From Rhizobium sp. CB3090 (lineage in GTDB: Bacteria > Pseudomonadota > Alphaproteobacteria > Rhizobiales > Rhizobiaceae), in the NCBI RefSeq assembly GCF_029714285.1, contig NZ_CP121663.1, positions 248,001 to 312,000 on the forward strand: 64,000 bases of DNA. The letters are read 5' to 3'. A program made the position numbers and the translations under genes. Each line of letters opens with the position of its first letter. Position 1 is the stretch's first letter. Of the stretch, positions 1 through 64,000 are shown piece after piece. The notes below the pieces were generated by a model. The model did no database searches and was not told the DNA's origin. It saw only the letters and a list, made by a program, of their open reading frames with translations.

Positions 1-401
1 TCGCGCAGGTTTGTCGAAATATCCACCTCTATTTCCAGCGCAAGCTTCGGGTATGTCATGCTGACCTGTTCAAGAAAGGCGGGGAGCCACGTGTGAACTA
101 TGGTTTCGGCCACGCCAAGCTTGAAAATGCCATGTAGGCTCGAGCGATCGGCGACGGCATTCAGCATCTCCGCTCGTAGGCGAAGAAGGCGCTCCGCATA
201 ATCGAGGACTTCCCTGCCCGGAGGTGTCATGCAAAGGGCTCTGCTCGAGCGATCAAAGAGTTGTGTCCCAAGCTCTTCCTCCAATTGCGCCACTCGAACA
301 GAAATGGCCGGCTGGGTCGTGTTCAGTTTGTCAGCGGCGGCTCTGAAACTTTGAAGGCGCGCAATCCAAACTACCGTTTCAAGTGCTTTGAAGTCGACCA
401 T
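1..401 (-). CDS. LysR-family transcriptional regulator, N-terminal part (cut by window edge)
   Basis: Reading leftward from an ATG at 401, the first 133 codons stay open to the window edge. The start reads MVDFKALETVVWIARLQSF, followed by the winged helix-turn-helix typical of LysR proteins (AADKLNTTQPAISVRVAQLEEELGTQLFDR, roughly residues 22-52), then the linker helix and the beginning of the substrate-binding domain. About 170 residues of the usual 300 lie outside the window. The gene is divergent from the DUF1445-MFS-oxoprolinase genes with about 107 bp between the starts, the usual layout for a LysR activator and its target, so control of that set by an effector related to oxoproline or glutamate is inferred. 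Family assignment is firm; the effector is unknown. Confidence 0.9.
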   Translation of the reverse strand, partial: MVDFKALETVVWIARLQSFRAAADKLNTTQPAISVRVAQLEEELGTQLFDRSSRALCMTPPGREVLDYAERLLRLRAEMLNAVADRSSLHGIFKLGVAETIVHTWLPAFLEQVSMTYPKLALEIEVDISTNLR

Positions 402-415
402 AACTGACCCAACCT

Positions 416-430
416 ATAAATAAAATTTAT
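416..430. promoter_or_regulatory. Candidate LysR-binding box between divergent genes
   Basis: ATAAAT-AAA-ATTTAT is an exact 6-bp inverted repeat that fits the T-N11-A consensus of LysR sites (T at 417, A at 429). It lies immediately upstream of the LysR start at 401 and about 80 bp before the divergent gene starting at 509. The site is seen directly; binding is inferred. AT-rich intergenic DNA can produce such matches by chance. Confidence 0.45.
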
Positions 431-508
431 CAAACGTGATCAAAAATGACAATTTGAAATCATCAGAAATTTAAACAATCCTCTTGCATGCCAATCAAGG
501 GGATTTCG

Positions 509-1318
509 ATGACAGCGCGACCTCATTTTGCATTCAATGTTCTTTTGACTCCGCAAGCGGTGCGCTCTGCCTGTCGGAGCGGGAGTTGGTCCAAGGAAAC
601 AAGTGGCATGGCGCCTGGCTATGTCCAGGCCAACCTCGTCATTCTGCCGAGCGCGCTCGCGGATGACTTCCTGCGCTTCTGCGTGCGTAACCAGAAATCA
701 TGTCCGCTAGTTGGCGTTTCCGATAAAGGGTCTCCGCATCTTCCAGATCTCGGCATCGACCTCGACATCCGAACGGACGCGCCGCAGTATCGCATCTGGG
801 AGGACGGGAAACTCGTTGCTGAGCCGAATGACATCAGTGCATGGTGGAACGATGACCTTGTCACATTTGCGATTGGCTGTTCTTTCTCTTTCGAAGAAGC
901 GCTAGTGGCTGAAGGAATCGCCCTTCGTCATGTCAATGAACAGCGCAACGTAGCGATGTACCGGACCAACATCATGTGCACACCCGTTGGGCCATTCTCT
1001 GGACCGATGATCGTTTCCATGCGTCCACTCAAGCCGGCCGATGCCATTCGAGCTGTCCAGATCACATCGCGCATGCCAGCCGTCCATGGCGCCCCCATAC
1101 ACATCGGGTTGCCGTCCGCCATTGGCATCGGCGACATTGAACAGCCGGACTATGGCGATCCGGTGAAGGTGATGCCGGATGAACTTCCGGTCTTTTGGGC
1201 ATGCGGCGTCACGCCACAATCGGTCATCCAAACGGCGCGTCCCAACTTCGCGATCACGCACGCGCCAGGATGCATGCTCGTGACGGACAAGTCGAACTCG
1301 GAACTCACCGCATTCTAA
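509..1318 (+). CDS. DUF1445 family protein (putative hydro-lyase / D-glutamate cyclase-like)
   Basis: A 269-residue protein matching the YcsI/DUF1445 family in length and motifs (SFSFEEAL near residue 130, [46 protein letters not shown] near the end). A characterised mitochondrial relative converts D-glutamate to 5-oxo-D-proline; bacterial members are usually named putative hydro-lyases. The start at 509 is preferred over the ATG at 488 because AAGGGG lies about 7 nt upstream of it. It is the first gene of a set with an MFS carrier and a fused 5-oxoprolinase, so a role in interconverting glutamate and oxoproline is a reasonable inference. Enzyme direction and stereochemistry cannot be read from the sequence. 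Confidence 0.82.
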
Positions 1319-1395
1319 TGGATAAAAATGCCGACCGACGGCAGAGTCAAAGAAGCGGAACATAAAAACAGAATGATCTCAACAAGGGGAACAAA

Positions 1396-2670
1396 ATGGC
1401 ACACAATTCAGCAGTCGCAACGTCCACCCAGAGGCTAAGCTGGTATGGCGAACTCACGCCTTCTGGTAAGCGAACGTTCTGGGCCTGCTTCCTGGGGTAT
1501 GCACTCGACGCCTTCGACGTCCAGATCTACAGCCTCGCCATACCGGCAATCGTCGCTAGTTTATCGCTCACGAACACGGATGTCGGCGTCATCGCGACCG
1601 TCACGCTTCTGGCGTCCGCATTTGGGGGATGGTTCGCCGGCATTCTGGCGGATCGTTTCGGTCGTGTGCGCACGCTTCAAGTTACCGTTGTCTGGTTTGC
1701 TTTTTTTACTTTTCTGAGCGGCTTTGCGCAAAATTTTGAGCAACTGCTGGTTTGTCGGGCTTTAATGGGCCTGGGTTTTGGCGGCGAATGGTCGGCAGGC
1801 GCCGTTTTGATGGCAGAAGTCATTGCCACGCGCCACCGTGGCAAAGCCGTCGGGATGGTGCAGAGTGCCTGGTCGGTTGGCTGGGGTGTCGCCGTGCTGC
1901 TGTCCACTGTCTTCTTCAGCCTGTTGTCGCAGGATGAAGCCTGGCGCATGCTTTTCTGGGCTGGCATTGCCCCAGCGATCGTGGCGATCATCGTGCGACG
2001 GTTCGTTCATGAACCGGAGGTCTATGTTGCATCTCGCACTCAGATTGCGGCGAGCGGAGGGGTCGCAAAGGTCGCGGAGATTTTCTCGCGGCCTCTGATC
2101 GGCCGCACCATGCTTCTGTCGCTGATGACGACCGGCGCCCAGGGTGGCTATTATGCCATCGCGACATGGCTGCCGAGCTTTCTTAAATCGGAAAAGCAAT
2201 TGAGTGTGATCGGTAGCGGTGGTTACCTCGTCGTCATTATTCTGGGGTCCTTCTTCGGCTATGTCGTGGGTGCCTATCTTTCCGATGTTATCGGCCGCCG
2301 GAGAAAGTTTATTGTTTTTGCCGTAGGCGCGATATTGACGGTCATCACCTATACATATCTGCCGATCAGCAACAGTTTGATGCTCTTCCTGGGTTTTCCA
2401 CTCGGCTTCTTCGCCTCGGGCATTTTCGCGGGCATGGGTGCCTTTCTGAGCGAGAATTTCGCCACACGGACACGTGCGGCCGGCCAGGGCTTCACCTATA
2501 ATTTCGGTCGTGGAGTCGCGGCGATGAATCCAACGCTGGTAGGTTTGGCGACCGCGGTCATGCCGCTTGGCAAGGCAATCGCCATCTTTGCGGTGGTTGC
2601 CTATGCGCTTGTCATCCTCGCCGTACTCGCTCTCCCCGAGACGCACGGTCAGGATTTGCCGACGGACTGA
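1396..2670 (+). CDS. MFS transporter, metabolite:H+ symporter type
   Basis: A 424-residue integral membrane protein with about twelve hydrophobic segments. It has the signature loop after TM2 (GILADRFGRVRTL, around residue 80) and the GLGFGGEWSAGAVLMAE motif after TM4 found in the NanT/shikimate/aromatic-acid symporter branch of the major facilitator superfamily. AAGGGG lies about 8 nt before the ATG. It sits 77 bp after the DUF1445 gene and 92 bp before the 5-oxoprolinase gene on the same strand. Import of the substrate of these enzymes (oxoproline, D-glutamate or a related amide) is inferred from position only; the family does not fix the substrate. Confidence 0.85.
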   Translation: MAHNSAVATSTQRLSWYGELTPSGKRTFWACFLGYALDAFDVQIYSLAIPAIVASLSLTNTDVGVIATVTLLASAFGGWFAGILADRFGRVRTLQVTVVWFAFFTFLSGFAQNFEQLLVCRALMGLGFGGEWSAGAVLMAEVIATRHRGKAVGMVQSAWSVGWGVAVLLSTVFFSLLSQDEAWRMLFWAGIAPAIVAIIVRRFVHEPEVYVASRTQIAASGGVAKVAEIFSRPLIGRTMLLSLMTTGAQGGYYAIATWLPSFLKSEKQLSVIGSGGYLVVIILGSFFGYVVGAYLSDVIGRRRKFIVFAVGAILTVITYTYLPISNSLMLFLGFPLGFFASGIFAGMGAFLSENFATRTRAAGQGFTYNFGRGVAAMNPTLVGLATAVMPLGKAIAIFAVVAYALVILAVLALPETHGQDLPTD

Positions 2671-2762
2671 TTTCAAACGGCGAACTGCTTTCAGTCCATC
2701 AATCCTCGTTTCTTTCTCTTCATTATGACCAAAGAACCGCGCGCGGCGCGGAAGGATGAACC

Positions 2763-5700
2763 ATGACTAAAACACACTGGGACTTTTGGATCGACCGTGG
2801 CGGCACGTTTACGGACGTCATCGGGCGCGATCCTCATGGACGGCTGCATGCGCGTAAGATGTTGTCTGAAAATCCCGGCGCCTATCGCGATGCTGCCGTG
2901 GCCGGGATTCGTGTTCTACTGGGGCTTTGCGACGGAGAGCCGATCCCGAGCGGGGCGATCGGGGAGGTAAGGATGGGCACCACGGTCGCAACCAACGCCT
3001 TGCTCGAGCGCAAGGGAGAACCGACGGCACTCGTTACGACCCGCGGCTTTCGCGATGCTCTTGAAATCGGATATCAGGCCCGATCTGATATTTTCGCCAA
3101 GCGCATCGTGAAACCCGAGCTCCTATACGGCTTCGTTGCCGAGCTCGACGAGCGCGTGCTCTCGGACGGCACGGTCGACAAGGAGCTAGACGAGGGCGAA
3201 GTTCGCGCAATCCTCGAAGACATCCGGGCGCGACAATTTCATGCGGTCGCAATTGTTTTGATGCACGCCTATCGTTTTCCGGGCCATGAGCAAACAGTGG
3301 CCCGGATCGCACGCGAGATTGGCTTTGCCCAAGTTTCCGTAAGTCACGAAGTTTCGCCACTCGTGAAGTTCGTCGGACGCGGCGATACAACGGTCGTGGA
3401 TGCCTATCTCTCACCGGTCCTCCGCCGCTACGTCGCCCAAGTTGCTGATGAGCTTGATATCGATCGAACCGGTGTTCGGTTGACGTTCATGGCCTCATCG
3501 GGCGGCTTAACCGCTGCCGACCTCTTCCAAGGCAAGGATGCAATTCTCTCCGGTCCGGCAGGAGGCGTTGTCGCGCTTGCACAGACGGCCGCGGATGCCG
3601 GTTTTTCGAAAGTTATCGGCTTCGATATGGGCGGCACCTCGACGGACGTCGCGCACTATGACGGAGAATACGAGCGCGCTTTCGAAACTGAAGTTGCCGG
3701 AGTGCGCATGCGTGCCCCCATGATGCAAATCCATACGGTCGCCGCTGGTGGAGGCTCGCTGCTTCAATATGACGGATCCCGGTTCCGCGTCGGGCCGGAT
3801 TCGGCTGGCGCCAATCCTGGTCCCAAAGGCTACCGCAAGGGAGGCCCCTTGGCCGTCACGGACGCCAATATTATGGTCGGAAAGCTGATGCCCGAGATGT
3901 TCCCAGCGATCTTTGGTGAGAATCAGGACCAACTTCTCGATTATGAGTCCGTCAAAACGGCCTTCGAGAGCCTCGCCGAAGAGATCGGTGACGGTCGAAG
4001 CGGAGAAGCGGTCGCAGACGGGTTCCTAAAAATAGCAGTCGCCAATATGGCGGAGGCGGTTAAGAAAATTTCCATCGCCCGCGGCTATGATGTCAGCGGC
4101 TATGCACTCAACGCCTTCGGCGGAGCCAGCGGTCAGCATGCCTGCCTCGTGGCCGACGCATTGGGCATGACAAATGTGCTTATTCATCCCTTTTCAGGTC
4201 TTTTGTCGGCCTATGGCATGGGGCTTGCGGACGTTCGCGCGATGCGGCAAGCCTCTCTCGATATGCCGCTCTCTGCCGGAAACGTCGAAGCTATGGTCAA
4301 GGCAGCGCGATCGCTATGCGACGAGGCAAGTCGGGAGGTATCGGCACAGGGTATCGCCACTACGGACATTGCCGTTCATGTTCGCTTGCACCTCCGATAT
4401 GCCGACGCCGACACCACACTTGAGATCGGCGTCGGGCGAATGAGCCCATCGGCCGAGGCAATTGGTGCACATCTGTTCGACCTAGAGGTCTTGCGCACCG
4501 CGTTTGAGGCGGCTCACAAAGCGCGGTTCGGCTTTCTGGACCAGACCAAGTCTCTGATCCTCGAAACGCTTTCCGTTGAGGCCGTCGGCGGCAATCGCGA
4601 GATCAACCATGAACCGACGCTGGTCAGTGCTGATGCGCAACCGGAGCCGACAACGCAAACCCGTTTTTTCTCGGATGGGAAATGGCAGAACGCTTCGGTC
4701 TACCGCCGCGAAAGGCTATCAGCCGGCCACGTCATCAAAGGACCGGCCTTGCTGATCGAACCAAACCAGACCGTGGTCGTGGAAGAGGGTTGGACCGCCA
4801 CGCTGACGGCAAAGGATCACATTGTCCTCGAACGTACTGCTACTGGGGCCAAGCCCATGGCTCTCGGCACTACGGCCGATCCCGTCATGCTCGAGATTTT
4901 CAGCAATCTCTTCATGTCGATTGCCGAGCAAATGGGATTTACGCTTCAAAACACGGCCTCCTCCGTCAACATAAAAGAACGCCTCGATTTTTCTTGTGCG
5001 ATCTTTGATTGCAACGGCGCTCTCGTCGCCAACGCCCCACACGTTCCGGTGCATCTTGGGTCAATGGATCGCTCTGTCGAGGCGATCATTGCCGGCAACA
5101 CCATGATCCGTCCGGGCGACGTTTTCGCCATCAATGCGCCATATAACGGCGGGACGCACTTGCCGGACATTACCGTCTGCACGCCGATCTTCGACGAACT
5201 TGGCAGCAATATTCGGTTTTGGGTGGCCTCACGAGGCCATCATGCCGATATCGGTGGAACTGCGCCGGGATCTATGTCGCCTGAGGCACGTACTATTGAG
5301 GAGGAGGGCGTCTATATCGACAACTTCAAACTCGTCGACCAGGGACGGTTCAGGACTGAGGAATTGATCGAGTTGCTGACCAGCGCCCGCTATCCAGTTC
5401 GAAACGTCGTCCAAAACATCGCCGATCTGAAGGCGCAAATCGCCGCCAATCAGAAGGGCGCCGACGAACTCAAGAAAATGGCAGCACAATATGGTATCGA
5501 CACCGTGCAGGCCTATATGTCACATGTGCAGGACAATGCCGCCGAGAACGTGCGACGTTTGATTGCTCGTTTGCACGATTGTGAATTCACCTATCCCATG
5601 GATCAAGGTTGCGAGATCAAGGTTCGCATCGCTATCGATCGCGAACGACGTCAAGCCACCGTCGATTTTTCCGGCACGTCCCCGCAGCAGCCAGACAATT

Positions 5701-6407
5701 TCAACGCACCCGAACCGATCACCCGTGCCGCGGTTCTGTATGTCTTTCGTGTCATGCTGGAGGACCAGGTCCCGATGAACGCCGGCTGTCTGCGACCTAT
5801 AAAAATCATTGTTCCAGAAGGATCGATGCTTGCGCCTCGCCACCCTGCTGCCGTTGTCGCGGGCAATGTGGAGGTCAGTCAAGCGGTGACGAACTGCCTG
5901 TTCGGTGCTCTGGGAACATTAACCGCGTCGCAAGGCACGATGAATAACCTGACCTTTGGGGATGCTGAACACCAATATTATGAAACCCTGTGCTCCGGTG
6001 CACCCGCAGGCGCCGGTTTCGGTGGGGTAGCGGGCGTCCACACCCACATGACAAATTCGCGGCTCACAGATCCTGAAATTCTCGAATTGCGGTTTCCGGT
6101 CGTGCTCGAGGATTTCCATATCCGATCCGGTTCTGGAGGCAACGGCAAATGGAAGGGCGGGGATGGGACGAGCCGCACCATCCGTTTCCGCCGTTCGATG
6201 CAGTGCGCGATCCTTTCGGGTCATCGTCGGATTCAGCCGTTCGGGCTTGCAGGCGGTGAACCCGGAGAGGTGGGGAAAAATCTGATCCGGCGCGTGAATG
6301 GGCGTACGGAGACCCTGCTCGGCTGCGTGCAAACTGTCGTCGAGGCGGGCGAGGCGATCACGATCATCACGCCGACCAGCGGTGGCTACGGATCCCCCGT
6401 GGAATAA
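2763..6407 (+). CDS. 5-oxoprolinase (ATP-hydrolysing), fused HyuA-HyuB type
   Basis: A 1214-residue protein of the size of eukaryotic-type OPLAH. The N-terminal hydantoinase A half opens with [14 protein letters not shown] and carries the SENP...[10 protein letters not shown] segment typical of 5-oxoprolinases, [15 protein letters not shown], and the actin-fold phosphate motif [10 protein letters not shown] (around residue 288). The HyuB half begins near residue 700 ([20 protein letters not shown]) and includes [17 protein letters not shown] and [10 protein letters not shown]. Known reaction: ATP-driven opening of 5-oxoproline to glutamate. GGAAGGA precedes the ATG. The gene is intact and is the last gene of the set that begins with DUF1445. 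Acetone carboxylase and N-methylhydantoinase are related, but the fused length and the SENP region favour oxoprolinase. Confidence 0.88.
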
Positions 6408-6506
6408 GTTGCCCGCATCTGCCTGCGAGACACTCGTCGCGGGGGATGATACCAGGCGCCGCCGCCAATGGCGTTCCCGCAGTCCGCCCATTGCAAACAT
6501 GAAGAC

Positions 6507-6899
6507 TTATCGTCGTGTCCTTCTACGATTCTCTTCATGTTTGAGATGATGGCGTATTCCTTGTCCTGCGAAAGGCTCATCCGAAAACCGTCCGATGATG
6601 TGAAGATGGACATGGGGGACGGTCTGCCCCGCAACCTGTCCGATGTTCCATCCGACGTTGTAGCCTTGCGGCCCCTCCACATCGAGGAGCAGCTTGGCTC
6701 TGTTGACAAGATCGAATGTGTCGAGCCACTCGTTTTGAGTTAAGTCGAAGACCGCAGCGACGTGCCGAAAGGGAATGATCATTCCCGAGCATCGCAGCAC
6801 CGGATCAAGGCTGCGTAGGAAATATGCGCTGCGGTTTTCCAGCAAAGTAGCCTGCTTGCCAGAACGATTGGAAAGACAAAAGGGACACCGTGAGATCAT
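6507..6899 (-). CDS. HIT family protein
   Basis: The histidine triad is plain near the C-terminus: QTVPHVHLHIIGRFSDEP (HxHxH). Upstream is the conserved N-terminal pattern with MISRCPFCL, IPFRHVAAVFDL and GYNVGWNIGQVAGQ. HIT proteins are small nucleotide hydrolases or transferases acting on AMP-linked substrates in the cytoplasm. The start at 6899 (130 residues, normal for the family) is preferred over an upstream in-frame start at 7013 because GGAG lies 8 nt before it and the extra 38 residues resemble no HIT N-terminus. It is convergent with the oxoprolinase gene and has no obvious partner, so the substrate is unknown. Confidence 0.85.
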   Translation of the reverse strand: MISRCPFCLSNRSGKQATLLENRSAYFLRSLDPVLRCSGMIIPFRHVAAVFDLTQNEWLDTFDLVNRAKLLLDVEGPQGYNVGWNIGQVAGQTVPHVHLHIIGRFSDEPFAGQGIRHHLKHEENRRRTRR

Positions 6900-7147
6900 G
6901 CTTGGACTCCAGGATAGCTTACGGCAGACCTGAGCATAGAGGCGAAGAGTTTGTGAAGACACGATGCCGCAATGGCCGCAAATGGCACGACCTTGGTTTG
7001 ATTTCTTGCACATGCTAGATAGGGGCGGCTGAGACCGGTGCCATGCCCGAGCGCCGCCTCAGCAACCTCGCAACCGCAGCCAGAAATTGAGCGCCAGCTA
7101 TGACGGCTGGATCAAACCCGAACGTTGCGCACACACGTGCAAGTCCG

Positions 7148-8034
7148 TCACCAACGCCGATCTTGTCTGTTTCCCTCGCGGTCAAAGAAATGCAGGTTCT
7201 CGGCAGACGCCGCGATGACCAGCTCGGAATCGATCGCTAACCGGGAGCGACCAGGGACACGAAAGACAACGGTCTGGCCGTCATGCAGGCTGCCATAGAC
7301 GTAACTTTCCGCGCCCACCAACTCCACTGCCTGGACGCGAGCAGGGGCACTGAAGGCAGCGTCACGTATCTTATCGGCGAGGCGAAAGTCCTCCGGCCGG
7401 ATTCCGATTGTCACATCGCAGGCATTCTGGCTTCCGGCTGAGGTCAGGACGGCACCGCTTTTTTCCGTGATCCTGTGGTCGCCAGCGATCGCTGCAGGCG
7501 CTTGATCTCAACGCGCATCTGCACGCGCAACTTCGCATCGAGATTTGACAGTGGCTCGTCGAACAAAAAAGCAGCCGGCTCGCGGACGATGGCGCGGCCC
7601 ATCGCCACACGCTGCCGCTGACCGCCGGAGAGCTGACGTGGTTTGCGCTCAAGGAAGGGTTCGATCTCGAGCGAGCGAGCTGCTGATTGGATGCGCTGCT
7701 CTATCTCGGCTGTTGGGACATTCCTGTTCTTTAGGCCATATGCCAGATTCTGGCGGACGGTCATATGCGGATAAAGCGCGTAGTTCTGGAAGACCATGGC
7801 AATGTCGCGCTCTGAGGGTTCCAGATGATTGACGACGCGACCGCCTATGTTGATTTCGCCGGATGTGATGGCTTCCAGGCCCGCGATCATACGCAAGAGC
7901 GTGGACTTGCCGCATCCGGAAGGTCCGACCAGCACGACAAGTTCGCCATCGGCGATATCGAGCGACACGCCCTTGATTGCATCGACGTTGCCGCCATAGC
8001 TTTTGCGGACATCCTTGAGGGTAATCCCAGCCAT
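7148..8034 (-). pseudogene. ugpC: ugpC remnant: sn-glycerol-3-phosphate ABC ATPase with internal deletion
   Basis: From the ATG at 8034 the protein is a normal UgpC/MalK-type ATPase: Walker [11 protein letters not shown]-loop [13 protein letters not shown], signature [14 protein letters not shown] and Walker B FLFDEP. At about residue 185 (RLQRSLATT) the family sequence breaks off and the frame ends 11 codons later at 7444. The C-terminal TOBE region reappears in another frame from about 7414 (IGIRPEDF...). The H-loop histidine and the intervening 70-80 residues are absent, so even readthrough would not give a working ATPase. It is the last piece of a decayed ugp operon with the ugpE and ugpB remnants upstream. 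Minus-strand DNA beyond it (6900-7147) shows no recognisable gene. Confidence 0.85.
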
Positions 8035-8507
8035 TACTTCTCCGTTTCCACCAGACCTTTGACGAACCAGCGCTGCATCAGCACCACGACGAGAATGGGC
8101 GGGATGATCGCCAGGATCGCCGTCACCATCACGAAATTCCAGGGCGTCGCCGCGTCTGCGAAATCCACCATTTTCCTGAGCCCGATGATGATCGTCGACA
8201 TCTTCGCGTCATTGGTGACGAGGAGCGGCCACAAATATTGCGTCCAGCCATAGATGAAGAGGATCACGAACAGGGCGGCGATATTGGTCTTCGACAGTGG
8301 CAGCAGAATATCGCGCATGAAGCGGAAGGGACCGGCATTGTCGATGCGGGCGGCCTCCAGCAATTCACCCGGCACCGTCAGAAAGAATTGCCGGAACAGG
8401 AAGGTCGCCGTTGCTGACGCCATCAGCGGCAGTGTCAGGCCGGCATAGGTGTCGATCATGCCGAGATCGACGATGACCTTGTAGGTCGGCAGGATGCGTG
8501 AAGCCAC
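8034..8507 (-). pseudogene. ugpE: ugpE remnant: sn-glycerol-3-phosphate ABC permease, N-terminus missing
   Basis: The C-terminal 155 or so residues of a UgpE permease are preserved, including [24 protein letters not shown], the EAA loop ([32 protein letters not shown]) and the terminal [10 protein letters not shown] normal UgpE has about 280 residues; the first 120-130, covering the initial membrane spans, are replaced at about 8500 by an out-of-frame piece of ugpB. Its stop overlaps the ugpC start, as in intact ugp operons. The whole ugpA gene that should lie between ugpB and ugpE is gone, so one deletion joined ugpB to ugpE. Confidence 0.85.
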
Positions 8508-8870
8508 AGGACGACGCTCCGCTCGACTTGATCTTCTTGGCGGCGTCGAAGACTTCCGGCCAGGTTTTTGGCGGATTCTGCGGATCGAGTCCCGCTTTCT
8601 TGAAGGTGTCCTTGTTGTAGTAGAGGATCGGCGACGAGGAATTATAGGGGAACGACAGCATCGTGCCGTCGGCCTTGGAATAGTAGGAGACTATGCCCGG
8701 CAAATATTGTGATTTGTCGAACGCGTAGCCACCCTTCTTCAGCACATCGGCCGCGGGCATGATTGCACCCTCGGCGCCCATCATCACGCCGCTGCCGGCG
8801 TCGAAGGACCTGTAGGATGGCCGGCGACCTATCAGCGACCCCTTGGACGAACCGCGTTCGCAAGGAATCA
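8500..8870 (-). pseudogene. ugpB: ugpB remnant: glycerol-3-phosphate-binding protein fragment
   Basis: An internal fragment of about 110-120 residues matches UgpB: PAILQV, then in another frame [68 protein letters not shown] and [14 protein letters not shown]. Between the first two blocks one extra base near 8805-8808 shifts the frame. The signal peptide, N-terminal lobe and C-terminal two thirds are missing. The left (3') border is the fusion to ugpE; the right border fades before the IS630 end at 8939. The IS is a plausible but unproved agent of the decay. Confidence 0.75.
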
Positions 8871-9019
8871 GGAACTCATCGGATTTTCTGTCGTTTCCTG
8901 GTTCAGGCGGGAGTTGCGCTGTTCCTGTTGATATCTCATACCGAGGCTCAATGATGTTGACTCAACGGATTCCGTTTTTGGTCAAATCATGATTCAACAT
9001 GGCGGAAGGAGATTTCGCC

Positions 9020-9568
9020 ATGGGAACAGCACTGAAGATCCGCGAGGACTATACGGCTGATGAATTGCGTCGGCTGGCGAGGCAGAGCCGGGATGCAGAT
9101 TGGTCCCGCCGGTTGCTTGCCTTGTCGGTCATTTACGAGGGCGGTTCGCGGAGCCAGGCGGCGTCGATTGGCGGGGTGGGTTTGCAGATCATCCGCGATT
9201 GGGTTGAGCGTTTCAATCTGCACGGTCCTGATGGTCTGAAGACAGGCAAGGCGACGGGGCGGGAGCCCTTGCTCGATGACAAGCAGCGCAAGGCGCTTGC
9301 CGAGGCGGTCGAGAAAGGTCCTGTTCCCTATCTCGATGGCGTCGTGCGCTGGAGGCTCGTTGATCTGGTGCAATGGCTTTGGCAGGAGCATCGTGTCTTG
9401 GTGAGCCGCCAGACGCTGGGGCGCGAGTTGAATGCCATGGGCTATCGCAAACTCACCGCACGTCCCAAGCACCATGCACAAGACCCGCAAGCGATCGAGG
9501 AATTTAAAAAAACTTCCCCGCCGCAGTGGCGGAAATCGCTGCCGGAGCCGCTAAAGGAAAACGAATAG
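9020..9568 (+). CDS. IS630 transposase, upstream frame (orfA)
   Basis: 182 residues starting MGTALKIREDYTADELRRLARQ. The start at 9020 is chosen because AAGGAG precedes it by about 9 nt; an in-frame ATG at 8999 lacks such a site. It contains the helix-turn-helix DNA-binding half of the transposase (RSQAASIGGVGLQIIRDWVERF; ALAEAVEKGP; VDLVQWLWQEHRVLVSRQTLGREL). Near its end the run of seven A at 9506-9512 within AATTTAAAAAAAC offers a -1 slip into the catalytic frame. Without slippage translation ends at 9568. Confidence 0.85.
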   Translation: MGTALKIREDYTADELRRLARQSRDADWSRRLLALSVIYEGGSRSQAASIGGVGLQIIRDWVERFNLHGPDGLKTGKATGREPLLDDKQRKALAEAVEKGPVPYLDGVVRWRLVDLVQWLWQEHRVLVSRQTLGRELNAMGYRKLTARPKHHAQDPQAIEEFKKTSPPQWRKSLPEPLKENE

Positions 9569-10080
9569 AAATCTGGTTCCAGGACGAAGCCCGCATCGGC
9601 CAGAAGAACAAGATCACCCGTCGCTGGGCCAAGCGCGGAACACGGCCCTCAGCGCCGCACGACCAGCGCACGAGATCGGCCTATATCTTCGGTGCGATTT
9701 GCCCGAAGCTCGGCAAGGCCGCCGCACTCGTCATGCCGTGGTGCGACACCTATGCCATGAACCAGCATCTGATGGAAATCTCCCGCCATGTCGCCGAAGA
9801 CGCCCACGCTATCCTCATCATGGATCAGGCGGGCTGGCACATGTCCAACAATCTCACCGTGCCCGAAAACGTCACCATCTTGCCGCTGCCGCCAAAGTCG
9901 CCCGAACTCAACCCGGTTGAAAACCTCTGGCAGTTCATGCGCGAAAACTGGCTCTCCAACCGCGTCTTCAAATCTTACGAGGACATCGTCGATCACTGCT
10001 GCGATGCTTGGCACAAGCTCCAACGCCAGCCTTGGCGCGTCATGTCAATCGGCCACAGAAAATGGGCCGATGAGTTCTAA
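9526..10080 (+). CDS. IS630 transposase, downstream catalytic frame (orfB)
   Basis: This frame is -1 relative to orfA and carries the DDE catalytic core: FQDEARIG (first Asp), LIMDQAGWH (second Asp) and PKSPELNPVENLWQFMREN (Glu). Its coding similarity extends upstream of the ATG at 9526 to the A7 run (reading KNFPAAVAEIAAG), which shows that the active protein is made by frameshift fusion with orfA, giving a total of about 350 residues. The start listed is only the first ATG in the frame. Confidence 0.85.
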   Translation: MAEIAAGAAKGKRIEIWFQDEARIGQKNKITRRWAKRGTRPSAPHDQRTRSAYIFGAICPKLGKAAALVMPWCDTYAMNQHLMEISRHVAEDAHAILIMDQAGWHMSNNLTVPENVTILPLPPKSPELNPVENLWQFMRENWLSNRVFKSYEDIVDHCCDAWHKLQRQPWRVMSIGHRKWADEF

Positions 10081-10130
10081 TCATTGAGCGTTGGTATCAC
10101 AGGGCGTCCGGAGAGGAGAAGCCTCCACGG

Positions 10131-11052
10131 CTAACGCTGCGATCGGTGTGCCTTTACCGTGAGCTTCCGGCCAACATCCAGGAGCATGTTGGCCCCCGCA
10201 ATCAAGTCCGCATCGGGTGTACTTTCCTTCGGATTGTGGCTGATACCGCCAATGCTGGGGACGAAGATCATCGCAGCGGGCGCGATCCTCGCGATCATCT
10301 GGGCATCATGCCCGGCACCGGAGGTCATGCGCCGGCAGGGGCGGCCGCGACTCTTCGCAGCGCATTCGATCATCTCGACGATATTGCGATCGAACCGCAC
10401 CGGCTCGAAACGAGCCAGACGTTCGACTTTGATCGAGACGCCTCCCTGCTGTTCAAGCTCCTCCAGAAAGGCAGCCAGCGCGGCCTCTTCCTGCTGCAGG
10501 CGGCTCTCGTCCGGATCCCGCAGATCGACGGTGAAAACAGCCCGTGACGGGATGACGTTGATGGCGTTTGGCTGGAACTCCATGCATCCGACCATAGCGA
10601 CGGTCGGGGTATTCGAGTTCTTCGCCCGATCCCAAAGGAAGGTAATGACTCTTGCGGCGACATAGCCAGCGTCGCGTCTCCTCGAGATCGGCGTGGTTCG
10701 CGTCGCCCTCGATCGTCACCTTTTGCCAGGATATGCCCTTCAGGTTTTCGACGGCACCGATCTGGACGCCTTCGCGTTCAAGCACCGGACCCTGCTCGAT
10801 GTGCAGCTCGATATAGGCATACGGACGCATGAAGCCCGGTTCATGCTCTCCATTATAGCCGATGCGTTCCAGTTCGCTGCCAAGGACGCTGTCGTCCGTG
10901 CCGACCGTCGCCAGCGCGATCTCGACATCGAGCTCGCCCGCGGAGTCCGTAGCGGCGAGACGGACGAGTTGACCAGTGCCATCGCGGCCGACGTTTCCGA
11001 GTTCCGCGAGACGGCCAAGCAGCCGTTCGGGGTTGATGGAGTTGTCGCTCAT
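10131..11052 (-). pseudogene. Broken M20 N-carbamoyl-L-amino-acid hydrolase / allantoate amidohydrolase-like gene
   Basis: The N-terminus from the ATG at 11052 (MSDNSINPERLLGRLAELGNVGRDGTGQLVRLAATD) and later blocks (ELERIGYNGEHEP, YAYIELHIEQGPVLEREGVQIGAVENLKGISWQKVTIEGDANHA) belong to the carbamoylase branch of M20 peptidases. Between them 80-90 residues are missing, including the metal-binding histidine/aspartate and glutamate pair, so the active site is gone. A further frame change near 10680 separates the last third, which continues as GYVAARVITFLWDRAKN, VGCMEFQPNAINVIPSRAVFTVDLRDPDE and TSGAGHDAQMIARIAPAAMIFVPSIGGISHNP. The start overlaps the end of the dpaL gene, so it was once operonic with dpaL, a pairing that makes sense for catabolism of ureido or diamino acids. 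Confidence 0.82.
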
Positions 11053-12260
11053 CCCACGACCTCCTCTGCATTCTTCGACAGCACGTCTGATGGCGTCGCT
11101 CCGACGATCTTTTCGTAAAGGTTCGGATCCGTCGCGCCTTCGGTGTTGATCAGGAATATGCGCGACTGCTGGCTGAGACCGATCTTGTCGCGCAGTGCCT
11201 TGTCGGCGGCCAGGTTCAGAAGGGCAGCGAGCCCGACGCCGCCGCTTTCGCCCGCGACCACCGCGGGGTCGGAGCCTCTGGGATTGGCCAGGAGCTTCAT
11301 GGCCGCGATCGCCTCGGAATCTTCGACGGTCATGAATGCATCGGCGGCATGCGAAAGGATGCGCCAGGCGACCAAGGACGGCTCGTAGCATTCAAGCATC
11401 GCCATCACCGTTGCTTCGCCATGCTCGATCTTGACTGGATGACCGGCACGAGCGGTCTCGAAAAGGCAGGCTGCGCGAGACGGATCAACGACGACGAAGT
11501 AGGGGCGAGCGTCACCGAAGAGGATGGAGAAATGGCCGGCCACCGTCGCAGCGATGCCGCCGACACCTGCCTGAACGAACACATGGGTCGGTGGCTCCGG
11601 CATCTGCCGAAGTGCTTCGCTGAGAAGGGCGGTGTATCCTTGCATGACGAAGCCGGGGATGCGTTCGTAGCCGGGCCAGGACGTGTCCGAGACGGTGATC
11701 CAGCCCTTTTCTTCGGCAACACGGGCGGCCTCGCGAACCGAGTCGTCGTAGTTGCCGCTCACGCGGATCATGTCGGCCCCGTAGCGTGCGATTGCGGCAA
11801 CGCGTTGTGCGCTGACGCCCGAGTGGACGAAGATCGAGCATTTCGCGCCGACGAGTTGCGCGCCCATGGCCACCGAGCGGCCATGGTTTCCGTCGGTTGC
11901 GCAGGCGAATGTCATCTTGGCGGCCACGGCCTTCACGTCGCCCTTGGGCAGCTCGGAAACGTCAACTTCTCGACCAAGCGCCTTCGAGGCTTCCTCAAGC
12001 ACAAGCCGGATTACGGCATAGGAGCCGCCAAGCGCCTTGAAGCTTCCAAGGCCGAGCCGATGACCTTCGTCCTTGATGAGAACCGACCCAACGCCGATTT
12101 CGCGCGCGAGTGCCGGCAGGGATACCAGGGGAGTGACCTTGTGGTTTTCGCGATGTTTCAGGAAGCGCTCGACTTCGTTTGCTGCATGGACACTCAGAAT
12201 GTCGGCGTCTGCGGCCTGCAAGGGCGTACGATGATCGGCTTGGTCATTCAGGATGAACAT
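11049..12260 (-). CDS. dpaL: Diaminopropionate ammonia-lyase
   Basis: A 403-residue fold-type II PLP enzyme. The Schiff-base lysine is in GLGSFKALGGSYA (about Lys75), the cofactor loop is ATDGNHGRSVA, and a glycine loop QAGVGGIAATVAG follows; length and motifs match DpaL/YgeX. Known reaction: 2,3-diaminopropionate to pyruvate and two ammonia, in the cytoplasm. The start at 12260 (MFILNDQAD) gives the family length; a longer frame runs to 12341 but adds unrelated residues, and GAGG lies about 11 nt before 12260. It overlaps the start of the broken carbamoylase by 4 nt and is divergent from an Lrp/AsnC regulator, which is likely to control it. Confidence 0.88.
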   Translation of the reverse strand: MFILNDQADHRTPLQAADADILSVHAANEVERFLKHRENHKVTPLVSLPALAREIGVGSVLIKDEGHRLGLGSFKALGGSYAVIRLVLEEASKALGREVDVSELPKGDVKAVAAKMTFACATDGNHGRSVAMGAQLVGAKCSIFVHSGVSAQRVAAIARYGADMIRVSGNYDDSVREAARVAEEKGWITVSDTSWPGYERIPGFVMQGYTALLSEALRQMPEPPTHVFVQAGVGGIAATVAGHFSILFGDARPYFVVVDPSRAACLFETARAGHPVKIEHGEATVMAMLECYEPSLVAWRILSHAADAFMTVEDSEAIAAMKLLANPRGSDPAVVAGESGGVGLAALLNLAADKALRDKIGLSQQSRIFLINTEGATDPNLYEKIVGATPSDVLSKNAEEVVG

Positions 12261-12423
12261 TGTCGAAGCGTCCTCTTCGAGTTGACAGTGAATAACAATT
12301 ACTTCATCTCGACTGAGAAAAGCGCTCCATTTTGGGGCCACTTATGCAACATTCGCTCGCTATGGCGGCGAAGCTTGAATTGCCCGTGAAGATGAAATCC
12401 CAGAGTCCACCGAGGAACGGAAC

Positions 12424-12930
12424 ATGCCGAAAAAGGTGCCTGCCGACATGATCGAGCTCGATCGCTTCGATCTCGCGATCCTCGAAATTCTGCAGCGCGA
12501 CAACAAAACGCCGCAGCGGTTGATCGCGGAGCTGATCGGCCTTTCCGCCCCGGCGATCCAGCGGCGTGTGAAACGGATGGAGGAGACCGGGACGATCATG
12601 GCCAATGTCGCGGTCGTCAACCCTTCACACGTTCGCCAAGAGATCACGGTGTTCGTCGAAGTGGAGATGAATAACGAGTATCAGGACATGCACGACCAGG
12701 CCAAGAAGGCCTTTGGCGAAGCGCCCGAGGTGCAGCAGTGCTACTACGTCACCGGGGAGGTGGACTTTATTCTCTTGGTCGTCGTCCGGACGATGGCGGA
12801 CTACGAGGCCATGACCAGACGCTTGTTCTTCGCCAACAACAACGTCAAGCGCTTCCGCAGCTTCGTCGCGATGGACAGGGTGAAAGTAGGCCTGAACGTT
12901 CCTCTGGATACTCGGCGAGACCGCATCTGA
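12424..12930 (+). CDS. Lrp/AsnC family transcriptional regulator
   Basis: 168 residues. The N-terminal helix-turn-helix reads LDRFDLAILEILQRDNKTPQRLIAELIGLSAPAIQRRVKRMEETGTI (about residues 12-58), followed by the RAM ligand domain with EITVFVEVEM, VQQCYYVTGEVDFILLVVV and RFRSFVAMDRVK. Proteins of this family bind an amino acid and regulate neighbouring amino-acid genes. It is divergent from dpaL (163 bp between starts), so dpaL is the most likely target and 2,3-diaminopropionate or a related amino acid a possible effector; this is inferred from position. matB follows 142 bp downstream on the same strand. Confidence 0.9.
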   Translation: MPKKVPADMIELDRFDLAILEILQRDNKTPQRLIAELIGLSAPAIQRRVKRMEETGTIMANVAVVNPSHVRQEITVFVEVEMNNEYQDMHDQAKKAFGEAPEVQQCYYVTGEVDFILLVVVRTMADYEAMTRRLFFANNNVKRFRSFVAMDRVKVGLNVPLDTRRDRI

Positions 12931-13072
12931 GGGGCGGCTCGTGGTGGTTGTCTCGATGCCTGCTGGAAAGCTGGTCAAAAAGAACGACGGTGAATGCACC
13001 CTTGCAAACTCGACGATATAGTCGCGAACGACGAGGCGCCGGCGCGATCCTGAACGATATGGGGAGGAAATC

Positions 13073-14587
13073 ATGAGCAATCACTTGTTGGATGCGATCC
13101 GCAATGCGGGACGCGGCGACTCGGTTTTCATGGAGCTTGCCAATAGACGGACATGGACCTACCGGCAGGTCCTGTCCTTTTCTGCTCGCCTGGCGCACGC
13201 GATTTCGTCGCTCGGCGTGCAGGCAGGGGACAGGGTAGCCGTGCAGGTCGAAAAGAGTCCCGAAGCCCTTATTCTTTACCTTGCCTGTGTTCGGTGCGGT
13301 GCCGTCTACCTTCCGCTCAACACCGCCTATACGCTGGCGGAACTGGAGTATTTCATCAGTGACGCCGAGCCTCGGCTGGTGATCGTCGCGCCTGCGGCGA
13401 AGGGGGCCGTCTCCGCGATAGCGGCGGTTCACGGCGCTATCGTCGAGACAATGGATGCCGACGGCGGCGGATCGTTGATCGAAATCGCCAACGCCAAGAC
13501 GGAGGATTTTGCGGAGATTTATCGTGGCGCGGACGACCTCGCGGCAATCCTCTACACATCCGGAACCACCGGTCGTTCGAAGGGTGCGATGCTCACGCAT
13601 GGAAACCTGCTCTCCAATGCATTGACCTTGCGTGACTATTGGCGGTTCACATCGGCCGACCGGCTCATACATGCTTTGCCGATCTTCCATACTCACGGAC
13701 TGTTCGTCGCGACGAATGTGGCGCTGCTGGCGGGCGCCTCGATGTTCCTGCTTCCGAAGTTCGATCCGGATGAAGTCCTTTCGCTTATGCCGCGATCGAC
13801 GGTACTCATGGGGGTTCCGACGTTCTATACGCGCCTCCTGCAAAACCCGCGTCTCGACAGGGACGCAGCCGCAAACATGCGTCTTTTCGTATCGGGCTCC
13901 GCCCCGCTGCTTGCCGAAACCCACGTCGATTTCCGCCGCCGTACCGGTCATGCAATCCTTGAGCGTTATGGCATGACCGAAACGAACATGAACACGTCGA
14001 ACCCCTATGATGGCGAGCGTATCGCCGGCACGGTCGGTTTGCCGTTGCCCGGCGTGACCGTCCGTGTCTTCGACACGGCTACCGGGGAGCCATTGCCTGT
14101 GGACGAGACGGGTATGATCGAGATCAAGGGGCCGAACGTGTTCAAGGGCTATTGGCGCATGCCGGAAAAGACGGCCGCCGAGTTCACTTCGGACGGCTTC
14201 TTCATTACCGGCGACCTCGGAAAGATCGACGAGAGGGGTTATGTCCACATTGTCGGGCGCGGCAAGGACCTGGTGATCTCCGGCGGATACAATATCTATC
14301 CGAAGGAGGTCGAAGGGGAGATCGATCAGATCGAGGGCGTGCTCGAAAGCGCCGTCGTCGGCGTCCCGCATCCAGACCTTGGCGAGGGCGTAACGGCTGT
14401 CGTCGTGCGCAGGCCGGGTGCATTGGTCGACGAAGCCGCAGTGCTAAAGGCTCTCGCTCACCGTCTTGCACGCTACAAGCAGCCGAAGCGGGTGATGTTC
14501 GTCGACGAACTTCCACGGAACACAATGGGAAAGGTCCAGAAAAATGTGCTGCGCGAGCAGTACGCCGGTCTCTTCGCGGATGGTTGA
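13073..14587 (+). CDS. matB: Malonyl-CoA synthetase
   Basis: 504 residues, the size of the characterised rhizobial MatB. It belongs to the acyl-adenylate family: P-loop-like YTSGTTGRSKGAMLTHGNL (from about residue 161), ALPIFHTHGLFVATN, ERYGMTETNMN (A5), GDLGKIDERGYVHIVGR (A7/A8), SGGYNIYPKEVE and the C-terminal catalytic lysine in PRNTMGKVQKN (about residue 485). Known reaction: malonate + ATP + CoA to malonyl-CoA, in the cytosol. A GGGAGGA-like site precedes the ATG. The usual companions matA (malonyl-CoA decarboxylase) and matC are not in the window. A broader acyl-CoA synthetase role cannot be excluded, but the MatB-type resemblance is strong. Confidence 0.85.
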   Translation: MSNHLLDAIRNAGRGDSVFMELANRRTWTYRQVLSFSARLAHAISSLGVQAGDRVAVQVEKSPEALILYLACVRCGAVYLPLNTAYTLAELEYFISDAEPRLVIVAPAAKGAVSAIAAVHGAIVETMDADGGGSLIEIANAKTEDFAEIYRGADDLAAILYTSGTTGRSKGAMLTHGNLLSNALTLRDYWRFTSADRLIHALPIFHTHGLFVATNVALLAGASMFLLPKFDPDEVLSLMPRSTVLMGVPTFYTRLLQNPRLDRDAAANMRLFVSGSAPLLAETHVDFRRRTGHAILERYGMTETNMNTSNPYDGERIAGTVGLPLPGVTVRVFDTATGEPLPVDETGMIEIKGPNVFKGYWRMPEKTAAEFTSDGFFITGDLGKIDERGYVHIVGRGKDLVISGGYNIYPKEVEGEIDQIEGVLESAVVGVPHPDLGEGVTAVVVRRPGALVDEAAVLKALAHRLARYKQPKRVMFVDELPRNTMGKVQKNVLREQYAGLFADG

Positions 14588-14643
14588 TACTGGAACCCCG
14601 AGCTTGGCATTCTCCAAGGAGCAGCCGAGAGCGAGAAAAGTTC

Positions 14644-15804
14644 TCAGTCGATGCGAAGACGTTCGCGTACGAACGCGCAGTGCAGGCTCGCTCCCAAAGG
14701 CAGGAGCGCATCGTTGAAGTCGAAGTTCGGATTATGGAGCGGAGCGGAATCCTCCCCGTTTCCCATGAACACGAAGCAGCCGGGAACATGGTCCAGGAAA
14801 CGTGCGAAGTCTTCGGAAGCTGTCATCGGCTCGCGGGCAATGCGGACCCTATCATCGCCTAGAACCTTGCGGGCTGCGGCGAAAGACGCATTCACGAGTT
14901 CCTCGTCGTTCGAGGTGGGAACGAATTCCCTGGTGTAGTTGATCTCGACCGCCAGGTTGTAGGCGAGAGCCGTTCCTTCGGCGATGATGCGCATCTGCTT
15001 TTCAATGTCGCTGCTCACCTCCGGGCGGAAGCTCCGTGCATCGCCCAATATTCGGGCAAGGCCGGGAAGCGCATTTCGCGTTCCGTCCGTCAAAAGCTCC
15101 GTTACCGAGACGACCGCGATGTCGCCGGGGCTTAGCCGTCGCGAGACGATCGTCTGCAGATTGGTGACAAGGGCGCACGCCGCAACGAGAACTTCGCTTC
15201 CTGCCTGCGGTTTGGAGGCGTGACCTCCGACCCCGCGCAGAATGATCTCGAAATTGTCTTCGGCCGACATGATCGGGCCGACCTTGGTCTCGAAGGTACC
15301 GACGGGCATTCCCGGCATGTTGTGGATGCCGAATATTTCCTCGAATGGAAAGCGTTCGAGAAGCCCGTCCGACAACATGGCAAGAGCGCCTTTTCCCCAT
15401 TCCTCGGCGGGCTGGAATATGAACCGGACGGTCCCGTCGAAATTATCATCTTCGACGAGCATCTTGGCCGCGCCGAGAAGCATAGCGGTGTGGCCGTCAT
15501 GCCCGCACGCATGCATGAGGCCCGGCCTCTGCGATTTGTAGCTGAAGCTGTTGTTCTCGGGGATTTTTAGCGCGTCCATATCCGCTCTGAGGGCGATCGA
15601 ACGATTACCCGTTCCCCGCGTCAGAGTACCCACGACTCCCGTCCCGCCGACGCCCTCGACGACGTCGTCCAGTCCGAACTCGCGCAGTTTCGCAGCGACG
15701 AACGCGGCCGTTCCTTTTTCCTCGAAACCGAATTCTGGATGGGTGTGCAGATGACGGCGCCAGGCAGTCATTTCCCCGTGCAGTTGCTGCATCTCGAAAC
15801 CCAT
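14644..15804 (-). CDS. M20 family amidohydrolase (hippurate hydrolase-like)
   Basis: 386 residues. Metal-binding blocks of the M20D aminoacylase group are intact: WRRHLHTHPEFGFEE near the start, ALRADMDAL, HACGHDGHTAMLLGAA, FQPAEEWGKGA, GIHNMPGMPVG, the dimerisation-domain motif GGHASKPQAG, and the C-terminal SEDFARF and PLHNPNFDFND. Known relatives cleave N-acyl amino acids such as hippurate or IAA conjugates. The start at 15804 (MGFEMQQLHGEM) is preferred because GAGGA precedes it; upstream in-frame starts to 15915 add residues unlike the family. There is no signal peptide. It is convergent with matB, 56 bp apart. The natural substrate is unknown. Confidence 0.83.
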   Translation of the reverse strand: MGFEMQQLHGEMTAWRRHLHTHPEFGFEEKGTAAFVAAKLREFGLDDVVEGVGGTGVVGTLTRGTGNRSIALRADMDALKIPENNSFSYKSQRPGLMHACGHDGHTAMLLGAAKMLVEDDNFDGTVRFIFQPAEEWGKGALAMLSDGLLERFPFEEIFGIHNMPGMPVGTFETKVGPIMSAEDNFEIILRGVGGHASKPQAGSEVLVAACALVTNLQTIVSRRLSPGDIAVVSVTELLTDGTRNALPGLARILGDARSFRPEVSSDIEKQMRIIAEGTALAYNLAVEINYTREFVPTSNDEELVNASFAAARKVLGDDRVRIAREPMTASEDFARFLDHVPGCFVFMGNGEDSAPLHNPNFDFNDALLPLGASLHCAFVRERLRID

Positions 15805-16051
15805 TCGTTTCCTCGCGTAAGACGTTGATACGCCATCCGGCACCCGAAACTCTGCTTGGTCGAGGAACATGCTGGCAGGTTCCGGCTGCGACGGCTCTTT
15901 CAACGAGTAGCGCATTCCCGATGATTTAACCGCTGTATTTTAGTCGCCGTTTTGAAACAAAAACTCGGTTGCGCTGCCGAAAAACGAGAGGCGGACGCTT
16001 CTCTGGGCCACTGGCGGCGCGCTCAAGGGTCCTTGAGCACGCCTCTCGACA

Positions 16052-18082
16052 TCAAAACTGCTCCCAATCGGCCTTGCTGGCCAAGGCTGCATTGCCGGAG
16101 AAGGCGCTTGCGAGTTTGCGGCCGAGTGCTCGCGCTGGTGATGCGACCGGCTTGGTGGTCTCAGCGATTGCGCGCGGTGCCATTCCTGCCTCCAGTTTGA
16201 AACGAGCAACGAGATCGCGAAGTTTCACCGCCTCGTCTGCCAGGCTGTTGGTAGCGGCGGTGGATTCCTCCACCATGGCCGCGTTCTGCTGTGTGACCTG
16301 GTCCATCTGATTGACGGCGGTGCTGACCTCCGAAAGGCCCGTCGATTGTTCCTTGGCGGCAGTTGCGATCGAATGTACGTGATCATTGATCTTCACCACA
16401 TGATCCTGGATCGATGTGAGCGCCGTGCCGGTTGCCGTCACCAGCTTGACGCCGGAGTTCACCTCTTCGCCCGACCGGTTGACCAGCGCCTTGATATCCT
16501 TGGCGGCGTTTGCCGATCGCTGTGCCAATTCCCGCACTTCTTGCGCAACAACGGCAAAACCCTTCCCAGCTTCACCGGCACGTGCAGCCTCGACGCCGGC
16601 ATTTAAAGCAAGCAGATTGGTCTGGAAGGCGATCTCGTCGATGACGTTGATAATCTGGCCGATCTCGCCGGAGGCTTGCTCGATCCGGCCCATGGCTGAA
16701 ACCGCCTGCTTGACGATGGCGCTTGACTGTTCAGTGCTCCTGCGCGCTTCGTCGACCATATGGCTTGCTTCGAGCGCCCGTTCGGTCGAGTTCTTCACGG
16801 CGACCGTGATTTCCTCAAGCGCCGAAGAGGTTTCCTCCAGCGCGGCTGCCTGCTGCTCCGTTCGTTTTGAAAGATCGCCGGATGCCAGCCGCATCTCGCC
16901 GGAACTGCCGCTGATCGCCTCGATTGCAGCGCGGACCTCGCCGAGTACGGAGCGCAAATTGCCCATCGTCGTGTTGACGTTATTCTTCAGTTCGCCGAAA
17001 GCGCCCTGGAATTCGCCACGCATTGTCCCCGTCAGATCGCCTTCGGCCAGTGCGGCGACGACGCGACGGGTCTCGGCGACACCTTGGTCGACCGAGGTGA
17101 CAAGCTCGTTGACGCTCGTGGCAAAGCGGTCGAGATCGGCATTGTCATAGATCTTGGTGATGCGCTGCGTGAAATCGCCGGCGACCGCTGCCGATACGAC
17201 TGCTCCGATGCTTAGCTGCAGATCGGCGCTTTTTGCATGCAGCGCCGCTTCCTGGGCATTCAATTCCCGCACTTTAATGCCGTTCTGCTTGAACACCTCT
17301 ACAGCACGCGCCATTGCACCGATTTCGTCGCTGCGGCCGACGTAGGGGATGCTTGCGGCAAGATCTCCGTCGGCCAGCAGATCCATACTGCCGGTCAGCT
17401 TATTGATCGGCCGAGCGATGCTTTTGGCCCCGAAAACGGCGGCCGCAATCAATGTTGCTATAACCAGGAGGCCGACGCCGAGATTGAGTAACAAAAGGAG
17501 GCTGGCGGCCGCATTTGCCTCATCGTCGGCCTGTGCCGCCATCGTCTTTGCCGTGTCAACACCCTCATCGAACAGTTTGGACGCCTCATCCGCAATAGTT
17601 GTCTGCTTTGTCTGGAGTTCCGCCGCTTTTCCATTGATAGCGGGATCGTCGTTTTTGATCTGCGACTTTGCTTTCATGACTGAGACCATGTCGTTCGTCG
17701 CAGTAAAAAGGCTCTCGGTCAGGGCTTTGAGCCGTTCTATCCGATCGCTGTTGACCTGCAGTGTCAGATTGCTTTCGGCGTCATCCAGATATTTCACAAC
17801 TGAGTGATGCCGAGCGGCTATGTAGTCGATGGCACTGGTGAGTTCCTGCTCCGAGGACGCAAGGCGCAGATCGCGCGCGCCGATCAGCATGCCACGCAAC
17901 GATGCCTTTGCATCGACGAGATCGCGGGAGACAATCAACTGGCTTTTCAGATAGGCCGAGCGTTCTTCAATCGCCCGACCGCCGTAGAGCACAATCAAAA
18001 GCATAGCCGCGACCATGAAGATGCTGATCGCGGAAAGCGCGGCCAATTTGGCACCGATGCGGGACGAAATGGATGATAGCAT
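16052..18082 (-). CDS. Methyl-accepting chemotaxis protein (membrane chemoreceptor)
   Basis: 676 residues from the ATG at 18082. TM1 (about residues 13-35) and TM2 (about 195-220) enclose a periplasmic helical bundle sensor of about 160 residues ([26 protein letters not shown]). HAMP follows ([20 protein letters not shown]), a second HAMP-like unit lies before the signalling domain, and the hairpin tip is the canonical [36 protein letters not shown]. The C-terminus [18 protein letters not shown]...DWEQF has the flexible arm and terminal pentapeptide that can recruit CheR/CheB. A longer frame reaches 18307 but the added residues look non-coding. The ligand cannot be predicted. Confidence 0.9.
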
Positions 18083-18510
18083 TCGTAATACTCTCAATCG
18101 CTTGCGAGATGCCGTCATAGGGCTCGCAGAAGCTAGAATATCGTCCTGCATCATGCATGCGATGTGCCAATATTGTGCGGCGTAGAAAGGCTGTTCCGCC
18201 ACAAGAAATCGAATAAGTAACTGACCTAAAAGTAAACATTCGCCATTTATGACTCGCGACCCATAAGGTTCTTGCGCAAATTGGCCAATATTGCGCAAAG
18301 TGGCCATTCAGGCATAAGTTGCAACGCTGCCGAGTTGAGGAGCATGAATCCTGTTTATACCGTTCGCCCGTGCGGTTGTGCGCTGGATACGGAAATATCG
18401 GCCGCTTCCAGCGCAGCATTGCTCACGGCGCGCATTGCTGCGAGAGCCGGAGAGCAAAATGCGGGATAACAGGTTGGTCTATAAGTCGCTATTCCTCGAC
18501 GGCGACTGTG
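18083..18510. other. Intergenic region upstream of the chemoreceptor gene
   Basis: 428 bp between the chemoreceptor start (18082) and the end of the AraC gene (18511), both read leftward. It should hold the chemoreceptor promoter and the 3' end of the AraC transcript. Short open frames here have no family resemblance. The only clear structure is the 16-bp direct repeat at 18272-18306, listed separately. Confidence 0.5.
18272..18306. repeat. Two 16-bp direct repeats, candidate regulator sites
   Basis: TTGCGCAAATTGGCCA (18272-18287) and TTGCGCAAAGTGGCCA (18291-18306) differ at one base and recur with a 19-bp period, about 190 bp upstream of the chemoreceptor start. Each copy contains the palindromes TTGCGCAA and TGGCCA. 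Direct repeats about two helical turns apart are typical of AraC-family sites, and an AraC-type gene lies next door. The repeats are seen directly; their function is inferred. Confidence 0.5.
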
Positions 18511-19503
18511 TTACTCGTTGACGGGTCTGCGCTGCTTTGTGGCATTGGACGGCATTTCGCCGAAGGACCTGCGATAAAGTGCTGCAAAGCGCCCCATATG
18601 GGAGAACCCCCAACTCTGCGCGATCTTCGCAATTGATAGAGATGTGGTCGGATCCATCAGCGCGTTGCGAGCGCCCTCCAAACGGATTGTCCGTAAATAA
18701 TTGAGAGGCGTCGTACCTTTGAATTGCTGAAAGGCAGCTTGCAGCGATCGAATGCTTGTGCCGGCTGCCTCCGCGATATCGGCAGTATTCATCGGCGATG
18801 CGACGTTCGCGTGCATATACTCGATTGCTCTCTTCAAATGCTTGGGTATCGCCGGGGACGCCAATTTTGCGAGCCGCCCTGAATAATTATTCGGGACCGT
18901 TTCCAGCAACATGATCATCATTGCATTCAATAGATGTTCGATGAGCGTCGACGGGGAACGGTCAAACAGGCTTGTGTCGAGACAACTCCAAACGAGGGTT
19001 CCCAGCATCGCTATCTGGGACCCTTTTGCGGTAGCCAGATTAATTTTGCCTGTAAAGCTGATGTCGTTGACAACGGGCGCGTCCAGCAAGGTGCTCAATT
19101 GTCGGATCATCGCGGACTTTTCGAACGCTATGCCAACGTGGCCGAGGTCTACATGAGGTGTCAGCGTTTGAAAGCTTGACATGTCGCCCAATAGGACGGT
19201 TGGCGGCTTCGGAGTACCCTGTCTGTCGCTGGTTCCTATTGCTCTCGTATCCAAAAATGGAACGTAGAGCACAAAGACGTCCGGTCCGTCTGAAAGTTTC
19301 ATTATTATTTCGGAATGGCGTCTTCCATTCCAGATTCTGTAGTGCCCGACGTGGCAATACCGGTCTTCAAGGGAGATCGGCATATCTCGGCGTGACGCTT
19401 TCATCATGAAGGGCGTCACGCACCATGCACAGAGCTTGGACCCTTTGTCGAATTTAACTCTGTAACCGGCATGATCTGCGTATCTCAATTCTGCTTGCGG
19501 CAT
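18511..19503 (-). CDS. AraC family transcriptional regulator
   Basis: 330 residues. The C-terminal 110 form the double helix-turn-helix of AraC/XylS proteins (AIEYMHANVASPMNTADIAEAAGTSIRSLQAAFQQFKGTTPLNYLRTIRL; SIAKIAQSWGFSHMGRFAALYRRSFGEMPS). The N-terminal 200 residues are an AraC-binding-domain-like region (type 2, as in FeaR/NahR-like activators), with no catalytic motif visible. It lies between a cheW/chemoreceptor pair and another chemoreceptor. Control of the chemoreceptor downstream is possible. It is related in architecture to the AraC protein at 28226-29254. Confidence 0.88.
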   Translation of the reverse strand: MPQAELRYADHAGYRVKFDKGSKLCAWCVTPFMMKASRRDMPISLEDRYCHVGHYRIWNGRRHSEIIMKLSDGPDVFVLYVPFLDTRAIGTSDRQGTPKPPTVLLGDMSSFQTLTPHVDLGHVGIAFEKSAMIRQLSTLLDAPVVNDISFTGKINLATAKGSQIAMLGTLVWSCLDTSLFDRSPSTLIEHLLNAMMIMLLETVPNNYSGRLAKLASPAIPKHLKRAIEYMHANVASPMNTADIAEAAGTSIRSLQAAFQQFKGTTPLNYLRTIRLEGARNALMDPTTSLSIAKIAQSWGFSHMGRFAALYRRSFGEMPSNATKQRRPVNE

Positions 19504-20000
19504 TGGAAATTATCAAGGCCTATCCACGGGATAGAGGATTACGCGTCAGCGAATCCGGCTTCGGATATGTCGGACTGAGTGCCGTCCGTACAGCAATCCG
19601 ATATACGCACTGCGCATCGGGTATCCGCTAAGCGCAAAATAATCTTCTCGCAGTTGCAGCATTTTCCTCTTGGCAGATCATCGGCCTGCACATCGGCCGG
19701 TTGCGAACAGGAAAATTTGCTTCCGCCACGTCGGCAAAACCAGACACGCGTGCGTCGGGTTCGGTGGAATTGAAAACAAGCACCGGCATCATCTCTCTCT
19801 GAGGATGGTGCGGGTGGGGTTCGGCCAACGGCCGCCCATTCATGTAGTTTATTTAAGCCAATGGTTGTCTTTATGTTCTTGCTTCGGCTGGAAGTTGATT
19901 CCGGCCGAAGCGAGTTGTCAGAATATCCGCCACTGCAGGTTCTATGACGGAAAGCGTCGGCGAGCTTGTATTTGAAGCGGGTAATGTTTCAGGCGAACCG
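19504..20000. other. Intergenic region, no recognisable gene
   Basis: 497 bp between the AraC start (19503) and the end of cheW (20001). It contains the AraC promoter and the cheW 3' end. Open frames of 60-70 codons exist on both strands (for example around 19579-19773 and 19628-19843) but show neither family motifs nor good ribosome sites. Nothing can be supported as a gene. Confidence 0.4.
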
Positions 20001-20474
20001 CTATGCCGCCGATGCCCGCTCGATATTGGCGAACATTTGATCGAGGTTGAGGAAGCAGACCATGCCTTGGTCGAGTGGGATAATTCCATACGAGAAGGTC
20101 GGGTCGAACTCGGTGCCGAAGTCCGGCACCGGCTGGATTTGTTCATTGCCGATCGACAGGATGTCCGAGACGCGATCGACCACCAGGCCGGTCGTGTTTT
20201 CTCCGACCTCTGCAACGACGATGGCGCTGCGGCTGGTGTGCACGGAGCTGTGCACGCCGAGCTTGGCTGCAAGATTGATGATCGGGATAACCGAGCCCCT
20301 GAGGTTCATCATGCCGAGAACATGGGGTGGCGCGTGGGGCAGCGGCGTTGCCGCTGCCCATGCCCGGATTTCCCGGATCGATGTCGTCTTGATGCAGAAC
20401 TGCTGGTCACCGAGGTGGAAGGCAATGATTTCCAGCGTTGTTGCCTGACCTTGGATTGAAGCTGCCGCCTCCAT
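20001..20474 (-). CDS. cheW: Chemotaxis coupling protein CheW
   Basis: 157 residues with the full CheW fold: LEIIAFHLGDQQFCIKTTSIREI, the conserved LPHAPPHVLGMMNLRGSVIPIINLAAKLG (about residues 45-75), AIVVAEVGENTTGLVVDRVSDIL and a C-terminal LDQGMVCFLNLDQMF. CheW links chemoreceptors to CheA at the inner membrane. The start is the ATG at 20474, which overlaps the stop of the upstream chemoreceptor gene (TGATG), so the pair is translationally coupled. No cheA, cheY, cheR or cheB is present in the window, so it must serve arrays built with proteins encoded elsewhere. Identification is firm. Confidence 0.93.
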   Translation of the reverse strand: MEAAASIQGQATTLEIIAFHLGDQQFCIKTTSIREIRAWAAATPLPHAPPHVLGMMNLRGSVIPIINLAAKLGVHSSVHTSRSAIVVAEVGENTTGLVVDRVSDILSIGNEQIQPVPDFGTEFDPTFSYGIIPLDQGMVCFLNLDQMFANIERASAA

Positions 20475-22429
20475 CAGAAGTCCTCCCATTCCTTGGTTGC
20501 TGCCGCCGTCGCCGCCTTGCCGCCGAAGGCGCGGGCGAGCTTGTTGCCGAGGGCGCGGGCGGGAGAGGCAACCGGCTTTGCCGTTTCGCGGGCGACTCGC
20601 GGGCCGGCGGCACCGTCCAACTGGAAGCCGGCGATGAGACTGCGCAGCTTCACCGCCTCCTGGGCAAGGCTAGAGGCGGCGGCGGTCGATTGTTCCACCA
20701 TGGCGGCGTTCTGCTGGGTCGTCTGATCCATCGAATTGACCGCCGTGTTGATCTCGGCAAGACCCGTCGATTGTTCTTTCGCCGAGACGGCGATGGCGTT
20801 CATGTGACTGTTGACCTGGCCGATGAAGCCGCCGATGACGTTCAGCGCTTCGCCAGTATCGCGCACCAGCTTCACGCCGCTTTCGACTTCGGCTGTCGAG
20901 GTCTGGATCAACCCCTTGATTTCCTTGGCCGCCTGCGCCGAGCGTTGAGCGAGTTCGCGGACTTCCTGGGCAACGACGGCAAAGCCCTTACCGGCTTCAC
21001 CGGCGCGCGCCGCTTCGACGCCTGCGTTGAGGGCCAGAAGATTGGTCTGGAAGGCGATCTCGTCGATGACGCCGATGATATTGGAAATCTGCTGCGAGCT
21101 TTCCTCGATGCGCCGCATTGCCTCCTCGGCATGGGAGACGACTTCGGCAGATTTCTGAGCGCTCTGGTTGGCCTGGGTGGCGACCGTGCGGGCCTCTTCG
21201 GTCAGCTTCGTCGACGAGCCGACATTGGCGACGATCTGATCGAGTGCGGCGGCGGTTTCCTCGAGCGAGGAAGCCTGCTGCTCCGTGCGCTTGGAAAGAT
21301 CCTGCGCGCCTGACGAAATCTCGCGCGTGCCGTGGTCCATCGCGTCGACACTTTCGGCGATCGTCGATAGTGCTGCGCCGAGCTGGCGGACGGATCGGTT
21401 GAAATCCTGGCGAAGCGGCTCGAAGTCCGCCGCGAAGGTCTCGTTGATCTGGAAGGCGAGATCGCCGGCGGCGAGCCGCTTCAGACCAGCTGCAAGGTTT
21501 TCGGATGCAAAGCGCAACTGTGCGGCTTCCTGCTCGGTGCGACGCTGCACCTCGGCACGCTCGGCTTCTTGAACGCTGCGGGAAGCGGCGGCTTCCTCCT
21601 CGAGGCGCGTGTTGGCGACTGCATTCTGTTGGAAGACCTTAACGGCCTCATACATGGCGCCTATTTCATCGTGGCGCATTTTGAGGTCGATATCGACATT
21701 CGTATCGCCGTCGGCAAGTCGCCGCATCACGGCGGTCATCGTCTTGATGGGCTTGGCAACCCCGAGCATCAATACGATCGCCGATACGAACAGGACGACG
21801 ATGACGCTTACGCCAATGACCAACGAGACGGTTTCGGCGCTTGAAACGGCAGCCGCCAAAGCCGTTTTCGCTTCCTCGGTAAACTGGCGAGCGTTCTTGA
21901 TAGAGGCTTCTGTTGCAGTGCGCGTGCGCTCCATGACCTGATCGATGTCCGTTTTAGCCACGACAGCCAATGCTGCATCGGTCTCCGCCTGACTCAAGGG
22001 AGCGCCGTTCTTTTTCGCGATAGCTGCGGTCAGAGCGGAGGCACGTTTCGCTATGAGGCCCTCATACTCGCGCATGCCATTGCGGATATCTTTCAAGGCA
22101 TCCGGTTTCAGAGCGATGTTGATGGGCTGCTCAAGGTCATCCCATGCCTGTTGACTGCGTGATTTGGCCTGGTTCAGCGCTGCCTCAACATCCGGAACGG
22201 ACGTGCCGGAGCTGATTTCGTTAGAGGCCGTCCGCATTTCCGCGAGAGATACGGCGGCGGCCTGAATGCCATTGAGAATCGTTTGCTCACGCGACGCGGC
22301 CGCGTTCGCGGAACTGATTTCGCTGCTGGCTATCTGCTGATTGATGAGAATAGCTGCGATCAGGACGATGCCGATACCGGATGAAATTGCAAGCTTGGTG
22401 CCGATCTTGAGGTTTGCCAAGAAGGACAT
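20474..22429 (-). CDS. Methyl-accepting chemotaxis protein (chemoreceptor coupled to cheW)
   Basis: 651 residues from the ATG at 22429 (AGGA upstream). TM1 is near residues 10-30 ([17 protein letters not shown]). A periplasmic helical sensor of about 160 residues follows, TM2 is near 185-210 ([20 protein letters not shown]), then HAMP ([18 protein letters not shown]), a long coiled coil and the signalling tip [23 protein letters not shown] block (here [19 protein letters not shown]). It ends [20 protein letters not shown]...KEWEDF, the arm plus pentapeptide also found on the other receptors here. It has the same architecture and closely related sequence as the receptor at 33603-35522, so the two look like paralogous duplicates. 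Ligand unknown. Confidence 0.92.
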
Positions 22430-22558
22430 AATCAAAATTCCTTTATGTTTGAGCGCCGGCAGCCTCCCCCCTGCAGCCGGACGCGTTGAACTGTTTTTCG
22501 TTAGAGATAAAAGAGGCAGTGAGCCTTTACGCGGTTTGCACCGATCGCCCGTCTACGT

Positions 22559-22768
22559 TCATTGGATGATGCGGCATGGTGCCGGCGTGTGCTTTAGCGA
22601 TGTACAGAGCGCTTCCAGGTAGTTCGTCGCGTTGATGAGAAGCTGATGTCTTTTCGTCAATAAATGCAGAAGTTCCAGTTCCTCGGATGCCACCGGAATA
22701 TCCAGGGCATAGACATCCGGTTGCTTGCGCTTTTGGGATGGAAACGGAACAAGATTCGGCATGGGCAT
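22559..22768 (-). CDS. Small hypothetical protein upstream of a chemoreceptor
   Basis: About 69 residues beginning MPMPNLVPFPSQ and continuing as an amphipathic helical stretch (VASEELELLHLLTKRHQLLINATNYLEALC). A GGA lies 5 nt before the second ATG at 22762, so either of two starts is possible; a longer frame to 22891 is less likely. It is on the same strand as the chemoreceptor, 130 bp upstream. The N-terminal VPFP and helical body resemble the small protein at 32565-32783, also next to a chemoreceptor. No known family is recognised. Confidence 0.45.
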   Translation of the reverse strand: MPMPNLVPFPSQKRKQPDVYALDIPVASEELELLHLLTKRHQLLINATNYLEALCTSLKHTPAPCRIIQ

Positions 22769-22838
22769 TCCAGAAATGAAAACAGAGGCGCCACCGTCAT
22801 TGGGCTCTTTGGGGATTGGTGGAAAAAGCCGCCTCAAA

Positions 22839-23870
22839 TCATTTGTGCAGCGTGAGTAGGCTTTCGACCGCGACACAGGACATCGCAGCAATGGCGCCTA
22901 TGTTGGACGAATTGACGCCAACTATTAACAAAGGTTGGATTTTTGCCGGTTTGCTGTGACCATCACTCTTGCGAAGGAACTTTGCTGCGCTCTCTGGATA
23001 TCGTGATGAAAGCTGGATAAACGGGCTGGGCCAATAGCGGACGGTATTTGCGGAAGCATGCCCCGCGTCCATTCCTGCATAACTCCATTTCAATTTAAAT
23101 TCTTGCCCGAGCAAGCTGCATCCAGCCATGCGAGCCAATCGTGCATCGGGTGCGATGCTGCAGCACAGAATTTGATAGGAGAGGATATATTGTGAGCACA
23201 CATGTTGCCCGTCAGCCGACGAATCCGCGACCGGATGCGGAGCATGGTCCGCCTCGATTTGGCGATACTGGTGCCTATGCTGGGAGCTGCGAAATACCTG
23301 TTGCGCAACGACCTGGTTTCGCCCGCCCCTCTTTGCCGCATAAAGATTCTGGTCGGCGATCTCCAGAATTTCGTTGGGTAAATTGGCGGACAGGGTACCG
23401 GCGACACCTATGCTGATCGTGACGTGCAACCCGTTGCAGATAGTCGACCAGTCCCAATGTTCAACAGCAGAACGCTGCCGCTCGCAGACATCGGCCGCAC
23501 CACGCGGCGGGCCGGCCAGCAGGACGACGAACTCCTCGCCGCCAAAGCGAATTGCCTGGTCGGTAATCCGCAACTGGTTGCGCAATATGGTTCCAATGGC
23601 GCTCAGAACCTGGTCGCCGATCATGTGGGAGAAGTTGTCGTTGATCGACTTGAAATGATCGACATCCAGCATCGCGATGGAATATGGACGCTTGTCAGAT
23701 GTCAGTTCCTTAAAGCGGCTGTCGAGATATTTGCGGTTATAGAGCCCGGTCAGCGCGTCCAGATAAACGGCATTGGCGAGGATATCGGTTTCCTTCTGCA
23801 GTTTCTGATAGGAGGCCTCCAGCGTGTCGGCGCGCTGAACCTGTTCGCCGATCTGCGGCAGCTGCTCAAT
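22839..23870 (-). pseudogene. Truncated GGDEF-domain (diguanylate cyclase) gene
   Basis: From about 23870 leftward the frame encodes the end of a coiled linker (QRADTLEASYQKLQKETDILA) and a whole GGDEF domain: DALTGLYNRKYLDSRF, AMLDVDHFKSINDNFSHMIGDQVL, the active-site loop RFGGEEFVVLL and a C-terminal ISIGVAG...ADQNLYAAKRGGRNQV. The N-terminal sensor is absent: upstream of the linker the DNA becomes a dppF fragment on the opposite strand. After the domain about 130 residues to the stop at 22839 resemble no family and are probably read-through of non-coding DNA. The catalytic loop is intact, but there is no credible start or promoter, so it is treated as a deletion remnant. Confidence 0.7.
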
Positions 23871-24224
23871 CTTACCTACGTGTTCATCGCCCACGACCTG
23901 GCGGTGGTCCGGCAGGTGTCGAGCCGGGTGGCAGTCATGTATCTTGGATCGATCGTCGAGATCGGCGAGACGGATGCGCTCTATGGCGCGCCACGCCATC
24001 CCTATACGCGGGCGCTGCTTTCGGCCGTTCCGCAGCCGCACGACCGCGGCAAGCGGGAGCGCATCCTGCTGGATGCTGAGATACCGAGCCCGCTCAACCC
24101 GCCCAGGGGCTGCAAATTCTCGACCCGCTGCCCATGCGCCAAGCCGCTTTGCCACGAGGTAAGGCCGCCGCTAACTGGCGAGGCGGGCGGCCGCAGCGTC
24201 ACCTGTCACTTTCCGTTTGCGTAA
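23848..24224 (+). pseudogene. dppF/oppF C-terminal fragment (peptide ABC ATPase)
   Basis: On the plus strand the frame reads LNLFADLRQLLNLTYVFIAHDLAVVRQVSSRVAVMYLGSIVEIGE, then HPYTRALLSAVPQP and the oligopeptide ATPase C-terminal domain GCKFSTRCPCAKPLCHEVRPPL (the cysteine motif), ending at 24224. This is the last 120 or so residues of a DppF/OppF-type ATPase of about 330. The Walker A, signature and Walker B motifs are missing; only the H-loop (IAHDLAVV) remains. It abuts the truncated GGDEF gene on the opposite strand, so one rearrangement removed the 5' parts of both genes. Confidence 0.8.
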
Positions 24225-24520
24225 CGGCGGCAAGGCGCCTCGCGAGGAACAACTCGGTGATGGTGAGACCGATAGCGCAGAATATCCGTATTGCGTTATC
24301 TCATCCGTATTGCGCAGCGAAGGCGGCTCGCAAGGATGTGCTCAGCATTTTATTAAACTTCTCAAACGCTAATCGTCTTTAGCTTTTTAGCACCGGCCTT
24401 CTGATGTCGATGGCGCTGCGAGGGCTGTTGACTCCGCCCGAATGACTTGTGCGGCTTTCCTCAATGAGAATCGACCGGATGGATGACCTTCTGGTCACCG
24501 CTGCAGCCAGGAGGATATCC

Positions 24521-26704
24521 ATGAAGCTGCCTTCGTTTTCGCGCAAGGCATCCTGTGGCGCATTCATCGCAGGCCAGCCGGCTGTTCGAACAAGCCTGCG
24601 GCCGATCGATGCGGCGCAAATCGAGCAGATGGCTCCGTCGGACCAACGTCATTCCTCTTTGGAGGGATACATCAGATCCATTGGGCGGCACTATGTCGCC
24701 GCGGTCATCGTCATGACGATGCTCATTGGCGCGACCTACCAGACCGTCGAGATCGCGCTCGATCGCCATTCGCTGCAGCAGGACATCAGCTATCTCACGG
24801 GGCGCCAATTCATCCGTTTCCAACAGCTTACCAATCAGACGCGCGCCATCATGAGCGCCTCGGCCAATCCGGACATGCCGGAATATATCATCAAGCCGAT
24901 GGTCGAGGATGCTCGCAAGGCAATCGGTGACATCCGAGCCATGAGCGGACAACTGAACGAACTGCACGGTAAATTGGAACGGAATCTTCTTGAAAAGCTC
25001 AATCCGCGCGACGTCGCATCCGAAGAAATGCGCCTTGAACTCGCCGGGCGACTCGAGGATTTTCTCAAGCGGGCCGATAGGGTGGTGTCGGCAAAACTGG
25101 AAGATCGACGTCAGCGTTATTCTTTTTGGGGCCCGATCGATTTTGCCGCTTCTTCGGACAGCATGCTCATGCGCCAATTCAGTGCGTTGATCGACAGCGC
25201 ACATGATCGCAGCGACGGCAGCATAGATCATGCGCGCCTGATCAGCGCCGTGCTTCTTGGTCTGACAGCGACCGCGCTTATTCTGGCGACCTCAATTCTT
25301 TTCATGCCGCTCCTAAGAAAGCTTCGCAACGAGCACCGGCGAACGATCGATTTTGAGTCCAAGTTGACCCATCAGGCGCATACCGATGCGCTCACCAGCC
25401 TCGGCAATCGCTCGTCCTTCAATGATGCTTTGAGCGCGTTTTTCCTGTCGCTCGATCGGAGCGGCACAGGCTTTTCGATGCTGCTGGTCGACCTCGATCA
25501 TTTCAAGGGCATCAACGACAGTTTGGGGCACCCGGCGGGGGATGCGGTTCTTCGTCACGTTGCCCGCATACTTCAAGGAACCTTTCGCTCCACGGATATC
25601 GTGGCGAGACTCGGCGGCGACGAATTTGCCGTTCTGCTTCCTGGCCTTGCCGATATAGCAATGCTGGAAGCGCTCGCCGGGCGCGCAGTTGCAGCGATTG
25701 GAACGGAATTTTATTTTGACGGTCGTGGTTTACCGATCTCAGCCAGCATAGGCGGAGCGATTGCGCCCCAGCATGCGACAGAAGAGACCGCGCTCATGCG
25801 TGTGGCCGATCTCGCGCTTTATGCTGCGAAGGCCAAGCGCAATACCGTCGTGATCTTTGACGAAGCCTCGCTCGCACGGCGCCTTGAGGAGAACCAATTG
25901 GCAGCGGCTCTGGCTTTCGCCGCCGACCGTGACGAGTTCGTCGTTTACTATCAGCAGAAGGTCAATCTTCAAACTGGGGCGCATCTGGGCTTCGAAGCCT
26001 TGGTGCGCTGGAATCATCCCCGGCTTGGCATCTTGCCGCCAGGCCGCTTCTTGCCGCTCGTCGAAGGATCCCATTTGATCAGCAGTATGACGCGCTGTGT
26101 CGTCAACACAGCGGCACGTGATCTCAGGGCATGGAAGGCTGCTGGACTGCGCCCCGGATCGGTAGCCATCAACCTGCCGGAGGTCCTGCTGGTCGGTCGG
26201 GACGGCTACGATATCATTGCTGCGGCGATCAGGGCCAATGAGCTTGAATGGAGCGACTTTGCCGTCGAAGTGACAGAAGACGTTTTTCTCAATCGCGGCG
26301 CCACTCAGATATTGGAGACCATAACGCGCTTCAGGGAGCGGGGCATGTCGGTCTCGCTGGATGATTTCGGCACGGGTTTCGCATCACTTGTGCACCTGCG
26401 CGATTTTCCGTTCGATGAGCTCAAAATCGACCGCAGCTTCGTTGCCGATCTGGGCAGCGACATCCGGTCGGAGCAGATCGTGGGAGCGATGATCAATCTG
26501 GCTCGCAATCTGGGCAAACGCTGCGTTGCTGAAGGTATCGAAAGCAAGACTCAGCAGGATTTCCTGCTGCACGCAGGATGCGAGATCGGCCAAGGCTATT
26601 TGTTTGCCAAGCCTGAACCGGCCTCGGCCGCGGTCGAGCGTCTGACGGTCTCGAAGCGCGACATGCGCGTCGCATCACGACGAACGATGCGCATCGCGGG
26701 CTGA
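24521..26704 (+). CDS. Membrane GGDEF-EAL protein (c-di-GMP cyclase/phosphodiesterase)
   Basis: 727 residues. TM1 (about 60-82) and TM2 (about 240-265) flank a periplasmic helical region of about 155 residues. GGDEF follows (DALTSLGNRSSFNDAL; RLGGDEFAVLLPG, active loop near residue 365), then EAL with the key blocks FEALVRW (near 490), INLPE, VEVTED, LDDFGTGFASLVHLRDFPFDELKIDRSFV, AEGIES and GQGYLFAKP. Both active sites look conserved, so either activity is possible. AGGAGG six bases before the ATG at 24521 fixes the start; an earlier in-frame start at 24449 is rejected. A periplasmic sugar-binding protein gene follows 46 bp downstream, which suggests that it supplies the sensory input. Confidence 0.92.
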   Translation: MKLPSFSRKASCGAFIAGQPAVRTSLRPIDAAQIEQMAPSDQRHSSLEGYIRSIGRHYVAAVIVMTMLIGATYQTVEIALDRHSLQQDISYLTGRQFIRFQQLTNQTRAIMSASANPDMPEYIIKPMVEDARKAIGDIRAMSGQLNELHGKLERNLLEKLNPRDVASEEMRLELAGRLEDFLKRADRVVSAKLEDRRQRYSFWGPIDFAASSDSMLMRQFSALIDSAHDRSDGSIDHARLISAVLLGLTATALILATSILFMPLLRKLRNEHRRTIDFESKLTHQAHTDALTSLGNRSSFNDALSAFFLSLDRSGTGFSMLLVDLDHFKGINDSLGHPAGDAVLRHVARILQGTFRSTDIVARLGGDEFAVLLPGLADIAMLEALAGRAVAAIGTEFYFDGRGLPISASIGGAIAPQHATEETALMRVADLALYAAKAKRNTVVIFDEASLARRLEENQLAAALAFAADRDEFVVYYQQKVNLQTGAHLGFEALVRWNHPRLGILPPGRFLPLVEGSHLISSMTRCVVNTAARDLRAWKAAGLRPGSVAINLPEVLLVGRDGYDIIAAAIRANELEWSDFAVEVTEDVFLNRGATQILETITRFRERGMSVSLDDFGTGFASLVHLRDFPFDELKIDRSFVADLGSDIRSEQIVGAMINLARNLGKRCVAEGIESKTQQDFLLHAGCEIGQGYLFAKPEPASAAVERLTVSKRDMRVASRRTMRIAG

Positions 26705-26750
26705 CATTCAAAGAGGATTTCCGCATTCGGCGGATCGGGGAAAGTTATCG

Positions 26751-28013
26751 ATGAGGGAAGAGGGGATGAATGGAATGAAGCGGGCATTGCTTGCGGTTGC
26801 TTTGGCCGTCACCGGTCCATCGACGCCGGCGCTCGCCGGCGATGGGATGTCGGTGGATGTCGTGCATTTCTGGATATCGAAAAGCGAGTCCGCCGCGCTC
26901 GATGTGTTTCGGAAAGCCTGGGTGGCGGCCGGCAATCGATGGACCGACATGCCCGCCGCGAACAAGGTTGCCGTTCAGCGCGCCGTCAGCGACCGTATCG
27001 CCAATGGCTATCCGCCGGCGGTGATGCAGTGGAACGCCAATGACGGATCGCGGGAACTGCCGCAGATGGGGATCGTCCAGGATATAGATGACGTCGCCGA
27101 GGCGGATCACTGGCGGGATGTCATGCCTGCCACGGTCCTTGACCGGATATCCTATCAGGGAAAGGTGTATTTCGCGCCGACCAATATCCATGCGGAAAAC
27201 TGGCTATGGACAAGCAGGAAGATATTTGCCGATGCCGGCTTGAAGATGCCGACCTCCTGGGATGATATCTTCACCTTCGCCGAGAAGATTAAAGCCGCCG
27301 GGCATGTTCCGATTGCACTTGGCGGTACACGGTGGGAAGTGTCCCTCATATTCAACGACATCATCTATCACGAATTCGGACCGGAGGGATATGCACGTCT
27401 TATGAGCGGCGATGCGGCATTGGTCCAAGACCCACGTATGATCGAGGCCTTGGGAATGCTTTCGCGTTTGTCGGACTATGTTGAACCGTTCGCCAAGCGG
27501 AAAGACAAGACCTGGGCAGATGCCACGGCCGCAGTTGGCGCTGGCGAAGCCGGCATGCAGTTCATGGGAGACTGGGCAAAGGGCGAGCTTGTGGCGCGCG
27601 GCTATTTCGCCGATAAGGACTTCGACTGCTCCCTCGTTCCTGGCACCTCCATCGCCTATTTTATGGTGATCGATGCCTTCGCCTTTCCGCTGACGAATCG
27701 TGATGGCACGGCAGATGCCCAAAAAGCGTTCGCACGCATGATCCTGGATCGGGACAACCAGGTCGCCTTCAGCCGGATCAAGGGGTCTCTTCCTGTTCGC
27801 ACGGACGTCGACCCGGCCGGTCTCGACCGTTGCGGCCAGCTAGGGTTGGAGATGATCAGGGCGAAGAAGGGCGAGGTGAGCGCTCAGTCCCAGGCAATGC
27901 CGAGCCAGATGTCAGAAGGCTGGATCGGCGTGGTTGGGGATTTTTTCAATGATAAAAATATGTCTCCCAGCGAGGCGCAGAAGCGGCTTTATGATATCTT
28001 GACGCAGCATTAA
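26751..28013 (+). CDS. Periplasmic sugar-binding protein (ABC type), orphan
   Basis: About 420 residues with a signal peptide (MKRALLAVALAV...PALAGDG) and the fold of family-1 extracellular solute-binding proteins for sugars: VDVVHFWISKSESAALDVFRKAW, PPAVMQWNA, VQDIDDVAEA, GKVYFAPTNIHAENWLWTSRKIFADAGLKMPTSWDD, GGTRWEVSLIFNDIIYHEFG and GAGEAGMQFMGDWAKGEL. It resembles rhizobial glucose/mannose-binding proteins. The start may be 26751, 26766 or 26775; the last gives the most typical signal peptide. No permease or ATPase gene lies near, and the gene follows the GGDEF-EAL gene closely, so a sensory role is inferred. A transport role with components encoded elsewhere remains possible. Confidence 0.85.
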   Translation: MREEGMNGMKRALLAVALAVTGPSTPALAGDGMSVDVVHFWISKSESAALDVFRKAWVAAGNRWTDMPAANKVAVQRAVSDRIANGYPPAVMQWNANDGSRELPQMGIVQDIDDVAEADHWRDVMPATVLDRISYQGKVYFAPTNIHAENWLWTSRKIFADAGLKMPTSWDDIFTFAEKIKAAGHVPIALGGTRWEVSLIFNDIIYHEFGPEGYARLMSGDAALVQDPRMIEALGMLSRLSDYVEPFAKRKDKTWADATAAVGAGEAGMQFMGDWAKGELVARGYFADKDFDCSLVPGTSIAYFMVIDAFAFPLTNRDGTADAQKAFARMILDRDNQVAFSRIKGSLPVRTDVDPAGLDRCGQLGLEMIRAKKGEVSAQSQAMPSQMSEGWIGVVGDFFNDKNMSPSEAQKRLYDILTQH

Positions 28014-28014
28014 T

Positions 28015-28113
28015 GCATGTCGCGCAAAAGTGTGCGGCGGTTTTGCGAGAACGACATGCAAAACAAAGCGCTAAAGCGTCGGAGCGAATCTGAAAGATCG
28101 CGACGAGCTTTAG
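28015..28113. repeat. Mosaic intergenic palindromic repeat (RIME-like), copy 1
   Basis: About 99 bp right after the binding-protein stop. It has two palindromic modules: GCATGTCG...CGACATGC enclosing CGCAAAA...TTTTGCG, and CTAAAGCGTCG...CGACGAGCTTTAG, joined by an AAAACAAAG linker. The same two-module plan recurs at 32409, 52473 and 60493. It resembles the Rhizobium intergenic mosaic elements and may also terminate transcription. Confidence 0.65.
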
Positions 28114-28225
28114 GGGATGCCGCGAAGCTGAGTTCGCCAGGCCGAAATCAGCTTCGCGATATCGATCTTGTTCGTGGACGAAGGCGATTGGGAAATCCGC
28201 TTTGAAAGACAAGCGTGGAATTGCT

Positions 28226-29254
28226 TTAAGCCTTCAATGTTTGTGATGGCAGGTACCCAAAGCGCTTCTTGTATTCGGCTGCAAATCGGCCGAGATGCGA
28301 AAATCCCCATTTGGCGGCAACATCTGCAACGGTCTGTTTTGGGTCGGAAGCGAGCAAATCATTATGAGCGGCCGCCATGCGCATTTCATGCAGATAGGCC
28401 ATGGGGCTGGTATTCCTGAACTGCCTGAAGCCCTGTTGCAGGGTTCGAACGCTGACCTTTGCGGCGGCCGCAATATCGTTGAGCGATATCGGCGCAGCAA
28501 TATGCTCCTGCATGAAGTCGATGGCCCATTTGACGTGGCGTGGGGTCGGGGCCGGGGTAGGGCGTCCCAGTTCGTTCGAATAGCGATGCGGACAGTTCTC
28601 GAGAATGAGATAAGTCACGGCGTCGCAAAAAGAGGCCAGAGCCAAGGGCGACTGCCGCAGGGGGCCATCCTCGCGAAGGCCGCGATGAAGCTGCTCGACC
28701 AGATGCACCAATGCAAGCCCCGCATCCGACGTCAAATCGAAATGCGGATGGATATCGATCCTGCCGCTGATTGTCCGGTCAAGCATATGGCTCAGGTGGC
28801 CGGCGATCTTCGCCTTGTCGATGAATAGACCCAGATGATGACGCGGTCCGAACAGGCGGCCTTCGCCGGGGTCGCCTTCGAGAATGGTGCCGTGTCCAGG
28901 AGCCGACTCTATCGAGTTCCGTGGATGGTCGAAAATCGCATGTCCCTGCCTTGGCAAAAAAATGATCATCTTGTCGCTGGGCACCTCCCGCTTGACGGAA
29001 AGCGTCCCTTCGTAGGCGCAATCGGCTACGGCTACCGCCCCTGCAGAAAGAAAGTTGCAGCGGAACGAAATGGGACTGTTGTCCAGTGCGGCAACCTTGA
29101 TCGGCGATCTTGGCGTCGACAATATTTCCGAGAGTTCATCCGGATCAGTACCGCTGAACACGGTTTCCGTACCAAACGAGACACCTCCAATGCCGCCCGT
29201 CGCCGGACCTTGGATGGAACCTCCACCGGCACGGGTACGAAAATTCGACGACAT
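28226..29254 (-). CDS. AraC family transcriptional regulator
   Basis: 342 residues. The C-terminal AraC domain is clear (AIDFMQEHIAAPISLNDIAAAAKVSVRTLQQGFRQFRNTSPMAYLHEMRM; VADVAAKWGFSHLGRFAAEYKKRFGYLPS), preceded by a 220-residue ligand/cupin-like region (SDKMIIFLPRQGHAIFDHP; LFIDKAKIAGHLSHML). It is transcribed toward the binding-protein/GGDEF-EAL genes (convergent) and away from a LuxR-type gene, with 374 bp between the two starts. It shares architecture with the AraC protein at 18511-19503. Target genes are unknown; the palindrome at 29411 is a candidate site in its upstream region. Confidence 0.88.
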   Translation of the reverse strand: MSSNFRTRAGGGSIQGPATGGIGGVSFGTETVFSGTDPDELSEILSTPRSPIKVAALDNSPISFRCNFLSAGAVAVADCAYEGTLSVKREVPSDKMIIFLPRQGHAIFDHPRNSIESAPGHGTILEGDPGEGRLFGPRHHLGLFIDKAKIAGHLSHMLDRTISGRIDIHPHFDLTSDAGLALVHLVEQLHRGLREDGPLRQSPLALASFCDAVTYLILENCPHRYSNELGRPTPAPTPRHVKWAIDFMQEHIAAPISLNDIAAAAKVSVRTLQQGFRQFRNTSPMAYLHEMRMAAAHNDLLASDPKQTVADVAAKWGFSHLGRFAAEYKKRFGYLPSQTLKA

Positions 29255-29628
29255 TCACAACCTCGAAAGAATGTACTTTATCTTTATAAGTACGTACCTC
29301 AAATTTCGCCTCAAGGCGGCGTTCCGGATCATAACCGGCGCTGACAGAGCCTCGTGGATATCCCCAAATTGGGACGAGTAAATGAATGATTCGTTAAGAA
29401 TAACGACAAGTATGATTAAATTTAATCATATCCACAGTTCTGGTGCCGAACTCGCCGCCTGACAGTGTGCTTAGCGTCTGGTGAGAGCCGTTGAAGTCTG
29501 CGCTTTCCCGCTGTCGCGCAGCGCGCCAGTGGATCACTGTTATAACATCCTCCTCTCACGACAGTTAATCTGTTAGTTCTTCGCCGCCAGAATCGGGAAT
29601 CGTTTGGTTTTTCAAAAAGGGGATTGCG
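29255..29628. other. Divergent promoter region between AraC and LuxR-type genes
   Basis: 374 bp without a supported gene. It should contain both promoters. Visible structures are the inverted repeat GTACTT...AAGTAC (29273-29292) close to the AraC start and the 20-bp palindrome at 29411-29430, listed separately. Confidence 0.5.
29411..29430. promoter_or_regulatory. Perfect 20-bp palindrome, candidate operator
   Basis: TATGATTAAATTTAATCATA is an exact 20-bp palindrome between two divergent regulator genes, 157 bp from the AraC start and about 200 bp before the LuxR-type start. LuxR-family dimers often bind 18-20-bp palindromes, so autoregulation by the LuxR-type protein is a possibility. AT-richness lowers its specificity. 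Confidence 0.45.
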
Positions 29629-30351
29629 ATGGCCTCCGCTGATCGCACGGGCGACTTTACAGGCTACGTTGACCTTTCGTCTGTTCCGGCTGTCCGCAGG
29701 CTGCATAAAAACGTGCTCCTCGAGAGGCTGCGGAAGGCCATTTCGTTCGAGTACGTGGCGATTGGCGGCCTGGATCTGGAAGGCTATGAATTCGGCTGCA
29801 GCCAGTCGATCGACACCGATATACCGCCGCTCTACATGGACACCTACTTTGCCGAAAAGATGAGTCCCAGAGATCCGTTGGTCATGGCCGGCAAGACAAG
29901 GAAGACGGTCTACACGGAAGAAGAAGCCTTCGATTTGGTGCCCCCACCGCAGAGGCTACTTTATCTTTCGCGCGTGCATGGCGTGCGAAACAGGATATTG
30001 TTCCCCTTGTGCAGGAACGATGTCGTTTATGGCGCGGTATGTTTCACAAATGCACGGCCGTTTACGCAAGACGAGCGTGACTTCCTATCCATGATGGCCG
30101 AACCGCTGCATGGTGCCGTTACCAAACCCATCATGGACAGATTTGCCGCCAATCATCTTCGCCTGACCGGTGGCGAACTGCTTTGCTTGAAACTTGCCAG
30201 TCGCGGTTTGACGAGCGAGGAGATTGCCGATCAATCCTGCTACACACCGGAAACGATCAACAGCTATCTCAAATCGGCGACCCGGAAGCTTGGAGCATCC
30301 AATCGCGTTCAGGCAGTCGCCGCGGCGATAAGAAGGCATCTGATCGATTGA
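29629..30351 (+). CDS. LuxR-family transcriptional regulator (autoinducer-domain type solo)
   Basis: 240 residues, the usual size of quorum-sensing-type LuxR proteins. Residues 20-165 resemble the autoinducer-binding domain (FEYVAIGGLDLEGYEFG; YFAEKMSPRDPLVM; RVHGVRNRILFPL), and residues 178-235 are the LuxR helix-turn-helix (LTGGELLCLKLASRGLTSEEIADQSCYTPETINSYLKSATRKLGASNRVQAVAAA). AAGGGG lies about 9 nt before the ATG. No luxI-type synthase is in the window, so it is a solo. Rhizobial VisN/VisR motility regulators have a similar layout, but I cannot assign it to them. It may link the surrounding chemotaxis genes to a signal. Confidence 0.8.
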   Translation: MASADRTGDFTGYVDLSSVPAVRRLHKNVLLERLRKAISFEYVAIGGLDLEGYEFGCSQSIDTDIPPLYMDTYFAEKMSPRDPLVMAGKTRKTVYTEEEAFDLVPPPQRLLYLSRVHGVRNRILFPLCRNDVVYGAVCFTNARPFTQDERDFLSMMAEPLHGAVTKPIMDRFAANHLRLTGGELLCLKLASRGLTSEEIADQSCYTPETINSYLKSATRKLGASNRVQAVAAAIRRHLID

Positions 30352-30683
30352 TTCCCGCGCGCGTTTGATGTCTCATGAACCTATCAGCATAGGCGTCGCC
30401 CGCTTAGTTGACCGACCTCGCGGCGGTCGCAACCGGCATCCTCTGCTTCCCTTTCCAGCCCCAAAACGGCAGGTTCTGATCAATGGCCGAAAAACGCACG
30501 GTTATCCGATGCGCGCGGCGTAAGTCTTGATCGGCTGAGACGTTTACACATCGTTAACCATATGACCCCAAATCCTGGGTCATCCGATGAGGTTCGGTTT
30601 GTACCTCTTACCGCCATGAAGGCGGGTTTCGGAGCGCATATCGCGCGTCATCAAATTCGAAACCCGACTTTTTTGGGGGAGCA
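30352..30683. other. Intergenic leader of the globin-coupled chemoreceptor gene
   Basis: 332 bp, no supported gene. It includes the inverted repeat ATGACCC...GGGTCAT (30562-30583, 7-bp arms, 8-nt loop), which could be a terminator of the LuxR-type gene or part of the chemoreceptor leader. No sigma-54 type -24/-12 element was recognised. Confidence 0.4.
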
Positions 30684-32360
30684 ATGTCGAACCATTCTCA
30701 TGCACATGCCGATCATCATAAACATCACGGTTCGGCCATTGGGCCGAGTGGAGCATCGTCGAAAAATCAGAATATCGAGCGCCGCCTGGAATTCATGGGC
30801 TTGGACGCGGAGGCCCGTACCAGCATTCGCTCGCTGAAGGCTCTGATCGAACGCGAGCTACCGCGTGGCCTGGACAAGTTCTACGCCGAGCTTCGCAAAA
30901 GCCCCGAAGTCAAGCGGTTCTTTTCGTCCGACGAGCACATTGCGCGCGCGAAGGGCGCGCAAGTGGGGCATTGGGTGAACATTTCCGACGGCAATTTCAA
31001 TGAGGACTACGTCGGAAAGGTGCGCACGATCGGCACAGTTCACGCTCGGATCGGACTCGAACCACAATGGTACATCGGCGGCTACGCCATCATTCTCGAT
31101 CATCTGATCGGCAGTGCTGTCGAGGAGATGTTTCCGAAGGGCGGACTATTCTCGAAAGGACCGATGAAACCTGGCGAATTCGGCAGGGCGCTTGCGAGCT
31201 TGGTAAAGGCGGTCATGCTGGATATGGACCTCGCCATCTCCGTCTATATCGATGAGGCCGAGGCCGCCAAACAGAAGGCGCAGGCAGAGGCGATTGCCGC
31301 GGAACAGAAGCTGGTATGTGATTGCTTCGGCAAGGCGATGGCAGCCATCGTCCGCAAAGACGTAAGCTATCGCATCAATGACGATCTGCCGGACGCCTAT
31401 CACGGGCTGCGCGACGATTTCAACAATGCGCTTGCACAGTTGGCCGGCACGATAGGGCAGATCGAGGGTGCCGCGTCGCAGATTCACGGCGGATCGCAGG
31501 AGATACGTTCCGCAGCGGATGATCTTGCGAGGCGGACCGAGCAACAGGCATCTTCGATCGAGCAGACGGCTGCCGCATTGGAAGAGATCACGACAACGGT
31601 CAAGGATTCCGCTCGACGGGCAGAAGAAGCGGGCCAGCTTGTCGCTAAAGCGCGTATCGGCGCAGAGAAATCAGGTGAGATTGTCCGTCAGGCTGTCGCC
31701 GCCATGGGGGCGATCGACAATTCGTCTCGCGAGATCTCGAACATCATCGGTGTGATTGACGAGATTGCTTTCCAGACGAACTTGCTTGCATTGAATGCCG
31801 GTGTCGAAGCGGCGCGGGCAGGGGACGCGGGCAAGGGCTTTGCGGTCGTGGCGCAAGAAGTGCGAGAGCTTGCCCAGCGCTCCGCCAAGGCCGCAAAGGA
31901 AATCAAGGAGCTGATCAACAATTCCGGGGAGCAGGTCAAGTCCGGCGTCGGATTGGTTGGCGAGACCGGCTCTGCCCTCACGGTCATCGTCGATGAGGTG
32001 AAGGAAATCGACCACCATATCGGCGCGATCGTCGAAGCAGCTCGCGAACAATCGACCGCACTGCAAGAAATCAACACGGCCGTCAATACAATGGATCAAA
32101 GCACGCAGCAGAATGCCGCGATGGTTGAGGAGTCAACTGCGGCCAGCCACGCCCTCGTTCGGGAGGTCGGTCGCATCACGCAGTTATTGAGTGAGTTCAA
32201 CATAGGCAACGGCCGGACCTCTGATGTGCAGTCGCGGCACAGGAAAACCGAGTCGCAGGCGTCCCCTTCGCCCGTGCGCGAGCTCAGATCCAAAATCGCC
32301 AAGGCCTACTCGACGCACGGCAATGCCGCGATTGCCAACGATAGCTGGGAAGAGTTTTGA
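30684..32360 (+). CDS. Globin-coupled cytoplasmic chemoreceptor (HemAT-like aerotaxis receptor)
   Basis: 558 residues with no membrane segment. Residues 30-190 form a sensor globin: [19 protein letters not shown] and [20 protein letters not shown], where His120 is the expected proximal haem ligand. A coiled-coil linker leads to the chemoreceptor signalling domain with [40 protein letters not shown]. It ends SWEEF, matching the terminal pentapeptide of the other receptors. GGGGGAGCA precedes the ATG. Known relatives bind O2 and mediate aerotaxis through CheA. Unusual is a histidine-rich N-terminal tail with seven His among residues 4-15, suggestive of metal binding. The gene stands alone on the plus strand. 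Confidence 0.92.
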
Positions 32361-32408
32361 CCCCTCATACAATCTGCTTTCGATCCCAAAATACCGCCGG
32401 AGCCTGAA

Positions 32409-32504
32409 GCATGATCCCAAAAACTGCGTAGCGGCTTTTGGATAAGATCATGCAAAATCAAAGAGCTAGAGCATGACGATTCGGAGAAAATCGTCATGCT
32501 CTAG
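32409..32504. repeat. Mosaic intergenic palindromic repeat (RIME-like), copy 2
   Basis: Two palindromic modules directly after the globin-receptor gene: GCATGAT...ATCATGC enclosing AAAA...TTTT, and CTAGAGCATGACGATT...AATCGTCATGCTCTAG, separated by AAAATCAAAGAG. The second arm pair gives a 16-bp near-perfect hairpin that can act as a terminator. The plan is the same as copies at 28015, 52473 and 60493. Confidence 0.65.
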
Positions 32505-32564
32505 CTGGCTCTGGCCAGTAATTCTGAGGCAGCATGCCGGTGCGTCTCAATTCATGGAGTTTCA

Positions 32565-32783
32565 ATGAGTACTGTTGTCCCCTTTCCTCTTAACAACGCT
32601 TCGGATGCTTTGAGGCTTTCCCGCGACGAGGTCGGCGCACTGCAAAAAATGCTAGATGCCCGTACGGAAATCGAGGATATCCTCAATCGATTGACCGCAA
32701 TTCACAATGGAATAGCAGCGCTAGCGGCCGAGGAAACCGGTAATTCCTCCGAGGCCAAGCGCAGCGCGGGAGGGACGGCTTAG
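32565..32783 (+). CDS. Small hypothetical protein downstream of a chemoreceptor
   Basis: 72 residues: an N-terminal MSTVVPFPLNN followed by a predicted helix pair (LSRDEVGALQKMLDARTEIEDILNRLTAIHNGIAALAAEE). It lies 204 bp after the globin-coupled receptor on the same strand, separated by a mosaic repeat. The VPFP start and helical body resemble the small protein at 22559-22768. No known family is recognised; the acidic-helix composition and lack of a good overlapping alternative make it a reasonable gene. Confidence 0.5.
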   Translation: MSTVVPFPLNNASDALRLSRDEVGALQKMLDARTEIEDILNRLTAIHNGIAALAAEETGNSSEAKRSAGGTA

Positions 32784-33074
32784 GTCTGAATATCGAAGGC
32801 ACGTTCGATGCATGCTGGCTGTCGGAACGTGCCTTCAAGCGATTGCGAAGTTCGCCGGGGGGCGGCGTCCGAACCTGCGTGAGCAGGTGCGTAGAGTGGA
32901 AGAACTTCTCTTGATCGCTTCCAGATGTCGACAGTCAAAGCCGATTGATTCAAATGCTCGGTTTTCGCGCAAGCGTTGTTGAAGGTTTTCGCGTTAAGAA
33001 TCGTCTTTGCAAGACCGTACTTCGAAAGACGATAAAGCCTCAAAAAATTAGTTTGTGAATTCCTCGGGGATGAT

Positions 33075-33347
33075 ATGCGAACGGTTCTGGGTGCATTTTC
33101 TATCGGCAGCCGTCATGGTGCAACCGTGATCCTGGAGGGGAGGTCAAACCTTCCCATAGGTAAAAAGCTTCGTGCCGCAATCCGTATTCCGGGTCGGGCA
33201 ATTATCGAAACGACCGCGTATAAGGATTGGCCATATCCAAGGTCGGTTGCCTACGAGGGGTATCTTTTGACGGGAATCGAGAGAGCCGATCTGATCGACG
33301 GAACGGCCGTCGAGGTTGAGCTGCTGTCGAACGACAGTCAGATGTGA
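33075..33347 (+). CDS. Hypothetical protein, 90 residues
   Basis: 90 residues starting MRTVLGAFSIGSRHGATVILEG and ending at 33347. GGGGAT lies about 4 nt before the ATG, which is weak to moderate. The sequence alternates hydrophobic and charged residues (LRAAIRIPGRAIIETTAYKDW; VEVELLSNDSQM) and looks like a small beta-rich cytoplasmic protein. No signal peptide or membrane segment is present and no family is recognised. Its neighbours are the small protein at 32565 and the convergent chemoreceptor gene. Confidence 0.4.
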   Translation: MRTVLGAFSIGSRHGATVILEGRSNLPIGKKLRAAIRIPGRAIIETTAYKDWPYPRSVAYEGYLLTGIERADLIDGTAVEVELLSNDSQM

Positions 33348-33493
33348 GAATGCGGTTGGGCTCTGGAGCCGGCGCTCATTGAAAGCCGCGGCAGCCTCTC
33401 CGTCGATTCACCGTATGAGGTGGACGAGTTCAAGCTCAATCCTCATGGAATCGTCAGACTTGCGACGAGCGCCGCTGGGTCGACGCAAATAAA

Positions 33494-33521
33494 ATCGCCC
33501 CGGTGAAGGCACCAGGGCGAT
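33494..33521 (-). terminator. Rho-independent terminator of the chemoreceptor gene
   Basis: ATCGCCC-CGGTG-AAGG-CACCA-GGGCGAT forms a near-perfect stem with a 4-nt loop. Read on the minus strand it is followed by TTTTATTT, so it ends the transcript of the chemoreceptor at 33603-35522. Confidence 0.75.
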
Positions 33522-33549
33522 ATTTGCGGCAGGTTACTCGTTCGAAGCC

Positions 33550-33603
33550 TCAACCGTCTTTGGGAGCGGGCCGATCGATCGGAAATAGCAGCAGGTCGTC
33601 CAT
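33550..33603 (-). CDS. Possible 17-residue coupled peptide after the chemoreceptor
   Basis: An ATG overlaps the chemoreceptor stop (TGATG, the same junction that couples cheW at 20474) and opens [17 protein letters not shown] before a stop, just ahead of the terminator. Its position suggests translational coupling, but the length gives no coding statistics and no homology is recognised. It could equally be chance. Confidence 0.2.
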   Translation of the reverse strand: MDDLLLFPIDRPAPKDG

Positions 33604-35522
33604 CAGAATTCTTCCCATTCCTTCGCGGCGGCGGCCGTTGCAGCGCTGCGGCCACCGAAGGCGCCGGCGAGCTTCCGGCCAAGCACACGGGCGGGCGAGG
33701 CCACGGGCCTGCTGTTATGGCCTGCAGCCCGAGGCGCGGAGACGGTGTTGTCGAGCTTGAACCGAGCGATGAGGTCACGAAGCCTTGCCGCCTCTTGCGC
33801 GAGGCTCGATGCGGCGGCCGTCGATTCCTCCACCATGGCTGCGTTCTGCTGCGTGCTCTGATCCATCGAATTGACCGCCGTGTTGATCTCGACGAGTCCG
33901 GTGGATTGCTCCTTCGCAGAAGCGGCAATCGAGCTCATATGGCTGTTGATCTGGCCGATAAAGCCGCCGATGACATTCAATGCCTCGCCGGTGCTGTGCA
34001 CCAGCTTGACGCCACTTTCCACTTCCGTCGACGAATTTTGGATCAGGCTCTTGATCTCCCTTGCCGCCTGGGCTGAACGTTGTGCCAGTTCACGCACCTC
34101 TTGCGCAACGACCGCGAAGCCCTTGCCCGCATCACCGGCGCGTGCCGCTTCGACGCCGGCATTGAGTGCCAGAAGATTGGTCTGAAAGGCAATTTCGTCG
34201 ATAACGCCGATGATGTTGGAGATCTGCTGCGAGCTTTCTTCGATCCGCCGCATGGCCTCTTCGGCCTGCGAGACGACCTCCGCCGAGTTGCGAGCGCTCG
34301 AATTGGCCTGGGAGGCGACCCCGCGAGCCTCATCCGTCAGCTTCGTCGAGGAGCCGACATTGGCGGTGATCTGTTCCAGAGCCGCGGCCGTTTCTTCCAG
34401 CGAAGATGCCTGCTGCTCCGTCCGCTTGGCGAGGTCCTGGGCACCGGAGGCGATTTCGCGGGTGCCGTTGTCGATTGTGGCGATGCTGTCGGCGATCGCC
34501 GAGAGTGCCGTGCCGAGCTGGCGGACAGACTGGTTGAAGTCGTTGCGCAAGGGTTCGAAGTTTTCCGCAAACGCTTCCGTCAATTGAAATGCCAGATCGC
34601 CGGCGGCCAAGTGCTTGAGACCGACACCAAGGCGTTCGGAGGCAAAACGCAGTTCTTCGGCTTCCTTCTCGGTGCGTCTCTGCACCGCCGCCCGCTCGGC
34701 ATCCTGCTGCTCGCGGGTCGCGTGCGCCTCGCGTTCGAGGCGGTCGTTGGTGAGCGCTGCCTGCCGGAACACATCGACTGCGGCCGCCATCGCACCGATC
34801 TCGTCGCGGCGGTGGCGATCGGGCACTTCAGCATTGGTGTCACCCGTGCTCAAACGTTGCATGTATGCGGTCATGCGCGAAAGCGGCTTGATCACGCGCA
34901 GCAGGCTCAAGATGACGGCCCCGAGAGCGACGAGCATCGCAATTCCGAGAGCCGACAATGTCGTTGCCTTGCTGGTGCCAATTGCGCTGTCGGCACCATC
35001 CAGGTTGGATTTGTTGTCGGCAACATTCTTGTCGACACCCTTCTGGATCGCATCCCCGGCCTTGGAGTAGGCCGTCTTGCCGTCTTCCATAATCAATGTA
35101 ACGGCGTCGCTATCCCGACCTGCATCCTTCAGCGCTTTGGCACGCTGCCAAATCTGCTCATACTCCGCAGACGCGGTAGTATATTGTTGGAATATCGCTC
35201 GCTCCTCATCGGTGTTGATGATCGGCTGGTAGGCCGCGATGTCCTTGGCGATTTCCGATTGTGCCTGCTGCATTTCTGCGAGGATTTTTTGTTGGTTCGC
35301 ACCGTTGGTCAGCATGTATGCCAGTTGTTTGACGCGGAGATCGCCATAGTCGGCATTAAGCTGGCCAAGGATGACCATTGAGGGAACTGTATCTTCCGCA
35401 ATCGAGCGAGTCGCTCCGCCGATGACCGATAGCGACTGCATAGAAATTATGCCCTGAACGCCGACAATGGTGGCAAGAGCTCCGAAAAGTCCGAATAGCG
35501 TCATTCTAATATTGATGTGCAT
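33603..35522 (-). CDS. Methyl-accepting chemotaxis protein (paralogue of the 20474-22429 receptor)
   Basis: 639 residues. TM1 lies at the N-terminus ([20 protein letters not shown]), TM2 near residues 180-205 ([20 protein letters not shown]), with a four-helix-bundle-like periplasmic sensor between them. Then come HAMP ([18 protein letters not shown]), a coiled coil and the signalling hairpin [36 protein letters not shown]. The tail [20 protein letters not shown]...KEWEEF is nearly that of the receptor at 20474. Cytoplasmic parts of the two are very similar while the sensors differ, as expected for duplication followed by divergence of ligand recognition. The start could also be 35504 (MTLFG). 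Confidence 0.92.
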
Positions 35523-35775
35523 AACACTGCTCGCGCGTTCCTATAGATCAATGGACTCAAAGTATTACCCGCACAGTGGACATCGCAGTTGCGGTTGTAA
35601 TTTTTAGTTAAAATACGCCGCAATCGAGCCGCGAGTTCCAAAGCGCTTCGCTATTTGTACATGCGTGCGCATAACGGATAGTCTTGGGATATCGCCCAAG
35701 ATCTCTCGTCGATTTTTCACACGTAATAAGAGAAGAATCACGAATCATCTTCCCGACCGTGACTCGGTGACGATG

Positions 35776-36771
35776 TTAAGCCGTCTCGCCCGGCACGAGT
35801 AGGAATCCGACATCGACCGTCTGAGCTGGCGCATCCTCCAAAAGGAGTTCTGCTGCCAGCCTTCCTATTTCCACACGCCGCGTAAGAATGCTGGCGATGG
35901 GCTGCGGGGTGTGGCGGCAGATATCGAGAGCGTTAAAGCCGATGATCGCGAGCCGGTCCGGCACGGGAATTCCCTCGGACAGGCAATGGAAGTAGCCTCC
36001 AAGCGCCATGTCATCATTGGAGAAATATACGGCATCAACGTCAGGCGATCGGCTTAAAACACTTGCCAATCCCGCCTTTCCCTCGCTGACAGAGGAAGGG
36101 GCATTCCGGATTTCCCGATCTCTTAATGTAAGCCCCGCCCGGTCGAGCTGATCGACAAACCCTTCGAAGCGTTTGGCGCTGCGGGTGTCGCGTTCGATGT
36201 CGTGTCCGACATAAGCGATACGTGTATAGCCTTTTTCAATGAGATGAGCGGCTGTAGCCCTGCCGGCCGATCGGTGAGAGAAACCGACAGCGATATCGAT
36301 CGGCTCTCCATCGATATCCAGCAATTCCAGAACACGGCATCCGGCGGCGCGAAGCAGCTTCCGCGTTCCCTGGGTATGTTCCAGGCCGACAAGCATGACC
36401 GCTTCCGGTCGCCACGCCAGAACGGCCGCGACAAGCGCCTCCTCCCGTACCGGATCATATTCGGTAACGGCGAAGACGGCCTGCTTCTGCCGCACTTCAA
36501 GCGCCCGGGTAATACCGCTCAAGACATCGGCGAAAACGATATTCGAAAGCGAAGGCACGATGATCGCCACCAAAGGCGTGCCCGTCGATGCCAAGGCTCC
36601 GGCGATCTTGTTCGGAACATAGCCAAGCTTTTCGACCGCCGCCATGACGCGCGCGCGGGTTTTCTCGGAAAAGGACCCATGATTGCGCAGCACGCGCGAG
36701 ACCGTGCTTTCGCCAACGCCCGCAGCGTCCGCAACCTCGGCCAGTGTGATCGGAGTATTTTTCAGGTCCAT
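35776..36771 (-). CDS. LacI family repressor of the threonate operon
   Basis: 331 residues. The N-terminal LacI helix-turn-helix and hinge are clear (ITLAEVADAAGVGESTVSRVLRNHGSFSEKTRARVMAAVEKLGYVPNKIAGAL), followed by a periplasmic-binding-protein-like effector domain (VAIIVPSLSNIVFADVLSGI; VMLVGLEHT; DAVYFSNDDMALGGYFHCLSEGIPVPDRLAIIGFNAL), similar to GntR-type gluconate repressors. The start at 36771 places the HTH at the N-terminus; the frame continues to 36843 but that extension is unlike the family. It is divergent from the MFS-ltnD-otn operon, with three identical palindromes between. A sugar acid of the threonate type, or a pathway intermediate, is the likely inducer. Confidence 0.9.
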   Translation of the reverse strand: MDLKNTPITLAEVADAAGVGESTVSRVLRNHGSFSEKTRARVMAAVEKLGYVPNKIAGALASTGTPLVAIIVPSLSNIVFADVLSGITRALEVRQKQAVFAVTEYDPVREEALVAAVLAWRPEAVMLVGLEHTQGTRKLLRAAGCRVLELLDIDGEPIDIAVGFSHRSAGRATAAHLIEKGYTRIAYVGHDIERDTRSAKRFEGFVDQLDRAGLTLRDREIRNAPSSVSEGKAGLASVLSRSPDVDAVYFSNDDMALGGYFHCLSEGIPVPDRLAIIGFNALDICRHTPQPIASILTRRVEIGRLAAELLLEDAPAQTVDVGFLLVPGETA

Positions 36772-36918
36772 TTTCCTTCCCCGGCGCGAGTTTTTCGCGA
36801 AATGCTCCTGCGAATGCCTCACCGATTTCACCTTATCAAACAAGATATTCGCAAGCCCCTGGGCTCTCCGAAAAAGGCGGTCTTCACAAGCATATTCGGA
36901 ATGGACTTATTTATTCAA

Positions 36919-36986
36919 TGGCAGCGCTGCCAAAAAATGCTTGGCAGCGCTGCCAAAATTCTTTATAAAGAATGGCAGCGCTGCCA
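36919..36986. promoter_or_regulatory. Three identical LacI-type operators
   Basis: The 14-bp palindrome TGGCAGCGCTGCCA occurs exactly three times, at 36919-36932, 36942-36955 and 36973-36986, with centre-to-centre distances of 23 and 31 bp. The central CG step and 7-bp arms are typical of LacI-family operators. They lie 148-215 bp upstream of the divergent LacI start and 54-121 bp before the transporter start, so they can repress both directions. Confidence 0.85.
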
Positions 36987-37039
36987 ATTATGGGGCGCGG
37001 GAGGCAAGACGAACCGCTTTTCATCGGAGGAGGAGAGCA

Positions 37040-38356
37040 ATGACGGTGCTGGATCAGGCATCGGCCGCCCAAGCGGGCGTGTCCGAAGCTTTAGAAAATA
37101 CTGCTTACAGGAAAGTGTTTTGGAGGATTATCCCCTTACTGATGTTCTGCTACGTGGTTGCATATCTCGACCGCGTCAATGTCGGCTTTGCCAAATTACA
37201 GATGTCCAGCGAGCTGGGCCTTTCGGAGGCCGCCTATGGGGCAGGCGCCGGCATTTTCTTTATCGGCTACTTCCTTTTCGAAGTGCCGAGCAATTTGCTG
37301 ATGAACAAGGTCGGGGCACGGATTTGGATCGCCCGTGTCATGATCACCTGGGGTATCGTTTCCGCTGCTTTCGCATTCACGAGTTCGGAAACGATGTTCT
37401 ACATTCTGCGTTTCCTGCTCGGTCTGGCGGAAGCCGGCTTTTTTCCAGGGATTATTCTTTATATGGCATCTTGGTATCCGTCCCATCGGCGCGCTAAGAT
37501 CATTGCGACCTTCATGTCGGCCATCCCGGTTTCCGCCATCTTCGGGAACCCGCTTTCGGGCTGGATCATGGACAGTCTTCACACTTTCCACGGTATGTCC
37601 GGATGGCAATGGATGTTCCTGATCGAGGCCATTCCCGCTGTCCTGCTTGGTTTTGTCGTTCTCTTCTACCTCGACAACCGTATCGAAGATGCAAAATGGC
37701 TGAACCAACAGGAGAAAGATGTTCTGCGCGCCAACATGGAAGCTGAGAACCGGATCAAGACGGGGAGCCCCAGCAGCCTCGGCGCTACCCTGAGCGACCG
37801 CCGGGTGTGGCTGATGAGCCTCATTTACTTCTGCTTCGTGCTCGGCCAATACGGCTTGAACTTTTGGATGCCGACCCTTGTCAAGGCTTCCGGCGTTGTC
37901 GGCAATTTCCATGTCGGCCTGGTTTCGGCAATTCCCTACATCTGCACATTCGTCACCATGCTTGTTCTCGGACGCTCGTCTGACCACTTCCGCGAACGTC
38001 GCTGGCATCTCGTTGTCCCAGCCATGGTCGCTTGCTTTGGCTTCATCGCCGCAACCATGGCATCGAGCACCGGAATTGCCATCGCGGCACTCTCCCTGGC
38101 CGCTGCCGGTGCGATTACCTGCGCGCCGCTGTTCTGGTCCCTGCCAACGGCCTTTCTGGCCGGCACTGGCGCAGCCGCAGGCATTGCGTGGATCAATTCG
38201 GTCGGCAATCTTGCAGGTTTCCTGGGACCCTTCATTATCGGTTATCTCAAGGACACTACAGGCAGTAATTCCATCGGTATGTACTTCCTGGCGGCAGCAT
38301 TGGTCGTCGGTTGCATGGCAACGCTTTCGGTGCCAGCAAAGACGGTAAACCGCTGA
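37040..38356 (+). CDS. MFS transporter, anion:cation symporter type (putative L-threonate importer)
   Basis: 438 residues, about twelve membrane segments, in the ACS branch of MFS carriers for sugar acids (YRKVFWRIIPLLMFCYVVAYLDRVNVGFAKLQM at the N-terminus; LLGLAEAGFFPGIILYMASWYPSHRRAKI after TM4). GGAGGAG lies 4 nt before the ATG at 37040, which rules out a longer frame running through the operators. It is the first gene of the operon with ltnD, otnI, otnK and otnC, under the divergent LacI protein. Import of L-threonate or a related four-carbon acid is inferred from the operon, as the ACS family also carries galactonate, glucarate and tartrate. Confidence 0.88.
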   Translation: MTVLDQASAAQAGVSEALENTAYRKVFWRIIPLLMFCYVVAYLDRVNVGFAKLQMSSELGLSEAAYGAGAGIFFIGYFLFEVPSNLLMNKVGARIWIARVMITWGIVSAAFAFTSSETMFYILRFLLGLAEAGFFPGIILYMASWYPSHRRAKIIATFMSAIPVSAIFGNPLSGWIMDSLHTFHGMSGWQWMFLIEAIPAVLLGFVVLFYLDNRIEDAKWLNQQEKDVLRANMEAENRIKTGSPSSLGATLSDRRVWLMSLIYFCFVLGQYGLNFWMPTLVKASGVVGNFHVGLVSAIPYICTFVTMLVLGRSSDHFRERRWHLVVPAMVACFGFIAATMASSTGIAIAALSLAAAGAITCAPLFWSLPTAFLAGTGAAAGIAWINSVGNLAGFLGPFIIGYLKDTTGSNSIGMYFLAAALVVGCMATLSVPAKTVNR

Positions 38357-38418
38357 ATGAGCGCCTCCCCGGCATCAGGCGTCGGGGAGCCACCCGTTGC
38401 ATCATTAAGGATCATCAT

Positions 38419-39348
38419 ATGACTACCCTTCAGGAAAATGCGGAAACGTCCCAGGTGGCGGTGGTAATTGGTCTTGGAGCCATGGGCATGGGCATGGCCC
38501 TCTCGCTCAAGACGGCCGGCTTCGATGTGATCGGTGTCGATATTTCCGCAGATGCCGTTTCCCGCTTCGTGCAGGCAGGAGGCCGCACCGCTTCCAGCAT
38601 CGCAGAAGCGGCAAAAGAAGCCGACATCGTCGTTTCGGTGGTTGTCAACGCGGCGCAGACGGAAAATGTCCTGTTCGGTACGGATGGTATTGCAGACCTC
38701 ATGCGTCCCGGTTCCGTATTTATCTCGTCGGCAACGATGGATCCCGCCGTGGCCGGCAAGCTTGCCTCGCAGCTCGAGACAAGGGCCGTCCACTATCTCG
38801 ACGCACCCATTTCGGGGGGAGCGGCGCGCGCCGCCAATGGAGAGCTGACGGTCATGGCCTCAGGCACGAAGGCTGCGTTCAGTGCCGCGCGCCGTGCGCT
38901 GGATGCCATGGCCGCCAAAGTCTATGAGCTTGGTGATACCGCCGGCGCCGGCGCGGCCTTCAAGATGATCAACCAGTTGCTCGCCGGCGTTCACATCGCC
39001 GCCGCCTGCGAGGCGATCTCGCTTGCCGCGAAACTGGGGCTCGACCTCGACAAGGTCTATGAGGTGATTACCGCATCCGCCGGCAATTCGTGGATGTTCG
39101 AAAACCGCATCCCCCATGTGCTCGCCGGCGATTACACACCGCTCAGCGCCATCGAGATTTTCGTCAAGGATCTCGGCATCATTCAGGATATGGCGCGGTC
39201 CGAACGCTATCCGGTGCCGCTTAGTGCTGCGGCATTGCAAATGTATCTCGCAGCCTCCGGCGCCGGCATGGGACGCGACGACGATTCTTCGCTCGCGCGC
39301 CTTTATGCGCAGCTTTCCGGCGCTTCGCTCCCAGAAAAGACGAGGTGA
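38419..39348 (+). CDS. ltnD: L-threonate dehydrogenase
   Basis: 309 residues of the beta-hydroxyacid dehydrogenase family. The NAD-binding loop VVIGLGAMGMGMALSL is at about residues 15-30, the substrate motif LDAPISGGAARAANGELTVMASG near 120, and the catalytic lysine in AFKMINQLLAGVHIAA near 175. Known LtnD enzymes oxidise L-threonate to 2-oxo-tetronate with NAD. AAGGA lies 8 nt before the ATG. It sits 62 bp after the transporter gene and 3 bp before otnI. LtnD rather than DenD (a short-chain dehydrogenase) points to L-threonate rather than D-erythronate as the main substrate. Confidence 0.88.
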   Translation: MTTLQENAETSQVAVVIGLGAMGMGMALSLKTAGFDVIGVDISADAVSRFVQAGGRTASSIAEAAKEADIVVSVVVNAAQTENVLFGTDGIADLMRPGSVFISSATMDPAVAGKLASQLETRAVHYLDAPISGGAARAANGELTVMASGTKAAFSAARRALDAMAAKVYELGDTAGAGAAFKMINQLLAGVHIAAACEAISLAAKLGLDLDKVYEVITASAGNSWMFENRIPHVLAGDYTPLSAIEIFVKDLGIIQDMARSERYPVPLSAAALQMYLAASGAGMGRDDDSSLARLYAQLSGASLPEKTR

Positions 39349-39351
39349 GCC

Positions 39352-40128
39352 ATGCCTGCTTTCGCCGCGAACCTGACAATGATGTTCAACGAATGGTCGT
39401 TCCTCGATCGTTTCGATGCTGCCGCAGAGGCAGGATTCTCCGCTGTCGAATACCTGTTTCCCTATGATTTCAAACCGGAAGATATCCAGGAGCGGCTTCT
39501 CCGCAACGACTTGACCCAGGCACTTTTCAACATGCCTCCGGGTGATTGGGCCGCAGGCATGCGAGGGCTGGCATCCCTGTCGGGCCGCTTCGATGATGTA
39601 GCCGACGGTGTCACCCGCGCGCTCGTCTACGCCGAGGCCACCGGTGTAAAGAACATTCACCTGATGGCTGGATTGGGCGACCGCAGCGATCCGCAGGCGC
39701 AAGTAAACTATCGTCATGCGGTGGAGCATGCTGCTGAACGCCTCGCCGAAAAAGGGCTCAATCTTCTGCTGGAGCCCATCAACGGGCGTAACATGCCCGG
39801 TTATTTCCTCAATGATTTCCATGCGGCCGCGCAGATGATCGGTGAGTTCGGCCTTACCAATGTAAAGCTGCAGTTTGATATCTATCATTGCCAAATCATA
39901 CATGGGGACGTGACGACACGCCTGCGGGAGCTGATGCCGATCAGCGGGCATGTGCAGATCGCCAGCGTGCCGTCGCGTCAGGAGCCCGACAGCGAAGAAC
40001 TCAACTATCCATTCCTGTTTTCCGAGCTCGATCGGCTCGGCTACACGGGATATGTCGGCTGCGAGTATCATCCTCGCGGTCGAACGACGGACGGTTTGGG
40101 CTGGTTCGAACCTTACAAGCGGGGATGA
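39352..40128 (+). CDS. otnI: 2-oxo-tetronate isomerase
   Basis: 258 residues, the Hyi/OtnI xylose-isomerase-like TIM barrel (MFNEWSFLDRFDAAAEAGFSAVEYLFPYDF; LFNMPPGDWAAGMRG; LLEPINGRNMPGYFLND; VKLQFDIYHCQIIHGDV; HVQIASVPSRQEPDSEELNYPFLFSELDRLGYTGYVGCEYHPRG). Known reaction: 2-oxo-tetronate to 3-oxo-tetronate, linking LtnD to the kinase. Its close relative is hydroxypyruvate isomerase, but the operon decides in favour of OtnI. It starts 3 bp after ltnD and ends 3 bp before otnK. Confidence 0.88.
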   Translation: MPAFAANLTMMFNEWSFLDRFDAAAEAGFSAVEYLFPYDFKPEDIQERLLRNDLTQALFNMPPGDWAAGMRGLASLSGRFDDVADGVTRALVYAEATGVKNIHLMAGLGDRSDPQAQVNYRHAVEHAAERLAEKGLNLLLEPINGRNMPGYFLNDFHAAAQMIGEFGLTNVKLQFDIYHCQIIHGDVTTRLRELMPISGHVQIASVPSRQEPDSEELNYPFLFSELDRLGYTGYVGCEYHPRGRTTDGLGWFEPYKRG

Positions 40129-40131
40129 TCG

Positions 40132-41394
40132 ATGGGTATTCTTCTTGGCGTCATAGCTGATGACTTCACCGGCGCAACCGACATCGCCAGCATTCTCGTC
40201 CGCGAAGGCATGCGGACCGTCATGTCGATCGGCCTTCCCACGCCGGCATTCGACGTTCGCGACGCGGATGCTGTCGTCGTTGCGCTAAAATCCCGTACCA
40301 CATCGGCAACGGACGCTGTCACGCAATCGCTCGATGCATTGACGTGGCTACGGACGCACGGCGCCGAGCAGATTTTCTTTAAATACTGCTCGACATTCGA
40401 CTCCACCGCCAAGGGGAATATCGGCCCGGTCGCAGATGCTTTGAGCGATGCGCTCGATGCGAAGGTTGCGGTTGTATGTCCCGCTTTCCCCAAGAACGGG
40501 CGGACGGTGTTCAACGGGCATCTTTTCGTCGGCAGGCAACTGCTACAGGATTCGCCGATGAAGGACCATCCGTTGACGCCAATGCGGCGTTCCGACTTGG
40601 TCGCGCTGATGGCCGAACAGTCCGTCCACGGCGTCGGCCTCGTTCCTCATGAGGTCGTCTCTGCGGGTGAAGGGGCGATCACGGAAGCTTTTGCCAGGAG
40701 CGCAGAGGCTGGACAACGTTACGTCGTCACCGACGCGATCCATGATGATCATCTCCGGGCGATCGGACGTGCCGTGCGAGGCCATAAGCTCGTAACCGGC
40801 GGTTCGGCGCTCGCCATGGGCCTGCCCGCCAATTTCGGCATTTCGCCACGCAAGCCGGCGGAACGCACATCCACATCTTCGGCGTCGCCGCGAACGGCCA
40901 TCCTTGCGGGCAGTTGCTCCGCAGCCACGCGCCAGCAGCTTGCCAGGGCCAGGGCGCTTTGGCCGAGCCGCAGGATCGACCTGGACGCTATAGCCAATCA
41001 GCAGCCCGTCGTCGAAGAGACCCTTTCCTGGGCGCAAAGCCAACCGGCCGATCAACCCGTTGTGATCTACGGTTCCGCCGATCCGGCCGAGGTGGAAGAG
41101 AACCAGGCGAAATACGGGTCCCAGCAGGCGGGTGCCATGATGGAACATACGCTCGCCGCGATCGCGGAAGGACTCGTGGCGAACGGCGTCAGTCGATTGC
41201 TCGTGGCCGGGGGAGAGACGTCCGGTGCGGTGATTTCGGCGCTCAAGGTTCAGGGACTTTCCATCGGCACCGAAATTGCGCCCGGAGTGCCGTGGACGAC
41301 GACGCTTTCGGATCGGCCATTGCAGGTGGCGCTCAAAAGCGGCAATTTTGGTGGTCTCGATTTCTTTGAACGTGCCCTGGACATTTCCGCATGA
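40132..41394 (+). CDS. otnK: 3-oxo-tetronate 4-phosphate-forming kinase (DUF1537)
   Basis: 420 residues of the four-carbon sugar-acid kinase family. The N-terminal substrate domain starts GVIADDFTGATDIASILVREG and includes FFKYCSTFDSTAKGNIGPV and VVCPAFPKNGRTVFNGHLFVG; the C-terminal nucleotide domain carries the GGETSGAVISAL motif near residue 362 and GTEIAPGVPWT. Known reaction: ATP-dependent 4-phosphorylation of 3-oxo-tetronate. Its stop overlaps the otnC start by 4 nt (ATGA), so the two are translationally coupled. Intact; the function is well supported by operon context. Confidence 0.9.
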   Translation: MGILLGVIADDFTGATDIASILVREGMRTVMSIGLPTPAFDVRDADAVVVALKSRTTSATDAVTQSLDALTWLRTHGAEQIFFKYCSTFDSTAKGNIGPVADALSDALDAKVAVVCPAFPKNGRTVFNGHLFVGRQLLQDSPMKDHPLTPMRRSDLVALMAEQSVHGVGLVPHEVVSAGEGAITEAFARSAEAGQRYVVTDAIHDDHLRAIGRAVRGHKLVTGGSALAMGLPANFGISPRKPAERTSTSSASPRTAILAGSCSAATRQQLARARALWPSRRIDLDAIANQQPVVEETLSWAQSQPADQPVVIYGSADPAEVEENQAKYGSQQAGAMMEHTLAAIAEGLVANGVSRLLVAGGETSGAVISALKVQGLSIGTEIAPGVPWTTTLSDRPLQVALKSGNFGGLDFFERALDISA

Positions 41395-42029
41395 GCGAGA
41401 CACGGATTCGCGATCAGATCGCCGGCTATGCAAAATCGCTGTTCGATCGTGGCTTAACGGCTGGATCGACCGGCAACATCAGCGTCCGCATCGATGATGG
41501 ATGGCTGATGACTCCGACCGGATCGTCCATGGGAGCCATCGATCCATCCCGCATCGCCAAGCTGGATGAGGCGGGGCGACACGTTTCGGGTGACGCGCCC
41601 ACCAAGGAAGCGTTTCTTCATCGCGTCATGTACGAGAAGCGGCCGCGCGCGCGGGCAGTCGTTCATCTGCATTCGACACATTCCGTCGCAGTCAGTTGCC
41701 TCTGCGGCCTTGACCACGATGATGTGCTGCCACCGCTTACCGCCTATTATGTCATGCGCGTCGGCCGTCTACCTCTCGTGCCCTACTATCCTCCTGGCGA
41801 CGAAGCCCTGGCACAGGCCGTTGCGGAGCGGACTACCAAGAGCCATGCGGTGCTTCTCGCCAATCATGGCCCGATCGTCGCCGGTACCGATCTTTCCGAC
41901 GCGGTTTATTCCATTGAGGAACTCGAAGAAACGGCCAAGCTGTTCCTGCTGTTGCGCGGCGAGAAAACCAGGCCCTTGAGTTGCGACGAAACGACCGAGC
42001 TGCAGCGGCGCTTCCCCGTCAAGTGTTAG
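41391..42029 (+). CDS. otnC: 3-oxo-tetronate 4-phosphate decarboxylase
   Basis: 212 residues of the class II aldolase/adducin family: GLTAGSTGNISVRIDDGWLMTPTGSSMG, metal ligands in VVHLHSTHSVAVSCL and LLANHGPIVAG, and YYPPGDEALAQAV. Known OtnC reaction: decarboxylation of 3-oxo-tetronate 4-phosphate to dihydroxyacetone phosphate and CO2, feeding glycolysis. It overlaps otnK and is the last gene of the threonate operon; the next gene starts 235 bp later with no transcription terminator recognised, so read-through into the biotin cassette cannot be excluded. Confidence 0.9.
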   Translation: MSETRIRDQIAGYAKSLFDRGLTAGSTGNISVRIDDGWLMTPTGSSMGAIDPSRIAKLDEAGRHVSGDAPTKEAFLHRVMYEKRPRARAVVHLHSTHSVAVSCLCGLDHDDVLPPLTAYYVMRVGRLPLVPYYPPGDEALAQAVAERTTKSHAVLLANHGPIVAGTDLSDAVYSIEELEETAKLFLLLRGEKTRPLSCDETTELQRRFPVKC

Positions 42030-42264
42030 GACCGACCGTCGCACGTTTTAAACTCAGTAAAGTGCTCGGATCAGTCGAGCGCACAGGCGAGACGGTTTTG
42101 CCCTGGCGAGTTGATCGTGTGAGATCTCCCATCGTCTGTGACCGCTGGTCATTGAAAGTTCTTCTGACCCCATCGTTCGGCCCATCGTGTACGGAGGAAG
42201 TCAGCCGAAAGCGGTTCTCATAGTATGGGCCGCGAAGAGGCACTCCGAAATACCGAGTACTCTG

Positions 42265-42705
42265 ATGGACCTGTCGAAAATAAAGACGCTGATCGATTTT
42301 GTCGGACGATCGAACATTTCCGAGCTGACGGTAACGGAAAAGGACGTCACGGTTCGGATATTCCGGACACCGGATCGGGCGGCCTCCGCTGCTCCCGCGC
42401 AGGTTCCCGAGAAAGCAGCGGCTAGTCCCGTCGCATCCAGCAGCCATGTTTCGGCAAATGCACCGGCCTCGGCCATCACCGTGAAGGCGCCTCTCTTTGG
42501 CGTGCTGCACCGCGCACCGGCACCGAAGGAGGAGCCTTTCGTCAGGGTTGGCGACACAGTGGAGGAGGGGCAGACCCTTTTCATCATTGAAGCAATGAAG
42601 GTCTTCAACAAAATCGTCGCGCCGCATGCCGGCCGCATTCTGCGCCTGACGGATATCGATGGCAGTGAAGTCGAAACCGGCGACGTGCTGGCGGAGATTG
42701 CGTGA
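42265..42705 (+). CDS. Biotin carboxyl carrier protein (AccB-like)
   Basis: 146 residues in the AccB layout: a short helical N-terminus (MDLSKIKTLIDFVGRSNISELTV), an Ala/Pro-rich linker (residues 38-70) and a C-terminal biotinyl domain with the biotinylation motif FIIEAMKVFN, in which Lys112 is the target. The downstream glycines and the DIDGSEVETGDVLAEIA end are normal. The start at 42265 is preferred because the upstream extension to 42187 is non-family. It overlaps the biotin carboxylase start (TGATG). Because KipI/KipA homologues follow instead of AccA/AccD, it probably serves a urea-carboxylase-like enzyme rather than acetyl-CoA carboxylase. Confidence 0.87.
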   Translation: MDLSKIKTLIDFVGRSNISELTVTEKDVTVRIFRTPDRAASAAPAQVPEKAAASPVASSSHVSANAPASAITVKAPLFGVLHRAPAPKEEPFVRVGDTVEEGQTLFIIEAMKVFNKIVAPHAGRILRLTDIDGSEVETGDVLAEIA

Positions 42706-44096
42706 TGGCAGCGCCTTTCGATAAGGTCGGTCTAGCGGAGCGACGTTTCGACACGGTTCTCATCGCCAATCGAGGCGAGATTGCAGTGCGAATTCAGCGC
42801 GCTTGTCGCGAACTTGGTCTGAAGATGGTAGCGATCTGCTCCGAAGCGGACAGGCAGGCAACCTATGGCAAGATGGCCGACCGCCTCCTGTGCATCGGTC
42901 CTTCGAGTGCGGCTCGGAGTTACCTCAATCAGGATGCGATCCTGCTTGCCGCGCGTCTGACCGGGGCCGGCGCCATCCATCCCGGTTACGGTTTTCTGTC
43001 CGAAAACGCTGCTTTCTCTGAAGCTGTCGAGAAGGCCGGTCTCGTCTTTATCGGTCCCGAGGCTTCCTCAATCGCAACCATGGGTGACAAGATATCGGCA
43101 AAGCGGGCGATGATCCTTGCCGGTGTGCCTTGCGTGCCCGGTCCCGACACGGCACTTCCGGATGATCCGGCTTCCATCGAGCGCATCGCGCTGGAAATCG
43201 GCTATCCCGTGATCATAAAGGCCGCCGGCGGCGGGGGCGGAAGAGGCATGCGGGTGGTTCCCGAAGCCGGCTCGCTGCACGAGGCCATTGCTCTGACGCG
43301 TGAGGAAGCGCGACAGGCCTTCGGTTCTCCGGCGCTCTACATGGAGAAGTTTCTCCAACATCCGCGCCATATCGAGATTCAGGTGCTCTGCGATATCTAT
43401 GGCAATGCCATCTGGCTCGGACATCGCGATTGCTCGATGCAGCGTCGGCACCAGAAGGTCGTGGAAGAGGCGCCGGCACTGGGGATTTCACCGGAGATAA
43501 TTAAGCCCGTCGGCATGGCCTGCGTCGAAGCGTGCCGGCAGATCGGCTATCGCGGCGTCGGGACCTTCGAGTTCCTTTACGAGAATGATGCGTTCTATTT
43601 CATCGAAATGAACACGCGCCTGCAGGTCGAGCATCCCGTCACCGAAATGACGAGCGGGGTCGATATTGTTCGCGCGCAGATAGAGGTCGCCCAAGGGTTT
43701 CGCCTGGAAACGGCCCAGGACGATGTAACCTGTATCGGCCATTCCTTCGAATGCCGCATCAATGCCGAGGATCCTGAAAGCTTCCTGCCTTCGGCAGGCA
43801 CGATCTCCGATCTTGCCCTGCCGGAAGGGCTGGGCATCCGGGTCGATACCCATATCCATGCCGGCTATCGAATTTCGCCCTATTATGACTCGCTGATCGC
43901 CAAGCTGATCGTCCACGCGCCCAATCGGGCGGAAGCGATGGTGAAAATGCGCGAGGCGCTTGCCGCCACTCGAATAGAAGGGATTTCTACCAACCTGCCA
44001 TTGCTTCGCGCATTGTTCGATGACGAAGGCTTCGCTCGCGGCGGGACGGATATCCACTACCTGCAGCAATGGCTCCAGCATCGGAGGGCGGCATGA
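42705..44096 (+). CDS. Biotin carboxylase (AccC-like)
   Basis: 463 residues from the ATG at 42705; an overlapping GTG one codon earlier is less likely. It has the whole biotin carboxylase fold: VLIANRGEIAVRIQRACRELG, HPGYGFLSENA, the ATP-grasp glycine loop KAAGGGGGRGMRVV (about residue 172), EKFLQHPRHIEIQV, HRDCSMQRRHQKVVEEAP, FIEMNTRLQVEHPVTEM and a C-terminal INAEDP. It carboxylates biotin using ATP and bicarbonate. The ATGA overlap with the next gene places it inside a coupled cassette. It could be a duplicate AccC, but the genomic company suggests a dedicated one. Confidence 0.9.
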   Translation: MAAPFDKVGLAERRFDTVLIANRGEIAVRIQRACRELGLKMVAICSEADRQATYGKMADRLLCIGPSSAARSYLNQDAILLAARLTGAGAIHPGYGFLSENAAFSEAVEKAGLVFIGPEASSIATMGDKISAKRAMILAGVPCVPGPDTALPDDPASIERIALEIGYPVIIKAAGGGGGRGMRVVPEAGSLHEAIALTREEARQAFGSPALYMEKFLQHPRHIEIQVLCDIYGNAIWLGHRDCSMQRRHQKVVEEAPALGISPEIIKPVGMACVEACRQIGYRGVGTFEFLYENDAFYFIEMNTRLQVEHPVTEMTSGVDIVRAQIEVAQGFRLETAQDDVTCIGHSFECRINAEDPESFLPSAGTISDLALPEGLGIRVDTHIHAGYRISPYYDSLIAKLIVHAPNRAEAMVKMREALAATRIEGISTNLPLLRALFDDEGFARGGTDIHYLQQWLQHRRAA

Positions 44097-44521
44097 GCGC
44101 GATCGACTTCAGCGATCCCTCAACCATCGCGGCGCTTACCGATGCATTGACCACAGCGGGGTTAGACGGTCTGGAAATATCGAGACCCGGCGGCAATCTG
44201 CGCATCGTGGTTTCCAAAGAGTCAGGCGCCCAAGTCAGCCTGACGGGAGACGCGCAGCCAGGCTTCGCCGCGATACCGGCGGCGACAGTCAAAGCGCCGA
44301 TGGCAGGTCAGTTCTATGCGCTGCATCCCTCGGATTCCGAAGGAGGTGAGTGTCTGCCTCGTACTGTTGCCGACCAAGACGTAATCGGCTTCATCCGCAT
44401 CGGTTCCGTATTGCTTCCGATCCCCGCTGGCCGATCCGGTTTGCTGACCAAGCAATTGGTAGAGCCCGACGCCCTGGTCGGATTTGGTGACCCCCTGTTC
44501 GAAATCGAGCCGATATCATGA
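44093..44521 (+). CDS. Biotinyl/lipoyl-like protein without the biotin lysine
   Basis: 142 residues. The N-terminal third (SDPSTIAALTDALTTAGLDGLEISRPGGNLRIVVSK) parallels the AccB N-terminus, and VKAPMAGQFYALHPS (about residue 67) is the first strand of a biotinyl domain. The second half continues GGECLPRTVADQDVIGFIRIGSVLLPIPAGRSGLLTKQL...VGFGDPLFEIEPIS, where the expected EAMKM hairpin is replaced by IGSVLLPIPAG with no lysine. It therefore cannot be biotinylated in the usual way. It overlaps accC before and pxpB after by ATGA junctions, so it is a conserved member of the cassette in position if not in known activity. A structural or docking role is possible. Confidence 0.78.
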   Translation: MSAIDFSDPSTIAALTDALTTAGLDGLEISRPGGNLRIVVSKESGAQVSLTGDAQPGFAAIPAATVKAPMAGQFYALHPSDSEGGECLPRTVADQDVIGFIRIGSVLLPIPAGRSGLLTKQLVEPDALVGFGDPLFEIEPIS

Positions 44522-45225
44522 TTGCTACTTCGAACACTCTTAAGCCATTGCACGAAATCATCCCCGCCATCAAAGGCCGAGCGCGGGTTTCCTGTATTGG
44601 CACTCGATCTTTCCTCCTTGAAGCGCCGGGCGAATTCGATCTGCCCGCACAAAGATGGATCTGGTCCCTGGCGCAAACGGTAAAGGGCTGGGCTGATATT
44701 GCGGAAGTGATCCCCGGCATGACCAATCTGCTGGCGATCTTCAAGGAGACGCCCGAAGATCCCGACATCATTGCGACGCGTCTTCTCGATGCATGGAACA
44801 ACGCCGAGAGCCTCGATCTGGCGGGGAAGGTCATCGAAATCCCCGTTCATTACGGCGGCTCTTACGCAATCGATCTTCCCGCTATCTGCGACTTCTGCGG
44901 ATTGAGTGATCGCGAGGTGGTGCGCATTCACTACGAGGCGAGCTACCGCGTCTTTGCCTTGGGAAGTGCCCCCGGTTTCGGCTACCTGCATGGCCTCGAT
45001 CCGCGCATTTACATGCCGCGCAAGACCGTTCCGTCATTGAGGATGGAGAAAGGCAGCGTAACGATCGGGGGAATGCAGACAGGCGTTGCGATGCTGACAG
45101 GCCCGAACGGCTGGAACTCCCTTGGCCACGCAGAGCTCCAGATGTTCGATCCGACCTCTGCGACACCAGCCCTGCTGGCGCCTGGCGATACCGTACGCTT
45201 CTTACCGGTGAGGATCGAGCTATGA
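44518..45225 (+). CDS. pxpB: PxpB/KipI-like carboxyltransferase subunit (AHS1 domain)
   Basis: 235 residues of the allophanate-hydrolase-subunit-1 (KipI) family: IPVHYGGSYAIDLPAICDFCGLSDREVVRIHYEASYRVFALGSAPGFGYLHGLDPRIYMPRK, SLRMEKGSVTIGGMQTGVAMLTGPNGWNSLG and a terminal LLAPGDTVRFLPV. In urea carboxylase this domain and the KipA domain together form the carboxyltransferase; in PxpABC they act with PxpA to open 5-oxoproline. Overlaps on both sides by ATGA. With biotin carboxylase and carrier next door the carboxyltransferase reading is attractive. The gene symbol reflects homology, not proven oxoprolinase activity. Confidence 0.85.
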   Translation: MIATSNTLKPLHEIIPAIKGRARVSCIGTRSFLLEAPGEFDLPAQRWIWSLAQTVKGWADIAEVIPGMTNLLAIFKETPEDPDIIATRLLDAWNNAESLDLAGKVIEIPVHYGGSYAIDLPAICDFCGLSDREVVRIHYEASYRVFALGSAPGFGYLHGLDPRIYMPRKTVPSLRMEKGSVTIGGMQTGVAMLTGPNGWNSLGHAELQMFDPTSATPALLAPGDTVRFLPVRIEL

Positions 45226-46217
45226 TCGAGATCGTCGAGGCCGGTCCCTTCAACACCGTCCAGGATCTTGGCCGACCTGGCTATCGCGATATCGGGGTTT
45301 CGGCCTGCGGCGCAATGGATCCTCTGGCCGTGAGGATCGGCAATATTCTCGTGGGCAATGAAGACAATGTTGCCGCGATAGAGGTTCAGACCTTTCCGTT
45401 CAAGCTGCGGTTCGAGGCCGGCGGTGTCTTTGCCGTCACGGGTGCGGACGGCCGTCCGATGCTGGACGGTCGGGAGCTGCTTGCCTGGTGTACACATATC
45501 GCCGAGCCGGGTCAGATTCTGGAGCTAAAGCAGCCGCCGAAATTGGCCCGCGCCTATATCGTGTTCCGTGGAGGGCTGGATGTGCCGGTCCTCATGGGTT
45601 CGCGGAGCACTTCGCTGCGCGGCGGCTTTGGCGGAAATGCCGGTCGCCCGCTCGTCAAAGGCGACAGGATTGGATTCGGCACGTCTTCAGATGCGCTGCC
45701 TCTGCCACCAAGCGGCATTGCCGTGGTCGAGCCGGCTGTGGCCTTACGCGATGTCTTTCCGGCTATGATTGACGGCGTGCTGCCGATCCGTGCGATAGCC
45801 GCCGGGGAGCATGAACTCTTCGCCGCCGATGGCGAGGCCTTCTGGAGCCAGACCTGGAGGATATCGTCGAGCAGCGACCGCACCGGTTATCGCCTCTCCG
45901 GCGAACCGATCAAACCGACGGCAACGGTCGAGATGCGCTCCCATGGCATCGTGCCCGGCGTGATCCAGGTTCCGCCCGGCGGCGAGCCGATCATTCAGAT
46001 GAGCGACGCCAATACTGCAGGGGGCTATCCCAAGATTGCAGGCGTCATCGAATGCGATCTTTGGCGTCTCGGGCAAGCGCGGATCGGGAGTCGGCTGCGG
46101 TTCGTGCGCTCGACGCATGCAGAGGCACGCACGGTTGAGCAGGCCATTGCCCGGTATGTCGCGGATGTCAGGCAGACCTCGCAGATGGTCAAGCGCGCTT
46201 TGAAGGCGATGGGCTGA
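45222..46217 (+). CDS. pxpC: PxpC/KipA-like carboxyltransferase subunit (AHS2 domain)
   Basis: 331 residues of the KipA/AHS2 family: IVEAGPFNTVQDLGRPGYRDIGVSACGAMDPLAVRIGNILVGN at the start, FAVTGADG, ARAYIVFRGGLDVPVLMGSRSTSLRGGFGG near residue 110-140, and the C-terminal RTGYRLSGEPI, SHGIVPGVIQVPPGGEPIIQMSDANTAGGYPKIAGVI. It pairs with the PxpB-like protein, whose gene overlaps it by 4 nt. Substrate specificity of such pairs (urea, oxoproline or another amide) cannot be read from the sequence. It is intact and of normal length. Confidence 0.87.
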   Translation: MIEIVEAGPFNTVQDLGRPGYRDIGVSACGAMDPLAVRIGNILVGNEDNVAAIEVQTFPFKLRFEAGGVFAVTGADGRPMLDGRELLAWCTHIAEPGQILELKQPPKLARAYIVFRGGLDVPVLMGSRSTSLRGGFGGNAGRPLVKGDRIGFGTSSDALPLPPSGIAVVEPAVALRDVFPAMIDGVLPIRAIAAGEHELFAADGEAFWSQTWRISSSSDRTGYRLSGEPIKPTATVEMRSHGIVPGVIQVPPGGEPIIQMSDANTAGGYPKIAGVIECDLWRLGQARIGSRLRFVRSTHAEARTVEQAIARYVADVRQTSQMVKRALKAMG

Positions 46218-46248
46218 CGGCAATCGCAAGGATCAAAGGGAGGAAACG

Positions 46249-47016
46249 ATGAAAATCGATCTGAATTCCGACATGGGCGAGGGTTTCGGTCCTTATCGGC
46301 TATGTGATGACGAGGCGATGATGAAGATCGTTTCGTCGGCCAATATCGCCTGTGGTTTTCATGGCGGCGATCCGGACACGATGGCGCGCATGGTGCGTCT
46401 GGCGAAAGAAAACGGCGTCGGCATCGGCGCACATCCGGGCCTGCCGGATCGGTCTGGTTTCGGCCGGCGCGAGCTGCCGTTCCAGCCGGACGAGCTTCGA
46501 CAGCAGATGCTCTATCAGCTTGGCGCATTGATCGCGATCGCCAAAAGCGAAGGCGTGACCGTCGGCCATTTCAGCTTTCATGCCGCCATGGGCAATATGG
46601 TCAATCGTAATGCCGCGCTCGCCGATCTGATGATGGATGCCATTGCCACCGTGGATCCGCGTCTTGTTGTGTTCGTGACACCTGACAGTGTAATCGAAAA
46701 GGCGGCAAAACGCGCGAAACTCAAGACGTTAGCGCTGTTTCTGGCCGATCGCGCCTATGATGCCCGCGGCGCGCTCGTTGCCCGCGGCCTGCCGGGGGCA
46801 TTGGTCAAGGACGAGGCTTCTGTTCGGGCGCGGGTGCGCCGTTTTCTGGCGGACGGAACCGTCGAGGCCATCGATGGCACCACAATCCAGATGCCGGCGA
46901 GATCGATCCTCGTGCACAGCGATACGCCCGGCTCGCTGGAGCTCGCCCGTATCGTCCGCAGCGAAATCGAGGCTTCCGGCGCCACGCTCGCGCCTGCGGC
47001 CGAGCTTGCATCCTGA
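46249..47016 (+). CDS. LamB/YcsF (PxpA) family protein with altered active-site loop
   Basis: 255 residues. The family frame is clear: MKIDLNSDMGEGFG, SSANIACGFHGGDPDTMARMV, GVGIGAHPGLPDRSGFGRR, YQLGALIAIAKSEGV, FLADRAYDARGALVARGLPGALVKD and VHSDTPGSLELARIV. However, the loop that normally reads HVKPHGALYN in PxpA is HFSFHAAMGN here (about residues 105-114), losing the conserved lysine, proline and glycine. The usual partner of PxpBC is this protein, but the change suggests another substrate or mechanism. It starts 31 bp after the KipA gene, preceded by GGGAGGA. Confidence 0.85.
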   Translation: MKIDLNSDMGEGFGPYRLCDDEAMMKIVSSANIACGFHGGDPDTMARMVRLAKENGVGIGAHPGLPDRSGFGRRELPFQPDELRQQMLYQLGALIAIAKSEGVTVGHFSFHAAMGNMVNRNAALADLMMDAIATVDPRLVVFVTPDSVIEKAAKRAKLKTLALFLADRAYDARGALVARGLPGALVKDEASVRARVRRFLADGTVEAIDGTTIQMPARSILVHSDTPGSLELARIVRSEIEASGATLAPAAELAS

Positions 47017-47063
47017 TTTGCTTCCAGCAACCAAGTTTTCCATCTCAGCGAAAGATCACGTCG

Positions 47064-48269
47064 ATGCCTTCCATAGCCGATCGCCTCAAGAACGTCTCCA
47101 TATCCGCTTCTGCTGCCATGACTCAGCGCGCCAGGGAACTGGCCGCCAAGGGCATCAAAGTCGTCAGTCTTTCATCCGGGGAGCCGGACTTTCCAACGCC
47201 TGCCCACGCGATCGAGGCAGCGCATGCCGCAGCGCTGCGCGGCGATACGAAATATCCGCCGATGGACGGCACGCCGGCGCTGAAGGCCGCGATCAGCAGA
47301 AAGTTCAAGCGCGACAACAATCTCGACTACGATGCCAGCCAGATCGTCGTGTCCGGCGGCGGCAAGCAGGTGATCTTCAACGCGATGCTTGCCACCTGCA
47401 ATCCCGGCGACGAGGTCGTCATTCCGACCCCGTCTTGGGTCAGCTACGCCGATATCGTCAAGTTTGCCGGCGGTGTCCCGGTCGCCGTGCCTTGCTTCGA
47501 ACAGGCTGGCTTTAAGCTGCGTCCGGAGGATCTTGAGGCCGCGATCACACCGCGTACGAAATGGCTTATCCTGAACTTCCCGAACAATCCGACGGGTGCT
47601 GCCTGCTCGCGCGCGGAAATGGCTGCCATTGCCGAAGTCATGTTGCGCCATCCGAACGTCTGGATCCTGACTGACGATATCTACGAGCATCTGGTTTATG
47701 GCGGCTTCGAATTCTGCACGATCGCCGATGCGGAGCCCAAGCTTTATGATCGCGTCCTGACGATGAACGGTGTCTCCAAGGCCTATGCCATGACCGGCTG
47801 GCGATTGGGATATTGCGCCAGCGGATCGAAGGAATTGATTGCGGCGATCAGCAACGTCAACGGTCAGAACAGCGGCGGCACGACCACCGTCACACAAGCG
47901 GCGGCCATTGCGGCACTCGACGGGCCTCAAGACCTCCTCAAGGAGCGCGCGGCCATCTACAGGGAAAGGCGCGATTTTGTTCTCGATCAACTGTCGAAGA
48001 TCGAGGGACTGCGCTGCCACAAGCCCGAGGGCGCCTTCTACATCTATCCCAACATGTCCGGTCTGATCGGCAAGACCACCAAGGGCGGACGCAAGATCGA
48101 GACGGATGTCGATTTCGTCATGGCACTTGTGGATGAGCACCACGTCGCGACGGTGCAGGGCGCTGCCTATGGCATGAGCCCCTATTTCCGCATCTCCTAT
48201 GCGACAAGCATGGAAATGCTTGGCGAAGGCTGCGCCCGTATCGCCCAGTTCTGCCGCGATATGCGCTGA
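47064..48269 (+). CDS. Class I aminotransferase (aspartate aminotransferase-like)
   Basis: 401 residues matching the AatA/AspC fold-type I group of rhizobia: VVSLSSGEPDFPTP, KYPPMDGTPALKAAI, SGGGKQVIFNAM, FPNNPTGAACS, LTDDIYEHLVYGG, the PLP lysine in NGVSKAYAMTGWRLGY (about residue 239), and the substrate arginine in FRISYATS near the end. It transfers an amino group between glutamate/aspartate and 2-oxo acids. It follows the PxpA-like gene by 47 bp on the same strand, so it probably belongs to the cassette and could process the amino acid released by it. Exact specificity is uncertain. Confidence 0.86.
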   Translation: MPSIADRLKNVSISASAAMTQRARELAAKGIKVVSLSSGEPDFPTPAHAIEAAHAAALRGDTKYPPMDGTPALKAAISRKFKRDNNLDYDASQIVVSGGGKQVIFNAMLATCNPGDEVVIPTPSWVSYADIVKFAGGVPVAVPCFEQAGFKLRPEDLEAAITPRTKWLILNFPNNPTGAACSRAEMAAIAEVMLRHPNVWILTDDIYEHLVYGGFEFCTIADAEPKLYDRVLTMNGVSKAYAMTGWRLGYCASGSKELIAAISNVNGQNSGGTTTVTQAAAIAALDGPQDLLKERAAIYRERRDFVLDQLSKIEGLRCHKPEGAFYIYPNMSGLIGKTTKGGRKIETDVDFVMALVDEHHVATVQGAAYGMSPYFRISYATSMEMLGEGCARIAQFCRDMR

Positions 48270-48323
48270 TAGATGATCGGGCCGGTTTTCGGGTCGAAAT
48301 CCGCCAACGCCTGCTGTCAGGCT

Positions 48324-49229
48324 TCAGAGCTTCAGGTGTTCGGTCAGCTCGACGAGGATGTCCTTGACGGCGAAGGCCGGCTCCGACAGGGAACTCTGAT
48401 CGGATGTGCAAAGCGACAGCGTTTCCTCGATGCGAGGCGTGACCAGCCGGCAGACGAGAGGCTCGCTCGATTCCGACACGATGCGGTCGGCGATCGCCTT
48501 TGGCATGATGGTCGCGCCAAGGCCGGTGCCAACTGCGCGCGCCAGGGTTCTAACGATTTCGACTTCGGCGACGACTTTGAGATTGATCCGGCTGCGCGTG
48601 AAGGCGGCATCGACGGCCCGGCGTACGAAATTGTAAGCCGGCGGCAACAGCATCGGCATTCCATCCAGCGCGCTGACCGGCACGGGCTTCGGGTCTGAAT
48701 CGATCGCGAAATTGCGGTGGGCAACGAAATAGAATTCCTCTCTGAGGATCGGTTCGAACCGTACGCCCTTGATCGGCCCGACGCCGTGGATCAACGCCAT
48801 TTCCAGCCGACCGTTCATGATCATCTGACTGTAGGTCTGACCGACACTCTCCGTCAGATGCAGCAGAATCCCGGGGTGCCTCTTTCTTGTTTCCGCCAGA
48901 AGATCGACCGAAAGAGTGGCGGCACTGCTGAAAGGCACGAGGCCGACAGAAACCCGCCCCGCAAGCGAATTGCCGGCGGCGGCTGCATCCGTCTGTGCCT
49001 GTTCCATCTGGCGGAGAATGATCTGCGCATGCCGGTAGACCGCATGTCCGGCATCGGTCATGCTGACGCCCTGCTGGCTTCGGATCAGGAGTTTCTGGCC
49101 GAAATGCTCCTCGAGCGCCGCCAACTGCTGGCTGAGTGCCGGCTGGGCGAGGTGCAGGATATCGGCAGCCCGCGTGATGCTGCCGCTGTCCACGATGGCG
49201 ATGAAGGATTTGAAACGTCTAATATCCAT
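48324..49229 (-). CDS. LysR family transcriptional regulator
   Basis: 301 residues. The N-terminal helix-turn-helix reads FIAIVDSGSITRAADILHLAQPALSQQLAALEEHFGQKLLIRSQQG; the effector domain includes RVSVGLVPFSSAATLSVDLLAETRKRHPGI, LEMALIHGV and a C-terminal TGLGATIMPKA. It resembles the Nac/CynR-like branch. The start at 49229 is chosen because it places the HTH at residue 10; the frame continues to 49382 with unrelated residues. It is divergent from the SDR-ABC transporter-RraA genes (241 bp between starts), which are its likely targets, and convergent with the aminotransferase gene. Confidence 0.9.
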   Translation of the reverse strand: MDIRRFKSFIAIVDSGSITRAADILHLAQPALSQQLAALEEHFGQKLLIRSQQGVSMTDAGHAVYRHAQIILRQMEQAQTDAAAAGNSLAGRVSVGLVPFSSAATLSVDLLAETRKRHPGILLHLTESVGQTYSQMIMNGRLEMALIHGVGPIKGVRFEPILREEFYFVAHRNFAIDSDPKPVPVSALDGMPMLLPPAYNFVRRAVDAAFTRSRINLKVVAEVEIVRTLARAVGTGLGATIMPKAIADRIVSESSEPLVCRLVTPRIEETLSLCTSDQSSLSEPAFAVKDILVELTEHLKL

Positions 49230-49393
49230 GGCATTGGGTGCTATTCTGTCTTTGCGGGCATGTTTGCAGACGCGCATCCGTTTTGCAACGCGGACTGATG
49301 CGGGAAAGCCATGCGGGCTCCGGCAAAAAGAGGCAATTGCCCGCGCCCGCGACCCGCTCGCCCGTGGCCGGCCAGTCTCCATAAAAGTTACTT

Positions 49394-49410
49394 ATTACTC
49401 CAAAAGTAAT
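49394..49410. promoter_or_regulatory. Candidate LysR-binding box
   Basis: ATTACT-CCAAA-AGTAAT is a perfect 6-bp inverted repeat with a 5-bp spacer, which fits T-N11-A. It lies between the LysR start (49229) and the divergent dehydrogenase start (49471), about 60 bp before the latter, where LysR activator sites usually sit. Confidence 0.55.
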
Positions 49411-49470
49411 CGGTCTTAGGCAAGCAGTTAAAGCTCCGCTAATCTCCATGGCAACAAAAAGGGGATCAGA

Positions 49471-50250
49471 ATGCCATTCTCCGATTACAAGACCGCGTTG
49501 GTCACTGGCGCTTCCTCCGGCATCGGCGCAGCCGTCGTAGAGCGGCTTCGCCGCGAGAACATCGAAGTGCATGCGATTGCTCGCAGCGCCGGTCCGCTGA
49601 AGGAACTGGCGGAACGCACGGGATGCGTTGCACACGTCATCGATGTGACAGATCGCGCGGCCATTGCCGAACTCGCGAACCGCGTTCAGTTCGACATTCT
49701 GATCAACAATGCCGGCGTCGACCGGCCGAAAAAATTCCTTCAAGCCGACGAAGAGGACATAGACCTCCTCGTCGACGTCAATCTCCGCGCCGTCCTGCAT
49801 ATCTGCCGTCTGATCGTGCCGGGAATGGTGGCGCGCGACCGCGGCCATGTCGTCAACGTCTCCTCGATTGCCGGCAACTATAATTTCGGCGGCAACTCCA
49901 CCTATCATGCCGTCAAAGCGGGCGTCGCCATGCTGTCGAACCAGTTGCGTATCGATGCGTTCGGCAAGCGCGTCCGCGTGACCGAAATCTGCCCCGGCCG
50001 CGTCGCGACCGATATTTTCAATCACGTCCATGGCAGCGACCCGAGTGTGCGCGAACGTTTCATCGACGGTTTCGAGCTGCCGCAAGCCGTCGATATCGCA
50101 GAGGCGATCGCCTTTGCTATCGCCGCGCCGGTCGCGGTCAATATCGGCCACATGGAAATCACCCCGACATTGCAGGTGATGGGCGGCCTTCAGACGGCAA
50201 AGCCAGAGACCCCAGCCGCCAAATCCGACGCGGAAGGTGCCAAGCGGTGA
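49471..50250 (+). CDS. Short-chain dehydrogenase/reductase (SDR)
   Basis: 259 residues of the classical SDR type: cofactor loop VTGASSGIGAAVV, LINNAGVD, catalytic serine in VVNVSSIAGNYNFGGNSTYHAVKAGVAML (the Y-x-x-x-K pair follows) and ICPGRVATDIF. It resembles YdfG/serine-dehydrogenase-like enzymes, which oxidise 3-hydroxy acids with NADP. GGGG precedes the ATG. Its stop overlaps the permease start (GTGA), so it is cotranscribed with an amino-acid ABC transporter. The substrate probably derives from the imported compound but is unknown. The Ala-rich C-terminal tail (from about 240) is unusual for the family. Confidence 0.85.
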   Translation: MPFSDYKTALVTGASSGIGAAVVERLRRENIEVHAIARSAGPLKELAERTGCVAHVIDVTDRAAIAELANRVQFDILINNAGVDRPKKFLQADEEDIDLLVDVNLRAVLHICRLIVPGMVARDRGHVVNVSSIAGNYNFGGNSTYHAVKAGVAMLSNQLRIDAFGKRVRVTEICPGRVATDIFNHVHGSDPSVRERFIDGFELPQAVDIAEAIAFAIAAPVAVNIGHMEITPTLQVMGGLQTAKPETPAAKSDAEGAKR

Positions 50251-50954
50251 GCGGGTTCGATCTCTCGGCCATCCTGAGCAATCCGGACTATCTGACGATG
50301 CTCCTGCAGGGCATCGAGATGACTTTCGTCATCTACATCGGCTCCTGGCTGCTTGCCATGACGCTCGCCATTCTGCTTTTTGCGTTCCGCATGTCGCCAC
50401 TTCGTATTGGTGACCCCGTCGTAAAAGCCTACGTCTCCTATCACCGCAATGTTCCGACCCTTGTGCAGCTCATGCTGTGGTATTTCGGGATCTATTCGCT
50501 GATGCCACAAGGCGCGACCGACTGGCTCGCCAACCATAATGCCGAGGCCATATTCGCAGTCATCGGGCTGGGTTTGTGTCAAGCGGCCTATTTCAGTGAG
50601 GACTTGCGTTCCGGCCTTCGTTCCGTCGGTCCAGGGCAGATGGAGGCCGCCAAAGCTCTCGGGCATGGCTACCTCTCCGCAATGCGTTTCGTGATCATGC
50701 CCCAGGGCCTGCGTAATGCACTGCCGCCACTGATCAATCACAGTGTATCCCTTTTCAAAAACAGCAGTCTCGCTATCGTCGTCGGTGCGTCTGAGCTTAC
50801 GCATGCGATCAAGGAGATCGACAACGTCAGTTTCCGCACCTTTGAGATCTACCTGATCGGCACCGTAATCTATCTGTTCTTCTCCCTCATCATCATGGCG
50901 TTGGGTGCATATCTCTCCATGCGATCCGATCCGGTGCGGAGGGCGCGGGCATGA
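50247..50954 (+). CDS. Polar amino-acid ABC transporter permease (first)
   Basis: 235 residues starting at GTG, overlapping the dehydrogenase stop (GTGA). HisM/GltJ-type permease with about five membrane spans and the EAA loop QMEAAKALGHGYLSAMRFVIMPQGLRNALPPLINHSVSLFKNSSLAIVVG. The N-terminal MLLQGIEMTFVIYIGSWLLAMTLAILL is typical. It works at the inner membrane with the second permease, the ATPase at 51706 and the binding protein at 52607. The transported amino acid or analogue is not predictable. Confidence 0.9.
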   Translation: MSGFDLSAILSNPDYLTMLLQGIEMTFVIYIGSWLLAMTLAILLFAFRMSPLRIGDPVVKAYVSYHRNVPTLVQLMLWYFGIYSLMPQGATDWLANHNAEAIFAVIGLGLCQAAYFSEDLRSGLRSVGPGQMEAAKALGHGYLSAMRFVIMPQGLRNALPPLINHSVSLFKNSSLAIVVGASELTHAIKEIDNVSFRTFEIYLIGTVIYLFFSLIIMALGAYLSMRSDPVRRARA

Positions 50955-51709
50955 TCCAGGACGTCATCAATATCATCCATGACTATTGGCTTCTGCTGCT
51001 GATCGGCCAGTATCCCAACGGCCCGCTGGGCGGTCTTGCCAATACGCTTATCCTTTCCGCACTCGCCATCGCGCTCGCATTCCCGGTCAGCATCCTGCTT
51101 GCAATGGCGCGCCTTTCCAAATGGGCGGTCCTCAGATGGCCGGTGACCGGTCTGGTCTACATCACACGCGGCGTTCCGCTGCTGATGCTGATCCTTTGGT
51201 CCTATTTCCTCGTTCCGTTATGGACCGGCGCCGACGTGCCAAGTTTCCTGATCATGCTGGTAACGCTTGTCATCTACGAAGGCGCGTTCTTGAGCGAGGT
51301 CGTGCGGGCCGGCATTGTTTCACTGGGCCAAGGGCAAATGGACGCCGCCAGGGCCCTCGGCCATAGTTATATCGGAGCGATGCGCTTCGTGATCCTGCCG
51401 CAGGCGCTCTACAATATGATCCCGAGCATGATTTCGACGTTCGTCTCGACGATCAAGGACACGACGCTTGGTTATGTCATCAACGTGCCGGATCTCACGT
51501 TCGCGGCAAGCCAGGTGAACAACCAACTTCTCTCGCAGCCCTTCCAGGTCTTCTTCATCCTCGCCGCGGTCTACTATCTCCTTTGCTGGAGCCTTACCCA
51601 AATCGCCAACAGCGTGGAAAAGCGAATTACTCGCCGACGCGCGGGGCCGAGCAAAGCTCGCCTTCGCACCGATGTCGTTCCTCTCAAAACATTTAGGGAG
51701 CAGCTATGA
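50951..51709 (+). CDS. Polar amino-acid ABC transporter permease (second)
   Basis: 252 residues, overlapping the first permease by ATGA. It shows GltK/HisQ-type features: [32 protein letters not shown], the conserved [20 protein letters not shown], and the EAA loop [37 protein letters not shown] followed by [11 protein letters not shown] basic cytoplasmic tail ([16 protein letters not shown]) ends the protein. It forms the heterodimeric channel with the upstream permease. Its stop overlaps the ATPase start. Confidence 0.9.
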
Positions 51710-52473
51710 GCATCCCAGTTCCCGGGCCGCAGGACCCTCAGGAGATCCGTCTTCACGAGGTCTGCAAGAGCTACGGTCATTACCAGGTGTTGAAGAACAT
51801 CAACGCCGATGTCAGCCGCGGCGAGGTCGTCGTCATTTGTGGGCCGTCCGGTTCCGGCAAGTCCACCCTGATCCGTACGGTCAACAGGCTGGAGGAGATC
51901 AACAGCGGTTCGATAGATTTCGAAGGCAAGAATATTCATGCTCCGATGAGCGGTTCTGAGCTAAACCGGCTACGTAGCCGGATCGGTTTCGTTTTTCAGA
52001 ATTTCAACCTGTTTCCCCATTTGTCTGTCATCGACAACATTTCCATGTCGCCAATCCGGGTGAAGGGCGTGCCGGCGAACGTCGCGCGCGACAAGGCCGT
52101 TGCGCTGCTTCATCGCGTCGGCCTTGCCGACAAGGCAAATGCCTATCCCGGTCAGCTTTCGGGTGGTCAGCAGCAGCGTGTGGCCATCGCCCGCGCGCTC
52201 GCGATGGAGCCGCCTGTCATGCTCTTTGATGAACCGACGAGCGCGCTCGATCCGGAGATGGTGGGCGAGGTGCTGAGCGTCATGAAAAGCCTGGCGGCCG
52301 AAGGAATGACCATGCTCTGCGTCACGCATGAAATGGGCTTTGCCCGCGATGTGGCCGACCGCATTTGGTTCATCGATGCTGGTGAGATCCTGGAGACCGC
52401 TCCGCCGGAAGAGTTCTTTAAAAATCCCCGCCATCCCAGAGCTCAGCGCTTTCTTTCCGATCTGCGCCACTAG
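51706..52473 (+). CDS. Amino-acid ABC transporter ATP-binding protein
   Basis: 255 residues of the GlnQ/HisP type: Walker [21 protein letters not shown]-loop [13 protein letters not shown], signature [19 protein letters not shown], Walker [21 protein letters not shown] and H-loop [14 protein letters not shown]. It overlaps the second permease by ATGA. Right after its stop comes a RIME-like repeat (52473-52574), then the binding-protein gene, so the repeat interrupts the operon between ATPase and binding protein and may affect their relative expression. Confidence 0.92.
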
Positions 52474-52574
52474 AGCAATTCCAGGAAAAGTGCATGAGCC
52501 GCTTTCCGTCCGGAATTGTGAAAAAACAAAGAGATAGAGCGGTTCCAAGATTCCGTGAAAAGCTGAACCGCTCT
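52473..52574. repeat. Mosaic intergenic palindromic repeat (RIME-like), copy 3
   Basis: Two modules: CAATTCC...GGAATTG (enclosing AGGAAAAGTGC...GCTTTCCGTC) and AGAGCGGTTC...GAACCGCTCT, joined by a linker with AAAAAACAAAGAGAT. It is nearly the reverse complement of the copy at 60493-60598, so the two form an inverted pair about 8 kb apart around the betaine genes. Confidence 0.75.
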
Positions 52575-52606
52575 GGGCATCACAAATCATAACAAGGAGA
52601 ACAGCA

Positions 52607-53443
52607 ATGAACTGGAAATGCTTCACTATACCGCTGGCAGTCGCGGGCATCGCAGTCGCCATGCCGGCCAAGGCCGATCAACTCGACACGATCATGTCGG
52701 CAAAGACACTGCGCTGCGCGACCTATGCGGATGTCCCGCCGTTTTCCTCTCCTGATCCCAAGACCCGCGAAATGGTTGGGTTCGACGTCGATCTGTGCAA
52801 GGCGATCGCAAACGAACTCGGCGTGAAAGCCGAGATCAAGCCGATTTCGGTCGAGGCGCGCGTCCCTGAAGTCAAGCTTGGCCGCGTCGACATCACGGTC
52901 GCCAACCTTGCCTACACGCTGAGCCGCGCCGAGCAGATCCAGTTCAGCGATCCCTATTATGTTGCCAAGGAAATGCTCATTGTTCCCGCCGATGACGCCG
53001 GCAAGAAGAAGGCCGATTACGAAGGCCAGCGTCTTGCCTCGACCAAGGGCTCGACCTCGGAACTGGCGATCAAGCTCAACAAATCCGACCCGCTCACCTT
53101 CCAGGATACGGGATCTGCCTACCTCGCCGTTCAGCAGGGCAAGGCGCGCGGCATGGTGGCGAACACCATGACGACGACGCTGCTGGTCAACCAGTCGCAG
53201 ACCAAGGGCAAGAAAATGCGCATGATCGACGAGCCGATGCTGTTGGAGCCGGTCGGTGTCGGCATGCAGAAGGACCAGCCTGCGCTAACCGCAAAGATCA
53301 ACGCAATCCTGCACAAGCTCGACGACTCCGGCGAGATCAACAAGATCTGGGACAAATGGCTTGGCCCGAACACCGAATACAAGATGACCCGCAACGAGAA
53401 GGTCGTACCGATCTCCGAATTGAAGTTCGACCCGATCCCCTAA
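52607..53443 (+). CDS. Periplasmic amino-acid-binding protein of the ABC transporter
   Basis: 278 residues with a signal peptide (residues 1-23, ending AMPAKA). Family-3 binding-protein motifs are present: LRCATYADVPPFSSPDPKTREMVGFDVDLCKAIANELGVKAE, RVDITVANLAYTLSRAEQIQFSDPYYVAKEML and NAILHKLDDSGEINKIWDKWLG. It delivers the substrate to the permeases at 50247 and 50951. The motif around residue 84 reads ISVEARVPEVKLGR instead of the common NRIPLLQSGK, so the ligand may be atypical. AAGGAGA precedes the ATG. It is separated from the ATPase gene by a mosaic repeat and from the RraA-like gene by a hairpin. Confidence 0.9.
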   Translation: MNWKCFTIPLAVAGIAVAMPAKADQLDTIMSAKTLRCATYADVPPFSSPDPKTREMVGFDVDLCKAIANELGVKAEIKPISVEARVPEVKLGRVDITVANLAYTLSRAEQIQFSDPYYVAKEMLIVPADDAGKKKADYEGQRLASTKGSTSELAIKLNKSDPLTFQDTGSAYLAVQQGKARGMVANTMTTTLLVNQSQTKGKKMRMIDEPMLLEPVGVGMQKDQPALTAKINAILHKLDDSGEINKIWDKWLGPNTEYKMTRNEKVVPISELKFDPIP

Positions 53444-53457
53444 CGCCGTTGTCGATC

Positions 53458-53482
53458 GCCGGCGGCAATGCCTGCCGCCGGC
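53458..53482 (+). terminator. Hairpin after the binding-protein gene
   Basis: GCCGGCGGCA-atgcc-TGCCGCCGGC is a perfect 10-bp stem with a 5-nt loop between the binding-protein stop and the next gene. There is no T-run after it, so it is more likely an mRNA-stabilising or attenuating hairpin than a full terminator. Such hairpins often raise binding-protein expression. Confidence 0.6.
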
Positions 53483-53501
53483 CTAACCATGAGAAGTTTC
53501 C

Positions 53502-54176
53502 ATGACCCACATCAAAGATATCGCCGAACGACCGAGCAAAGCAGACATCGAGGCGCTCTCCAAATTTTCGCCCGCAACGATCCATGAGGCCCAGGGCCGC
53601 CGCGGCGCACTGTCCTCACGCTTGAAGCCCGTGGACTATCGCATGAAGCTTTGCGGCCCGGCCTTCACGGTGAAGTGCGCGCCGCGCGACAACATCATGC
53701 TGCAGCTTGCGATCAACTACGCAAGGCCGGGCGACATCATCGTCGTCTCCGCGGGCGAATATGAGGAAGCGGGCTCCTTCGGCGATGTTCTGGCCAATGC
53801 CTGCCTCGCCAAGGGCATCGGCGGATTGGTGACCGATACTGGCGTGCGCGATACGCTTCAGTTGCGGCAACTCGGATTTCCGGTCTTCTCGCTCAGCGTC
53901 TGCATCAAAGGCACGGTCAAGGAGACGATCGCAGCGGTCAACGATCCTGTCATCGTCGGCGGAGAGATCATCAATCCCGGCGATATCGTCGTCGGCGACG
54001 CGGACGGTCTCGTTGTCGTTCGTAGAGGAGACGCGCAAGAGGCAGCGCGGCTTTCGCAGGCGCGTGAGGATGCCGAGGCAGGCTATATCGAAGCCTACAA
54101 GCAAGGCAAATCGGTCATCGAAGTCAGCAAGCTTGAACCAGTGCTGAAAGCCAAGGGTCTCATCGTCGATATCTGA
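53502..54176 (+). CDS. RraA/HMG-aldolase family protein
   Basis: 224 residues of the RraA-like fold shared by 4-hydroxy-4-methyl-2-oxoglutarate aldolases and oxaloacetate decarboxylases: FSPATIHEAQGRRGALSSRLKPV, GPAFTVKCAPRDNIMLQLAINYARPGDIIVV, FGDVLANACLAKGIGGLVTDTGVRDT (the metal and substrate loop) and INPGDIVVGDADGLVVVRRGDA. Where many members have VxDGxxRD this one has VTDTGVRD. It follows the binding protein by 58 bp and closes the SDR-ABC set, so an aldol cleavage or decarboxylation of the imported compound's product is inferred. True RraA (RNase E regulator) is unlikely given context and length. Confidence 0.82.
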   Translation: MTHIKDIAERPSKADIEALSKFSPATIHEAQGRRGALSSRLKPVDYRMKLCGPAFTVKCAPRDNIMLQLAINYARPGDIIVVSAGEYEEAGSFGDVLANACLAKGIGGLVTDTGVRDTLQLRQLGFPVFSLSVCIKGTVKETIAAVNDPVIVGGEIINPGDIVVGDADGLVVVRRGDAQEAARLSQAREDAEAGYIEAYKQGKSVIEVSKLEPVLKAKGLIVDI

Positions 54177-54214
54177 CGGTATCTTTGAGCCATCCCCTCC
54201 CAAGCGGATAGCTC

Positions 54215-54252
54215 TCGGTTCGCTCGCATTCTACTCCTGGCGAGCGAACCGA
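54215..54252. terminator. Bidirectional terminator between convergent genes
   Basis: TCGGTTCGCTCGC (54215-54227) and GCGAGCGAACCGA (54240-54252) form a perfect 13-bp stem with a 12-nt loop, and outer AGCT bases extend it. On the plus strand CTCAACTTTTAG follows. It lies between the RraA-like gene and gbcB, which converge. Confidence 0.8.
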
Positions 54253-54392
54253 AGCTCAACTTTTAGTGCGAGAGCCAATGTAAGACCGACCACGGCCACC
54301 GCAATTTCAGCGGTTTCCGGCAAAGACCGCACCCGCAGGATACGGCGCCTTCAGGAAAGCGACGCCACCGATATCTGTGGGCGCGCTCCATC

Positions 54393-55490
54393 TCACGCCT
54401 CGATCGACACATCTCCGATTGGCTGCGAGCAGCAGGCCAGGATGTAGCCTTCCTCGATTTCCTCATCGAGAATGCCGCCGTTGTGACGCATATCGACTTC
54501 GCCGGAAACCTTCATGATACGGCAAGTGCCGCATAGGCCACCCTCGCAGGCAGCACCGATGCGTACGCCGATGGCGCGGGCCGTCTGCAGGATCGTCTGG
54601 CCAGGCGGGCATTTTGCGTCCTTGCCGGCCATGGTGAAGGTGACCGTCGCAACCGCATCGGCATCGGTCTCGCCCGGGCCGGCGCGCACCGCAAGTTCCT
54701 CGGCGGCGGGTGCTGCCGCCGGCTGGAAGCTTTCCTCATGGTAACGGTCCATGTTGAAGCCGCAGACCTTCAACATGTCGCGCACGCCGCGCATGAAGGG
54801 CTCGGGACCGCAACAAAACACCGTGCGCTCGCGGAAGTCGGGGGTGAGCAATGAAAGACGAGCCGCATCGATGCGGCCACGCAGCCCATGCCAGCCGTCA
54901 CGCGGATTGTGGTTCTTGACGATGAAGCCGAGCGAAAGCTTCGGCATCTGCGCCGCGAGACATTCAAGTTCCGTCTTGAAGAGCAGGTCGTCCGGTGTGC
55001 GGGCGCAGGAGATGAAGGCAACGTCCGCCTGCGGCGTGCAGTCTGCCATCCAGCGGATCATCGACATCATCGGTGTGATGCCGGAGCCGCCGGAGATGAA
55101 GAGATATTTTTCGCCGGGATGGCGCACGAATGAGAAGTCGCCGAGCGGCCCGAAGGCCTTCAGCTTCATACCTGGCCTCAGATTGTCGAACATCCAGCGC
55201 GTACCGATGCTCGTCGCCTGGGCCTTCACCGTCACGGAGACGGAAAAGGGTCGTGAGGGCGTCGACGACAGCGTATAGGTGCGGAATACCGGCTCGTTCT
55301 CGGAAACGGGTAACTCCAGGGTCACAAATTGGCCCGGCAAATATCGGAACCAATTGTCTCGGTCGGAGCGGAACGTGAAGGTCATTACGTCCGCCGTCTC
55401 CTCCGTGGCGGCGATGCACTCCAACAGGTCGTGGCGGTCATTCCACGGCTGCAGTTCGTCGAAGTGGCGAAATGTGCTGACGGTCGTCAT
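54393..55490 (-). CDS. gbcB: Glycine betaine monooxygenase reductase subunit
   Basis: 365 residues. The FAD/NAD oxidoreductase half contains the flavin motif FRTYTLSSTP, the NAD loop LFISGGSGITPMMSMIRWM and CCGPEPFMRGVRDML. The C-terminal plant-type ferredoxin has Cys at about 315, 320, 323 and 353 (CEGGLCGTC...ACC) for one [2Fe-2S] cluster. It passes electrons from NADH to the Rieske oxygenase encoded just upstream; gbcA stops 1 nt before this ATG. Length and order match the Pseudomonas/rhizobial GbcB type. Other Rieske reductases are similar, but gbcA and the betaine transporter nearby support the assignment. Confidence 0.86.
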   Translation of the reverse strand: MTTVSTFRHFDELQPWNDRHDLLECIAATEETADVMTFTFRSDRDNWFRYLPGQFVTLELPVSENEPVFRTYTLSSTPSRPFSVSVTVKAQATSIGTRWMFDNLRPGMKLKAFGPLGDFSFVRHPGEKYLFISGGSGITPMMSMIRWMADCTPQADVAFISCARTPDDLLFKTELECLAAQMPKLSLGFIVKNHNPRDGWHGLRGRIDAARLSLLTPDFRERTVFCCGPEPFMRGVRDMLKVCGFNMDRYHEESFQPAAAPAAEELAVRAGPGETDADAVATVTFTMAGKDAKCPPGQTILQTARAIGVRIGAACEGGLCGTCRIMKVSGEVDMRHNGGILDEEIEEGYILACCSQPIGDVSIEA

Positions 55491-55491
55491 A

Positions 55492-56736
55492 TCATGCCAC
55501 CTGCAACAGAGGCTTCTTCACGCCGTCGAGTCGATCGATCATGAAGTTGGAATACCATTCAACGAACTGCATGACGCCATTTTCGTCTTCCGGCGAGTAG
55601 GGGCCGGGTTCGTAAGCGGGCGAGCGGATGCCGAAGGCATTTTCTTCAACAATCCGACGGTCCTGATCGTTCGTCTCGGTCCAGACATGCGTAAGCTCAT
55701 CAAGGCGGTAGTCGACGCCTTCGACCGCATCCTTGTTGACGAGCCATTTGGTCGTGACCTGCGTCCGTTCCGGCCCGAGCGGCAAAACGCGGAAGGTGAC
55801 CGCGTGGTCTGCGAGCACGTGGTTCCAGGTGGTAGGATAGTGGAAGAGCAGGAGCGTGCCGATACCGCTTTCCAGCATGTCGTTGGCGAGCGGACGCTGC
55901 ACTGCACGGGCACCTGACATGGTATAGCTCTCGGCGTTTTGGATGAGCGGCATGCGTGCGGCACGGAATTGGCCGGTCGGCGAGATGCGGAATTCGCTCG
56001 GAAGTCCCGCTGCCTCGCACTTAGCCCAGTGCTCGGCGATGACCGGATCATCCTTGGCACCCTGCACGCCGGTAGCACTTGGCGCCTCCGGATAAGTGCG
56101 GCAAAGTTCCGGGTGATTGGCGGCGCAGTGATAGCACTCGCGATTGTTTTCCCAGACGAGCTTCCAATTGCCTTTCTCGATGATCGTGCTTTCGAAAGCG
56201 ACCTTCGTTTCGCCGAGACGATGTCGTGCAAGGTAGGGCTCGACGGTATCTCGGAAGGGCGCGAAATCCGGTGCCTGGTCGGCAAGGCAGATGAAGATGT
56301 ATCCGCCGACGGTCTGGCAATGGATCGGCTTCAGGCCATGTTGGCTCTTGTCGAAATCCTCGGCCATATGGCGGGCGAACAGCAGGCTGCCATCCAGCTC
56401 ATAGGTCCACTGGTGATAGGGACAAACAAGTTTCGCCGACGAGCCCCTGTCTTGCGCACAGACGCGCGAGCCGCGATGGCGACAGGAATTGTGCAGCGCG
56501 TGGATTGTTCCATTCCGGTCGCGGGTGACAACGACGGAATAGTCGCCGACCTGCGCCGTGAAATAATTGCCGGCCTTGGGGATTTCGCAGTCGTGACCGA
56601 TGAACAGCCAGTCGCGATACCAGATGGTCTCCAAGTCGAGCTTGTAATAGTCGGGATCGGTGTAAAAAGCCTGCTCGAGGCTGTAACCTTGGCGCCGGTT
56701 CTTGAGCTTGCGGAGCACGTCGCTGGCAGTATCCAT
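55492..56736 (-). CDS. gbcA: Glycine betaine monooxygenase, Rieske oxygenase subunit
   Basis: 414 residues. The Rieske cluster ligands are Cys85-x-His87 and Cys105-x2-His108 (NSCRHRGSRVC; CPYHQWTY), and the mononuclear iron site is NNRECYHCAANHPELC with His203 and His208. The C-terminal catalytic domain ends near VEWYSNFMIDRL. Known reaction: oxidative N-demethylation of glycine betaine to dimethylglycine and formaldehyde. The start at 56736 (MDTASDVLRKLKN) fits the family; the frame continues to 57048 but the extension is unlike the family. It is transcribed with gbcB and preceded by a long leader after the choXWV genes. Related stachydrine demethylases are an alternative. Confidence 0.87.
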   Translation of the reverse strand: MDTASDVLRKLKNRRQGYSLEQAFYTDPDYYKLDLETIWYRDWLFIGHDCEIPKAGNYFTAQVGDYSVVVTRDRNGTIHALHNSCRHRGSRVCAQDRGSSAKLVCPYHQWTYELDGSLLFARHMAEDFDKSQHGLKPIHCQTVGGYIFICLADQAPDFAPFRDTVEPYLARHRLGETKVAFESTIIEKGNWKLVWENNRECYHCAANHPELCRTYPEAPSATGVQGAKDDPVIAEHWAKCEAAGLPSEFRISPTGQFRAARMPLIQNAESYTMSGARAVQRPLANDMLESGIGTLLLFHYPTTWNHVLADHAVTFRVLPLGPERTQVTTKWLVNKDAVEGVDYRLDELTHVWTETNDQDRRIVEENAFGIRSPAYEPGPYSPEDENGVMQFVEWYSNFMIDRLDGVKKPLLQVA

Positions 56737-57377
56737 TCTCTTGATCCCCAAAGGGACTGTTGGATGGCATCGTCGGCATCGATACCGCAAAGCGGTACCC
56801 CCGCCTGATCGCCCATCGCAATCAGTCGTTTCATTTTTCGTCTCGAACTGGCTTCCGGGCTTCAGAACTGTCCGTTCGGACTTCGACAGGCCTTCCGAGG
56901 CAAACAGCCAGTGGAACTTTGTCGATATTCGCTCTGCTACCGTTACGAGGGCGGCGGCGAAGGTCGCCGGCTTTCCAATTATCCGCATCACCGTTCGATG
57001 CCGCACCCGAGAACGGCTTGAACATAACGCATCGCTTAACGCGCCCAAGCGTGCATCGCGACATTTGTGTCGCAGATTGAATATGGCGCATAGATTTAAA
57101 AAGAGCGCCCGCTTGGTGCGGTTTTTAAGCGCAACTCGTCGGCTGCACGAAAGACGCTGATGCTACTTTCAGAATGGTTGGCAAGCTGGATCTCTTCGGA
57201 AAGGGCCGGTTATTTTTCCGATATTCAAACAGTCGGAATTTGGTCGCGTCTCGGCCAACGACGTTTCGCAGATGGTGCGCTTGCTCACCTATCCGCCTTA
57301 TTTAAGGGTTCAAGCCAATATGGCTAACCAGGTGGCTACAGGCGAAACTACAATCCGCCTGCGCCCAGACTTGGTCG
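56737..57377. other. Long intergenic region between choV and gbcA
   Basis: 641 bp between the choV stop (57378) and the gbcA start, both read leftward. No open frame here has family resemblance or a good ribosome site. A small inverted repeat GTCCG-TT-CGGAC is at 56870-56881. It most likely holds a separate gbcAB promoter and regulator sites, since the intervals between the choXWV genes are 99 bp or less. Confidence 0.45.
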
Positions 57378-58415
57378 TTAGTGCGAATTGACCATGGCCG
57401 TCGCCAGCTGGCGAAAATTCACGACTCCAAGCGGTTGACCCGTTGGTGCGACGACATGAACCTCTCCGTCAGGGGAAGAGCATAACAAGCGCACCGCTTC
57501 TTCAACTGTGGTGCCTGCTGCGATCGTTGGCCTGCCAGTCGGGGCTGCCGATGGTAGTGGCATCATGATAGCCTCGACCTGAACGACGCGCCCTCTGTTG
57601 ACCTCTTTTACGAAATTGGCGACGTATTCGTCGGCCGGCCGCAGGACGATATCCTGGCTGGTACCCTGCTGGATGACTTCGCCGTCGCGCAGGATCGCGA
57701 TCTGATCGCCGAGACGAAGCGCCTCGTCGAGGTCATGGGTGATGAAGACGATGGTTTTCTTGATCTCCTTCTGCAGATCCAGAAGAACCGTCTGCATGTC
57801 CATGCGGATCAGCGGATCGAGAGCCGAATAGGCCTCGTCCATCAGAAGAACGGGGGCGTCGTTGGCAAGCGCTCGGGCGAGGCCGACGCGCTGCTGCATG
57901 CCGCCCGAAAGCTGGTTGGGATATTTTTTCTCAAATCCCTTGAGGCCGACGCGCTCCAGCCAATTCATGGCAATGACAACGCTCTTCGCCCGGTCCATGC
58001 CCTGCACTTCGAGGCCGTAAACGGTGTTGTCGAGCACATTGCGATGAGGAAGGAGCGCGAACTTCTGGAACACCATTGCTGTCTGATGCCTGCGGAATTG
58101 CCGAAGCTTATCCGCATTCATCTTCACGATGTCGACGCCGTCCACCAGCATTTCACCGGCCGTTGGGTCGATGAGGCGATTGATATGCCGGATCAAGGTG
58201 GACTTGCCCGAGCCGGAAAGCCCCATGATGACCTGGATGCATCCCGAAGGAATTTCGAGGTTGATGTCCTTCAGCCCCAGAACGTGGCCATGCTTCTCAT
58301 TGAGATCCGCTTTGGTCAGGCCGTTCTGAACGGCCTCGATATGGGCTTTGGGATTGGGTCCAAAGATCTTGTAGAGATGGCGGACCTTGATGCCGCCGAA
58401 ATGATGATCAGCCAT
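57378..58415 (-). CDS. choV: Betaine/choline ABC transporter ATP-binding protein (ProV type)
   Basis: 345 residues from the ATG at 58415, of the ProV/OpuAA type: the N-terminal extension (VRHLYKIFGPNPKAHIEAVQNGLTKADL) typical of quaternary-amine transporters, Walker [19 protein letters not shown]-loop MVFQKFALLPHRNVL, signature LSGGMQQRVGLARAL, Walker B VLLMDEAYSALDP, H-loop ITHDLDEAL, and a single CBS-like C-terminal segment (GTTVEEAVRLLCSSPDGEVHVV). The start overlaps the permease stop by 8 nt. It energises betaine or choline uptake. The choline-specific ChoV name is by analogy; betaine fits the gbc neighbours better. Confidence 0.87.
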   Translation of the reverse strand: MADHHFGGIKVRHLYKIFGPNPKAHIEAVQNGLTKADLNEKHGHVLGLKDINLEIPSGCIQVIMGLSGSGKSTLIRHINRLIDPTAGEMLVDGVDIVKMNADKLRQFRRHQTAMVFQKFALLPHRNVLDNTVYGLEVQGMDRAKSVVIAMNWLERVGLKGFEKKYPNQLSGGMQQRVGLARALANDAPVLLMDEAYSALDPLIRMDMQTVLLDLQKEIKKTIVFITHDLDEALRLGDQIAILRDGEVIQQGTSQDIVLRPADEYVANFVKEVNRGRVVQVEAIMMPLPSAAPTGRPTIAAGTTVEEAVRLLCSSPDGEVHVVAPTGQPLGVVNFRQLATAMVNSH

Positions 58416-59295
58416 GGACGGTCTCCCGGTGTTTCTGGATTCTCTTGCCATAGGCCTGGCTCACACGGTCGAAGATGATGGCAATGCCGACGATCGCGAG
58501 GCCATTGAAAATACCGAGCGTGAAATACTGGTTGGCAATGGCCTTCAGAACCGGCTGACCGAGTCCCTGAACGCCGATCATCGAGGCAATGACGACCATC
58601 GCCAAAGCCATCATGATCGTCTGGTTGATACCGGCCATGATGGTGGGGAGGGCGAGCGGCAATTGCACCTTGAAAAGCTTCTGCCAGTTGGACGATCCAA
58701 AAGCATCGGCGGCCTCGAGAACGTCCTTGTCGACAAGGCGAATGCCAAGGTCAGTAAGTCTGATCATCGGCGGAATGGCATAGATGACCACGGCGATGAG
58801 GCCCGGCACTTTGCCGATCCCGAGCAACATGACCACGGGGATGAGATAGACGAAACTCGGCATCGTCTGCATGACGTCGAGGATGGGGTTGACCACCTTC
58901 TGTATGCGATCGGAGCGGGACATGATGATGCCCATCGGAATGCCGATGGCGATCGACAGCAGGGTGCACACGAAGATCATGGAGACCGTCCGCATGGTGT
59001 CGTCCCACATGTCGAAATAGCCGATCAGCAGGAGCGTCACGAGACAGCCGACGACGATTTTCATGCTTCGGCTTGCTGCCCAGGCGACCGCAAGAATGAT
59101 CAGGGTGATGATCGGCCACGGCGTTTGCGTCATGAAACGATCGGCCGCGATCAGAAAGTGCTGCAGCGGAGAGAAAAAGCTTTCGATCGCGTCGCCATAG
59201 CCGCGGGTGAATGTTCGAAACGCTTCGTCGATACCCTTCTTCAGGCTGGCGAGTGTTTCATCGTTCATGTGTGGAAATTGGTAAAACCATTCCAT
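58408..59295 (-). CDS. choW: Betaine/choline ABC transporter permease (ProW type)
   Basis: 295 residues with an N-terminal hydrophilic region of about 65 residues, then about six membrane spans and the OpuAB/ProW block MQTMPSFVYLIPVVMLLGIGKVPGLIAVVIYAIPPMIRLTDLGIRLVDKDVLEAADAFGSSNWQKLFKVQLPLALPTIMAGINQTIMMALAMVVIASMIG. This is characteristic of glycine betaine/proline permeases. It overlaps choV and is separated from the binding-protein gene by 99 bp containing a hairpin. Confidence 0.9.
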   Translation of the reverse strand: MEWFYQFPHMNDETLASLKKGIDEAFRTFTRGYGDAIESFFSPLQHFLIAADRFMTQTPWPIITLIILAVAWAASRSMKIVVGCLVTLLLIGYFDMWDDTMRTVSMIFVCTLLSIAIGIPMGIIMSRSDRIQKVVNPILDVMQTMPSFVYLIPVVMLLGIGKVPGLIAVVIYAIPPMIRLTDLGIRLVDKDVLEAADAFGSSNWQKLFKVQLPLALPTIMAGINQTIMMALAMVVIASMIGVQGLGQPVLKAIANQYFTLGIFNGLAIVGIAIIFDRVSQAYGKRIQKHRETVHG

Positions 59296-59359
59296 TCGGT
59301 TCCCCTTTTTTAAAAAAGAAGCCGTGGCAAGTCTTTTTGATTTTATCGGCAGCTAGGAA

Positions 59360-59382
59360 GCGGTGCGCTTTTTGCGCACCGC
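59360..59382 (-). terminator. Intra-operon hairpin between binding protein and permease genes
   Basis: GCGGTGCGC-ttttt-GCGCACCGC is a perfect 9-bp stem with a 5-nt loop in the 99-bp gap between choX and choW. There is no T-run after it on the minus strand, so it probably stabilises the upstream binding-protein message or attenuates read-through rather than ending transcription. Confidence 0.65.
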
Positions 59383-59394
59383 ATGATTTTGCGA

Positions 59395-60396
59395 TTACAA
59401 CGAAGCTTCGATTTTCTTTGCCGCTTCCGGCGAAACCCACTTCGTCCAGACGTCCTTGTTTTCCTTCAGGAAGTGCTTGGCACCGTCTTCGCCCGTTGCC
59501 TGATTGTCGGTCATCCAGGCCATCAGCTTGTTGACGGTGTCATTGCTCCAGGAGCGCTTCTTGAGGTAGTCGAGCACATCCGGGCCGGCCTTTTCGGAGA
59601 AGGACTTCGCAACCAGAGTTACGACGTGATCGACCGGCCATGCATTCGGCTTCGGGTCGGGGCAGTCAGCCACGGTGTTGCAGCGCTTCCATTCGGCCGC
59701 ATCGGCAGGCACGCCCGCATCGAGCTTCACCATCGCATATTTGCCGAGAAGAGCGGTCGGTGCCCAATAGTAGCCCACCCAGCCTTCCTTGCGCTCATAG
59801 GCCTTGGCGATCGAGCCGTCGAGGCCCGCCGCAGAACCGGTGTCGACCAGCGTGAAGCCAGCCTTTTCCGCATTGAAGGCCTTATAATATTGCGAGGTGA
59901 CGATCGTGCCGCCCCAGCCCTGCGGGCCGTTGAAAATGGCACCCTTCTTGGCGTCTTCCGGATCGGGGAAGAGTTCGGGATGCTTCAGCATGTCCGGGAT
60001 TGTCTTGATGTCCGGATGAGCGTCGGCGACATATTTCGGGATCCACCATCCCTGTACACCGCCGTCGGGGAGGGACGTGCCGGCGACAACCAGCTTGCCT
60101 TCTTCCGTGCCCTTCTTGACGACTTCGGGAAGAAGATCGATCCAGGCTTCCGGCGCGATATCCGGCTGGCCCTTTTCAGCCATGGAGGTGATCGTCGGGA
60201 CCGTGTCGCCGACGGTGATCTCGGCGCTGCAGCCATATCCTTCATTTAGAATGATCTTGTCGAGGTTCGAGAGAACCTCCGCGCTTTGCCAGTTCATGCT
60301 GGCGATGGTGACGCTCCCGCATTCTGCGGCGCTTGCAATCGAAGCTCCGCCGAGCAGGCCAAACATCAGGCATGTGGACGCAAGTAGTTTTTTCAT
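59395..60396 (-). CDS. choX: Betaine/choline periplasmic binding protein (ProX/OpuAC type)
   Basis: 333 residues from the ATG at 60396. The signal peptide is MKKLLASTCLMFGLLGGASIASA, cleaved before AECGSVT. Mature motifs of quaternary-amine binders follow: VTIASMNWQSAEVLSNLDKIILNEGYGCSAEI, PDIAPEAWIDLLPEVV, GVQGWWIPKYVADAHPDIKTI, NGPQGWGGTIVTSQYYKAFNAEKAGF and EGWVGYYWAPTALLGKYAMVKLD; the conserved tryptophans could form an aromatic box for the quaternary ammonium group. It is the first gene of the choXWV set, with a GGGAG-type site upstream. Choline or glycine betaine is the likely ligand; gbcAB nearby favours betaine. Confidence 0.87.
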   Translation of the reverse strand: MKKLLASTCLMFGLLGGASIASAAECGSVTIASMNWQSAEVLSNLDKIILNEGYGCSAEITVGDTVPTITSMAEKGQPDIAPEAWIDLLPEVVKKGTEEGKLVVAGTSLPDGGVQGWWIPKYVADAHPDIKTIPDMLKHPELFPDPEDAKKGAIFNGPQGWGGTIVTSQYYKAFNAEKAGFTLVDTGSAAGLDGSIAKAYERKEGWVGYYWAPTALLGKYAMVKLDAGVPADAAEWKRCNTVADCPDPKPNAWPVDHVVTLVAKSFSEKAGPDVLDYLKKRSWSNDTVNKLMAWMTDNQATGEDGAKHFLKENKDVWTKWVSPEAAKKIEASL

Positions 60397-60492
60397 TATC
60401 GCTCCCTCATTTTGCGGCATGTCTTGGACGAGCGGGTTGCGCCGCGTAAACCCGCTTCAACGGCTAGCAGGAGCTCCTCCTCCTGCGCTAGT

Positions 60493-60598
60493 CTAGAGCG
60501 GTCCAGCGTTTCACGGAATCGCTTTCCCGCTCTATCTCCTTGTTTTTACGCAATTCCGGACGGAAAACCGCTTCGCACTTTTCCTGGAATTGCTCTAA
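60493..60598. repeat. Mosaic intergenic palindromic repeat (RIME-like), copy 4
   Basis: About 106 bp upstream of choX. It has modules AGAGCGGTCC...(GGATCGCTTTCCC-type arm)...GCTCT and CAATTCCGG...CTGGAATTG with an ATCTCCTTGTTTTTACG linker, that is, the reverse complement of the copy at 52473 with a few differences. It sits in the choX promoter region, so it may affect its expression. Confidence 0.75.
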
Positions 60599-61061
60599 AG
60601 CTCCTGATGCGCCGGTGAACGGCAGCAAGCCTCGAGACTATACTGGTGTTCGCCGGACTGAATTATATTGGAAGTCGGGTCACCCTCGTTGTCGCGTGCC
60701 AAGACCTGCTGGATTGATGCTGCTGTTAGGGACAAATGCTCAACCAGCCCGCAAAGGGCATCAGGTTGCTCGAAAGCTGGGCACTCTATGCTGGCCATCA
60801 TTGAAAGGGTAACTGACCTTTCGCACGTCGACGAATGTGGATCACCGCTCATGCCAGTCATATATACTCTGTGTTTGAAACAAATAGGATGTTTGCGACG
60901 ATCGGGTGGTTATTTCGAGACAGTGACAGCAAAACAAGCAACAAGAATTATTCGGAGACACCAGCATCGCTTGGCGCTGCCGAGATGTGGCTGCGCCAAG
61001 CAATTGCTTCGATGAATGCCGTCAAAGTGACGGTACTTATGCACTGTTTCAGATCAAGCGC
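60599..61061. other. Intergenic region, no recognisable gene
   Basis: 463 bp between the mosaic repeat and the end of the flavoprotein gene (61062). Short open frames on both strands lack family motifs, ribosome sites and codon-position bias. It should contain the choX promoter and the terminator of the flavoprotein gene, neither of which I can place exactly. Confidence 0.4.
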
Positions 61062-63623
61062 TTAGCTTTTCGGCTTCAGGCTTTCAGGATCATAGATCGG
61101 CTTGTAACCAACACCGACCACCTCGACCGGATAGGTCTCGGCGAAATATTCGATGTTCAGCTTGCGACCTTCCTGGCAATAGCTCCACGGCAGATAGGCG
61201 AGCGCAATATTCTTACCGATGGTTGGGCCAAAAGCGATCGAGGTCGTGTAGGAGCGGCGGCCGAGTTCGTCCACCAGCACCTCGCCGGTCTCCGGGTCCA
61301 TGACCGGGAGGTTGCCGAGCGGATAGCGGGCGATACCCTTGCTGTCGACATTGTCGGTCATGACGAGGGTGCAGAGCACGGCCGGCTGATGGTCGCGCGC
61401 CTTGTACTCCAGATGTTTCGCCTTGCCGCGGAAGTCGGCTTCCTTGACCTTCGGGCGGGCGAGGTCGCATTCGAGCAGGTTGTACTGGGTCAGAAGATCT
61501 GCGTTCTGCAGGCGCAGGCTTTTTTCCATGCGGCGCGAGTTTGCATATGTTTCGACGCCGAAGGCCATGACACCCGTTGCACGGAGCGCATCCCAGACGG
61601 CAAGGCCATCCTCGTATGCCATGTGCAGTTCCCAGCCCTGCTCGCCGACATAAGAGATGCGGAAGGCAGTGACCCGCTTGCCCGCGATCTCGATAGGCTT
61701 GATCGCTGCAAAGGCGAAGTTCTCGGGGTCGAGCCCCGCCGGATCGGCAACGACCTTCTTCAGCGTGGCGCGGGCGTTCGGACCCCAGATGCCGATGGTG
61801 ACGAACTTCTCGGAGACGTCCGTGACGGTGACGTCGAAGCCCTTATCCTCGGCAATACGTTTTATGTAGTGGAAATCGCGCGGACCAGCGTCGGCTCCGT
61901 CGATCACGCGGCAACGATCGGCCATGCGAATGACCGTCAAGTCGGCGCGCACCATGCCCTCGTCGTCGAGGAAGTGGGTATAGATGCCCTTGCCGATATT
62001 GGCGTCGCCGCCGATCTTTGCGGCGCAGACCCATTCCATAAGTTCGACATGGTCAGGCCCTTCGACGTCGAACATGTAGAAATGGCTGAGATTGACGATG
62101 CCGCAGTCCTCGCTCATCGCCAGATGCTCGGCATTGGAGACGCGCCAGAAGTGGCGATTGTCCCATTCGTTTTCGCGAACCGGAACCCGGTCGCCATACT
62201 TCTCCAGCAGATGTTCGTTGGCGGCGTAGCCGTGAGCACGCTCCCAACCGCCCAGCTCCATGAAATAGCCGCCAAGCTCCTTTTCGCGCTCGTAGAAAGG
62301 CGAGCGCTTGACGTTGCGGCCCGAGGCATAAGGTTCGCGCGTGTGGACCGCCGGGAAATAGATCTTCTGCGCGGCTTCGTAGCAGCGGCCTTCGATAAAT
62401 TTCTCTTCGAGCTGGTGCGGGTAGAAGCGCGAATAGTCGATGCTGGCGTGGTCGATCTCGGTGCGACCATCGGTCATCCAGTCGGCAATCAACTTGCCGT
62501 AACCGGGACCGTCCTTGACCCAGATGGCGACACAGTACCAGAGGCCGCGCACCTTCTGGCTCTCGCCACACGACGGGCCGCCGGCGGCGGATACCTGCAG
62601 GAGACCGTTGAACGAGTGGCCCTCGTTATAGCCGAGCTCGCCGAGAATTGGCGTCAGCTCCATGGCGCGCTCGAGCGGTTCGAGAATCTGCTCCATGTCC
62701 AGATCGCGCTGCGAGGGCGAGAGGCGCGCCTCGTGTTTTTCGAGCAATTCGCGCGGATGGCACATGCGCGGATTGTCCTTCTCGTAGTAACCCCATTCGA
62801 TCTGACCGCCTTCCGTGGTCTTCGGGTCGCCGGTGTCGCGCATATAGGCGGAGTTGCCCTGATCGCGCAGCAGTGGATAGCCGATTTCCTTGCCCGTGCC
62901 TTCGAATTCGTTGTAGGGGCCGAAGAAGGTGAGGGGGTGGTCGACCGGCATGACGGGCAGATCTTCGCCGACCATTTCGGCGATCAGGCGGCCCCACAGG
63001 CCGGCGCAGACGACGACATGGTCAGCCATGATGGTGCCGCGATGTGTGACGACGCCCTTGATGCGGCCGCCTTCGACGATCAGCGACTTGGCCGGTGTGT
63101 TGCCAAATACTTGAAGCTTGCCGGATTTCTCCGCGGCATCGACCAACTTGCCTGCAACGGTCTGCGAGCGCGGAACGACGAGCCCGGCATCCGGATCGAA
63201 CATGCCGCCCATGACCTGATCTTCCTCGATCAGCGGGAACATCTTCTTGATCTCGGAGGGCGTCACGAGATGGGCGCGGGTGCCAAAGGATTTGGCGGAC
63301 GTCACCTTGCGCTTGATTTCTTCCATCCAGGTATCGTCGCCGGTACGAGCGACTTCGAGACCGCCGATGCGGGCATAGTGGCCCATCTTTTCGAAGAAAT
63401 CGATCGAGTACTGGGTCGTCCAGACCGAGAGATAGTCATGGCTTGTGGTGTAGCAAAAATCCGAGGCATGCGCCGTGGACCCGATGTCAGTAGGGATGCC
63501 CGACTTATCGATGCCAACGATGTTGTCCCAACCGCGTTCGATCAGATGATGCGCGATTGATGCACCAACGATACCTCCGAGGCCGACGATGACTACCCTC
63601 GCTCTTTCGGGAAACGCTGACAT
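61062..63623 (-). CDS. FAD-dependent dimethylglycine/sarcosine dehydrogenase-like protein with GcvT domain
   Basis: 853 residues in the dimethylglycine/sarcosine dehydrogenase arrangement. The N-terminal FAD-binding DAO domain (VVIVGLGGIVGASIAHHLIERG at about residues 9-30, then VVPRSQTVAGKLVDAAEKSG) runs to about residue 420. The C-terminal part is the folate-binding GcvT fold (NLSHFYMFDVEGPDHVELMEWV; TIGIWGPNARATLKKV; RISYVGEQGWELHMAYEDGLAVWDALRATGVMAFGVETYANSRRMEKSLRL; YLPWSY). Known relatives demethylate dimethylglycine or sarcosine, transferring the methyl as 5,10-methylene-THF. With gbcAB and a betaine transporter on the same strand, dimethylglycine is the likely substrate. The exact N-methylated substrate is not proven. 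Confidence 0.87.
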   Translation of the reverse strand: MSAFPERARVVIVGLGGIVGASIAHHLIERGWDNIVGIDKSGIPTDIGSTAHASDFCYTTSHDYLSVWTTQYSIDFFEKMGHYARIGGLEVARTGDDTWMEEIKRKVTSAKSFGTRAHLVTPSEIKKMFPLIEEDQVMGGMFDPDAGLVVPRSQTVAGKLVDAAEKSGKLQVFGNTPAKSLIVEGGRIKGVVTHRGTIMADHVVVCAGLWGRLIAEMVGEDLPVMPVDHPLTFFGPYNEFEGTGKEIGYPLLRDQGNSAYMRDTGDPKTTEGGQIEWGYYEKDNPRMCHPRELLEKHEARLSPSQRDLDMEQILEPLERAMELTPILGELGYNEGHSFNGLLQVSAAGGPSCGESQKVRGLWYCVAIWVKDGPGYGKLIADWMTDGRTEIDHASIDYSRFYPHQLEEKFIEGRCYEAAQKIYFPAVHTREPYASGRNVKRSPFYEREKELGGYFMELGGWERAHGYAANEHLLEKYGDRVPVRENEWDNRHFWRVSNAEHLAMSEDCGIVNLSHFYMFDVEGPDHVELMEWVCAAKIGGDANIGKGIYTHFLDDEGMVRADLTVIRMADRCRVIDGADAGPRDFHYIKRIAEDKGFDVTVTDVSEKFVTIGIWGPNARATLKKVVADPAGLDPENFAFAAIKPIEIAGKRVTAFRISYVGEQGWELHMAYEDGLAVWDALRATGVMAFGVETYANSRRMEKSLRLQNADLLTQYNLLECDLARPKVKEADFRGKAKHLEYKARDHQPAVLCTLVMTDNVDSKGIARYPLGNLPVMDPETGEVLVDELGRRSYTTSIAFGPTIGKNIALAYLPWSYCQEGRKLNIEYFAETYPVEVVGVGYKPIYDPESLKPKS

Positions 63624-63917
63624 TTTTACCCCTCTTCGTTTCTATTGAGGTTGAAATTCACTCTATGATGCCGGGTCTAGCAATGTTTTCGACTGACCAT
63701 GTGACAGAACCCGACAGCAGATGTTCAAAGCGGGCCATCCGAAGCTTACGCGTGATCCCGGTCTCGCCTTTACATACACCTCTCGGGCACGGCCGTTTCT
63801 CACGGGTACTGCAGCACGGCTCACTGCAGGCTAAATGTCACTGTCATTGCAGGGATGCCATCGATTTTCTGCACATTCCGAGCTTCAGCATGAGATTTCC
63901 CGTCGATTTTATGTCTC

Positions 63918-64000
63918 TCACCCCATGCGTTCCGAGGCATAGCTTCCCGGGCTTGCCGGGAAGACGATGGTGCGGTTGCCGTTGAGGAAGGTGCGGTAGT
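63918..64000 (-). CDS. C-terminal end of an unidentified gene (cut by window edge)
   Basis: An open minus-strand frame enters from the right edge and stops at 63918, ending YRTFLNGNRTIVFPASPGSYASERMG. Only 26 residues are visible, too few to assign a family. Strand and position suggest it could belong with the upstream part of the betaine gene group. The 294 bp between it and the flavoprotein start (63624-63917) show no other supported gene. Confidence 0.3.
   Translation of the reverse strand, partial: YRTFLNGNRTIVFPASPGSYASERMG

Follow-up and report, generated by a model that had tools for sequence, protein, structure and literature searches.

A conserved Rhizobium operon with biotin carboxylase, a lysine-less carrier and PxpABC homologues: a candidate split biotin-dependent carboxylase–hydrolase for cyclic amides

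Do a biotin carboxylase and its carrier, encoded directly before homologues of KipI, KipA and PxpA, form one enzyme with them? The question is raised by a locus of Rhizobium sp. CB3090, analysed here in a window of 64,000 nucleotides (the whole stretch of DNA). Reading frames and direct reading of the DNA place a six-gene cassette, BCCP-BC-CAR2-KipI-KipA-PxpA, at 42265-47016, with an aminotransferase gene (AT) next (Table 1), as the original prediction had described. The BCCP/BC junction is TGATG, and 4-nt ATGA overlaps join BC to CAR2 (44093), CAR2 to KipI (44518) and KipI to KipA (45222), so that five genes are coupled; gaps of 31 nt and 47 nt separate KipA from PxpA and PxpA from AT, respectively. 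Whether stand-alone carboxyltransferase (CT) halves of urea carboxylase pair with other biotin carboxylases was an open question in 2011 (PMC3199775), and the operon offers a direct test. We favour, with a probability of about 60%, the reading that the cassette is a split biotin-dependent carboxylase–hydrolase for a cyclic amide within a catabolic module, which suggests that the bacteria carrying the operon break cyclic amides by attaching CO2 first.

Table 1. Genes of the conserved unit, with positions in the window. The start of the LysR-type gene was set at the beginning of its NAC match.
Gene or product	Position	Strand	Family or nearest model
BCCP, AccB-type biotin carboxyl carrier, 146 aa	42265..42705	+	PF00364
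BC, biotin carboxylase	42705..44096	+	PF00289/02786/02785
CAR2, BCCP-fold protein without biotinyl lysine	44093..44521	+	
KipI/PxpB-like, carboxyltransferase subdomain C/D	44518..45225	+	PF02682
KipA/PxpC-like, carboxyltransferase subdomain A/B	45222..46217	+	PF02626
PxpA (LamB/YcsF), predicted ring-opening hydrolase	46249..47016	+	PF03746
AT, PLP aminotransferase	47064..48269	+	PF00155
LysR-type regulator	48324..49232	-	NAC model NF008410, 325 bits (cut-off 309)
SDR oxidoreductase	49471..50250	+	nearest YdfG-type 3-hydroxy acid dehydrogenase, 136 bits (cut-off 411)
Polar amino-acid ABC transporter permease 1	50247..50954	+	
Polar amino-acid ABC transporter permease 2	50951..51709	+	
ABC transporter ATPase	51706..52473	+	
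ABC transporter substrate-binding protein	52607..53443	+	
RraA-type 4-carboxy-4-hydroxy-2-oxoadipate aldolase / oxaloacetate decarboxylase family	53502..54176	+	NF006731, 219.8 bits (cut-off 179)

The conserved unit extends to 54176 and comprises, beyond the cassette, AT, a NAC-type LysR gene, an SDR gene, a four-gene amino-acid ABC transporter and an RraA-type aldolase gene, 14 genes in all. Co-occurrence, proposed as a check with the original prediction, was computed directly: all 17 of the other genomes of the genus that have a clear CAR2 match contain the whole set, and it is present but rearranged in Bradyrhizobium and Microvirga, so that the grouping is beyond chance. Locus comparison makes AT part of the same module as the cassette, which bears out the proposed tie between them. 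The 3-oxo-tetronate genes at 38311-42029 were rejected as members of the unit, since the kinase occurs in none of the other scored loci.

BCCP carries the EAMKVF motif, with a predicted biotin site at Lys112 (codon 42598-42600). BC is intact, with all three BC Pfam domains and every motif looked for (glycine-rich loop, QRRHQK and EMNTRLQVEHPVTE); it scores 626.7 against the AccC model (cut-off 626.5), and its identity is 53% with the AccC-type BC and 44% with the urea carboxylase-type BC of the same genome. In the BC tree (like the KipI-KipA tree below, a quick search with several long rows), the BCs of such cassettes group in a single clade, separate from that of AccC, with support of 99 and 100; the two clades are neighbours, and no other clade lies nearer to AccC. 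The pair is thus not a recent duplicate of acetyl-CoA carboxylase genes, a doubt that had been voiced with the prediction.

The PxpA, PxpB and PxpC families are all represented above cut-off, by PxpA (NF003814, 333, cut-off 226; the sole PF03746 match in the genome), KipI (TIGR00370, 170.6 bits, cut-off 145.6) and KipA (TIGR00724, 285.8, cut-off 230.2), the last scoring below the cut-off of the PxpC equivalog NF045499 (274 of 500). Loci were sampled as the best 80 of 594 by PxpA similarity, and the presence of PxpA in these 80 follows from that selection; PxpA adjoins KipI-KipA also in loci of the window type retrieved via CAR2 or KipA. Complete KipI and KipA were found in 66 of the 80, classed as BIO (18), fused (7), carrier only (5), none (27) or cut (9); BC was seen in three of the 14 dropped loci (L148, L149 and L155). 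Some labels for the KipI-KipA tree were set by hand: 'none' for L186 and L192, 'BIO' for L114 (BC 7.1 kb from KipI-KipA) and 'carrier, no BC' for L104, L115, L119, L125 and L134.

In that tree the window type forms a clade of 37 rows, with E. coli PxpBC as its sister row. BC is present in 33 of them, a lysine-bearing carrier in 34 and CAR2 in all 37 (L102 and L113 start within BC, their carrier lying outside the visible stretch), and the cassette BC clade goes together with the KipI-KipA clade. The claim that BC and carrier belong with KipI-KipA-PxpA is therefore supported. Some clade members count against a carboxylase: L104, L115 and L119 have a carrier and no BC in the stretch, and in L111 intact KipI-KipA is accompanied by no more than short fragments of BC and BCCP. 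The absence of BC from the operon of the sister row, E. coli PxpBC, counts against it too. Two Arthrobacter loci combine the aminotransferase-SDR-aldolase-LysR set with PxpABC, BC being absent from the stretch, so that a dedicated BC may not be needed for the pathway.

KipI-KipA have the CT fold of urea carboxylase, a known carboxyltransferase fold, and to this extent the predicted parallel with that enzyme stands; it fails at the base lysine, KlUA Lys1605 (PMC5770610). The corresponding residue of KipI is Arg168 (codon 45019-45021), and the column holds Arg in 37/37 clade rows and in 31 of the 32 rows without BC, Lys being found throughout only in type II KipI (3/3) and urea carboxylases (4/4). 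The Arg shared with BC-free pairs counts against the carboxylase reading, and the base lysine was abandoned as proof of carboxyltransferase chemistry since the column is not diagnostic. Nor is Lys1605 matched by the K of 'PRKTVP', which lies one column off in the alignment (this next column has K in 24 and R in 13 of 37). Ser150 of KipI (codon 44965-44967) is typical of the clade, whereas Phe is the residue of E. coli PxpB and of most other rows.

The third protein, CAR2, had been called carrier-like. Its predicted BCCP fold is intact, as computed directly; a working biotin carrier it is not. Indeed, Ser105 (codon 44405-44407) occupies the place of the biotinyl lysine, which is replaced in every member examined: none of 41 aligned sequences has Lys at the site or within two columns of it. 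This rules out a second working carrier, and CAR2, judged from the alignment, should be unable to carry biotin in the usual way. CAR2 matched no Pfam family and, in NCBIfam, gave one weak match to a carrier model (NF005457, 22 bits, cut-off 87). At the threshold of the CAR2 HMM no match was found in 103 loci outside the window type, nor was CAR2 found in viral contigs; the HMM was built from A3, which contains many of the tested loci (those outside A3 include L100, L102, L103, L111, L113, L115-L117, L184, L185 and L212). Note that the profile, which matched 268 of 289 class genomes, was rejected as a genome-wide marker. Five of seven weak matches in the same-genus search proved to be AccB-AccC-type loci (L042-L045 and L047), and the profile was then limited to loci already in hand, with the lysine checked.

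CAR2 might be a functionless, decaying duplicate of BCCP, as the lost lysine, the weak scores against BCCP families and the divergent copies in L111 (53 bits), L116 (67) and L117 (55) would allow. We give this very little credence, given that CAR2 is kept in 37/37 clade rows over alpha-, beta- and gammaproteobacteria, that the segment after the former biotin site is mostly conserved (Pro in 38/41) and that the fold is predicted intact. Most likely CAR2 would act as a scaffold or gate for the BC-BCCP-CT assembly, by analogy with plant BADC, which the accessible part of a 2025 paper (PMC11926652) describes as BCCP-like, without the lysine motif and accompanying BC and BCCP. The likeness, drawn from that description, covers the BCCP fold, the lost lysine and the position beside BC and BCCP; unlike CAR2, BADC belongs to the plastid acetyl-CoA carboxylase. 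If the likeness is true, CAR2 is a bacterial counterpart of proteins called unique to the plant enzyme in the same part of that paper.

That no known enzyme has this composition proved too strong a claim, because BC-linked pxp operons exist in several architectures (locus survey), because one such operon of S. aureus has been published, and because a KipI-KipA–carboxylase complex is in the PDB. The S. aureus operon, known from a paper and not from sequence, has pxpB, pxpC, pxpA, accB and accC among its six genes, accBC being treated there as fatty-acid genes. A plasmid operon of L. plantarum likewise joins PxpA, PxpB, PxpC, BCCP and BC; unlike the cassette, it has no lysine-less carrier that we could find, and its neighbours are an NRAMP transporter and a putative hydro-lyase. 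As far as the available description of PDB 9YX5 goes, KipI-KipA (MSMEG_0435-0436) was solved with the BC-BCCP subunit AccA3 of the M. smegmatis long-chain acyl-CoA carboxylase, which supports a partnership between KipI-KipA and BC; the partner there is an acyl-CoA carboxylase subunit, whereas the operon has a dedicated BC and BCCP. The cassette is thus a variant of a composition that occurs elsewhere. If the favoured reading is true, the accB/accC annotation of such operons is to be corrected, and lactams join the substrates of biotin enzymes.

Two better-known enzymes frame the proposed chemistry. Urea carboxylase / urea amidolyase (K. lactis, 3VA7 and 5I8I) shares with the operon BC, BCCP and the KipA-KipI carboxyltransferase fold, and makes N-carboxylation of an amide nitrogen the likely chemistry; unlike this single BC-CT-BCCP chain, the operon has its subunits on different genes, its BC stands closer to AccC, allophanate hydrolase gives way to PxpA, a lysine-less carrier is added, and the base Lys1605 is replaced by Arg. 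The PxpABC 5-oxoprolinase (E. coli YbgJKL / B. subtilis) has the same three families and fold, the E. coli stretch differing in the absence of BC, BCCP, CAR2 and the aminotransferase module and in Phe at KipI position 150. We infer biotin dependence and N-carboxylation. BirA would biotinylate Lys112 of BCCP, BC would use ATP and bicarbonate to carboxylate the biotin, and KipI-KipA would pass the carboxyl group to the nitrogen of the lactam, just as the CT of urea carboxylase carboxylates urea. Hydrolysis of the lactam activated in this way would fall to PxpA, and the resulting N-carboxy amino acid would shed CO2, at a net cost of one ATP per ring. The ABC transporter would import the substrate, the aminotransferase and the aldolase would degrade the acidic amino acid formed by ring opening, and control of the set would lie with the NAC-type LysR protein. 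Our best guess for the substrate is a gamma-substituted 5-oxoproline.

The same machine could instead act on plain 5-oxoproline, as a biotin-dependent 5-oxoprolinase whose glutamate is transaminated, which we hold to be a real if lesser possibility. PxpA, KipI and KipA are families of the known 5-oxoprolinase, the genome's sole PxpA match sits in the operon, and pxp operons with accB/accC are present in S. aureus and in L. plantarum, in the latter with the putative hydro-lyase. However, the genome has five Hydantoinase_B matches, and one of them, in the window at 2763-6407, forms a fusion with a HyuA-type part next to a putative hydro-lyase, so that the cell may already have an enzyme for 5-oxoproline; most of the clade carries Ser150 in place of the Phe of E. 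coli PxpB and most others; and an aldolase also follows, glutamate needing neither. A broader proposal, which we regard as rather unlikely, is that PxpABC in general N-carboxylate lactams via biotin, with no phosphorylation, BC-less members borrowing the housekeeping BC and carrier in trans; the operon would then be a version with its own BC, BCCP and BADC-like subunit, shifted to a new lactam, and it bears on how PxpABC spends ATP. Arg168 is common to pairs with and without BC, and the Pfam scan gave no known ATP-binding domain in PxpA, KipI or KipA. Against this, early work on Pseudomonas 5-oxoprolinase is said to describe a substrate-dependent ATPase component, biotin reportedly going unmentioned. 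The AccA3-bound KipI-KipA of 9YX5, as described in the available part of the entry, hints at borrowing in trans, and the accessible part of PMC13274462 calls the phosphorylation step of PxpABC 'assumed'.

Two further readings divide the cassette. KipI-KipA-PxpA could be an ordinary, lactam-phosphorylating PxpABC, with BC, BCCP and CAR2 a neighbouring second acetyl-CoA carboxylase half for fatty-acid synthesis, which would suit a BC barely above the AccC cut-off in the clade nearest AccC, an Arg168 that matches BC-free PxpB, and the paper that assigns the accBC genes of one such operon to fatty-acid synthesis. This seems improbable: no gene named accA or accD is among the scanned genes of the unit, a separate AccB-AccC-type pair is encoded elsewhere in the genome, the cassette BCs are a clade of their own accompanying the KipI-KipA clade, and BCCP-BC-CAR2-KipI-KipA are translationally coupled. 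Alternatively, the carboxylated compound could itself be the product, made from a nitrogen compound other than a lactam (one resembling urea, guanidine or an amide) while PxpA handles something else. The urea carboxylase CT fold of KipI-KipA fits this as well; yet PxpA keeps its place beside KipI-KipA in window-type loci that PxpA did not retrieve, and the genome already encodes a urea carboxylase-type protein (near G000:C2:1639459-1641978), so that we think it quite improbable. Overall, the original interpretation of a split biotin-dependent amide carboxylase–hydrolase is partly supported.

Among family models, NF004769 ('aspartate transaminase') comes closest to AT, at 518.5 bits, under its cut-off of 617. 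Reading the substrate from the neighbours did not settle it, the ammonia-lyase-type gene of Acetobacteraceae fitting aspartate or nitrogen release. Of three loci from Acetobacteraceae, two have this gene, of the aspartate ammonia-lyase type, next to the cassette (family model run on L105 only).

The arrangement predicted from the DNA was confirmed by reading frames, junctions and family scans (see the table): an AccB-type biotin carrier (BCCP), a biotin carboxylase (BC), a BCCP-fold protein without the biotinyl lysine (CAR2), the carboxyltransferase (CT) subdomains KipI and KipA (PxpB- and PxpC-like) and PxpA, a predicted ring-opening hydrolase, form a six-gene cassette followed by an aminotransferase. 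Five genes, BCCP to KipA, are coupled through one TGATG junction and three 4-nt overlaps. Family scans also upheld the proposed gene names, except that the "carrier-like protein", CAR2, fits no Pfam family; its nearest named match (85%) is from Rhizobium paranaense. The accompanying interpretation, a split biotin-dependent enzyme that carboxylates and opens a cyclic amide, is as a whole supported in part. The three genes directly upstream of the cassette, all over NCBIfam cut-offs, make up a predicted tetronate catabolism operon; they were rejected as members of the unit, since the kinase was in none of the other cassette loci scored.

Features of the window and of related loci
Feature	Sequence	Coordinates	Basis
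Putative hydro-lyase, MFS transporter, fused HyuA-HyuB-type protein	window	488-6407	hydro-lyase: NF003969, 419.9 bits (cut-off 324)
Fused HyuA-HyuB-type protein, 1214 aa	window	2763-6407	family match
2-oxo-tetronate isomerase, 3-oxo-tetronate kinase, 3-oxo-tetronate 4-phosphate decarboxylase	window	39352-42029	NCBIfam
BCCP, BC, CAR2, KipI, KipA, PxpA, in that order	window	42265-47016	reading frames, family scans
Aminotransferase, after PxpA	window	starts 47064	family scan
NAC-type LysR (opposite strand), SDR, four-gene polar amino-acid ABC transporter, RraA-type aldolase	window	up to 54176	
BCCP then CAR2 directly, no BC between	Agrobacterium vitis CG78 (L104)	5356-6277	
BC between BCCP and CAR2	Allorhizobium ampelinum S4 (L184)	6065-8294	
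Short BC and BCCP fragments upstream of intact KipI, KipA, PxpA and a CAR2 match	Martelella (L111)	5644-5968	

The cassette BC and carrier were compared with their relatives. The genome holding the window (6.49 Mb, Rhizobium-type) has six BC matches, one being an AccC-type gene that adjoins an AccB and was treated as housekeeping, and another a urea carboxylase-type protein that also bears the genome's only CT_C_D match besides the cassette KipI. The cassette BC shares 53% identity with this AccC and 44% with the BC of the urea carboxylase type; for the cassette BCCP and the AccB the figure is 33%. In a tree of 55 BC rows, 31 window-type cassette BCs form one clade (SH-aLRT 99), whose nearest neighbour is a separate clade of the six AccC rows (SH-aLRT 100); the BCs of urea carboxylases and of two further architectures described below (fused type and type II) each group separately. 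Recent duplication of acetyl-CoA carboxylase was thus rejected.

The unit is conserved among close relatives, as a survey of family co-occurrence showed. The CAR2 query matched in 25 of 61 genomes, with 18 clear matches (E below 1e-13), all in the window's genus and including its own genome, and in 17/17 of the others the whole set of 14 genes, that is, the cassette and the downstream module from aminotransferase to aldolase, surrounds CAR2. The seven weak matches comprise a window-type operon with a different gene order (L046), five AccB-AccC-type loci (L042-L045, L047) and a type II locus (L048). The gene set also occurs on annotated plasmids of R. leguminosarum, Allorhizobium ampelinum and Sinorhizobium numidicum, and Bradyrhizobium guangxiense and Microvirga terrae have the same families rearranged (KipA-CAR2-PxpA). 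Scored within the sequence stretches at hand, module make-up differs among distant members: aminotransferase and SDR were present, and ABC genes and aldolase not seen, in three Acetobacteraceae loci (L105, L106, L110); the aldolase was missing from L107 and L108 and the ABC genes from L116 and L117; only the aminotransferase and a distant aldolase were seen in L046 and L111, only the aminotransferase in L115, and no module gene in L119. Each of the Acetobacteraceae loci has EamA and MFS transporter genes after PxpA, and in two of the three (L105, L106) an aspartate ammonia-lyase-type gene adjoins the cassette (L105: NF008909, 650 bits, cut-off 510).

A KipI-KipA tree was built from 97 rows having both proteins, drawn from the best 80 of 594 loci of a PxpA-based scan plus the G-genome and plasmid loci. 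The window pair falls inside a 37-row clade (99), with BC in 33 rows and a lysine-bearing carrier in 34; its sister row is E. coli PxpBC, whose operon is without BC. In L104, L115 and L119 the carrier was seen and BC was not seen in the stretch; the fourth row not counted for BC is L111, with its short fragments. The three rows without a visible lysine-bearing carrier are L102 and L113, whose contigs start within BC, and the Martelella locus, where the biotin part has possibly been lost.

BC-linked arrangements of other kinds lie elsewhere in this tree. Eight rows with fused KipI-KipA and BC, from Actinomycetota and Pseudomonadota (L130, L142, L150, L160, L169, L171, L174, L190), form a single clade (98), mostly with BC and BCCP fused too, and represent another biotin-linked PxpABC type; one is a Klebsiella plasmid that also carries an NRAMP transporter and a putative hydro-lyase. 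Type II loci (L048; L193, Ruegeria TM1040; L195, R. leguminosarum pRL1) encode PxpA, a small BCCP, BC, a long KipI and KipA, and are perhaps closest to true urea-carboxylase-like chemistry, because in their KipI the column of the urea carboxylase base (KlUA Lys1605) holds Lys. Firmicutes contribute L118, L152 and L182. In L125 and L134, KipA or KipI-KipA frames extend into a lysine-bearing BCCP domain, BC not being found in the stretch.

Among 144 genomes drawn evenly from the class, 34 had a PxpA match above the cut-off. Outside the window's genome, 38 of 41 PxpA places were used, leaving aside one match that fell below the cut-off and two fragments at contig edges: KipI-KipA occurs with BC in 10, with carrier only in 1 and with neither in 21, and in the remaining 6, one of which shows BC, the pair is not in the stretch. 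CAR2 was seen in just one place (L212). The window type is therefore uncommon in the class, whereas BC-linked pxp loci are not.

Such genes have been met before: in the available part of PMC11315280, a six-gene S. aureus operon includes pxpB, pxpC, pxpA, accB and accC, with accBC regarded as fatty-acid genes. As far as the portions consulted go, PMC3199775 leaves open whether stand-alone CT halves work with other BCs, and PMC13274462 treats PxpB/PxpC phosphorylation as assumed. Among the literature matches listed (titles and abstract openings, few subscription journals), there was neither a biotin-dependent lactam hydrolase of such make-up nor a bacterial BADC-like protein.

As to the substrate, 35 of the 37 clade rows carry Ser at KipI position 150, adjacent to the conserved PGF loop, the other two being L115 with Val and L119 with Ala; urea carboxylases have Asp in this column. 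Among BC-free rows outside the clade, E. coli and 28 of the 31 others have Phe here, as do the BC-linked rows of the fused type, type II and Firmicutes. Ala is found in two Arthrobacter loci (L124, L165) that have relatives of the aminotransferase, SDR, aldolase and LysR with PxpABC, BC not being seen in the stretch, and also in a Microbacterium locus where this set is represented more weakly; outside the clade, an aminotransferase match above 300 bits occurs in one further locus, L178. In this distribution, a small residue at KipI 150 follows the module more closely than biotin (L119, with no module, being an exception), which in turn suggests that the substrate differs from plain 5-oxoproline. 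The Arthrobacter loci may use AccA3 in trans, in view of the KipI-KipA pair with mycobacterial acyl-CoA carboxylase in PDB 9YX5. The presence of an aminotransferase and an aldolase of these families suggests that the product is an acidic amino acid, and our guess at the substrate is a gamma-substituted 5-oxoproline. At the other end of the window, the genes around the HyuA-HyuB-type protein constitute a separate candidate locus for an ATP-dependent lactamase/5-oxoprolinase.
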